NCBI GenBank assembly: GCA_023265595.1
Contig: JAHFSU010000009.1
Span: forward strand, 17,135-57,048
Length of the DNA: 39,914 bases
DNA from: Deltaproteobacteria bacterium
GTDB taxonomy: Bacteria; UBA10199; SPLOWO2-01-44-7
Direction: 5' to 3'
The notes under the pieces are model-generated. The model saw only the letters and a list, made by a program, of their open reading frames with translations. It did no database searches and was not told where the DNA came from. The position numbers and the translations under genes are program-made. Below are positions 1 to 39,914 of the stretch, in pieces (position 1 is the stretch's first letter; every line of letters starts with the position of its first letter).

Positions 1-59
1 GATTAATCGATTATTACTTGGCACATCGATTGCTATTCTCTCCTACCAAGGAGGAAATT

Positions 60-401
60 ATGAGTGATGCCCCAACAAAGTTAAGCCGTACCGCCCTTTT
101 TGAGGGGAAAATATGCGAACCGATCTCGCCTAGCAAATCGTATTGCCTTTATGAATCGCTGCAAAGGGAGGTGGCCATTGATCCAAAACCGCAAGAATCT
201 ACCGTCGAATTAGAAAATCGTTTTAGGCAGGCCGCCGAGGCGTTAACCCAAACAATTGGAGGTTATCATGCGGTTTACTTCAAAGATTTTGTCACAAAAA
301 AGCCAGACGAGGCCGCCGTTCCTGCCACAGCGACCGTACCCCCCCCAGCACAGGACAAATGCGCCGGTGAGTGGAAAAATCGGCCTGTTTGCAAAAAATA
401 A
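60..401 (+). CDS. small hypothetical protein (113 aa)
   Basis: I do not recognise this protein. The start at 60 is chosen because a strong ribosome binding site (AAGGAGG) sits just upstream of ATG-AGT-GAT; an in-frame ATG at 18 lacks one. The product starts MSDAPTKLSRTALFEGK, has a charged middle, and ends in an Ala/Pro-rich stretch (about residues 80-100) followed by a short Cys-containing tail (CAGEWKNRPVCKK). There is no signal peptide or membrane segment, so it is probably cytoplasmic. It converges on the NuoI-like gene with only 8 bases between the two stop codons. Nothing upstream inside the window suggests a partner. Confidence 0.6.
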   Translation: MSDAPTKLSRTALFEGKICEPISPSKSYCLYESLQREVAIDPKPQESTVELENRFRQAAEALTQTIGGYHAVYFKDFVTKKPDEAAVPATATVPPPAQDKCAGEWKNRPVCKK

Positions 402-409
402 TTCTGGGT

Positions 410-925
410 TTAATAAAGGGCTGAAGAAATTTTGCCGGCGTTGTCAGGATGATTGCTCGCCAGTTTTTTGATATCGTAAATCAGATCTTTTCTATTGAAG
501 CTTGAGTTTTCGTATTTACCGGTGTCCATTCGGATCGCGTCACAGGGACAGGCCTCCACACAGAGCCCGCAAAAAATACAGCGGAGTTCGTTGATCGTGA
601 AAAGTTTGGGGCGTTTTTCCACCGTTTTATCTTCTGTTTCCTCAGCGATAATTTCAATGCAGTTGGCCGGACAGATCGTCTGACAAAGCATGCAAGCCGT
701 ACAGCGAATTTGTCCGTCTTCCCGAAGCATCAAACGGTGTTCGGCCCGATAGCCGGGGGGCAGCTCTTTTTTCTTGTCGGGATATTCGATCGTCATCCGG
801 TCGTCGATATGAAAAAGGCTGTGCAACAGATGGCCGGCCGTAATGCTTAGCCCCCGGAAAATTTCGGGGAGATACAGTTTCTCCCAAAAGGTGAGGTGTT
901 CTTTTCTGTTGATGAAATAGCTCAT
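410..925 (-). CDS. nuoI: NADH-quinone oxidoreductase subunit I-like 2x[4Fe-4S] ferredoxin
   Basis: This is a NuoI-type protein, the peripheral-arm subunit of complex I that carries clusters N6a and N6b. Two CxxCxxCxxxCP motifs are visible: CTACMLCQTICP at about residues 75-86 and CIFCGLCVEACP about 40 residues later. The N-terminal helix region (FWEKLYLPEIFRGLSITAGHLL) is also typical of NuoI. I use the ATG at 925. A GTG at 940 in the same frame lies inside a palindromic repeat and is less likely. The 171-residue length is normal for the family. It is not next to any other nuo gene here: dcd lies upstream and an unknown gene converges downstream. It could serve an unlinked complex I or a related hydrogenase-like complex. 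Confidence 0.85.
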   Translation of the reverse strand: MSYFINRKEHLTFWEKLYLPEIFRGLSITAGHLLHSLFHIDDRMTIEYPDKKKELPPGYRAEHRLMLREDGQIRCTACMLCQTICPANCIEIIAEETEDKTVEKRPKLFTINELRCIFCGLCVEACPCDAIRMDTGKYENSSFNRKDLIYDIKKLASNHPDNAGKISSALY

Positions 926-935
926 AATCGTTTTT

Positions 936-990
936 GTCACTCCGGCGCAAGCCGAAGTCTATTCTGGATCCCGGCTTCCGCCGGGATGAC
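936..990. repeat. palindromic intergenic repeat (double hairpin)
   Basis: The 55-bp element is bounded by GTCACTCC and its near-complement GGGATGAC. It contains two smaller hairpins, CCGGC/GCCG and CCCGGC-TTCC-GCCGGG. It fills the gap between dcd and nuoI and resembles other elements at 8416-8464, 11058-11110 and 31609-31657 in ending with GTCAT-type and GGAATCC/GGATCC-type motifs. Confidence 0.7.
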
Positions 991-992
991 AT

Positions 993-1544
993 TTAAATCT
1001 TGGCTCCGGTGATTTCTTTTTGTGCCTGATATTTTCCCTGTTTGTCCAGATAAGAAATATCACAGAGCTCATCCGATTCCAAAAAAATCAATTGGGCGAT
1101 CCCCTCATTGGCATAAACTCGTGCCGTCATACCGGAGAGATTCGAAATAGACAATGTTGCAAAGCCTTCCCATTCCGGTTCAAAAGGGGTCACATTGACC
1201 AAAATACCGCAACGGGCATAGGTCGATTTGCCGTAACAAATAGTCAAAATATTTCGGGGAATTCGGAAATATTCGAGAGAGCGGCCCAAAATGGTCCGGT
1301 GCGGCGGAATATCGCAGAAAGCCCCCGCTTTTTCTTCAAATTCCAGCGATGAAAACGTTTTCGGATCGATAATAACACCGGGCCTGTCTTTAAGAATTTT
1401 AAATTCCGGTGCTAATCGAAAATCGTATCCATAAGAAGAGAGCCCGAAAGAGATGCCGCCGCGAACTTGCAACGGCTCAAAGGGTTCAATCATTTTATTT
1501 TCAAACGACATCTGCTTGATCCAGCGATCAGATTTGACAGGCAT
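993..1544 (-). CDS. dcd: dCTP deaminase
   Basis: The enzyme deaminates dCTP to dUTP, feeding dTMP synthesis. The N-terminus MPVKSDRWIKQM matches the usual Dcd start, which is why ATG 1544 is preferred to a TTG at 1583. Family motifs are clear: the GISFGLSSYGYD segment, the nucleotide-binding GKSTYARCGILVNVTPFEPEWEG block with the S-x-x-R-x-G signature and catalytic Glu, and the closing YANEGIAQLIF. At 183 aa it is close to the usual 185-195. It diverges from mtgA, with 57 bases between start codons, so both promoters must lie in that gap. No Shine-Dalgarno sequence is obvious. Confidence 0.95.
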   Translation of the reverse strand: MPVKSDRWIKQMSFENKMIEPFEPLQVRGGISFGLSSYGYDFRLAPEFKILKDRPGVIIDPKTFSSLEFEEKAGAFCDIPPHRTILGRSLEYFRIPRNILTICYGKSTYARCGILVNVTPFEPEWEGFATLSISNLSGMTARVYANEGIAQLIFLESDELCDISYLDKQGKYQAQKEITGAKI

Positions 1545-1601
1545 AGAGAGGCACCGTTTAGCAGTAGACTCTTTAAATTGCAACCTCTCAAAGAGATTGA
1601 T

Positions 1602-2456
1602 ATGTTAGAAAAGGTGAAAAGAAAAACGAAACAGATCGGCTTTGTAATCGTCATTACTTTTGGGCTTTTCTGGCTTTTTGTTCTCTACACGCAGTTGACT
1701 CTTCCCAATGCTGAAATTCTAAAAATTCAAAATCCGGAGACAACTGCCTTCATGGAGCGCTATAAAGGAGAAAAGCCGCTGCAGTACGCGTGGGTCCCGT
1801 ATTCGCAGATTTCCCCCCATTTGAAAGAAGCGGTGGTTACAGCCGAGGACAGCTCTTTTTTTCAGCATAGCGGGTTTGACTGGCAGGCGATTACCGAGGC
1901 TTTTCAAAAAAACTGGCGCAAGAAAAAAATCATCCGAGGCGGATCGACGATTACGCAGCAATTGGCAAAAAATTTGTATTTGAGCCCTTCCAAAAATCCG
2001 TTTCGAAAGCTCAAAGAAATTCTGATTACGATTCAATTAGAACAGCAGCTCTCCAAACAACGTATTCTGGAAATTTATCTGAATGTCGTGGAATGGGGCG
2101 ACGGCATTTATGGCGCCGAAGCGGCGGCCAAACATTATTATAATACAAAAGCGGGCAATGTGACCGCATCCCAAGCCTCTTGGCTGGCGGCTATTCTTCC
2201 CAATCCTAAATTTTATGAAAAACATCGGGCAAGCCGTTATGCCCAATCCAAAGCCGATCGGATTTTAAGCATTATGGGTTATCGAAAAGCAGAGAAAGAA
2301 AAGGGGAAAGAGGTAAAACCGGAATCGATGATCGACGAGACCTCCATTACGAAAACAGAACCGGCTGCCATTGAGCCGACCGAAGCAATGCCTATGGATG
2401 ATACCTTTAATACGGAAGATATCCCGCCCGAAGAAATTCCCGACGAAGAGTTTTGA
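1602..2456 (+). CDS. mtgA: monofunctional peptidoglycan transglycosylase (GT51)
   Basis: This protein polymerises lipid II into glycan strands on the periplasmic face of the inner membrane. A single N-terminal membrane anchor spans about residues 11-30. The GT51 motifs follow: EDSSFFQHSGFDW with the catalytic Glu near residue 82, RGGSTITQQLAKNL near 112-124, and the EIYLNVVEWGDGIYGAEAAA block. There is no transpeptidase domain. Start 1602 is chosen because the membrane anchor begins there; an upstream in-frame start at 1467 would lie antiparallel inside dcd. The last 50 or so residues are an acidic, Pro/Glu-rich tail (ending in DIPPEEIPDEEF), which is longer than usual for MtgA and may be a periplasmic interaction segment. 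A terminator hairpin follows directly. Confidence 0.92.
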   Translation: MLEKVKRKTKQIGFVIVITFGLFWLFVLYTQLTLPNAEILKIQNPETTAFMERYKGEKPLQYAWVPYSQISPHLKEAVVTAEDSSFFQHSGFDWQAITEAFQKNWRKKKIIRGGSTITQQLAKNLYLSPSKNPFRKLKEILITIQLEQQLSKQRILEIYLNVVEWGDGIYGAEAAAKHYYNTKAGNVTASQASWLAAILPNPKFYEKHRASRYAQSKADRILSIMGYRKAEKEKGKEVKPESMIDETSITKTEPAAIEPTEAMPMDDTFNTEDIPPEEIPDEEF

Positions 2457-2461
2457 AAAAC

Positions 2462-2496
2462 AAAACCCCGTCCACCCTTTCGGGGAACGGGGTTTT
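2462..2496. terminator. bidirectional intrinsic terminator
   Basis: A perfect 10-bp stem, AAAACCCCGT paired with ACGGGGTTTT, encloses a 15-base loop. It has a T run on one side and an A run on the other, so it can end transcription of mtgA from the left and of the histone gene from the right. Confidence 0.85.
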
Positions 2497-2516
2497 CCTT
2501 CAAGGAGAAGGATAAA

Positions 2517-2696
2517 TTAAATATCTCTGTCTTTAACGGTAGCGCGATTGTTCGATTTGGCTCTTTCAACCGCATCGTTGAGCAGATCTTTGACTCTATT
2601 GCTCAAGGCATCAATGGCGGTTGCCGATGTTTGGCACCCTTTTCCCTTGATGTATTCTTTCACCTTCGACTGCACGACTAAGATTTCTTCTGCCAT
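2517..2696 (-). CDS. bacterial histone-fold DNA-binding protein
   Basis: This 59-aa protein is a single histone fold. It begins MAEEILVVQSKVKEYIKGKG and ends ATVKDRDI, with a long central amphipathic helix (SATAIDALSNRVKDLLNDAVERAKSNN). The overall pattern, including the start, the Thr/Ser before helix 2 and the terminal R-x-T-V-x-x-R-D-I, is close to what I recall of the Bdellovibrio bacteriovorus histone Bd0055, which binds DNA as a dimer in vitro. It probably acts as a nucleoid protein. ATG 2696 has a strong AAGGAGGG site. The reading frame stops directly after RDI, so helix 3 is minimal or ends slightly short. It is a single-gene unit that shares a terminator with mtgA. Assignment rests on motif memory, not on a search. 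Confidence 0.82.
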   Translation of the reverse strand: MAEEILVVQSKVKEYIKGKGCQTSATAIDALSNRVKDLLNDAVERAKSNNRATVKDRDI

Positions 2697-2754
2697 AATT
2701 CCCTCCTTTTCAATCAATATTAGGGTCTCTTTTTAAAGATGGGGCTCTTTCTTG

Positions 2755-3231
2755 TCAAGGAGAAAGGCTCTTAAAACTGTCTATTTGAGCACTTTCCGGC
2801 ACTTTTAAGAGTCTTCCATTGGAGCTATAATAGCGGCTTGTTTTTTCTCCAAGGCCATCATACTCGACCACTTCCTTTGAAAAACCGACACTTTTTCCCA
2901 ATGTCGGTTTTCCATCGGCATTGAAAAAAGAAGATTCGATAAGACGCCCCTGACTGTCGTATTGGATTTTATAAAGGGCCCAACCCTCTTCATTATTAAC
3001 AATCGACCCTTTCAGGCCGTAGTGCGTTATCCGAACAGGATAATCTCTATCATCAAGAATGAATTCATATTTCTCAACCTTTTCTTGAGGAGTAGAGGGC
3101 CAAAGGCCGGCAAAATGATAAGAGTAAGAAACCGCTAAACTGATCTGGCGATAAAACCTAGTGTTCTCTTTTGCAAGGGCAAGAGATGCGAGCGCAAAAA
3201 GACAACACCCTGTTATCACTAGGCATTTCAT
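2755..3231 (-). CDS. small secreted hypothetical protein
   Basis: The 158-aa product starts with a Sec signal peptide (MKCLVITGCCLFALASLALA, cleavage probably after ALA). The mature part holds two or three repeats of the form Y-D-x-x-G-R-L followed by a charged strand and an N-A/S-x-G turn, for example YDSQGRLIESSFFNADGKP and YDGLGEKTSRYYSSNGRL. Such beta-strand repeats occur in Rhs/YD-like and toxin_YwqK-like periplasmic proteins, but I cannot name a family. It is probably periplasmic or surface exposed. There is no clear ribosome binding site before ATG 3231. The gene lies between the histone and RRM genes without obvious functional links. Confidence 0.65.
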   Translation of the reverse strand: MKCLVITGCCLFALASLALAKENTRFYRQISLAVSYSYHFAGLWPSTPQEKVEKYEFILDDRDYPVRITHYGLKGSIVNNEEGWALYKIQYDSQGRLIESSFFNADGKPTLGKSVGFSKEVVEYDGLGEKTSRYYSSNGRLLKVPESAQIDSFKSLSP

Positions 3232-3238
3232 CGATCAT

Positions 3239-3266
3239 TTAAATAAGGGATTTAACCTTTATTTAA
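3239..3266. terminator. possible hairpin terminator after the RRM gene
   Basis: TTAAATAAGG pairs with CCTTTATTTAA except for one bulged base, with a 7-base loop. It covers the stop codon of the RRM gene. It lacks a clean U tract, so a terminator role is tentative. Confidence 0.35.
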
Positions 3267-3595
3267 CGGCTACCAAAGCCTCTTTTTGCACCAAAGGAGC
3301 GTCTGTTATTACGATCACCGCCACCACCACCACCGGGAGCTCTCTCCTCTTGTGGACGGGCCTCATTTACATTGAGTTTGCGCCCTTCGATTTCCTGACC
3401 ATTGATTTTTTCAATGGCCACTCTTGCTTCGTCGTCTGTGGTCATTTCCACAAAACCGAAGCCTTTGCTTCTGCCGGAATATTTGTCGGTGATTACTCTT
3501 GCCGACTCAACAGTTCCGTGCTGACTGAACATCTCGGACAATTTCTCGTCCGTTACTGAGTAGGGAAGATTCCCTACGTAGAGCCTTTTGCCCAT
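3263..3595 (-). CDS. RRM-domain RNA-binding protein, glycine-rich tail
   Basis: The 110-aa protein has one RNA recognition motif. RNP2 is LYVGNLP near residues 5-11 and RNP1 is KGFGFVEM near residues 44-51, followed by the usual INGQEIEGRKLNVNEA strand. The tail (about residues 82-110) is Gly/Arg rich, as in cyanobacterial and proteobacterial Rbp proteins, which bind single-stranded RNA and are often cold induced. The start at 3595 is supported by AGGAGG six bases upstream. It appears to be a single-gene unit. The gene after it, on the same strand, codes for a secreted protein and is probably independent. Confidence 0.93.
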   Translation of the reverse strand: MGKRLYVGNLPYSVTDEKLSEMFSQHGTVESARVITDKYSGRSKGFGFVEMTTDDEARVAIEKINGQEIEGRKLNVNEARPQEERAPGGGGGGDRNNRRSFGAKRGFGSR

Positions 3596-3662
3596 GACTA
3601 TCCTCCTGATTCGCTGAAAGCACTAACGCTTCAAGCACTATTGTTATAACGTAACAAATTTA

Positions 3663-4226
3663 TTAAACATTTACAATCATTACCTTCTTTGACAAAAAAT
3701 AGCGCCCCAAATTGCCACAGGCCGCCGAGGCATTGGCGTATAATGGTAATAACCATATCGGGATATAGAGATAATCGGGGCGGGTGTAAATGAAAAAGCC
3801 CACAAATCCTAAGATTCCTTCAACGGCACTTCCAATGAGCGCTGTCACAGTTGCCAAAATAAGACTCTCCCAAGTGCGGTCGTACAAACCCCATCCAAGC
3901 AAATAAAGCAACAAAATAATAATGGCCTTCTCCATATTGCTTCCCGCATAGAAAGCGCTGACCCAATAAGCGATAATAAAGAGGATGACGGAGGTAATAA
4001 CCGCCGGTTTCAATTTCCAAATAACAGGATGGATGAGACAATGGGTAAAACCGATGACAACGGTGGCTATTCCTAAAATCAGGGGTGTCCACAAAGAGAT
4101 TCCCAACGCCATCGGCTTGGCATAATAAGCGGCACCACCATAAACATGAAAGCTGTCGAGAACCGAGCCGATAACCGCCCCCATGATGAATAAAAGAAAT
4201 AACCGACGTTTTAAGATCATTTTCAT
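3663..4226 (-). CDS. INSIG-like polytopic membrane protein in the bufferin operon
   Basis: About 187 residues with five or six predicted membrane helices. The first helix carries GSVLDSFHVYGGAAYY. The C-terminal part reads YTRPDYLYIPIWLLPLYANA then GNLGRYFL. That closely follows the animal INSIG signature YTSPDFLYIRSWLP plus GNIGRQL, and the earlier GWGLYDRT resembles INSIG WWTFDRS. INSIG proteins are sterol-sensing ER proteins; at least one bacterial homologue (mycobacterial) has been characterised structurally. Here the start at 4226 overlaps the bufC stop by four bases (ATGA), so the two are translationally coupled. That suggests a membrane role in the bufferin system, perhaps where other loci carry a DoxX-type protein. 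The homology call is by eye; the function is inference. Confidence 0.72.
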   Translation of the reverse strand: MKMILKRRLFLLFIMGAVIGSVLDSFHVYGGAAYYAKPMALGISLWTPLILGIATVVIGFTHCLIHPVIWKLKPAVITSVILFIIAYWVSAFYAGSNMEKAIIILLLYLLGWGLYDRTWESLILATVTALIGSAVEGILGFVGFFIYTRPDYLYIPIWLLPLYANASAACGNLGRYFLSKKVMIVNV

Positions 4227-4951
4227 AGGAGCATTTTTTGAATCAATCCCCCTTCCACCCAATCGGCCAGAAAACGAGCCGCCTTTTCAGCATCGCCGAT
4301 TTTTTCACAAATATCCGAAAAGGGTTTTTTAGCCAAGGCTTCATTTAATGCGACAGACTCCTCTTTGGAAATTATTTTATGAAAAACCGCATGATCTTTT
4401 CGCCAAATGCGGATGCAATCTTTTTTGCTCGTCTCGATCAATTTAAATGCCGGTACAAATTCAAAGCGGAGATGCGGCCATTTTGCGATATCGATTTTTT
4501 GCAAATCTTCGATCGAAATGGTCGAGGCCTCTTTCGCCTCAAAGAGCATCGCCTTTTCCCACTCCAAAAGAGCTAAATCATAAAGTTCCGGCCATTTTTG
4601 CGAAAGGGGCGATTCTTTTAAAAAAATGGGGAGATATTTTCCGACATATTGAAGATAAGGGGTATCGGAGGGATGCCGCAAAAGGTAGTCAGTCATCAAA
4701 TTGTTCCAGTTTTTCTCGCCGATTTTTTCAAAAACTTCCGGGTAATCTTCTTTGATCGCATCGTGAATCCGCCAAAAATACATATTGGCGTAGATATTGA
4801 GACGACGCGTCGGAGACAATTTTTCGTCTCCTTTAAACCAATCCTCTATCTGAATTTCCGGAAATTGTCGGAGCCCCTCTTCCACTCCCTCCGGCGCCGT
4901 GATCAATTTCCAGAAAATTTCATGAACTTTTTTAAGCGGCTGTTTTTGCAT
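4223..4951 (-). CDS. bufC: BufC-type RiPP partner protein (DUF2063)
   Basis: This 242-aa protein is the usual partner of the DUF692 enzyme. Its N-terminal DUF2063 domain shows the typical RRLNIYANMYFWRIHDAIKEDYPEVFEKIG helix, the YLLRHPSDTPYLQYVGKYLPIFL stretch and a DLALLEWEKAMLFEA segment. Family members bind the precursor leader and bring it to the metalloenzyme. Start 4951 has a GAGGGG site and overlaps bufB by 20 bases; starts further upstream would lie deeper in bufB. It overlaps the INSIG-like gene by four bases, so bufB, bufC and the membrane gene are one transcript. It is probably cytoplasmic, since no signal peptide or membrane segment is present. Confidence 0.88.
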   Translation of the reverse strand: MQKQPLKKVHEIFWKLITAPEGVEEGLRQFPEIQIEDWFKGDEKLSPTRRLNIYANMYFWRIHDAIKEDYPEVFEKIGEKNWNNLMTDYLLRHPSDTPYLQYVGKYLPIFLKESPLSQKWPELYDLALLEWEKAMLFEAKEASTISIEDLQKIDIAKWPHLRFEFVPAFKLIETSKKDCIRIWRKDHAVFHKIISKEESVALNEALAKKPFSDICEKIGDAEKAARFLADWVEGGLIQKMLL

Positions 4952-5762
4952 AGCCCCTCGCCTGTTCTGCTTCGGCTTCCAACACCGAAAATTCGGGGAT
5001 GTGGTCGTCCCATTCAATCAGAGTGGAACGGAGTCCGATTGTTCTGATCGTTTCATGATAGAGCTTCCAAACCGGATCGATAATCGGATGGTCGTGTGTG
5101 TCTAAAAGATAATCGCCGTAATCGCTATGACCGGCCAAATGATATTGCCAAACGCGATCTGCCGGAACGTTTTGGATATAAGTTGACGGATCAAACCGGT
5201 GATTCACACTGCTGACATAAATATTATTCACATCCAGTAAAATGCCGCAGTCGGCCCTGTTCGCCACCTCCGTTAAAAATTCCCATTCAGGCATGGTGGC
5301 GTGACGATATTCGATATAGCTCGAGACATTTTCGAGTCCGATGGACCTTCCCAAAAAATCTTGAACCTTTTCGATCCGCTCTACCGTATTGGCAACGGCC
5401 TCTTCGGTGTAGGGGAGCGGCAAGAGATCGTGGGCGTTGTGTCCGCCAAAACCGGTCCAGCAGAGATGATCGGTAATCCACGCCGGCTGAATCCGTTCGG
5501 CCAAACGGCGCAGTTTTTTCAGATAGTCAAAATCGATCTTGTCTGTGGAACCGATCGAAAGAGAGACACCATGCATCACGATCGGATATTTTTCACGGAG
5601 CTTATCCAATACCGCAAGCGGTCTCCCCCCCTCCATCATGTAATTTTCTGAAATAATCTCGAACCAATCGACTTGTGTTTTATTCTCAAGAAGATGGGAA
5701 TAATGGGGTGGACGCAAACCCACCCCAAATCCTAAAAATGGAGACTCTTTAACCTTTAACAA
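4932..5762 (-). CDS. bufB: BufB-type multinuclear non-heme iron-dependent oxidase (MNIO, DUF692)
   Basis: A TIM-barrel iron enzyme that modifies cysteines of the precursor peptide to thiooxazole-type groups in known bufferin systems. Metal-ligand motifs appear in order: GFGVGLRPPHYSH at the start, WFEIISENYM, MHGVSLSIGS, ITDHLCWTG, IGLENVSSYI, LLDVNNIYVSSVNH, YHLAGHSD, DTHDHPI and LIEWDDHIPE. The start is uncertain. The ATG codons at 5888 and 5849 lie inside bufA, so I chose the TTG at 5762, which gives 276 aa, the usual MNIO size, and a 14-base overlap with bufA. Neighbours bufA and bufC confirm the role. The gene is translationally linked at both ends. Confidence 0.88.
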   Translation of the reverse strand: MLKVKESPFLGFGVGLRPPHYSHLLENKTQVDWFEIISENYMMEGGRPLAVLDKLREKYPIVMHGVSLSIGSTDKIDFDYLKKLRRLAERIQPAWITDHLCWTGFGGHNAHDLLPLPYTEEAVANTVERIEKVQDFLGRSIGLENVSSYIEYRHATMPEWEFLTEVANRADCGILLDVNNIYVSSVNHRFDPSTYIQNVPADRVWQYHLAGHSDYGDYLLDTHDHPIIDPVWKLYHETIRTIGLRSTLIEWDDHIPEFSVLEAEAEQARGYAKTAA

Positions 5763-6015
5763 CCTTTCCGCCTTTATCCGTACATTCTTTTTCTGTCTGA
5801 ACGTTTGTCCACCCTTTTCCTTTGCAACCGTTCTTGCCGGCGCAAGCATTCTCTTTGCTGTGACAGGCCCCCTTGCCTTTGCAGGCATTGATTCCTTGGC
5901 ACTTCACTTTTCCTGCATCATCCCCCTTCTTCTCTTCTGCTGCCGACACTTTGCCGGAGGCAAAGAGAGCGGCTACCGTGAGAGCCAATATGGCTCCCGT
6001 CATTTTTTTGTTCAT
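5749..6015 (-). CDS. bufA: bufferin precursor, BufA2-like copper-binding RiPP
   Basis: An 88-aa precursor peptide. Residues 1-25 or so are a Sec signal peptide (MNKKMTGAILALTVAALFASGKVSAAEEKK). The mature part has six cysteines in a regular spacing: CQGINAC, CKGKGAC, CHSKENAC, CAGKNGC and CKGKGW, then a last Cys in KECTDKGG. This Cys/Gly/Lys pattern matches BufA2-type bufferins, periplasmic copper-sequestering peptides modified by BufBC before export. Start 6015 has an AAGGGGG site six bases upstream. A TTGACA/TATTCT promoter precedes it, so this is the first gene of the four-gene operon. The number of modified cysteines cannot be read from the sequence. Confidence 0.86.
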   Translation of the reverse strand: MNKKMTGAILALTVAALFASGKVSAAEEKKGDDAGKVKCQGINACKGKGACHSKENACAGKNGCKGKGWTNVQTEKECTDKGGKVVKG

Positions 6016-6038
6016 TTTTCCCCCTTGGTTGGGGCAAG

Positions 6039-6066
6039 AGAATAAATCAAAGAAAAAAGTTGTCAA
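6039..6066 (-). promoter_or_regulatory. sigma70-type promoter of the buf operon
   Basis: On the minus strand TTGACA (6061-6066) is followed after 16 bases by TATTCT (6039-6044), about 24 bases before the bufA start. No copper-box palindrome is apparent around it. Confidence 0.6.
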
Positions 6067-6100
6067 TGAAAGGGATAGCTGTTAGGGGCAGCCTCTCTTT

Positions 6101-6703
6101 ATGGGACCCATTGTCAAAATTGCTTCGGCCGGGAGCGCCCCTTTTTCAATGAATGCTCCGCTGCCTCCTCCAACACCATCTGTATTTATCCCTGCCGCCG
6201 ATATCACCCCTCCTTCCTCTGGAACACAAAAAAAACCGTTCCAAAATTCTTGCGATGATTTTTTGAGAAGAATTGAAATGCAAATGACAATGGACGCCAA
6301 AAAAGGTATTCCGGCAACACATCTGACCTATGTACTTCCCTTCGGAAAGGGTCTTATCATCGATTGGGCAGACCGAGAGCGGGAGCTCTGGATTCAGATC
6401 AAAAGCAAACAAAATGAGAACGCGTTTCAGGAAGTTTGGGAAGAAATGACAGGAACGAATGGCACCATAAATCGGCTTTCAGAAACCATCGGCAGAAAAT
6501 TAAGGAACGTTGAAAATTATCCTTTCAGTTCAGCGGTAACATGGGCTCCCCTTGACGAAGAAGATCGGCCTTGGAGCGTTTTTCAATTGCGCCATCATCA
6601 TAATAGAACGTCGCAGGGGATAACGCTTTCGCTAAAGGTGCCGCCCCAATCCGAACCGATGCAATGGATCCGGGCTTGTCTTGAATCCCTTTTTGGGTCA
6701 TAA
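6101..6703 (+). CDS. hypothetical protein (200 aa)
   Basis: I do not recognise this protein. Its N-terminal 45 residues are Pro/Ser/Ala-rich and look disordered (APLPPPTPSVFIPAADITPPSS). The rest is a globular, Trp-rich domain with strands such as VLPFGKGLIIDWADRERELWIQIKSK and a C-terminal helix WIRACLESLFGS. There is no signal peptide or membrane segment. No ribosome binding site is seen before ATG 6101, so a start at the ATG at 6149 or later is possible. It diverges from bufA. A disordered leader plus a compact domain recalls secreted or chaperone-bound proteins, but that is only an impression. Confidence 0.55.
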   Translation: MGPIVKIASAGSAPFSMNAPLPPPTPSVFIPAADITPPSSGTQKKPFQNSCDDFLRRIEMQMTMDAKKGIPATHLTYVLPFGKGLIIDWADRERELWIQIKSKQNENAFQEVWEEMTGTNGTINRLSETIGRKLRNVENYPFSSAVTWAPLDEEDRPWSVFQLRHHHNRTSQGITLSLKVPPQSEPMQWIRACLESLFGS

Positions 6704-6758
6704 AGTATTTCAACATTTGAGACGTACCGAAGGTGCGGATCAAATGTTAGAAATACTT
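6703..6758. repeat. long hairpin at the end of the 6101-6703 gene
   Basis: The arms 6703-6720 and 6740-6758 pair almost completely (AAGTATTTC/GAAATACTT and ACATTTGA/TCAAATGT), and the inner CGTACC/GGTGCG closes on a GAA loop. The element starts at the stop codon of the upstream gene. It could act as a terminator or RNA-stabilising hairpin, although only a short T run follows. Confidence 0.6.
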
Positions 6759-6836
6759 ATGGTTTTTAACTCACCGATGTATTACAGAAAAGTTAAAATA
6801 CCATAAAGTGGACATTCTCATCCGACATGATCCGAC

Positions 6837-7520
6837 ATGCTGAAAAATTTTTTTTTAACCATAGGCTTTATTGCGTTGCTTTATTGGCTATTGGCTTATC
6901 AAATTCTTCCAAGATTCTGGCGTGATTTGGAACCGGATCCGAGGTTCAATTCTGAACCGAAAATCACCCATACTAAAGAAGGGATTCCGGGCGATCCGAT
7001 CAATGTGGTTTTGGCCGGCACTCAGGAGGAACTCGTGCAGGCCATGCACAAGGCGGGATGGTTTCCGGCGAATGCGCTGACTTTCAAAACCGCGGCCAAA
7101 ATTGTAAAAAGCGCATTATTCAAAAAACCGTATCCGAAAGCCCCCGTCAGCAACCTCTATTTTTTCGGCCGCAAGGAGGACCTCACCTTTGAGCAACCTG
7201 CGGCGGAAAATATCAAAAAACGGCACCATGTCCGTTTTTGGCAATCCGATACCCGATGGAAAGAGACGAAGCCGGTTTGGCTCGGAGCCGCTACATTTGA
7301 TACAAGCTACGGTTTCAGTCGTTACACCGGCCAGATTTTGCACCATATCGACGCCGATATCGATGCGGAAAGGGGCAAACTCTTTTCTGATCTTGAAAAT
7401 GCAAATGAGATTTTGCTGCGCTATCAAGCAAGCGGCATTGGCCCCACCCTTTCGGGGCGCAACGGCGAAGGCGATCGTTATTACACCGATGGCATGATCG
7501 ATGTCGGCATTTTACGCTGA
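6837..7520 (+). CDS. LssY_C-domain membrane-anchored protein
   Basis: The 227-aa protein has one N-terminal membrane helix (residues 4-24) and then an LssY C-terminal-type domain. Characteristic segments are GDPINVVLAGTQEELVQAMHKAGWFPAN, KAPVSNLYFFGRKEDLTFEQPA, and RHHVRFWQSD followed by PVWLGAATFDTSYGFSRYTGQILHHIDADIDAERGKLFSDL. LssY_C proteins are found next to lipid phosphatases or alone; their biochemical function is not known. The start ATG lies in the second copy of a 10-bp tandem duplication, and no good ribosome binding site is visible. It converges on the PepSY-like gene with 13 bases between stops. Confidence 0.8.
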   Translation: MLKNFFLTIGFIALLYWLLAYQILPRFWRDLEPDPRFNSEPKITHTKEGIPGDPINVVLAGTQEELVQAMHKAGWFPANALTFKTAAKIVKSALFKKPYPKAPVSNLYFFGRKEDLTFEQPAAENIKKRHHVRFWQSDTRWKETKPVWLGAATFDTSYGFSRYTGQILHHIDADIDAERGKLFSDLENANEILLRYQASGIGPTLSGRNGEGDRYYTDGMIDVGILR

Positions 7521-7533
7521 ATGAGGATCCTCT

Positions 7534-7815
7534 TTAGTGAAATTCTTTTTGGATTTTGCCTGTTTTTTTATCGACCTCAAACCAGTTTAAGGTGGCGGTG
7601 TGCCCGTTTTTTATTTCAAAAACATGCACAACCCATGCCGATTGGGAATCGGTTTCATGATCCATTTCAATATGGGCGTTGGGAACTTTTTTTAAATATT
7701 TTTGGACCTCCGGCAACTGACGCACCAAAGCAACCGCTTTTTCCTGTGTCATATCCGCCCCGGAATAAACGACCCAAGAAATCCCGAGACAAAAAAGGAG
7801 AGTAAAAAATTTCAT
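7534..7815 (-). CDS. small secreted PepSY-like protein
   Basis: A 93-aa protein with a signal peptide (MKFFTLLFCLGISWVVYSGA) and a short alpha/beta domain. The mature part, TQEKAVALVRQLPEVQKYLKKVPNAHIEMD followed by WVVHVFEIKNGHTATLNWFEVDKKTGKIQ, has the helix-strand-strand pattern of PepSY/YpeB-like periplasmic inhibitor domains. It is probably periplasmic. There is no clear operon partner. The family is inferred from the pattern of DKKTGKI after a strand pair, so confidence is moderate. Confidence 0.68.
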   Translation of the reverse strand: MKFFTLLFCLGISWVVYSGADMTQEKAVALVRQLPEVQKYLKKVPNAHIEMDHETDSQSAWVVHVFEIKNGHTATLNWFEVDKKTGKIQKEFH

Positions 7816-7878
7816 GATCTAATTATTGCAGAAAGTGGCGCCTGCGCCCGCTTCTGGCGGGGCAGAATTCTGCAACGG

Positions 7879-8292
7879 TTAAAGAACAATGGAATGACTG
7901 TTAGGCCCTGTATAGTATTGAACTTGATGTGCCCATCCTAAAGAGGGAGATTTTCTTCTATCAGCCTCAGTGACTTTTGGTGGCTGGCTAAACTTTGTTT
8001 TACCACAAGATCCGAAAGCGGTCGTTAGCTTTTTCCGATCCACTTCACCGAATAAAGAAGGAACGGCCTTCCTATTTCCAGCTTTATCAACCCGAACTTC
8101 AACGGTGACAAGTTTACGAATCGGTTCGCATTTCAGTAGCTCTCTACTTTTGGCCCAAGCTTTAGCGTTATCATCGACTCCATAAAACCGCCCGTTACCT
8201 GCAAAGGTTGGAACTTCTTCGATACCCAGAAGGTCAACTGAGAACTTATGCAGGTCAACTTTTGTGGAATTTTCTACGCGACCATCTCCCAT
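7879..8292 (-). CDS. hypothetical protein (137 aa)
   Basis: I do not recognise this protein. Start 8292 is fixed by an AAAGGAGA site five bases upstream. The sequence is basic and polar (VDLHKFSVDLLGIEEVPTFAGNGRFYGVDDNAKAWAKSREL, then LVTVEVRVDKAGNRKAVPSLFGEVDRKKLTTAFG). It ends in a Lys/Pro-rich tail (GKTKFSQPPKVTEADRRKSPSLGW). It has no signal peptide and no membrane segment. The good ribosome binding site and a coherent protein composition make it likely to be real. The 230 bases upstream hold a palindromic repeat and no recognisable partner gene. Confidence 0.6.
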   Translation of the reverse strand: MGDGRVENSTKVDLHKFSVDLLGIEEVPTFAGNGRFYGVDDNAKAWAKSRELLKCEPIRKLVTVEVRVDKAGNRKAVPSLFGEVDRKKLTTAFGSCGKTKFSQPPKVTEADRRKSPSLGWAHQVQYYTGPNSHSIVL

Positions 8293-8415
8293 AGAATCTC
8301 CTTTCAACCAATAATTCCCCCACCCCTTTATTAAGCTGGGAGATTTCGCCAGCTATCACTTTGCGTCCCCTAAGGGAACAACAAAGATTGTGCCTGTCGC
8401 CAAAGGGTTCATCTT

Positions 8416-8464
8416 GTCATTCCAGCCCCGTGTCAGAGCACGGGACAGGCTCCGGCGGGAATCC
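8416..8464. repeat. palindromic intergenic repeat
   Basis: Starts GTCATTCC and ends GGGAATCC, enclosing CCCGTG/CACGGG. It is related in form to the repeats at 936-990, 11058-11110 and 31609-31657. It lies between the 7879-8292 gene and the carboxylesterase; I see nothing else in 8293-8526 apart from a weak AACCG/CGGTT hairpin with a T run near 8500-8520. Confidence 0.6.
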
Positions 8465-8526
8465 AAAAGCGCCTTCCTCAACCAGACGGTCTCATTCTCA
8501 AACCGGCATTCGGTTTTTTTGCCTGC

Positions 8527-10251
8527 CTAGGACCCTGGCGCCAAACCCTCATAACCAATTTGGGTATCCCAGAATGTCGTGCACTTATTAAACGGGACAG
8601 CGGTCGTTGTGGAAAGTGTCGGCGAGCAGCCACTCCCGGAACAACCAAACTGTATGTATGTGCCTCCATTGGTAAATAAGGGCCATATCACACCACCGGC
8701 TACGCCAGGATCAAGGTTCTTGGTAAAATTCCCCCAAAAATCCTGCATGGCATTGGCCACAGTCTGTTGTGAAGTATTGAGGGTCTGCAGGAGCACATCC
8801 GGAATGGGCGGTCCCGTATTGACCAGTGGGACACTGTTGAAGAGAAATGCAAGATCATCACCGTGACATGCCGCACTTTGACACGCTAAACAAACCGCAC
8901 CCGTACAACTAGGGTCAGTTGATGTATTCCAGTTTATGTTATCATTGGGGACTTCCGGAAAAATGTAAATAAAAACAGAACTGGATGCCTTGCTCGCAAG
9001 GTATCGCGCCGGACAGCCAAACAGATAATCTGTCTCCACAAGCTGATACTGCGTAATGTTGTTTCCGCCAGAGGTTGGGATGTAGGGTGATGTGGCTAGC
9101 ACCTTGGCCGCATCGGTCGCACCAAACAGGTCGGTAACCTTTTGTTCGTACTCTGTGCTGGACAACGTGGTTGCATTGATATTTTCGGCCACGAAGAGAT
9201 TCCCTTCGCTTTGCACGTTCCCAATAACCGCCGGCATGTTCAGCAGTCCCGCCGATGCCCCTGCAATGGCCTGTCGGACAAGAAAGCTGTCATCGACAAT
9301 CGGAAAGAAGGAACCTGCCGCCGATTGTGCTGTCAAAATGCTTGCAATCGATGCGGACTGCAGGCAGCTTAACGCAGAACCGGCACTTATTCCCGGGCAT
9401 ACTGACGTCAAAAAAGTATTGGTCAAAGTTGTAACAGCCGCACTCCCGGAAGCATTGAGCTTACTTCCCAAAAGATTACTCTGGCTCATGATCGCCCTAA
9501 AATAGGGTGTCGTTGGTCGGCTTGAGGGGATCGATAGCGCATGTGCGGTCACTGAAATAGCCCCTGCGCTCCATCCAAAAAGGGTAACCTTGTCGGGATC
9601 GCCGCCGAAATTGGCAATATTGTCTTGTACCCACTGCATGGCAAGTTGCTGGTCTTTCAGGCCCATGTTGCCACGAATGCCATCGGCGGCATCATACAAA
9701 AAGCCCAATGCACCGAGACGATAGTTGATCGAAACTACCACCACTTTTTCACGCGCGGCCAGCATTTCACCATCCCAGCCATTGATCCCGCTCCCGTGCC
9801 GAACATATTGTCCCCCGTGGATCCAAAACATGACCGGAATATGATTTGAGATTGTGGCAGTCTCCGGTCTCCAGATGTTCAGAGTAAGGCAGTCCTCACT
9901 GGTGCCATTGACCGGTTGGAAAAAGGCAGGAACAGATCCGGACTGGGGACAAATCGGGCTGAATTGGGTGGTATTAATGGTACCTGCGGATTTGGGATAT
10001 GCTTCTGGCGGCATAAAGCGCAAGCCACCGGTCGGTGCCTTGGCATAGGGAATGCCAAGGTAGGCATAAACAATTGCAGTGTTAGATAATGAAACACCTG
10101 CTGACAAGGTTAGGCTTTTGCCACAAACAGGCCCGCTCGTGGTCGCAACGGTCGCTATATTACAAGATGAAGAAGTTGTGCCACAGGCCATGCCGCATAG
10201 AGACAATAAAAAAAGACCTGCTATCTTATACATGAGTTTACCGCTTCTCAT
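8527..10251 (-). CDS. secreted type-B carboxylesterase
   Basis: A 574-aa alpha/beta-hydrolase of the cholinesterase/carboxylesterase family. After a signal peptide (KIAGLFLLSLCGMACG, possibly a weak lipobox) come IVYAYLGIPYAKAPTGGLRFMPP, the EDCLTLNIWRP signature, the oxyanion GGQYVRHGS region and the nucleophile elbow FGWSAGAIS with Ser near residue 228. The catalytic His is probably in CHGDDLAFLF near residue 463. Start 10251 has GAGG six bases upstream; a later ATG at 10233 is possible. The protein has many Ser/Thr and several Cys pairs, typical of exported enzymes. The substrate cannot be told. It is a single-gene unit. Confidence 0.9.
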   Translation of the reverse strand: MRSGKLMYKIAGLFLLSLCGMACGTTSSSCNIATVATTSGPVCGKSLTLSAGVSLSNTAIVYAYLGIPYAKAPTGGLRFMPPEAYPKSAGTINTTQFSPICPQSGSVPAFFQPVNGTSEDCLTLNIWRPETATISNHIPVMFWIHGGQYVRHGSGINGWDGEMLAAREKVVVVSINYRLGALGFLYDAADGIRGNMGLKDQQLAMQWVQDNIANFGGDPDKVTLFGWSAGAISVTAHALSIPSSRPTTPYFRAIMSQSNLLGSKLNASGSAAVTTLTNTFLTSVCPGISAGSALSCLQSASIASILTAQSAAGSFFPIVDDSFLVRQAIAGASAGLLNMPAVIGNVQSEGNLFVAENINATTLSSTEYEQKVTDLFGATDAAKVLATSPYIPTSGGNNITQYQLVETDYLFGCPARYLASKASSSVFIYIFPEVPNDNINWNTSTDPSCTGAVCLACQSAACHGDDLAFLFNSVPLVNTGPPIPDVLLQTLNTSQQTVANAMQDFWGNFTKNLDPGVAGGVIWPLFTNGGTYIQFGCSGSGCSPTLSTTTAVPFNKCTTFWDTQIGYEGLAPGS

Positions 10252-10365
10252 GACAATCCTCGCACATAATGAAAATCCCAATGCATTGTATGATTTCGGG
10301 CCCATTGTAGATGTGAAAATGCACTAAAAGGGGGATTTTGCATTGGCGATGTAAAAATTACAACA

Positions 10366-10653
10366 TTAAACAGGTTTTTTGGGTGCCAGATCACGATGGC
10401 GATTTGTCGTGATAATACTTTTTCCTTCTAACTGCGCTGTCTCTTGTAAAAAAATCTTGAACCCATCGACAGCGGTTACTTCCTGCAAACCGTCCACGTG
10501 CATTTTAAGATTATGAAACATCTCATGTTGTTTGGCTTTGATTTTAGCGTCTTCGAAAGTTTTGGCGGCGACAAAAACATTGATGTGAGATTCAAAGGCA
10601 CCGTCACAAAGAGAGGGATCATAATAACCGCAATGCACAAGAAAGAGTTTCAT
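10366..10653 (-). CDS. DUF1543 domain protein
   Basis: A 95-aa cytoplasmic protein. The start MKLFLVHCGYYDPSLCDGAFESHINVFVAAKTFEDAKIKAKQ and the later LKMHVDGLQEVTAVDGFKIFL match the DUF1543 pattern, a small ferredoxin-like fold of unknown function. Start 10653 has GGAGG six bases upstream. It lies just downstream of the two tRNA genes on the same strand, so read-through from their promoter is possible. Confidence 0.8.
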   Translation of the reverse strand: MKLFLVHCGYYDPSLCDGAFESHINVFVAAKTFEDAKIKAKQHEMFHNLKMHVDGLQEVTAVDGFKIFLQETAQLEGKSIITTNRHRDLAPKKPV

Positions 10654-10684
10654 GGATAACCTCCATTTTTCTTGCAAAAAATTG

Positions 10685-10757
10685 CGTCCCCTACCGGATT
10701 CGAACCGGTGTGTCCGCCGTGAAAGGGCGGTGTCCTAGGCCTCTAGACGAAGGGGAC
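10685..10757 (-). tRNA. tRNA-Glu (UUC)
   Basis: Read on the minus strand, a 7-bp acceptor stem GTCCCCT/AGGGGAC, a D arm, an anticodon loop with TTC in CCCTTTCACGG, and a T arm with GGTTCGAATCC are complete. CCA is not encoded. It lies downstream of tRNA-Lys on the same strand. Confidence 0.95.
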
Positions 10758-10766
10758 GAAAATTTT

Positions 10767-10865
10767 CCCGATACACGATATTCGATACACGAGGAACGAA
10801 ATTTTGCGTCAGCTTTCGCATACCGTGTATCGTATATCGGGACAAATTTTGCTGACGCAAAATTT
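10767..10865. repeat. inverted repeats between the two tRNA genes
   Basis: Two inverted pairs are present. A perfect 15-bp pair AAATTTTGCGTCAGC (10799-10813) and GCTGACGCAAAATTT (10851-10865) flanks the second arm of CCCGATACACGATA (10767-10780), whose near-complement is at 10828-10841. The tRNA-Lys end lies two bases past the right arm. Confidence 0.65.
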
Positions 10866-10866
10866 G

Positions 10867-10939
10867 TGAGGCGCCCGGGGCTCGAACCCGGGACCCTTTC
10901 CTTAAAAGGGAAATGCTCTACCAGCTGAGCTAGCGCCTC
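10867..10939 (-). tRNA. tRNA-Lys (UUU)
   Basis: Minus-strand cloverleaf with acceptor stem GAGGCGC/GCGCCTC, D arm TAGCTCAGCTGGTAGAGC, anticodon TTT in the loop CTTTTAA, and T arm GGGTTCGAGCCC. CCA is not encoded. It is the first gene of a two-tRNA transcript. Confidence 0.95.
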
Positions 10940-10979
10940 TTAATTTAAAAAATTCGGGTAATCAAAAAAGTCGCGGCAC

Positions 10980-11006
10980 AGTATAAAAGGGGCTTATTTA
11001 TGTCAA
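10980..11006 (-). promoter_or_regulatory. promoter of the tRNA-Lys/tRNA-Glu unit
   Basis: Minus-strand TTGACA (11001-11006) and TATACT (10980-10985) are separated by 15 bases, about 40 bases before the tRNA-Lys 5' end. Confidence 0.6.
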
Positions 11007-11042
11007 CATGACTTTAAAAATTTCCCTATCGATAAGCTTTTA

Positions 11043-11132
11043 GGTAGTGGGTCAGTTTGTTATTCCTGCGAAAGCAGGAATCCATGGATCCCCGCTTTCG
11101 CGGGGATGACATCGGCAAACTGTTCCACTACC
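11043..11132. repeat. nested palindromic element upstream of typA
   Basis: Outer arms GGTAGTGG (11043-11050) and CCACTACC (11125-11132), then CAGTTTG/CAAACTG, enclose two hairpins: ATTCCTGC-GAAA-GCAGGAAT and ATCCCCGC-TTTC-GCGGGGAT. The inner block (11058-11110) belongs to the dispersed repeat type seen elsewhere in the window. It ends about 60 bases before the typA start. Confidence 0.75.
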
Positions 11133-11191
11133 ATTTTTTAAAATCTCTTGCATATCTCCTGTATTTCCCGTAGTTGGGGCCCCCATTGTTT

Positions 11192-12994
11192 ATGAAAAGT
11201 GCTCGAAATAAAAATGTCCGTAATATCGCCATCATCGCCCATGTCGATCATGGCAAAACGACGCTGGTCGATTTTATGCTCCGCCAGTCTGGCACCTTTA
11301 GAGTCAATCAGGCTGTCGACGAGCGGGTGATGGATAGCATGGATTTGGAGAGGGAGCGGGGCATTACGATTGCCTCCAAAAATTGTTCGATTGAATGGAA
11401 AGGGGTCAAAATCAACATCATCGACACCCCCGGCCACTCCGATTTCGGCGGTGAAGTGGAGCGCGGCTTGAAAATGGTCGATGGAGCCATTCTGTTGGTC
11501 GACGCCTCGGAGGGGCCTCTCCCCCAAACCCGATTCGTTCTCAAAAAAGCGTTGGAGGCCCGACTTAAAATTGTTGTCCTCATCAACAAAATCGACCGGA
11601 AAGATGCCCGCCCTCAAGAGGTCATCGATGCGATTTACAGCCTCTTCATCGATCTCGATGCCGATGATGCCCAGATCGAATTTCCGATTTTGTACGCCAT
11701 CGGCCGTGAAGGGATCGCTCAAAAAAAATTGAATGAAAAAGGAAAAGACCTCTCCCCTCTTTTTGAAACGATTCTGGAAGAAATCCCGCCGCCGAGTTAT
11801 CATCCCCAAGAGCCCTTTCAAATGTTGGTGACCAATCTCTCCTATTCCGATTATGTCGGCCGCCTTGCGATCGGCCGTGTCTTTAACGGAAGCGCCAAAA
11901 TCAGCGACAATCTGGTTTGCATCGGCAAAGATCAGACACCAAGACCGTTACGTGTCTCCAGTCTGCAAGTTTATGAAGGGATTCGTCTGCAAGAGGCCGA
12001 AAAAGTGGAGCCGGGTGACATCATCATTCTCTCCGGCATTGAAGAGGTCGAAATCGGCGATACAATCTGCACGCTGGAATCGCCCAAAGCTTTGAAGCGG
12101 ATCACGGTGGATGAACCGACCATTTCGATGAAATTCATGATCAACACCTCCCCTTTTTCGGGTCGCGATGGAAAAATCGTCCAGTCCCGAAAAATCATCG
12201 AGCGTTTGCAAAAGGAGACGCTGCACAACGTGGCGCTTCGCGTGGAAATGGGAGAGGGTTCCGAGAGTTTTGTGGTCAAGGGCCGCGGTGAATTTCAGAT
12301 GGCCATTTTGGTTGAAACGATGCGCCGCGAAGGTTTTGAATTGGCGATCGGCCGCCCGCAGGTGATCACAAAAGAAAAAAATGGAGTACAACTGGAGCCG
12401 ATCGAACATCTCTTCATCGATTGCCACGAGGAATTCATCGGCATCATCACCGAAAAACTGGCACTCAGACAAGGGCGGATGATCAACATGGTCAATCACG
12501 GATCGGGCCGCGTGCGGCTCGAGTTTTCAATCCCAAGCCGCGGTTTGATCGGTTATCGGAGCCAATTTTTGACCGACACCCGCGGGATGGGACTGATGAA
12601 TTCCTATCTGCTCGGTTATGAGCCCTATCGAGGCGATGTCAGAGCCCGCACCAGCGGTGCGCTGGTTTGCGATCGGCAGGGGACTTCGGTCGCCTATGCC
12701 CTCTTCCATCTGGAGCCTCGCGGCACCTTGTTTGTTGCGCCGGGAGTTCCCGTCTATGAAGGGATGATCGTCGGCGAACACAACCGTGAAAACGATCTCG
12801 ATGTGAACCCCACTAAAGAGAAAAAACTCTCCAATATGCGAGCCGCCGGAAAAGACGAAAACATTATTTTGAGTCCCGTATTGCCCATAACGCTCGAACG
12901 CGCGATCGAATTTATCAAAGACGATGAACAGATTGAAGTGACCCCCAAAAACATCCGATTGCGTAAAAATATTTTACAGGCTAACCTCCGCTGA
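11192..12994 (+). CDS. typA: translational GTPase TypA/BipA
   Basis: A 600-aa ribosome-binding GTPase of the EF-G superfamily, involved in 50S assembly and stress adaptation. Motifs in order: RNIAIIAHVDHGKTTL (G1), ERGITIASKNC (G2), DTPGHSDFGGEVER (G3), LINKIDR (G4), and the C-terminal SRGLIGYRSQFLTDTRGMG and TNSYLL-like block that is characteristic of TypA. The length is normal. ATG 11192 is chosen; a TTG at 11174 gives only a poor extension. It runs into the DEAD-box gene with two bases between, so the two are co-transcribed. Both act on ribosomes or RNA, which suggests a shared role in ribosome maturation. Confidence 0.97.
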   Translation: MKSARNKNVRNIAIIAHVDHGKTTLVDFMLRQSGTFRVNQAVDERVMDSMDLERERGITIASKNCSIEWKGVKINIIDTPGHSDFGGEVERGLKMVDGAILLVDASEGPLPQTRFVLKKALEARLKIVVLINKIDRKDARPQEVIDAIYSLFIDLDADDAQIEFPILYAIGREGIAQKKLNEKGKDLSPLFETILEEIPPPSYHPQEPFQMLVTNLSYSDYVGRLAIGRVFNGSAKISDNLVCIGKDQTPRPLRVSSLQVYEGIRLQEAEKVEPGDIIILSGIEEVEIGDTICTLESPKALKRITVDEPTISMKFMINTSPFSGRDGKIVQSRKIIERLQKETLHNVALRVEMGEGSESFVVKGRGEFQMAILVETMRREGFELAIGRPQVITKEKNGVQLEPIEHLFIDCHEEFIGIITEKLALRQGRMINMVNHGSGRVRLEFSIPSRGLIGYRSQFLTDTRGMGLMNSYLLGYEPYRGDVRARTSGALVCDRQGTSVAYALFHLEPRGTLFVAPGVPVYEGMIVGEHNRENDLDVNPTKEKKLSNMRAAGKDENIILSPVLPITLERAIEFIKDDEQIEVTPKNIRLRKNILQANLR

Positions 12995-12996
12995 AT

Positions 12997-14196
12997 ATGA
13001 CAACCGACTCTTTTCACAATCTCGGCATTTCACACGAAATTTTGACGATTTTGGATCAGCTTCATTTTAAAACCCCAACCCCGATCCAACATCAATCGAT
13101 CCCGGCGGGGCTGGCAGGGAAAGATATCATCGGCATTGCTCAAACCGGCACTGGCAAAACCTTGGCCTTCGGAATTCCGATGGTACAACGTTTGCAAACC
13201 ATTGCCGGACGCGGGCTTATCTTGCTTCCGACCCGTGAATTGGCGCTGCAGGTCAATGAGATGATCCAAAAAATTGCAAGATCGTTCGGGATTTCGAGCA
13301 CCGTTTTGATCGGCGGCGAATCGATGTTTCATCAAATCAATGCGCTAAGGCGTCGTCCCCGCATTTTGGTAGCCACCCCCGGCCGTCTCATCGATCATAT
13401 GCAACAAAAATTTGTCACATTGGAGGAGGTCAGCATTCTGGTGTTGGACGAAGCCGACCGAATGTTTGATATGGGCTTTGCGCCGCAAATTAATCAGATC
13501 ATTCGACGCCTACCGACCGATCGTCAAACATTGCTTTATTCCGCCACCATGCCCCATGCGATTGTCAACATTGCAACCGCCCACATGAAACTGCCGGTTC
13601 GAGTGGAGGTGGCCCCTTCGGGAACGGCCGCGGAAAATGTGGAACATGAGATTATTGTCGTTGAAAAAGAGGCAAAGCAGCCCTTGTTGGAGACGGTGTT
13701 GCGCGAAAATCAGGGGACCGTGCTCGTTTTCTCGCGAACCAAAATTGGGGCCAGAAAGATTTGCCGCAATCTGAATTTCAAAGGGTATCGGGCGGGAGAA
13801 ATTCATGCCGACCGTTCACAAGCCCAGAGAAAACAGGCATTGGCCGGTTTTAAAAATGGCCGCTATCGGATTTTAGTGGCAACCGACATCGCCGCACGCG
13901 GCATCGATGTCAAAGATATCGCCCTCGTAATCAATTTCGATTTGCCCGACAATTCTGAAGATTATGTCCATCGCATCGGTCGCACCGGCCGCGCCGGCCG
14001 TGAAGGGAAGGCCATCTCGTTTGCAACCCCCGATCAAAAATGGGATGTGAGAGATATCGAAAAATTAATTCGGAAGACTTTAAAGATTGTCTCTCTCCCC
14101 GGCTCTTCGAGTTTTATAGAACACGCCGCTAAACCGGCATCCCGCACCCGAAGCTTTAGGCCAAGACGCGGTTCCCGCTTTCGGAAATTTCGGTAA
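12997..14196 (+). CDS. DEAD-box RNA helicase (RhlE-type)
   Basis: A 399-aa ATP-dependent RNA helicase. Visible motifs are the Q motif region PTPIQHQSIP, AQTGTGKT (I), PTRELALQ (Ia), TPGR (Ib), VLDEADRMFDMGF (II), YSATMP (III), VFSRTK, ATDIAARGIDVK (V) and HRIGRTGRAGREG (VI). The C-terminal tail (about 370-399) is Ser/Arg-rich and basic (SFRPRRGSRFRKFR), typical of RhlE-like proteins that bind RNA non-specifically. It is the second gene of a typA operon, and the two-base spacing implies coupled translation. The exact subfamily (RhlE, DbpA or CsdA) cannot be fixed by eye, but the short tail without a dsRNA-binding module favours RhlE. Confidence 0.94.
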   Translation: MTTDSFHNLGISHEILTILDQLHFKTPTPIQHQSIPAGLAGKDIIGIAQTGTGKTLAFGIPMVQRLQTIAGRGLILLPTRELALQVNEMIQKIARSFGISSTVLIGGESMFHQINALRRRPRILVATPGRLIDHMQQKFVTLEEVSILVLDEADRMFDMGFAPQINQIIRRLPTDRQTLLYSATMPHAIVNIATAHMKLPVRVEVAPSGTAAENVEHEIIVVEKEAKQPLLETVLRENQGTVLVFSRTKIGARKICRNLNFKGYRAGEIHADRSQAQRKQALAGFKNGRYRILVATDIAARGIDVKDIALVINFDLPDNSEDYVHRIGRTGRAGREGKAISFATPDQKWDVRDIEKLIRKTLKIVSLPGSSSFIEHAAKPASRTRSFRPRRGSRFRKFR

Positions 14197-14221
14197 AAAT
14201 CAAGGGGCTGTTTAAAAAGTG

Positions 14222-14599
14222 TCACTTGGTGCCTGGCACCATAGGTTTGGATTGAGGCATCTGCATAAGGATCCAAAATATTTTTTGCAGATAGCAGGAA
14301 TTGATGCGATTTTCGAGACTACGAAGTCTTTCCACACATTGAAGCAATTCTGAATCACCATAACGACTGTTGGATGAAGCACTGGCGCTTTGGCTCGGAT
14401 TGATAATGCCCGCATCGAGCAACGGTTCTTCTGTTTCAGGGAGCGTATCGAGGCAGGCATTCAATTCAAGGGTCAAAACAAATTCACGTTCATGACATAC
14501 TTCTATGGGGGACTGGGAGCACCTTCTTGTGGAACAAGTGGCCGAAGGCGGCACCGGAACGGACCCCCCGCTAATGCGCTTTGCGCTAGCGTTTGCCAT
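14222..14599 (-). CDS. short hypothetical protein next to doxX
   Basis: A 125-aa frame that starts ten bases after the DoxX stop codon. I do not recognise it. Residues 38-125 read like real coding sequence (FVLTLELNACLDTLPETEEPLLDAGIINPSQS, then LLQCVERLRSLENRINSCYLQKIFWILM), while the first 30 residues are Ser/Pro/Cys-rich and less convincing. No ribosome binding site is seen. The last codons and the stop come from a GGTGCC/GGCACC palindrome at 14228-14240, which may mean the original C-terminus was replaced. It may be a gene fragment. Confidence 0.42.
   Translation of the reverse strand: MANASAKRISGGSVPVPPSATCSTRRCSQSPIEVCHEREFVLTLELNACLDTLPETEEPLLDAGIINPSQSASASSNSRYGDSELLQCVERLRSLENRINSCYLQKIFWILMQMPQSKPMVPGTK
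14228..14240. repeat. GGTGCC-T-GGCACC palindrome
   Basis: A perfect 6-bp inverted repeat with a one-base centre, lying just downstream of the helicase gene and overlapping the end of the convergent short gene. It could be a small terminator-like or repeat element. Confidence 0.5.
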
Positions 14600-14609
14600 T
14601 GATTACTTA

Positions 14610-15071
14610 TTACACAATTTTTTCTTTTTTGGAAAGAAAAAAATTGTGAAAAAGATGGTCGAGCGAAAATTGTCCCGGTCCAAACAACAAAACGACCCAT
14701 GAGGCGTAAAGGAATAGAAAAGGGGCCTGTTCAAAAAAAGTGTCCGGATCCCTGAAAAGATTAAAGGTCGCCTCGGCATGGGCCGTAAACAGGGCAGTCA
14801 ATAGAACCACAATTAAAGGGATGGAAACAAGACGGGCAAAAAAACCGACCAACAAAAGCAATCCCCCGATCATTTCAATAGAGCCGACGAGATAGGCGTT
14901 GAATGTGGGGAGCGGTATGCCCAAATCGGTGAAAAACTGGATCGGCTTTTGGATATGGGAAAGTTTTCCGAGGCCGGCCTGAAAAAACTGCCACCCCCAA
15001 TAGAGTCTTAAAATCAGGATAAAAATGCTCTGAAAAAAATTAAGCATTTTGGCCATAAAGCGTTTTCGCAT
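14610..15071 (-). CDS. DoxX family membrane protein
   Basis: A 153-aa inner-membrane protein with four predicted helices. The DoxX pattern is clear: LILRLYWGWQFFQAGLGKL, then GIPLPTFNAYLVGSIEMIGGLLLLVGFFARLVSIPLIVVLLTALFTAH, and a final helix FLFLYASWVVLLFGPGQFSLDHLF. DoxX-type proteins are linked to quinone-dependent redox processes and often sit in bufferin or MNIO loci, but this one is more than 8 kb from the buf operon here. The start could also be ATG 15056. The last codons form an A/T-rich inverted repeat (14613-14648), which may serve as terminator. Confidence 0.88.
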   Translation of the reverse strand: MRKRFMAKMLNFFQSIFILILRLYWGWQFFQAGLGKLSHIQKPIQFFTDLGIPLPTFNAYLVGSIEMIGGLLLLVGFFARLVSIPLIVVLLTALFTAHAEATFNLFRDPDTFFEQAPFLFLYASWVVLLFGPGQFSLDHLFHNFFLSKKEKIV

Positions 15072-15114
15072 ATTTCAAAATGTACTTCAACTTAAATGTT
15101 GACGACAAAGGCGA

Positions 15115-15120
15115 TATAAT
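15115..15120 (+). promoter_or_regulatory. candidate -10 box for the 15147 gene
   Basis: TATAAT lies 26 bases before the start codon. The -35 region is weak (TTAAAT at the right distance), so this is tentative. Confidence 0.4.
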
Positions 15121-15146
15121 GCTCTAGAACATCCGGGACACTCTTC

Positions 15147-16301
15147 ATGCCACAAACACCGGTTAACAAAGCATCTCCAAGCGATCCCGTATCCGTAAAG
15201 CTTATGAACGGCATGGCGCATCGCGGGTTGTTTTTGGATCCGAATGTTGCCAAGGCCATTTCTGCTCATTGGAATACTCCCGTGGAACAATCCGTTTTAC
15301 TCGACAAAAATCGTATTCGAAATTTTTCTCCCCTATTTGCAGAATTTGAAGATCGTTATTTAGAGGCGGTTGCCGATGTTTTTAATGAAAAATTTGTCAA
15401 GCCTACTGAAAAATATCGTGTCTCTTCGGCATGGCCCCTTACGTTACCGTTGCCGATGGCTGTCCCGGGTATAGCCGAGTTCCTTTTCCCTCTTTTCGGC
15501 GCCGCTTCTGCGGTCAGCGTCGATGTGCTGTTGGAAACGGGGCTTCGCAAGGAATTCGGCGGCATAGAGGAACATCTGGCCGCCGTGGAACGGGCGCAAG
15601 GGAGGACACTTGTTTTTGAAATCGATCGAAACCCTATGGCTGTGGTCCAGATAAGAGGAGAGGTCTCTCCAACAACGACTACAGCCTCAACAACTCCATC
15701 CGCTTCACCCGAAGACCCAGATCCTTTGGCAACGTGGATACGCCGTGTAAATGATTTTCTCCGAAAGGCCAGAGGGAATAACAAGAAGCGTGCAAAGACT
15801 TTGCTAAAGGAGTTGAGAACACTTCAGAGGGAGATAAAAACCGGAAGAAAGCTCTCCAAAGACGAAGTGAGAAGCTGGAGACAAAGAGTATCGATCACCT
15901 GCCGAAATCATACAACCCGCTCTCCTCGTGCCCTCAAAAGAGCGGAAGCAATACAAAAGATGAAGGCAAATCCCCTCCTGCAGGCGGAAATTGAATTGAG
16001 AGAAGAAAAACTCCAAGCGCTTCAAACCAAAATTACAAATGCTAGGGTTAAAGGTCTTTTTCGCTCGTATCTGAACGAATTACTGAACAAACCCCAGAGG
16101 GCTTTACAAAATCCGAAGACTTTTCATTCAACCACTGCTTGGCAAAAATGGGATGCCCAATTGGAACAACTGGAGAGGGATCTTCCTCAAATCATTCCAA
16201 TTGTCGAAGCAGAATGTCGCGATTTTTATGAAAGCACGGAAGGAAGAGAGCCGTTAACCAGTGCAAGACTGGCACTAATCGTTGCCAGAAAAATGAAGTG
16301 A
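15147..16301 (+). CDS. hypothetical protein (384 aa), coiled-coil C-terminal half
   Basis: I do not recognise this protein. Residues 1-170 include a globular part (RYLEAVADVFNEKF, AWPLTLPLPMAVPGIAEFLFPLFGAASAVSVDVLLETGLRKEF). A Thr/Ser/Pro linker (TTTTASTTPSASPEDPDP) follows at about 175-193. The remainder is highly charged and helical, with Lys/Arg/Glu-rich stretches likely to form coiled coils (LREEKLQALQTKITNARVKGLF). There is no signal peptide. A hydrophobic patch near 100-125 could be one membrane segment. The ribosome binding site is weak. The gene is monocistronic, divergent from doxX and convergent with the subtilase frame. The function is unknown. Confidence 0.7.
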   Translation: MPQTPVNKASPSDPVSVKLMNGMAHRGLFLDPNVAKAISAHWNTPVEQSVLLDKNRIRNFSPLFAEFEDRYLEAVADVFNEKFVKPTEKYRVSSAWPLTLPLPMAVPGIAEFLFPLFGAASAVSVDVLLETGLRKEFGGIEEHLAAVERAQGRTLVFEIDRNPMAVVQIRGEVSPTTTTASTTPSASPEDPDPLATWIRRVNDFLRKARGNNKKRAKTLLKELRTLQREIKTGRKLSKDEVRSWRQRVSITCRNHTTRSPRALKRAEAIQKMKANPLLQAEIELREEKLQALQTKITNARVKGLFRSYLNELLNKPQRALQNPKTFHSTTAWQKWDAQLEQLERDLPQIIPIVEAECRDFYESTEGREPLTSARLALIVARKMK

Positions 16302-16339
16302 TCTGCGAATCACCTTACAAATGGGCCAGTAAGGCGAAG

Positions 16340-19300
16340 TCAGGAATAAGGCAAACTAAGAGACAGAAACAAAGCGGTAAGGTCTACAAAATGAAGGTAA
16401 TCGCTTGAGCTAAGCATCAGTCTGGTACCATCGTTGGACATTATATATTGATTCAACAGCGATTTATTTTGTATGTTGATCAGGGGTACATTGATTGCCA
16501 AAATGGCTTTGGTTGCTCGATTTAAAATATGGGCAACCCCTTTATTACTAATTAAAATTGCGTAGGTATGTGACGGGTCGAACACAATGCCGACGGCAGT
16601 CGAAAAATTCCAATCCGGGATGCCGGCTCCGTAAGTTCCTTGCTGAACTAAATTCAAATCAAAAATGGAATCAACAGACCACAGTTCTCGGGCTGTTTCC
16701 GCTACACCCAAAATTTTCTTATTAATCCGACTGGCAGATATTTTTTCGAACTCTCCCCCCTCAAGCGCATGATAAACAGCTGTGGCAGCACCGGAATAAG
16801 GATTATTATTTCCCATGTTTAAAACGATGTATTCTCTGTTTTGTGAACGGAATAAGGAATCGTACCCGGAGTAAAAATTGCTACTCAAGGCCGATGGCAG
16901 CGAGATAAAGGCACCGGTATTTAGATCGACTAATTTGAGTCCATAATCCGTCCCCACTAATCCTTTTCTTCCCTTTCCAAGGAAAAAAGAATCGGTTGCA
17001 TAAGGTATGACAGACAAGTTCAAGGTAGATCCATTCAAATCACTGATTCCTCCGATACCTGCAAGATTAAAAAGAGTCATACGATTGGCATAGTAGTTGT
17101 TGAAAAACCCCAAAAGGGTACCATCGGCGGTAATATCCCATGCATAAAGATTGGCAAAGGAGGCATAAGCGGTCGTTAAAAATTTATTATCAGGTATTGA
17201 TAAAATTCTTAATCTTCGATCCGTAGAGTCTTCAATGTAGACAAATTGCCGCAACGGATCGTAAATCATTCGCCATGGATTTGTCACTGCAAAATTCTGA
17301 AGATAGGGAATTTGTACTTCAAATTCTTTGGCTGTTGAAAATGAAGTAAAAGAAGAAAAATTATCAGGCGCATATAAAATGGAAAGTCCCTCTTTGATTT
17401 TACAACCGAATTGATTCGCATGCACTTTTAACACGGTGTGAGACACCGTTTCAAAGGGAAGGCTAAAATTGTAACCACACTCACTGAACCATACCCGCCT
17501 AACGTTTTCCATATTCAGTCCCCTGATTGTTATATCCGTCCCAATGGGTAAACTTTTGGGACCCGATTCAACAATATAAGGAGTGCCCGTTCCCCCCACC
17601 GCAACGGCCGCAGAAAAACTGGAAGATAGGGTGATTTGTTCCTTTCCACGTTGAATCAATATTGTGGAGAGATCAATAGAGACAATTTGGTTGACCTGAA
17701 ATGTCCCTCGCAAATAACTATTCTGCCGTATCGACGCTTCGTTCAAATTAAAGGATCCGGAAGTGGCAACATAGGTAGCGGTCATTTGGGCATTGCTACT
17801 ACCAAAATTTTTTCCTTCATATATCACAAGAAAACCTTCGTCCGGATTGAATCCATACAAACCGTCTGCCCCCAATGGAACTGTTTCTCCCACAAATAAA
17901 TGTTTGAACGGCATAAAGAGTGCAAACATTTTTGTCCGATCCAAGTTAATGGTTATGGAAACAGCCCACCCATCCTGAAAAAAAATCTGGCCTTGCTCTT
18001 TCGACAAATCCAGAGAAGTTAACAGATTAACGGGCGCATTTTGGGCTGCCGGAGAATTCGTAGAGCCACTGGAGACCTTTTCATCCGTTTTGGGGGGTTC
18101 ATTGCTTTGGGCGGGGGCATTCCCGCCCCCATTGCCACTCCCACCGCAACCGGACAAAACAAATAAAGCGAACACAATCAAACCAAACTTCCCAGAACCT
18201 TTTTTTACTCTCAAAATAAATAACAGAGTGGATGTAACAAAAATGAAAAATAAAAAAGAGACCAACGGATTTAAAAACGCGTTTTGTGAAAGGAAGGAAC
18301 ACCCTCCCGCAACCGGTTCCAGTGGATCATTAGAAACACCGCCAACGGAATTTTCGTTAGACGGATTAGCAATAAGAGTTTCTTGCAATCCTCCTCTTTT
18401 TGCCGTCTTGCTGTTCGTTATCCCAAAATTTTCCGCATCCGTCACACCACCGTCATAAGCGATCTCTGGCACGGCCTCTAAAGAGGTCAATAACTCGCGG
18501 CTGTTAAAATCATAACCGCTCGAAACAAAGTCGTCATACCGAATAGCCCTATCGACATTGAGCTTTCCATAGCCCAGACGATTATTGGGAATAGGCGTAA
18601 TCCCCACCGCCAGTCCGCTATCTGCTGTTAAAAAGAGTCTCCTTTTAATATTATCGGCCGGTAATAATCTGTTCCGTTCCAATAAAAGCGCAATAGCCCC
18701 CGTAACATGCGGTGCCGCCATGCTCGTTCCCGCCAAAGAGACGAAAGAAGAGGTTCGCGGCCAGTTTTGGGACACAAATTTTTCTTGAGCGGAAGAGGAC
18801 ATCGCAGAGAGAACCCATTCGCCGGGCGCCGCAATTTCCGGTTTCTGGCCCGTCAATGTCGGGTCCACAGTGGGACCGACGCTGCTAAAGGAAGAGACCT
18901 CTCCAATAACTAATGACGCGATATCCGGCAACCAGCCGGTCAATCCACTGATATTATCAAAATTATTTCTGCTGGAATAAGAGGCGACCGCCAAAACCTT
19001 GGACGCCGTTGCCGGAACATCAACAGTCCTCTGACTGTCACCGGATTGATAAGTGAATCCTGTGTGATTCAAGGTGCCCGTTCGTTTTGTAAAGGCGCCT
19101 CCCAAGGCAATCCAAGCATCAAAATGACCCCTCCCTTCAACGATCAAATCAAACACATATTTAGAGGCAGCAACAGCGACCCCATCATTCCCTTGGGAGG
19201 CTACAATATAAACCAGAGTGTGTTTCTTGCCATTCAATGGGTTTTGTATTTCTGAAGAATCAATCAACACATTTAATTGTCCGTCGGCGGTCGCAAAGTC

Positions 19301-20572
19301 GGTTGTTCCCGCTTGCGAAACCATGGGGCTCTTTTGATAATTTTTATAATCGTCAACACCAATACCAAAGGAAAGATGGCTATCGGCGGGCTGCCAAATA
19401 TCGATAATCAAGGAATGAAGCCATGTTGCTTGGCTAACGAACTCAACGGCCTTTGTCTCATCCTGTAAAGGGAATCCCGCATGAACACTGGCAAAATAAC
19501 TTCCGGAAATATTCGTTTCATTACCGGCGGCAACAACAATGCTTTGACCCGGCGCTCCTGTGACCAAGTTATTTAAAGCTTGTTCAAAAAGGGAAGTGCT
19601 ATCATGCGGACCAAAGTGGGTTCCCAAACTTAAATTGATAACGGCCGGCATGCCCAAGGCAGATGCCTTCTGGAAAATATAGTTAACGCCGTCAACAACA
19701 TGATTTGAAAAGCTTTGCAGAAGACCGGTATTATAAGTGTAATCACCGGCCACCCCTTCGGCTTCCGGAATTTTTACTGCAATGATCTCTGCATCCGGGG
19801 CAATGCCCTTGAAAGTTCTGTCACCGCCGGCGGCAATGCCGGCGACATGAGTTCCATGCCCCCCTCGATCCCTTGAAGGACATAAACCAGAACCCTCCAT
19901 ATCCAAGTCGCGCTCATCACATTCCAGACCATAAGTATTGGCAATTTCACGTGGAGCGGTGAAACCTCCGGAAGGGGACAAACTCTGGTCCCAAATAAAT
20001 TTCACGCGAGATCCATTGATTCCCTCTTTAAAAGTAGAATGTTGCCAATCAATGCCTGTATCGACAATACCAACAATAACACCCCTACCCGTATAGCTGC
20101 GGCTCAAATTAGTTCCATTGTGTACTTGGTCCGCACCGATGAGAGTTCTACTGACATTCAAATTTGTTTTTACAGGTTGGGCTAATTCAACATACACAAC
20201 ACCCTTTACATTTTTCAAAGCAGACACGATGTCCAGCGGTATTTGGGCTGTGACAATGTCGCCGATGACGGAGTTGATTTTGCCTGAATTATTTTGCAAG
20301 AAACTGCGGAGTTCCTCGAGATCCCGAGTTTTTATAAAAACACCCACCGTTGTATTATTGTCCGTCTGCTCTGCATTGGATTTACCAACTCTGCGACTCT
20401 TTTTTAGAGGACTTGCCCCACCGGCAAGTCTCATTAGGATTTTCAAGTTCGGATCTAAAACCTGCGCATGAGAAGCGAACAAAGGGATGGAAATAAACGA
20501 AATCCCAATAATGGTGAGGAGGGGCCACATGCCTTGGAAAATTCTTATCCTTTTTTTTGATATCGTTTTCAT
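16340..20572 (-). CDS. subtilisin-like serine protease joined in frame to a lipoprotein with IPT and beta-propeller-like regions
   Basis: A 1410-codon frame with two parts. Part one, residues 1 to about 789: signal peptide, propeptide-like region, then an S8 peptidase domain with Asp171 (VDTGID), His239 (GGHGTH) and Ser617 (GTSMAAPH) in place, and a C-terminal GGCSF (Cys758), membrane helix and basic tail, which looks like a complete protein end. Part two, from about 784: FGLIVFALFVLSGCGG, a textbook lipoprotein signal with lipobox LSGC, then a Ser/Pro linker, an IPT-like region (GTDITIRGLNMENVRRVWF) and repeated beta-propeller-like strands. An A7 run (18200-18206) sits at the join. Start 20572 has GGGGGA seven bases upstream. 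It may be a true fusion or two genes joined by a frame change. Confidence 0.85.
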   Translation of the reverse strand: MKTISKKRIRIFQGMWPLLTIIGISFISIPLFASHAQVLDPNLKILMRLAGGASPLKKSRRVGKSNAEQTDNNTTVGVFIKTRDLEELRSFLQNNSGKINSVIGDIVTAQIPLDIVSALKNVKGVVYVELAQPVKTNLNVSRTLIGADQVHNGTNLSRSYTGRGVIVGIVDTGIDWQHSTFKEGINGSRVKFIWDQSLSPSGGFTAPREIANTYGLECDERDLDMEGSGLCPSRDRGGHGTHVAGIAAGGDRTFKGIAPDAEIIAVKIPEAEGVAGDYTYNTGLLQSFSNHVVDGVNYIFQKASALGMPAVINLSLGTHFGPHDSTSLFEQALNNLVTGAPGQSIVVAAGNETNISGSYFASVHAGFPLQDETKAVEFVSQATWLHSLIIDIWQPADSHLSFGIGVDDYKNYQKSPMVSQAGTTDFATADGQLNVLIDSSEIQNPLNGKKHTLVYIVASQGNDGVAVAASKYVFDLIVEGRGHFDAWIALGGAFTKRTGTLNHTGFTYQSGDSQRTVDVPATASKVLAVASYSSRNNFDNISGLTGWLPDIASLVIGEVSSFSSVGPTVDPTLTGQKPEIAAPGEWVLSAMSSSAQEKFVSQNWPRTSSFVSLAGTSMAAPHVTGAIALLLERNRLLPADNIKRRLFLTADSGLAVGITPIPNNRLGYGKLNVDRAIRYDDFVSSGYDFNSRELLTSLEAVPEIAYDGGVTDAENFGITNSKTAKRGGLQETLIANPSNENSVGGVSNDPLEPVAGGCSFLSQNAFLNPLVSFLFFIFVTSTLLFILRVKKGSGKFGLIVFALFVLSGCGGSGNGGGNAPAQSNEPPKTDEKVSSGSTNSPAAQNAPVNLLTSLDLSKEQGQIFFQDGWAVSITINLDRTKMFALFMPFKHLFVGETVPLGADGLYGFNPDEGFLVIYEGKNFGSSNAQMTATYVATSGSFNLNEASIRQNSYLRGTFQVNQIVSIDLSTILIQRGKEQITLSSSFSAAVAVGGTGTPYIVESGPKSLPIGTDITIRGLNMENVRRVWFSECGYNFSLPFETVSHTVLKVHANQFGCKIKEGLSILYAPDNFSSFTSFSTAKEFEVQIPYLQNFAVTNPWRMIYDPLRQFVYIEDSTDRRLRILSIPDNKFLTTAYASFANLYAWDITADGTLLGFFNNYYANRMTLFNLAGIGGISDLNGSTLNLSVIPYATDSFFLGKGRKGLVGTDYGLKLVDLNTGAFISLPSALSSNFYSGYDSLFRSQNREYIVLNMGNNNPYSGAATAVYHALEGGEFEKISASRINKKILGVAETARELWSVDSIFDLNLVQQGTYGAGIPDWNFSTAVGIVFDPSHTYAILISNKGVAHILNRATKAILAINVPLINIQNKSLLNQYIMSNDGTRLMLSSSDYLHFVDLTALFLSLSLPYS

Positions 20573-20796
20573 TTGTCGATCCCCCATTCCATTTTGTGAG
20601 AGTTAAGAAAAAATTGCGTCTGCCGGTTGGGGTGCAAATGGAATGCCAACTTTGAAATTTTTATTGACTTAGGATTTACTTTAAGAAATCAATGTAACTT
20701 ACCGATCTAGTTTGATTCTAAAATGTAAAAATTTTGATTCGCGGAATCTCTGCCTCGCAGCAAAAGAAAAAAAGCACAATTTGAGAACACACTGTA

Positions 20797-21975
20797 CTAT
20801 TTTGAAGACACTTTTTTGATGGATCCCCTGAGGAGGATAAATAAAACAGCAACAAAAAAGAATGAGGCCGACAAAAACGGGGCACTCATCCCTAAATTGT
20901 CATAGAGGAATCCTGCTAAAATAGGCCCCAACATCCGGGCAAGACTTCCGGCCGACTGATAGATTCCCATTGTCAGCCCTTGGACGCTCTTGCCTGCCCC
21001 TTTTGAAACAAGACTGGAGAGAGACGGGCTCACAATCGAATAGCCGATGACATAGACGAGCATAGAGAGAACAAAAGGTTTTAAATAAGGGACAAACGAG
21101 GCCGATACAAGACCGGGTATCATAATTAGAGTTCCAACCAGAACAAGCCGCATCTCCCCTGCCTGCTTTGCCAATCTGCCGATCGCCCCTCCTTGAATAA
21201 TGGCCATCATCAAGGCCATGCCGGCAAGAATTAACCCCGCATTCATTGCGCCGAGTCCAAAACGGGCCAAAATAAAATAGGCAAAACTCGTCTCCATTTG
21301 CGCCATGCCGAAAGTCACCAGAAAAAAAAGAAGAATAGGAATACCGGTCGACTCCTCTGCGAGGGTCATCCGCCACTGCTTCCATGTGAAACGAGCCCGA
21401 TGTTCGCGACGCAAATTTTCAGGCAATTCGGGTTCTTTGAGAAAAAAAACGGCAAAGAGCCAATTGGCCAGCGCCAAAGCGGCTACTGCAAAGGCGACTG
21501 TTCCATATCCCCATTTTGAAAGGACCCCACCCAGCGCAGGACCGAAAAGAAAGCCGAGACCAAATGCGGCACCGATCATCCCCATCCCTTTTGTTCGCTC
21601 TTCCGGTGGGGTCACGTCGGCGATGTAGGCTTGGGCGGTGGAAATATTGGCGCCGAAAAAACCGGCCAAAAGACGCCCTGCAAAAAGCCAAAAAAGAGAC
21701 CGGGCGAAACCGAGAAGGAGCATTGAAGAGGCGATACCGGCGATGCAGGTCAAAAGGACGGGGCGGCGTCCCATCCTGTCGGAGAATCGCCCCCAAAATG
21801 GAGAAAAAAGAAATTGCATCCCCGAATAACTCATCATCAAAAAACCGAGCAGGGTGGCTGAGGCCCCAAACGACTTCGCATAGTAAGGGAGGATCGGAAT
21901 CATCATCCCAAAACCGATGAGGTCGATGAAAACGACTAAAAAAATGGTGAGGAGTGCTTTTTTCTTAGCTTGCAT
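20797..21975 (-). CDS. MFS multidrug/tetracycline-type exporter
   Basis: A 392-aa, 12-helix major facilitator transporter of the DHA1 group. The N-terminal IFLVVFIDLIGFGMMIPILPYYAKSFGA and the loop 2-3 motif GRFSDRMGRRPVLL are diagnostic of TetA/Bmr-like drug:proton antiporters. Motif C in helix 5 (GAAFGLGFLFGPALGG) is the antiporter signature. Start 21975 precedes the first membrane helix and has a modest GGGA site. The substrate is unknown. It stands alone, with 210 bases of intergenic DNA downstream before the subtilase promoter side, in which I see no gene. There is no adjacent regulator. Confidence 0.92.
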   Translation of the reverse strand: MQAKKKALLTIFLVVFIDLIGFGMMIPILPYYAKSFGASATLLGFLMMSYSGMQFLFSPFWGRFSDRMGRRPVLLTCIAGIASSMLLLGFARSLFWLFAGRLLAGFFGANISTAQAYIADVTPPEERTKGMGMIGAAFGLGFLFGPALGGVLSKWGYGTVAFAVAALALANWLFAVFFLKEPELPENLRREHRARFTWKQWRMTLAEESTGIPILLFFLVTFGMAQMETSFAYFILARFGLGAMNAGLILAGMALMMAIIQGGAIGRLAKQAGEMRLVLVGTLIMIPGLVSASFVPYLKPFVLSMLVYVIGYSIVSPSLSSLVSKGAGKSVQGLTMGIYQSAGSLARMLGPILAGFLYDNLGMSAPFLSASFFFVAVLFILLRGSIKKVSSK

Positions 21976-22031
21976 GAAGGTCCCTTTTATCTTAAAGACA
22001 CAAAAAATCAAACCCTTTAAAAGGAGAGTTT

Positions 22032-22202
22032 ATGGCTATCGTTGAAGAATCGGAGTACAAAGGAAATCCGGTGCTCGTTATCAAAAACACGGAAGAAGAC
22101 CGCTATCCGTTCAGTTTCGGCGTCAAAAAAGCAAAAATGATTCTCGAAAATCTCGAAGCGATCAAAAAATTTGTCGACAAAAACGACAAAGAAAAAATTT
22201 AA
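22032..22202 (+). CDS. conserved small protein (56 aa)
   Basis: A short gene with a near-perfect AAGGAGAG site five bases before ATG. The product starts MAIVEESEYKGNPVLVIKN, continues EEDRYPFSFGVKKAKMILEN and ends with a helix LEAIKKFVDKNDKEKI. The strand-strand-strand-helix layout and the YKGNP...PFSFGVKKA pattern look like a conserved family of small cytoplasmic proteins; PC4-type ssDNA-binding domains share this layout, but I cannot claim homology. It lies on the plus strand alone between two minus-strand transporter genes. Its stop is four bases from the end of the antiporter gene. Confidence 0.85.
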   Translation: MAIVEESEYKGNPVLVIKNTEEDRYPFSFGVKKAKMILENLEAIKKFVDKNDKEKI

Positions 22203-22205
22203 GTT

Positions 22206-23873
22206 TTAAGAAAGTGTTTTACGAATGCGATCCTTCGCCTTCCCGTAAACTTGCAGGTGAAAGCGCCAAAAAACCACGGATGTCGCAAGGGCGATGGCTG
22301 TCAGTACAAAGACAACATACCCTTGTGGAAACATCGTCGCGCTGAGCAGCAAAATGAGAACACCGATGCCGATGATCCCCGGAAACAGAAAGGAAACGCC
22401 TCCCATTTTGTAGAGTGTTCGGAAAGTGACCAGCATCAGGGGCGAAGAAAATGTCATCGCTAAAAACCAGCAGGGATTATTCCAGTCGACCGCCCACTTC
22501 AAAACATCCTCAGGCAGAAATTGGGCCGCATTTTCGGCCATAAAATTTGCGACAAAAAAAATGGCGGTGATCAAAACAAGATTGATCGCAATCTGCGCCA
22601 CACCGGCCTTTCTCCATCTCACCTCCCCCTCTTTCTGGAACCGCGCCTGTTTCAATTTTTCTACCCGAATATTATATTGGTTCAAAAAATCGAGGACTTT
22701 TGGAGGGGCCAAACGATCAAAAGTAGCCACCCAAAAATCGGAGCTTCGGATCAGATACGGGGTCGTCAACGTCGTCATCACAGAAACGGTCACCGCAATG
22801 GGGTAAAGAAAATCGCCCGTAACATGCAACGTCAATCCGAGAGCCGCGATAATAAAAGAAAACTCGCCGATCTGCGCCAAACCCATCCCCACTTTAAGCG
22901 AAGTATTCACATCATGTCCGGCAATATAGGTTCCAAAGGCGCACGTGATAATTTTTCCGAAAATCACGGCAACAGTAATGACGGCAATGGGGCCGAGGTG
23001 TTGCATCAACAGAGACGGATTGATCAAAAGGCCAACCGCCACAAAAAAAATCGCGCTGAACATATCTTTCACCGGTTCCACCAAATTGTCGATCCGTTCA
23101 ATTTCTTTAACTTCGGATATAATGGCTCCCATCATGAACGCGCCGAGTGCAACGCTGTAACCGAGTTTAAGCGCCAGAAGAGAGGAAGCAAAACAGAGAC
23201 CCAAAATAGAAATGAGCATCGTTTCCCGACTTCGGAATCGGTTCACAAAACGCAAAAACGGCGGCACCGCCAAAAGCCCCATAACAAGAGTGACCGTCAG
23301 AAAAATAGCCAGCCTTGCGAGTATGCCGACCACATCCACGAAACCGATCGATCCGGTTTGTGCCATACTCGACAGCAAGGCGATCATCGCAATGCCCAAA
23401 AGATCTTCCATGATCAAAATTCCGAAAATCAACGAGGCGAATTTCTCTTCTTGCAGTCCCATTTCATGCAAGGCTTTGACAATAATCGTCGTCGAAGAAA
23501 TGGAAAGAATGGCCCCTAAAAAAATGGAATTGATATCGCTCCATCCAAAAAAATGGCCCACCTCAAAACCGATCCAGACCATGAAAACGATTTCGAGAAA
23601 TGCCGCAATCAGCGCCGACAGCCCCACCTCCCTGATTTTTTTCAGATTGAAATGAAGGCCGAGGCTGAACATCAACAAAATAATACCTAAATCAGCGAGT
23701 GTATGGATGGTTTCATCGGAAGAGATATAAGAAAAAGGGGGAGAATGGGGGCCGATCAAAAATCCGGCTAAAATATATCCCAACACGACCGGTTGCTTGA
23801 GCTTGCGGAACAAGACGGTCACGAGACCGGCGACGGTCATTACGACGGCCAAATCCTGAATGAGATGATTCAT
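22206..23873 (-). CDS. Kef-type cation:proton antiporter (CPA2)
   Basis: A 555-aa inner-membrane antiporter. The N-terminal 380 residues form a Na/H exchanger domain with [20 protein letters not shown], the [15 protein letters not shown] helix, the [18 protein letters not shown] segment and [16 protein letters not shown]. In many KefB/C proteins the C-terminus is a soluble TrkA-N domain. Here it is replaced by about 120 residues with four hydrophobic segments ([62 protein letters not shown]). The start overlaps the purE stop by four bases (ATGA), implying coupled translation. Potassium or sodium is the probable substrate. Confidence 0.92.
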
Positions 23874-24373
23874 CGCTTTTTTCTGGGGTCAGGATTTTTC
23901 AAAATATCCCGTCTCTGTTTTTTGCGGAACATCTCCAATTTTTTTTGAAAAAAGGGATATTTGTTTCCAAGAATGGCAATGGCCAACAAGGCGGCGTTTT
24001 TTGCTCCCGCCTTGCCGATGGCCAGCGTGCCAACCGGAACGCCTGCCGGCATCTGCACGATAGAAAGGAGGGCGTCCAAACCTTTGAGCGCTTTGGATTC
24101 GATCGGCACACCTAAGACCGGCAACGAGACAAAAGCCGCTGTCACCCCGGGAAGATGGGCCGCCCCACCTGCCCCCGCGATGATCACTTCCAAGCCCCGC
24201 TTTCTGGCCGATGTGGCATATCGGTGCAAAATCATCGGAGCCCGATGGGCTGAAATAACCTTCACCTCATGTGGCACTTTAAAGTTTTTAAGGATTTCAA
24301 CGGCAGATTGCATGGTTTTCCAATCAGAGTGGGAACCCATAACAACCCCAACGAGCGGCTTTGTTTTTTTCAT
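23870..24373 (-). CDS. purE: N5-carboxyaminoimidazole ribonucleotide mutase
   Basis: Class I PurE converts N5-CAIR to CAIR in purine synthesis. Motifs: [12 protein letters not shown], the SAHRAP loop with catalytic His (usually SAHRTP; Ala replaces Thr here), [14 protein letters not shown], and [36 protein letters not shown]. Length 167 is normal, with a Lys/Arg-rich tail. It is followed by the antiporter gene with a four-base overlap; no purK is present in the window. The upstream flhB/sctU gene ends 69 bases before its start. Confidence 0.96.
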
Positions 24374-24442
24374 GAAACACTAAACTAAATGAGAGCCTCA
24401 AAGCGATCAAGGACTAAATCAAGAAGATTAGCCACACTCCCT

Positions 24443-25519
24443 TCACGAGGCACCTGATACCTTATGACGCAAGCGATAAATATAGACCAAGACTTCGGCC
24501 ATCGCTTTGTAGAGTTCCTCGGGGATTTCCTGCCCCACTTCGATCTCGATCAATGACCAAGCGAGAGGCACATTTCGGATAATCGGAATTTTCTCTTCTT
24601 CGGCCATTTCACGAATCGTCTGGGCAAAAAGACGCTGACCCTTCGTCATGATTGTCGGGGCCATCATCTCCTTTTCGTCATATTTGATCGCAATCGCCAG
24701 TTCCGTCGGGTTGGTCACCACCACATCAGAGGCGGCAACGGCCCGACGGGTATCCCCCATCGCCAATTCCTGATGCAGCTGCTTTCGGACACTTTTGATA
24801 ATGGGGTCTCCCTCATCCTGTTTGTATTCCCTTTTGACCTCTTCTTTGGTCATCCGAAGTTGTTTTCGATATTGCCAGCGTTGCACCATCACATCGAGAA
24901 TTGCCAAAAGGGCAAACAGGACGAAAACGCGGAAGAGAAATGCGGTCAACACCGAGGCGGCGATCTGTGTCGATTCTTTGAGCCCTGTTGTGGTGGTCAG
25001 CAAGATCTGGTCGAGATTGCTCAGCAAAACGACATAGGCAAAATAAAAAATCAGCGCAATTTTCAAAATATTTTTTGCGAGTTCGATGAGTGTCGTCATC
25101 TTAAACATGTTTTTGACATTTTCAACGATATTGAGCCGCTTGGCCTGCGGCTTCACCGGTTCGGCAGAAAAAATCGGGCCGACCTGAAAAAATCCGACCG
25201 CAATCGCAATGAGGGACAAAATCAGAATGTAAGGGAGGGTCATTTTGACAAAAACCCAAAAAGAGGCATTCATAAAATCGAGGGCATCACCGGAGGTCAC
25301 CGTTTCCCGCGAGACCACATCAAACGTGGAGATCAATACCCCTTCCATCAATTTATAAAAATAGGGGAACATCACGGCAATCAATGCAAACGCCGCGATT
25401 AAAATCACAACGGTATTCATATCGCGCGATTTGGAAACCTGCCCCTTTTTGCGCGCTTCACGGAGACGTTTTGGGGTCGCCTCCTCCGTCTTCTCCTGCG
25501 ATGATTGCTCTTCAGCCAT
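24443..25519 (-). CDS. FlhB/SctU-family type III export switch protein
   Basis: A 358-aa protein of the flagellar FlhB / injectisome SctU family. The N-terminus EKTEEATPKRLREARKKGQVSKSRD is the family signature, followed by four membrane helices and a cytoplasmic domain. In family members that domain autocleaves at NPTH between Asn and Pro to switch substrate class. Here residues 270-273 read NPTE (codon 24701-24703 is GAA), so the usual His is absent. Neighbours do not settle whether it is flagellar or an injectisome part; the EPVKPQAKRLN and ENVKNMFKMTTLIELAKN region looks slightly more like SctU. A sigma28-like -10 and a long hairpin lie in its leader. No other export gene is linked here. 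Confidence 0.88.
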   Translation of the reverse strand: MAEEQSSQEKTEEATPKRLREARKKGQVSKSRDMNTVVILIAAFALIAVMFPYFYKLMEGVLISTFDVVSRETVTSGDALDFMNASFWVFVKMTLPYILILSLIAIAVGFFQVGPIFSAEPVKPQAKRLNIVENVKNMFKMTTLIELAKNILKIALIFYFAYVVLLSNLDQILLTTTTGLKESTQIAASVLTAFLFRVFVLFALLAILDVMVQRWQYRKQLRMTKEEVKREYKQDEGDPIIKSVRKQLHQELAMGDTRRAVAASDVVVTNPTELAIAIKYDEKEMMAPTIMTKGQRLFAQTIREMAEEEKIPIIRNVPLAWSLIEIEVGQEIPEELYKAMAEVLVYIYRLRHKVSGAS

Positions 25520-25535
25520 ACCGTCAAAATTCCCC

Positions 25536-25601
25536 GGGGACGTTCCATCGGTTTTTTGACGCTTTTTGGTACCAGCGTCAAAATTTTGATGGAACGTCCC
25601 C
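25536..25601. repeat. 66-bp hairpin element in the flhB/sctU leader
   Basis: Perfect 14-bp arms GGGGACGTTCCATC (25536-25549) and GATGGAACGTCCCC (25588-25601) enclose a second pair, TTTTGACGCT (25554-25563) and AGCGTCAAAA (25574-25583). It lies between the promoter-like site at 25607-25634 and the start codon at 25519. Confidence 0.75.
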
Positions 25602-25606
25602 TATAG

Positions 25607-25634
25607 TTATCGGCAATGGGAGGGGGTAAAGTTA
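25607..25634 (-). promoter_or_regulatory. sigma28 (FliA)-like promoter of flhB/sctU
   Basis: Minus-strand GCCGATAA (25607-25614) equals the FliA -10 consensus. A TAACTTTA -35-like box (25627-25634) lies 12 bases further upstream; the FliA consensus is TAAAGTTT with an 11-base spacer. The -35 part covers the stop codon of the FHA gene. Confidence 0.5.
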
Positions 25635-26204
25635 CTTGTCTCCCAAATCATCCAATAATTTCAAGGCCTTTTGGGAATAAACACTCTTCCGTTTCGGATC
25701 CAACTCCAAAACTTTTTCCCATTCCCGCTTGGCCCCCTCGATATCATGGTTGTTATTAAACAGCGAAATACCCAATAAATAATGCTGCTTCATCTCGTCC
25801 GTCTGGTGCAACAAAAAATAGGCACCGCCACCCAAAAGAACGGCAATGAGGCATCCCAAAAATAGCAACCGGAACCCTTTTCGCCGCGGCTTCAAAACCG
25901 GCCCTATTTTTCCGTCATCCCTCACATAAAAACGGAGCCGCACGGCCCCGACCGCAATTTCATCTCCATCTTCCAAATTGGCCTCGTTCAATTTGCTGCC
26001 GTTGATCAAAAGTCCTTTGAGACTTTTCAGATCACTAATGGCAAATTCCCCTTCGATACGATTAATCACGGCATGTTTTCTGGAAACCGTCCGATCGGAC
26101 AAGACAAGATGATTATTCGGATCGCGCCCGAGAAAAAAAGTATCCTGAGAAATAGGAACTTTTTGCCCCACCTCAGGACCGTTGAGAACCTCCAAATAAG
26201 CCAT
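25632..26204 (-). CDS. FHA-domain membrane protein with TPR-like tail
   Basis: A 190-aa protein. Residues 1-95 form a forkhead-associated domain with the typical FLGRDPNNHLVLSDRTVSRKHAVI core and NGSKLNEANLEDGDEIAVG, which binds phosphothreonine peptides in known members. A membrane helix follows at about residues 113-132 (LLFLGCLIAVLLGGGAYFLL). The tail is helical and looks like one or two tetratricopeptide-type repeats (YLLGISLFNNNHDIEGAKREWEKVLELDPK). FHA plus one membrane helix resembles SctD-type injectisome ring proteins, but it is short for SctD. It lies directly upstream of flhB/sctU on the same strand, and its stop overlaps that gene's -35-like box. The SDR gene is upstream. Confidence 0.88.
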   Translation of the reverse strand: MAYLEVLNGPEVGQKVPISQDTFFLGRDPNNHLVLSDRTVSRKHAVINRIEGEFAISDLKSLKGLLINGSKLNEANLEDGDEIAVGAVRLRFYVRDDGKIGPVLKPRRKGFRLLFLGCLIAVLLGGGAYFLLHQTDEMKQHYLLGISLFNNNHDIEGAKREWEKVLELDPKRKSVYSQKALKLLDDLGDK

Positions 26205-26230
26205 AAGGTATTTTTAGCAGAAAATGAGGA

Positions 26231-27211
26231 TTAAAGCCAGCCGAGTTGGCGGTAGCCCGCTACGCTAGCCTGCATCCCCTCTTGCAGATTGAAACGGGGA
26301 TGAAAACCGGCCGCGCGGATTTTACTGACATCGATATTCCAGCCCGGGGCATAAAATTGTTTCACATGAACGCGGGTGATCGGGGGTATTTTCTTTTTTG
26401 TCAAAGCCAATAGTTCGGACACGAAGGCGACAGGCCAAAGAATCGATTTCGGCGCGGCAATCTTAAAAACCTTGTGGTGAAAAATTTGAGCCAGCGTATC
26501 GGCAATGTCTTCCCATGGATAGCTATCCCCGTCGGTCACATAAAAAATTTCGCCGTTGGCCTTTTCCGTCTTGGCCGCCCAAAGGCAGGCCCTCGCCACA
26601 TCTTCGACATAAGCCATCGAAATATAGCGGGGACGGCCAAACGGTTTGAAGTAGAGATGCCTCTTGGCCATTTTGAAGACCGGCAGAATCATCCTATCCC
26701 GCGGACCGTAAATCGCGGGGGGGCGCAAAATGGTAACCGGCAAACGGGATTTGAATGTGAGCAGAATTTTTTCCGCTTCCAACTTGCTGTGGCCATAAAG
26801 CGTGATCGGTTTTGATTCCATCCCTTCATGAATCGAGACCCCATTTCGGGAGGGACCGGCCGCAGCAATGCTCGAGAGCAAGACAAACCGTTTTAAATTC
26901 GGGGCCACTTTCGCGGCCGCTTCAAGACAATGCCTTGTCCCTCCCGCATTGATACGGTAATAATCTTTCGGGTTGGTCGTGCTAATCACTCCGGCCGCAT
27001 GAATACACCCGTCGGCGTTTTTGAGCCCTTCTCGGAGACCAAAATTGTCGGGGAGCAGATCGCCTTGAACCAACCGAACCGATTTTCCCTTGAGCCATCT
27101 CAAATTACTGGAGGAACGAACCAAACAGGTGACCTCATGACCTTCATTCAATAAAGTATCAACAAGATGCGAACCCAAAAACCCCGTACCGCCGGTAACG
27201 AATATTTTCAT
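26231..27211 (-). CDS. cerR: SDR-family NAD(P)-dependent reductase, probable ceramide reductase
   Basis: A 326-aa extended short-chain dehydrogenase. The N-terminus MKIFVTGGTGFLGSHL has the NAD(P)-binding glycine motif, and YGHSKLEAEK gives the Tyr-x-x-x-Lys catalytic pair. LRPPAIYGPRDRM and YVEDVARAC are typical of 3-beta-HSD/HpnA-like and dihydroflavonol reductase-like enzymes. By itself the function would be uncertain. Its start overlaps the acyltransferase stop by four bases (ATGA), and serine palmitoyltransferase is two genes upstream, so it most likely reduces the keto group of 3-ketosphinganine or 3-ketoceramide as CerR does in Caulobacter. An unrelated sugar or hopanoid reductase remains possible. 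Confidence 0.8.
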   Translation of the reverse strand: MKIFVTGGTGFLGSHLVDTLLNEGHEVTCLVRSSSNLRWLKGKSVRLVQGDLLPDNFGLREGLKNADGCIHAAGVISTTNPKDYYRINAGGTRHCLEAAAKVAPNLKRFVLLSSIAAAGPSRNGVSIHEGMESKPITLYGHSKLEAEKILLTFKSRLPVTILRPPAIYGPRDRMILPVFKMAKRHLYFKPFGRPRYISMAYVEDVARACLWAAKTEKANGEIFYVTDGDSYPWEDIADTLAQIFHHKVFKIAAPKSILWPVAFVSELLALTKKKIPPITRVHVKQFYAPGWNIDVSKIRAAGFHPRFNLQEGMQASVAGYRQLGWL

Positions 27212-28332
27212 AGTAGCATTTCGTAAATGCGGTAGGTCTTATAACGTTTTCCCCCCATGAATTCAATCCCCTTGTTGATCCGATCATTGTCTTCCAATGT
27301 CCAAGAGAGTTCGGCGGAGCGGTAACCCCTTTGAACCCCGCGCAAATGAATCTCCACATTCATCAACACGCTGAGCGCCCCCAAAGCCCCGCCCCGATAC
27401 GGTTTCCGAATCCCCATGAGGCAAAGCCGTGCCGATTTCAAACCCCGTTTCAAACGCCACAACAATTTCGGAAGTCCTAACGGAAACAGCTTTCCTTTCA
27501 AATCCCGAATCGCTTCATTGATGTTGGGGAGGGCTACGCTGAAGGCGGCCGGATTTCCGTCGACGAAAACAAAAAAAGCCATTTCGGGATCGATGATCGG
27601 TTTGAGTTGTTTAGCGGTATGATGGATTTCTTCTTCGGTCATCGGCACAAAACCCCAGTTTTGAGACCAGACTTCATTGAAAAGCTGCATCATCAGATGG
27701 ATTTCCGAATCGATTTTTTTGATTTCAAACGATTTCAGAACAAGACCAGGATGTTCACGCGTGGCGTCGGCTAGCTGTCTGGCCTGTTCTGAAATCGCCC
27801 CGACGACATAATCCCATGCAAACAGGTCTTTTATCTTTTTCAAACCGGTTGTCTGAATCAAGGAATCGTAATAGGGAAAATTATGGGTCATCATCACAAC
27901 CGGAGGACGGTCGAAGCCGTCGACTAAAACACCGACCTCATCGTTAATTGTAAAATTAAACGGGCCCCGCATTTTTTTCATTTTTTTTGCTTGGAGCCAT
28001 TCGGAGGCAGCATGGACCAACGCATGAGCAACCGTCGCCTCTTCAACCGCATCAAAAAATCCGAAAAATCCGGTCGCATCTTTGTGAAAATCGAGATGCC
28101 GATGATGCACCTGAGCCGAAATACGCCCCACCACCGCACCGTTTTTGAGAGCCAGAAAAAGCTGGGCTTCGCCAAACCGATAAAATGGATTTTTTTGAGG
28201 ATTGAAAAATTCTTTTCTTTCAAATTCGAGAGGACAAATCCAATGGGGATCGTTGGCATACAGCCGGTTTGGAAAACGGATAAACTGTTTGAGTTGTCCG
28301 GAGTTTCGAACCGGTAAAATTTCTAAAGACAT
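27208..28332 (-). CDS. GNAT-like N-acyltransferase, probable bacterial ceramide synthase (bCerS)
   Basis: A 374-aa protein of the YghO/bCerS type. Segments LYANDPHWICPLEFERKEFFNPQKNPFYRFGEAQLFLALKNGAVVGRISAQVHHRHLDFH, MRGPFNFTINDEVGVLVDGFDRPPVVMMTHNFPYY and the C-terminal GGALGALSVLMNVEIHLRGVQRGYRSAELSWTLEDNDRINKGIEFMGGKRYKTYRIYE are shared with these proteins. In Caulobacter this enzyme acylates the amino group of the long-chain base; bacterial ceramide synthesis evolved independently of the eukaryotic enzyme. It overlaps spt by 10 bases and cerR by four, so the three are one translational unit. The name is by motif memory and context, both of which agree. Confidence 0.82.
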   Translation of the reverse strand: MSLEILPVRNSGQLKQFIRFPNRLYANDPHWICPLEFERKEFFNPQKNPFYRFGEAQLFLALKNGAVVGRISAQVHHRHLDFHKDATGFFGFFDAVEEATVAHALVHAASEWLQAKKMKKMRGPFNFTINDEVGVLVDGFDRPPVVMMTHNFPYYDSLIQTTGLKKIKDLFAWDYVVGAISEQARQLADATREHPGLVLKSFEIKKIDSEIHLMMQLFNEVWSQNWGFVPMTEEEIHHTAKQLKPIIDPEMAFFVFVDGNPAAFSVALPNINEAIRDLKGKLFPLGLPKLLWRLKRGLKSARLCLMGIRKPYRGGALGALSVLMNVEIHLRGVQRGYRSAELSWTLEDNDRINKGIEFMGGKRYKTYRIYEMLL

Positions 28333-29600
28333 TTTTGCAATGTTCCGGGGGTTTCATGCCAACTGTAACTTTGGGTTTTGTGGGTCAACTCCGTTGGGAC
28401 TTCGAGTTGGGACTTCAGAATGCCAAACTGGGGGGCCAGTTTCCCAAAAACTCGAAGAACCTGTTCCAATTCTTTTTCGGTGTGGGTTGCCATATAGGAG
28501 GTCCGTATCAATGCCTGTCCGAAAGGGACCGCCGGATAGACGACCGGCGTCGCAAAAATGCCGTTGTTGAAAAGTTCCTGCACAAACCGGAACGCCTTTC
28601 CTTCATCACCGACAAAAACCGAAACGATCGGCGTCTCTGATGGAATATAGGCAAGGCCTATTTTTTCAAATCCATCCAGAATTTTTTTCAAATTTTTCTT
28701 CAGTTGTTCAAGACGCTGCGGCTCTTCTTTGAGAATTTCGAGACAAGCCAACACCGTCGCCACGGAAGCGGGGGGCATGGCGGCCGAAAACATGAATGAG
28801 CGAGCCCGGTGACGGACATAATCGATTACATCGGGCTGACCGGCTAAAAATCCGCCGATCGAGGCGAACGATTTCGAAAAAGTCCCCATGATCAGATCGA
28901 CCTCTTCAGCCAATCCAAAATGGGCGGCGGTCCCCTCCCCTTTGGGGCCCAAAACACCGAGACCGTGGGCATCATCGATAAAAAGACGGGCCTTCGGGAA
29001 ACGTTTCTTAACGGAAACCAGTTCGGGGAGACGGACGATATCACCGGTCATTGAAAAAACACCGTCGGTCACGATAAAACAACCGCTCTCCTTTGGAATT
29101 TCCCGCAATTTTTTCTCCAAATCCTGCATGTCATTGTGGCGATAGGTGATCACGGTCGCCTTGCTGAGACGACAGCCTTCAATAATCGAGGCATGATTTT
29201 CGGCATCGGAGAGGATAATATCGTCCGGTCCGACCAGACAGGCGATCGTCCCCAAATTAGTCAAAAAACCGGTTGTGAAAACAAGGGTCTCTTCTTTTCC
29301 GACAAAATCGGCCAGTTTTTTTTCCAAATGATCGTGCAGTACCGTGTTGCCGTTCAAAAATCGGGAACCGGTGCAGCCGGTGCCGAAAATTTCGATAGCC
29401 TCTTTTGCTTTTTGAATGACGCGCGGATCGTGGGTCAACCCCAAATAATTATTAGAGCCGATCATCACAACAGGACTTCCATTGTAAAAAACGGTCGAAC
29501 CCTTGGAATGGGCAATCGGTTTGAAAAAGGGGTAAAAACCGGAGGCTTTAACGAACTTGGCATCCTGATAATCGAAACATTTTTGAAAAATATCTTTCAT
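28323..29600 (-). CDS. spt: serine palmitoyltransferase (class II aminotransferase-fold, PLP)
   Basis: A 425-aa alpha-oxoamine synthase. The segment MIGSNNYLGLTHDPRVI followed by GTGCTGSRFLNGNTVLHDHLE is the serine palmitoyltransferase version of this fold; BioF and KBL share the layout but not the GTGCTGSRFLNG wording. FIDDAHGLGVLG and GTFSKSFASIGGF supply the PLP-binding Asp/His and Lys. It condenses serine with a long-chain acyl thioester to 3-ketosphinganine. The start is ATG 29600, beginning MKDIFQKCFDYQDAKF; no strong ribosome site is visible. It begins the spt-bCerS-cerR unit. A palindromic site lies about 70 bases upstream. 8-amino-7-oxononanoate synthase is the main alternative and is less likely given the neighbours. 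Confidence 0.87.
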   Translation of the reverse strand: MKDIFQKCFDYQDAKFVKASGFYPFFKPIAHSKGSTVFYNGSPVVMIGSNNYLGLTHDPRVIQKAKEAIEIFGTGCTGSRFLNGNTVLHDHLEKKLADFVGKEETLVFTTGFLTNLGTIACLVGPDDIILSDAENHASIIEGCRLSKATVITYRHNDMQDLEKKLREIPKESGCFIVTDGVFSMTGDIVRLPELVSVKKRFPKARLFIDDAHGLGVLGPKGEGTAAHFGLAEEVDLIMGTFSKSFASIGGFLAGQPDVIDYVRHRARSFMFSAAMPPASVATVLACLEILKEEPQRLEQLKKNLKKILDGFEKIGLAYIPSETPIVSVFVGDEGKAFRFVQELFNNGIFATPVVYPAVPFGQALIRTSYMATHTEKELEQVLRVFGKLAPQFGILKSQLEVPTELTHKTQSYSWHETPGTLQKCL

Positions 29601-29669
29601 GGTTGCATGAATGTAGCTGCAACTTATTGTCATATCAAGCTGAAATCATTAATGAATTTGATTTTTATT

Positions 29670-29680
29670 CTGAACGGCGT

Positions 29681-29684
<4 letters not shown>
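29670..29684. promoter_or_regulatory. palindromic operator candidate for the TetR regulator
   Basis: CTGAAC-GGC-GTTCAG is a perfect 6+6 palindrome. It overlaps the tetR stop codon and lies 70 bases upstream of the spt start, in a position where a TetR protein could repress the lipid genes. A/T-rich DNA follows towards spt. Confidence 0.5.
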
Positions 29685-33009
<3,325 letters not shown>

Positions 33010-33010
33010 A

Positions 33011-33541
33011 TTATTTCAATTCTTCGATGGTGATATTTTCATTGGTGTAGATGCAAATTTCGGCGGCGATTTTCATCGACCGTTCGACAATCTCTTTCGC
33101 GGAAAGTTTTGTGTTTTGCAAAAGGGCGCGGGCCGCCGCCAACGCAAAAGGGCCGCCCGAGCCGACCGCGGCGATATCATCATCAGGTTCCACCACATCG
33201 CCATTGCCGGAAATGGTGAATGTTTTCGACTTGTCAGCCACAATGAGCAAGGCCTCCAAACGGCGAAGCATCCTGTCGGTCCGCCAATCTTTCGCTAACT
33301 CGACCGCAGCGCGTGTCAAATTGCCGCGAAACTGCTCCAGTTTAGCCTCGAATTTTTCAAAGAGGGTGAACGCATCGGCCGTGGAACCGGCAAAACCGGC
33401 AACCACTTTTCCTTCTCCCAAGACGCGGATCTTATTCGCCTTCTTTTTGAGGATGGTGTTGGAAAAACTGACCTGCCCGTCACCGCCGATGACGACATCC
33501 CCATTTCGACGGACACACAATATTGTTGTCGCATGAAACAT
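33011..33541 (-). CDS. hslV: ATP-dependent protease peptidase subunit HslV
   Basis: A 176-aa proteasome-like threonine peptidase. The N-terminus [29 protein letters not shown] shows a four-residue propeptide (MFHA) before the catalytic Thr, a known version of HslV in proteobacteria. [34 protein letters not shown] and the [14 protein letters not shown] stretch are family features. It lies between xerC and hslU as in many bacteria, giving a recombination-proteolysis unit. No unusual residues were seen. Confidence 0.97.
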
Positions 33542-33566
33542 TATTATTGACCTTGTTATGGTTTTT

Positions 33567-34472
33567 TTAGGCTTTCGGGTGGGTCTTATCGTACACTTCC
33601 ATCAATTTGTCCAGTTCTACGTGGGTGTAACGTTGCGTGGTCGAGAGACTGGCGTGGCCCATTAATTCCTGAATGCCGCGCATGTCGGCCCCGTTGTTTA
33701 AGAGATGTGTCGCAAAGGTATGGCGCAATACATGGGGTGTCACTTTTTTTTGAATGCCGCTCAATTTCAGATATTTTTCGATGAGCCGTTCCACCGCCCT
33801 TGCCGAAATCCGGTCTCCCGACTTGTTCAAGAAGACCGCTTGCGAATCCCCCTTGCCGTTCAAAAGTTGAGCTCTTTTTTCCGTGTAGGCCTTTAAACTA
33901 TCAACGGCTTTCTGTCCGATCGGCACCATTCTTTCTTTGTTCCCTTTGCCCAAAACACGAACTATTTTTTGCTCCAAATCGAGTTTGTCGATACTCAAAG
34001 CGACCAATTCACTCAGACGAAGACCGGAGGCGTAAAAAAGTTCGAGAATGGATTTGTCCCTGATTTCCAAAATGCTTTCCCCTTTTGGGGCGGCCAAAAA
34101 GACCATTACCTCATCCAAAGTCAAAAATTGGGGGAGTTTTTTGGGAACTTTTGGGGAACGAACCGCCTTTGCCGGATTGTTCTCGACACAATGTTCACGA
34201 ACCGCAAAATCGAAAAAGGACCTTAATGTGGAGAGCTTGCGCGCCACCGAGGTAGGGCCGTGATTTTTAAAAAGATCGGAGAGAAAAGACCTCAAGACAT
34301 TCGGGTTGATCTTTTTCAGAGCCTCTTTTTCATTACTATGAATATCGGGATAGTGAGAATCGATGAACCGGGAAAACTGTCTGAGATCGCCTGCATAATT
34401 TTTCAGCGTATGCAGTGAAGCATGCCGCTCTGCCTTGAGATATTGGAAAAATTGCTCAATAACAGGATGCAT
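33567..34472 (-). CDS. xerC: tyrosine recombinase XerC
   Basis: A 301-aa site-specific recombinase for chromosome dimer resolution at dif. The N-terminal SAM-like domain ([30 protein letters not shown]) precedes the catalytic domain with Arg in [12 protein letters not shown], Lys in [11 protein letters not shown]-x-x-R in [12 protein letters not shown], His in [13 protein letters not shown] and Tyr in that same segment. Start 34472 matches the usual XerC beginning; further upstream starts would lie in the surface-protein gene's end. Operon with hslV and hslU (26-base gap). XerC rather than XerD is inferred from this linkage. Confidence 0.93.
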
Positions 34473-34513
34473 GATTCGAATCATACACCTCATGACACAT
34501 TGTGGTAAAGGAT

Positions 34514-37500
34514 TTATTTGAATTTCTTCTGTCGCCTGAGGATGCCCAACAGACCGGCGTTGAAAAGAATCATCGCCAGTGAAAGAGCGTTCCATTTTCC
34601 TTCCACATGAAGACTGCAACCGGAGCCTTGAACCTGTGGGACAACCCCTACCGAGGGGTTGGGATCGCAAACATCACCCAAACCGTCGCCGTCGGTATCG
34701 AGCTGATTGAAGTTGGAGACATCGGGGCAGTTGTCTGACCCGTTGGGGATCGTATCGTCATCGGTGTCCTCATCCACACTCTCGCCCGGATTCGGTGGTG
34801 CAACCGGTTCAGTGCCGGGTGTGCAATCGAGATACGTTTCGGGACACGGATCGGAAGCGATACATTTTGTGAGCGATCCGTCGCGGTCAAAACCTTCTCC
34901 GGGGCCGTCGCACATCGTATCGGCCGGCTGAAAGATTTCACCATCTTTATGGTCGCTATTCGGGTCCCAAGGAAAAAGTCTCGGATTAGCACTCTCATCA
35001 AAATCGCAGGTCTTGTCATTTCTGGCTGAAGGGATTGTATTTGGCGCTTGTGTCGAAAAGCCTCTCAAATAATCGCGGCATTCTATTTCATTACCACTGT
35101 CATTATCATCGTCCAAATCACAGGCATCGCCTTGGCCATCGGTATCTGTGTCGCGCTGATCTTTGTTGGCGATAAAGGGACAATTGTCTGAAGAGCCTTT
35201 CTTGCCATCGTTATCTAAATCGTCTTCGGGAAAATTACCGCAACTGGAGAGGGGCATGGTGGTTCCGCCGGATGCGTAGTAATTGTCATTCTCGGTCTTG
35301 TTTGGATAAATCGGACAGATATCGACACCGTCGAGATAACCGTCACCATCGGAATCAGTCCTTAAATAGAAAGGAACGCCGGTCGTTCGGGTGACAGCCC
35401 TTGGCCTCCCACTCTCGGTAGCATCATCCAAACCATCGTTGTCGTCGTCCGGATCACAGGCATTGCCGACGCCATCGCTATCGGTATCTGTCTGAGAAGG
35501 ATTGTAAATAGCCGGACAATTATCGGTCTCGTCCGGACCATCACCGATGGCTCCGCTTGGTGTATCTGAATCGGTACTGCCGCCGAACAATGTTGGGTTG
35601 AGATCACAGGCATCGCCGATTGTGTCTTCATCACGGTTAGTCTGCTCTCTATTGTTTACAAGTGGGCAATTGTCCAACGGACGTATACAGGTGCCGGCAT
35701 CCCCACCTCCCCAACCGGGGCCGTCGCAAATCCCGTCACCGTCGCTATCTGCTTCTAAAGGACCGGTCTCGACAGGAAGTGACGGATTGGCCGGATCGGT
35801 ATCGACGATACCATTACCATTTAAATCTTCTTCGGTATTGGCTAAACCATCATTATCGATATCGGGATCACAAACATCGCCGACACCGTCTCCATCGGTA
35901 TCTTTCTGGTCCGGATTAGCCACCGCCGGACAATTATCGCCGACATTTAATATCCCATCGCTGTCGGCATCGGCCGGATTGGCCGGGGCCAGTCCGATTC
36001 TGCGCTCACAGGCATCTCCAATTCCATTTCCATTGGAATCGTATTGATCTCTGTTGACCACCGTGGGGCAATTATCTAGTGCGTTGGCAACACCATCGCC
36101 ATCGCTATCTCCTTCGCAAGCATCGCCGATGCCATTGTTATTACTGTCGCGCTGGTCGTGATTGGCAACACCGATACAATTATCGACACTCTGGCCCGTC
36201 CCTTCATGATCGGGAATGCCGTCACCATCGGCATCGTAGCGGCTGGCGTTATCGGTTGGATCGCTTTCATTTCTTTGAACGGAACAATCTCTGTTTAAAT
36301 CTTCGGCCAGGCGTGAATTGTTACAGGACGGAGCGACGCAGGAATTGTCAATTCCATCTTTGTCAAAATCGACTTCCCAACCACGATAGGCACTGTTGCG
36401 GTCACGACCAGAAGAGCGGTCGAATGATTGCCAAAACCATTCGGAGTCGGCACAGGCGATATCGCCTGCTACGACATACAAACTATCCAAGCCATTGGCT
36501 TGGCTGCCGCCGGAAAAAGCGGTTGTCAAACCGCTTTGGCCCACCGACACAAAACCTTTTAACGCAATAGCAGAGGAGGTTAAATCCAAGTCGCGTTTGT
36601 TGACAACTGCAGTAAATCGTCTCTCATTCCATGGAAGACGTGCATCATCATCCATATCCTGTGCAATTTTATTCAACGGATCGATGGTCATTTTATAAGT
36701 GTAATCTTTTCCCTGAGAAGTTGTTTTAAAAGAATAGACTTCAACACTGCGGACCGCAGAATTGACAACACCGGTCAAAACGGTTTGCGTCGCGGTGGCA
36801 AAGGCTTGCCACAAATCTTTGGGAGCGGGGTACATGATGGGGGTGGGGGGATGGAGACGAATCGCCTCCGTTTTGATTTTGAGCATATTCGTCCGAGAGA
36901 CATTATTGAGTTGCGCTACGACCCCTTCAAAATTAACCGCCCAATCAAAATTTTCGATTGTCCCCCCATTGATTGTATTGCCGGTCCCGACCATATGAAC
37001 ACCGTAACTACCGGAACTGCCATCGCCGGTGATCGTTCCGTTTTCGATTCTGTTGTTGTTGCTCGTTGCCAAATTAATCCCGATTGTTTTCGACTCAATC
37101 TTGAGATTGGAAAAACGGCTGCCTTGAACAATCTTGCCGCTGACATCTTCAATACAAATACCTTCGCCAAACTGGTTTTTAATAGCAAGGTTTGTGAGGG
37201 TCACTCCGGCTGTAGAACCGCCGCTAGGCCGAACCCGAACAAGACATCTTTTATAACTCCCTTCCGGCCAACGGTAATGCGTATCATACTGCAGTTTAAT
37301 GCCTTCACTCCCCTCAATGCGAACGCCGCTGTACACTTCCATGATGCTAACTAATGGATTAACATGATCGACATCGAATGTTATTTTTCTGCAACCGGAT
37401 GAACGCAAAAGATTTAAAAAGGAACCGGCCACAGTGGAATTACCGCTGGGACTGGTGACGATACAATGCCCCGCTTCATGATCGGCCCAAACCGGGGCCA

Positions 37501-37549
37501 TCAAAAACAGGGTCACTATAAAAGATAGTATAAAAGAGGCTCTCTTCAA
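34514..37549 (-). CDS. secreted surface protein with beta-helix and thrombospondin type 3 repeats
   Basis: A 1011-aa exported protein. Signal peptide (residues 1-22), then an N-terminal region (about 30-230) with the periodic V-x-x-N/G-x-x-I pattern of a right-handed beta-helix (NRIENGTITGDGSSGSYGVHMVGTGNTINGGTIENF). From about 395 to 960 there are a dozen or more thrombospondin type 3-like calcium repeats (DSDGDGVANALDNCPTVVN form, with DxDxDG sites and paired Cys). The C-terminus has GSGCSL (Cys978), a membrane helix and RRQKK tail. It starts with TTG, supported by AGGAGG eight bases upstream. The promoter is sigma28-like. It is probably a cell-surface adhesin or scaffold whose calcium repeats stiffen the stalk; sorting is likely by the tail. 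Confidence 0.88.
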   Translation of the reverse strand: MKRASFILSFIVTLFLMAPVWADHEAGHCIVTSPSGNSTVAGSFLNLLRSSGCRKITFDVDHVNPLVSIMEVYSGVRIEGSEGIKLQYDTHYRWPEGSYKRCLVRVRPSGGSTAGVTLTNLAIKNQFGEGICIEDVSGKIVQGSRFSNLKIESKTIGINLATSNNNRIENGTITGDGSSGSYGVHMVGTGNTINGGTIENFDWAVNFEGVVAQLNNVSRTNMLKIKTEAIRLHPPTPIMYPAPKDLWQAFATATQTVLTGVVNSAVRSVEVYSFKTTSQGKDYTYKMTIDPLNKIAQDMDDDARLPWNERRFTAVVNKRDLDLTSSAIALKGFVSVGQSGLTTAFSGGSQANGLDSLYVVAGDIACADSEWFWQSFDRSSGRDRNSAYRGWEVDFDKDGIDNSCVAPSCNNSRLAEDLNRDCSVQRNESDPTDNASRYDADGDGIPDHEGTGQSVDNCIGVANHDQRDSNNNGIGDACEGDSDGDGVANALDNCPTVVNRDQYDSNGNGIGDACERRIGLAPANPADADSDGILNVGDNCPAVANPDQKDTDGDGVGDVCDPDIDNDGLANTEEDLNGNGIVDTDPANPSLPVETGPLEADSDGDGICDGPGWGGGDAGTCIRPLDNCPLVNNREQTNRDEDTIGDACDLNPTLFGGSTDSDTPSGAIGDGPDETDNCPAIYNPSQTDTDSDGVGNACDPDDDNDGLDDATESGRPRAVTRTTGVPFYLRTDSDGDGYLDGVDICPIYPNKTENDNYYASGGTTMPLSSCGNFPEDDLDNDGKKGSSDNCPFIANKDQRDTDTDGQGDACDLDDDNDSGNEIECRDYLRGFSTQAPNTIPSARNDKTCDFDESANPRLFPWDPNSDHKDGEIFQPADTMCDGPGEGFDRDGSLTKCIASDPCPETYLDCTPGTEPVAPPNPGESVDEDTDDDTIPNGSDNCPDVSNFNQLDTDGDGLGDVCDPNPSVGVVPQVQGSGCSLHVEGKWNALSLAMILFNAGLLGILRRQKKFK

Positions 37550-37570
37550 TTTTGTCTCCTCCTACTTCAG

Positions 37571-37597
37571 TTATCGGCAATTCTCCAAAAAGGTTGC
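37571..37597 (-). promoter_or_regulatory. sigma28 (FliA)-like promoter, surface protein gene
   Basis: Minus-strand GCAACCTT, 11-base spacer, GCCGATAA (37571-37578). The -10 equals the FliA consensus and the spacing is exact; the -35 is weaker. It lies 21 bases before the TTG start of the 1011-aa gene. Confidence 0.58.
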
Positions 37598-37683
37598 TAA
37601 GTTTGAGGCTCTTTTTTGGCATATTTTTATAACTAGTTGATATTATTCAATATTATTTTTATTATTTTTTTCGATTTTCTTTA

Positions 37684-37710
37684 GCAACTTTTTTTGAATT
37701 CTGCCGATAA
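37684..37710 (+). promoter_or_regulatory. sigma28 (FliA)-like promoter, MORN protein gene
   Basis: GCAACTTT, 11-base spacer, GCCGATAA (37703-37710). It is nearly identical in layout to the divergent site at 37571-37597; the shared TAGCAAC and GCCGATAACT form an inverted arrangement around A/T-rich DNA. It is 26 bases before ATG 37737. Confidence 0.58.
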
Positions 37711-37736
37711 CTACTATAGGGGAGAAAGAAGATTTT

Positions 37737-39914
37737 ATGGATAAAACATATTTTAGAACTCCCTCTCCCCTTGTGGGAGAGGGTTGCCTGTCCGCCGGTA
37801 GTGTGGCGGGAGGGAAGGGGAAAACGGATAGCAATGCTCGCCCTCCCCTTAATCCTCTCCCATCAAGGGAGGGGCAAATAGATTTGCAAAACCCGCGCGA
37901 CGAATATCTATTAGTAGTGGCGCAAATGGAGCCGGGAGTGGAAAAACCCCTTCCCGCACCAGCACCACTCGTTGTAAAACCGGCACCCATTCCCAACTCA
38001 ACACCTCTCCCCTATCCTGTTCCGGTAACGACACAATCTCTGATTGATGAAATGTTGGGAGATGACGTGGCAAAAGGGTTGACGGCGCAAGATGCCTTGG
38101 TTGCAAAAGGTCAAAAAGCCGTCGACGAGCTTTTAAATACCTTTCGCACACTGGGTCCCGAAGAGATCAACAAATTATTCTTGGTCATCATTACATTGAA
38201 AAAAATCGGCGGTGAAAAGGTCGAAAGGGAATTGATAGCCGCCTTGGATGCAAATCATTTAAATCCAAAAACACTGACCCGTGTTGCCGATGCCTTGGGC
38301 GATCTGAAATCGCAAAATGGCATTGTTAGTTTGGAGGAGTTTTTTTTGCGCTATAGCGATAATTCCACCATGCAAGTGGCGGCGGCCTGTGCCCTCGTCA
38401 AAATCATGGACTCGATGGAGGAAAAGAAATTTTATTTTGATTTTTTAGTCACGCAGAAAAAGGATCCCTCTTGCAATCCAGAGTGCAAAGGAAAAATTGA
38501 TGCCGCGTTAAGAGAGTCGACAAATCGCTCTTCAAGTGAAGTGGACGGTATTGCCCTTGCCCCCATAGGCTCGGCACGAGGAGAAAAGCCAAAGGCGGCA
38601 GAACCCCCTGCGGCTCTCGCGGCAAAAAAACCGGAAGAGGTAAAAGCCCCGGAAGAAGCGCCACTCAAAGGAGCCTCTCAAGCACCCGATCAGGAACCTA
38701 AAGAGCCGCCTCGGGCACCAGTGAAACCGATCGTTCCTCTCCGCTATCTCGATAAAAATGGAAAAGAAGTGAAACCCAATGAATTGACCGATGCGGAAGG
38801 GGTCATTGAATATAGTGATGGGAGTACTTATGCGGGGGAAATTACCTCAAAGGGTCTCCGAAGCGGTAAAGGAAAATGGGCAAACAAAGCAGGAGATTAT
38901 ATCATCGGCCAGTGGCTAAGAGATGTCCCCTACGGATTAGTCGAATCCTTCAAAGCAGCAACCCGCGAAAAATATACAGGCGAAATGGATAATTGGAAGA
39001 GAGAGGGAGTAGGAAAAACAGAATGGATGAATGATAAAAGTAAAGCCCTTCGAACCGAAGAGGGAAAATATAGCGATGACAAACTGGTAGAAGCAAAGAA
39101 AGCCGCCGTAGTGGTAGAAGTAAGTATTATAGGACCAAAACAGAAAGATGAGGATTTTGTCAGTTATATCAACCACACCTTCCCTCCCCGGCAAGATCCA
39201 AAAGTTTATCTCCTTCTTGAAAAAGCAATCGCGGGATCGGGAAAAAAAGTGGTCATCGAAGAGTGCAAAGCCGAGAGAGAAAAGGTAGTCAATGAACAAG
39301 ATGAACTAAAAAGGGCTTATGTCTGCAATCTGCCGGGCGTTTCCAAAAAAATTGAATTTAAATCGACTTTCGACGAATCGACAAATGAATGGTCTCTTTG
39401 GGAGTATACGTTTGAAGGAGTGATTGCCTCATTTGCCTCTTCAAACGTTGAGGGGGTTTATCTTTTACCCGACATTAGCAAAAATACAATAAAAGTGGTC
39501 ACTTTTAAGGATAAGACAAAAATCTTTCAGACAGCGGCCAAAATATTGAAACCTCAAGACCCCGCTTTAGAAAAGAGTACCCTTTCGATTCTATATAATG
39601 AAGGAAGAAAGGTGATCATAAAAAAGCCTTGTTTGATGGATGGCGCAGAAAAGCTGGTCACAAAAACCGATTCAGGATTAAAAAAACTCAAAACCCCGAT
39701 CATTGCCAGATCTCAAAACTATCTTTGTGGTTCAGAGAGTGCTGCCCTCTCCAAAAAGATGTCGATCCAAAAAGTGGTGGCAGGAGATCCCAATCTTGAA
39801 AAATATGAATGCCAATTTCCAAAAGGCCATTGGGAATGGAAAGTGTCTCCAAGGATGAAAGTGCCGGCTCTTGAGGGACGAGATTCCTCCTTTTTAGAAG
39901 ACAGAAGCTCTGTT
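37737..39914 (+). CDS. MORN-repeat protein with helical N-terminal domain (partial, runs off the window)
   Basis: An open frame of 726 codons with no stop before the window end. The first 45 codons or so are read through a G/C-rich palindromic repeat and give an odd sequence (TPSPLVGEGCLSAG), so the true start could be later, for example the ATG in VVAQMEPG. Next come a Pro-rich linker (PLPAPAPLVVKPAPIPNSTP), a helical HEAT-like domain (about 105-230: LNTFRTLGPEEINKLFLVIITLKKIGG), an Ala/Pro/Lys-rich linker (280-330) and one or two MORN units (YSDGSTYAGEITSKGLRSGKGKW, then YIIGQWLRDVPYG). The rest is an unknown region with several Cys. The promoter is sigma28-like. It is probably envelope-associated, although no signal peptide is seen. 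Confidence 0.75.
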   Translation, partial: MDKTYFRTPSPLVGEGCLSAGSVAGGKGKTDSNARPPLNPLPSREGQIDLQNPRDEYLLVVAQMEPGVEKPLPAPAPLVVKPAPIPNSTPLPYPVPVTTQSLIDEMLGDDVAKGLTAQDALVAKGQKAVDELLNTFRTLGPEEINKLFLVIITLKKIGGEKVERELIAALDANHLNPKTLTRVADALGDLKSQNGIVSLEEFFLRYSDNSTMQVAAACALVKIMDSMEEKKFYFDFLVTQKKDPSCNPECKGKIDAALRESTNRSSSEVDGIALAPIGSARGEKPKAAEPPAALAAKKPEEVKAPEEAPLKGASQAPDQEPKEPPRAPVKPIVPLRYLDKNGKEVKPNELTDAEGVIEYSDGSTYAGEITSKGLRSGKGKWANKAGDYIIGQWLRDVPYGLVESFKAATREKYTGEMDNWKREGVGKTEWMNDKSKALRTEEGKYSDDKLVEAKKAAVVVEVSIIGPKQKDEDFVSYINHTFPPRQDPKVYLLLEKAIAGSGKKVVIEECKAEREKVVNEQDELKRAYVCNLPGVSKKIEFKSTFDESTNEWSLWEYTFEGVIASFASSNVEGVYLLPDISKNTIKVVTFKDKTKIFQTAAKILKPQDPALEKSTLSILYNEGRKVIIKKPCLMDGAEKLVTKTDSGLKKLKTPIIARSQNYLCGSESAALSKKMSIQKVVAGDPNLEKYECQFPKGHWEWKVSPRMKVPALEGRDSSFLEDRSSV
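37760..37875. repeat. palindromic repeat read in frame near the start of the MORN gene
   Basis: CCTCTCCC/GGGAGAGG, CCGCC/GGCGG and CCTCTCCC with AAGGGAGGGG make three hairpins over about 115 bp. Such CCCTCTCCC-type elements are common intergenic repeats in many bacteria. Here the element has no stop codon in the frame that continues into the MORN gene. Confidence 0.65.

Follow-up and report, generated by a model that had tools for sequence, protein, structure and literature searches.

A conserved subtilase-lipoprotein gene fusion with two membrane signals in tandem at its junction

Does a reading frame that runs from a protease into a lipoprotein represent one gene, two overlapping genes or a slippage site, and what could a lipobox do in the middle of a long protein? 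The frame in question lies in the window, by which we mean the whole stretch of 39,914 nucleotides analysed here from a Deltaproteobacteria bacterium of the phylum UBA10199. The preliminary description of this locus left three options open, a real fusion, overlapping genes and a slippage site at a run of seven adenines (A7); evidence from a relative, genome G019, upholds the fusion and speaks against the other two. Taken as a whole, the best explanation, to which we give a probability of roughly 0.6, is that protease and lipoprotein are genuinely fused in one gene, whose frame is translated straight through with no slippage, and that its product is a hairpin precursor which would be freed into two anchored products.

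The fused gene and the anatomy of its junction

Frame reading of the minus strand of the window revealed an ATG start followed by 1415 codons with zero internal stops (Table 1), and the codon preference learned from other window genes favoured the same frame before and after A7. The first half is a member of Peptidase S8, its PF00082 match scoring 146.8 bits against a Pfam cut-off of 21.8, and the catalytic triad (D176, H244 and S622) is invariant between the window protein and its G019 homologue.

Table 1. Features of the fused gene, with window coordinates.
Feature	Position	Strand	Basis or remark
Single fused gene: secreted subtilase, C-terminal sorting-type anchor and lipoprotein	16340..20587	-	1415 aa; frame conserved in G019
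N-terminal Sec signal peptide, residues 1-41 (approximate)	20465..20587	-	Predicted; hydropathy maximum (residues 23-39) following KKRIRIF
Subtilase (Peptidase_S8) domain, residues about 166-684	18536..20092	-	Pfam PF00082, 1.1e-42
Cys763 in GGCS, the invariant cysteine of a MYXO-CTERM-like C-terminal anchor	18299..18301	-	Equivalent Cys in nearly all inspected stand-alone relatives
TM1, residues 775-792, normally the protease's last helix	18212..18265	-	Hydropathy and relatives
A7 run coding two lysines, incidental	18200..18206	-	T7 on the + strand; A4 at the same place in G019
Basic loop RVKKGSGK, residues 793-800, serving the protease anchor as basic tail and the lipoprotein signal as n-region	18188..18211	-	Translation and relatives
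TM2, the lipoprotein h-region ending LSG, residues 801-813	18149..18187	-	Hydropathy; aligns with the G021 N-terminal signal
Lipobox Cys814	18146..18148	-	Invariant in the window, G019 and G021
TIG-like domain, residues about 1003-1080	17348..17581	-	PF01833; E 0.1 in the window, below threshold; best value among the three homologues 1.7e-5
C-terminal 330 or so residues, perhaps beta-propeller-like	16340..17335	-	Aligned with G021, absent from G019; fold prediction with AlphaFold, pLDDT 36

The translation confirms that the protease end described earlier (GGCSF, helix, RVKK) runs directly into the lipoprotein signal GSGKFGLIVFALFVLSGCGG, with hydropathy peaks at residues 775-792 and 801-817. 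The order Cys763, TM1 and RVKK is that by which MYXO-CTERM signals are defined, namely Cys, TM helix and basic tail (PMC11980579); about 620 residues follow this anchor in frame, which places it away from the extreme C-terminus. What comes after it has the order of a signal handled by Lgt and LspA, with a basic n-region (RVKKGSGK), a hydrophobic stretch (FGLIVFALFV) and LSGC followed by Gly, and it is homologous to, and aligns with, the N-terminal signal of a lipoprotein in genome G021. Whereas an ordinary lipoprotein signal is N-terminal, this one is internal in both the window protein (residues 793-814) and its G019 counterpart, and in the former it sits about 800 residues in, behind another TM helix. 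Among the loci scanned for a basic-TM-lipobox arrangement midway in a long frame, only the window gene and its G019 relative had it. It is this tandem of two membrane signals that is notable at the junction, not the homopolymer.

The lipoprotein half is less readily classified. Apart from the sub-threshold TIG-like match no Pfam family was found in it, a PDB profile search with it yielded nothing credible, and its predicted structure, computed by AlphaFold from three sequences, reached a pLDDT of only 36, too low to establish a fold.

Relatives and the history of the fusion

A search of 60 genomes with the lipoprotein half recovered homologues in two besides the window's own, and a profile search of 385 genomes recovered two fused cases, those of the window and of G019. 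A contig scan with the single fused protein as query returned nothing, and the hits of a second contig scan were all distant proteases of other phyla, none of them fused. The 385-genome search also gave a 182-aa putative lipoprotein in G037, a weak match (E 1e-4 over 40 positions) that was left unused since it may be mere signal-peptide likeness.

G019 belongs to the same phylum and class as the window's genome and to a different family. Its protease and lipoprotein are fused in one open frame of 987 codons (...SGCSVSGATKINVWPFLLPLLFIIGKFVFRRKFLGVLILTVFLCSCGSS...), the product is 41% identical overall to the window protein, and its junction has the same succession of TM helix, basic loop, TM helix and lipobox (SGCSVSGATKINVWPFLLPLLFIIGKFVFRRK then FLGVLILTVFLCSCGSSG; lipobox LCSC). 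The DNA there has A4 only, which excludes the homopolymer from the conserved junction. A relative with a continuous frame and a conserved junction lacking the homopolymer was what the preliminary description had named as a refuting result, and G019 is such a relative. In G021 the lipoprotein half stands alone behind an ordinary N-terminal signal (MQSLCSLFRNSILSLILLTPFLLSAC), which aligned to the window's internal signal, and the protease of that genome sits on another contig. Sequence comparison thus shows a continuous frame, a conserved fusion and homologous signals, together with the presence of the enzymes considered below.

The stand-alone subtilases of the phylum (G011, G016, G026 and others) share both the protease and its Cys-TM-basic end with the fused gene, but they finish at the anchor, with no lipoprotein following in frame. 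Over a dozen genomes encode such proteases, nearly all of which end 1-16 residues past the TM core, so that the Cys-TM-basic anchor is their normal C-terminus; nearly all those inspected have a Cys ahead of the final TM helix, usually flanked as (G/S)C(S/T). In a maximum-likelihood tree the two fused proteases grouped as sisters with 100/100 support, sharing a long stem branch and apart from the stand-alone ones, for which reason a single fusion event seems the simplest account of these sequences. Occurrence is patchy: in G001, from the same genus, the flanking helicase and MFS transporter genes are present and the fused gene is absent between them. This absence, and the count of only two fused cases in 385 genomes, weigh against the best explanation.

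Several observations concern the surroundings of these genes. Within the genus, what separates the DEAD-box helicase from the MFS transporter varies (G001 C7 versus window 12997-22011), G001 having a sodium:alanine symporter-like gene there. At 6968-12001 of the G019 locus, a very large secreted-protein gene (over 1670 codons) follows within 10 bases 3' of the fused gene, which suggests an operon; the window gene has no neighbour like it. A protease paralogue at G016:C22:61149-63188 carries one in-frame TAA and is possibly a decaying copy. Elsewhere in the window, 4932-5888 encodes a protein of the MbnB/TglH/ChrH family (PF05114, 2.5e-112), an enzyme that modifies RiPP precursors, and a small peptide pathway nearby is possible, and 34514-37549 encodes, from a TTG start, a 1011-aa protein with thrombospondin type 3 repeats that is probably a large surface protein.

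The homopolymer and alternative starts

The preliminary description had drawn attention to A7, and its reading of the letters holds: T7 on the + strand is A7 on the coding strand, and removal of one A gives the frame VKKVLGSLV* with TGA at 18180-18178 of the minus strand. As a sequence the run is unremarkable, because AAAAAAA had 73 overlapping matches on both window strands against 58 +/- 11 expected from dinucleotide shuffles, and the fused gene itself contains two 8-base runs elsewhere (17978 and 20551).

Homopolymers are common sites of sequencing error, and a true count of A6, misassembled as A7, would split the locus into two overlapping or adjacent genes, the first with the plausible protease end VKKVLGSLV*. 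The lipoprotein frame, however, would then lack any ATG, GTG or TTG from which a charged n-region could be read, the sole remaining candidate being TTG 18181 inside the hydrophobic core. The single continuous frame of G019, which has the same fusion and no such homopolymer, strongly disfavours A6, and we regard an assembly error as very unlikely.

Programmed or transcriptional slippage, which would yield a short, sorted protease alongside the long fusion product, has in its favour that GT-A AAA AAA-GGT is placed in register for a -1 slip, the common type, and that loss of an A produces the short end. A -1 slip at A7, however, produces the tail KKRFWEVW... rather than VLGSLV*, so that the short end requires +1 or the loss of an A; moreover, the run is no rarer than chance predicts, and G019, with A4 in the same frame, shows no conservation of a slippery sequence at this place. 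Slippage is accordingly a most improbable source of two products.

A third possibility is that a separate lipoprotein is started internally on the same message. The TTG start suggested earlier does exist in frame, although at 18214-18212 and not at 18213-18215, one base away, and it would yield a textbook lipoprotein signal (MRVKKGSGKFGLIVFALFVLSGC). Against its use, no purine-rich ribosome site was seen by eye just upstream (ACTCTGTTATTTATT), and G019 has no in-frame ATG, GTG or TTG ahead of its second helix except a GTG before TM1. An internal start therefore appears highly improbable.

A predicted hairpin precursor and the enzymes that could process it

Returning to the fusion, the gene probably gives rise to two products, each with its own anchor; the topology, both cuts and the final location of the products are predicted from the junction anatomy and the enzymes present. 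The C-terminal sorting-type signal of the subtilase (GGCS, helix and basic tail) would have lost its stop codon and continued into a lipoprotein signal peptide. The N-terminal signal peptide would export the precursor, leaving the protease outside; TM1 would return to the cytoplasm, the loop RVKKGSGK would lie inside, and TM2 would cross out again to present the lipobox LSGC at the outer face of the inner membrane. Once Lgt and signal peptidase II had acted there, the second half would be released as an ordinary lipoprotein beginning with Cys814. As for the protease half, it would either be held in the membrane by TM1 or itself be lipidated at Cys763 and cut by the myxosortase-type protease of the phylum, for which the remaining tail (TM1, loop and TM2) would be terminal again once signal peptidase II had cut. 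Two envelope proteins would in this way be delivered in equal amounts by one gene. The earlier remark that a lipobox in mid-protein would make little sense is answered by the hairpin.

The enzymes that this model calls upon are encoded in the window's own genome. It has LspA and two Lgt proteins, and its CPBP protein on G000:C16, in which the EExxxR and HxxxN motifs are visible, scored 116.4 bits with Mrt_core (NF040914) against a cut-off of 100, which assigns it to the myxosortase family. The fused protein resembles the MYXO-CTERM/myxosortase system (TraA and MrtX of Myxococcus xanthus; PMC11980579) in its invariant Cys, TM helix and basic tail and in the company of a Mrt_core CPBP protease, but its anchor is not terminal, a lipoprotein coming after it, and, with E values up to 10 allowed, the isolated tails hit no NCBIfam model, the curated MYXO-CTERM one (TIGR03901) included, although short models of this kind may slip past HMMER filters. 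This missing match counts against the best explanation, and processing at Cys763 is accordingly proposed by analogy.

On these sequences the processing model is likely. The fullest form of it, put forward tentatively and with rather less than an even chance, is a bacterial surface polyprotein whose Cys sorting signal and lipoprotein signal have a single cytoplasmic basic loop in common; myxosortase and signal peptidase II would each cut one arm of the hairpin, and the halves would be lipidated at opposite ends (C-terminal Cys763 and N-terminal Cys814). It is also conceivable that the fusion is real and remains unprocessed, as a two-domain envelope protein on an uncleaved TM hairpin whose lipobox is a relic, given that the fusion itself is well supported and the processing of the fused protein only predicted. 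Against this stand the retention of Cys814 and a usable lipobox (LSGC, and LCSC in G019) between proteins about 41% identical overall, the normal lipoprotein signal of the G021 homologue, and the LspA and Lgt of the genome; we consider this alternative unlikely.

A literature search for internal lipoboxes yielded nothing useful. The Bradyrhizobium FbcH cytochrome b/c1 precursor offers a parallel, in that signal peptidase I cuts one polypeptide at an internal signal sequence into two envelope proteins, a cut that in the fused protein is only predicted. The two proteins are unrelated, however, and FbcH depends on signal peptidase I instead of a lipobox and has no C-terminal sorting-type signal.

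The neighbourhood of the myxosortase-type gene is an observation of its own. In the window's own genome lspA, an lgt paralogue and the CPBP gene form a cluster (G000:C16:20386-22294) with equivalents in 37 other genomes. Of the 43 genomes of the phylum that have either gene, 38 carry the lgt paralogue immediately upstream of the Mrt-type CPBP gene. lspA stands just before that lgt in six genomes, these being the ones where lspA was also searched, and most genomes have a second lgt elsewhere. A motif check of nine Mrt_core loci from other phyla found no lgt-like frame flanking them, and we found no mention of an lgt-myxosortase neighbourhood in the literature searched. The acyltransferase of the myxosortase pathway has been stated to be unidentified, with Lgt named as the leading candidate (PMC11980579); the neighbourhood seen here supports Lgt in this role and points to a dedicated paralogue.

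The fused gene is a variant arrangement of known sorting signals, new as a variant, and with it a suspected sequencing or slippage oddity becomes a testable case of a bacterial polyprotein. The lgt paralogue provides a concrete candidate acyltransferase partner for Cys-type C-terminal sorting. Two distinct lipid-linked proteolytic systems, each working on one arm of a single hairpin, may split one translation product into two envelope proteins, and if this is true, a C-terminal sorting signal of the Cys type does not have to sit at the terminus.
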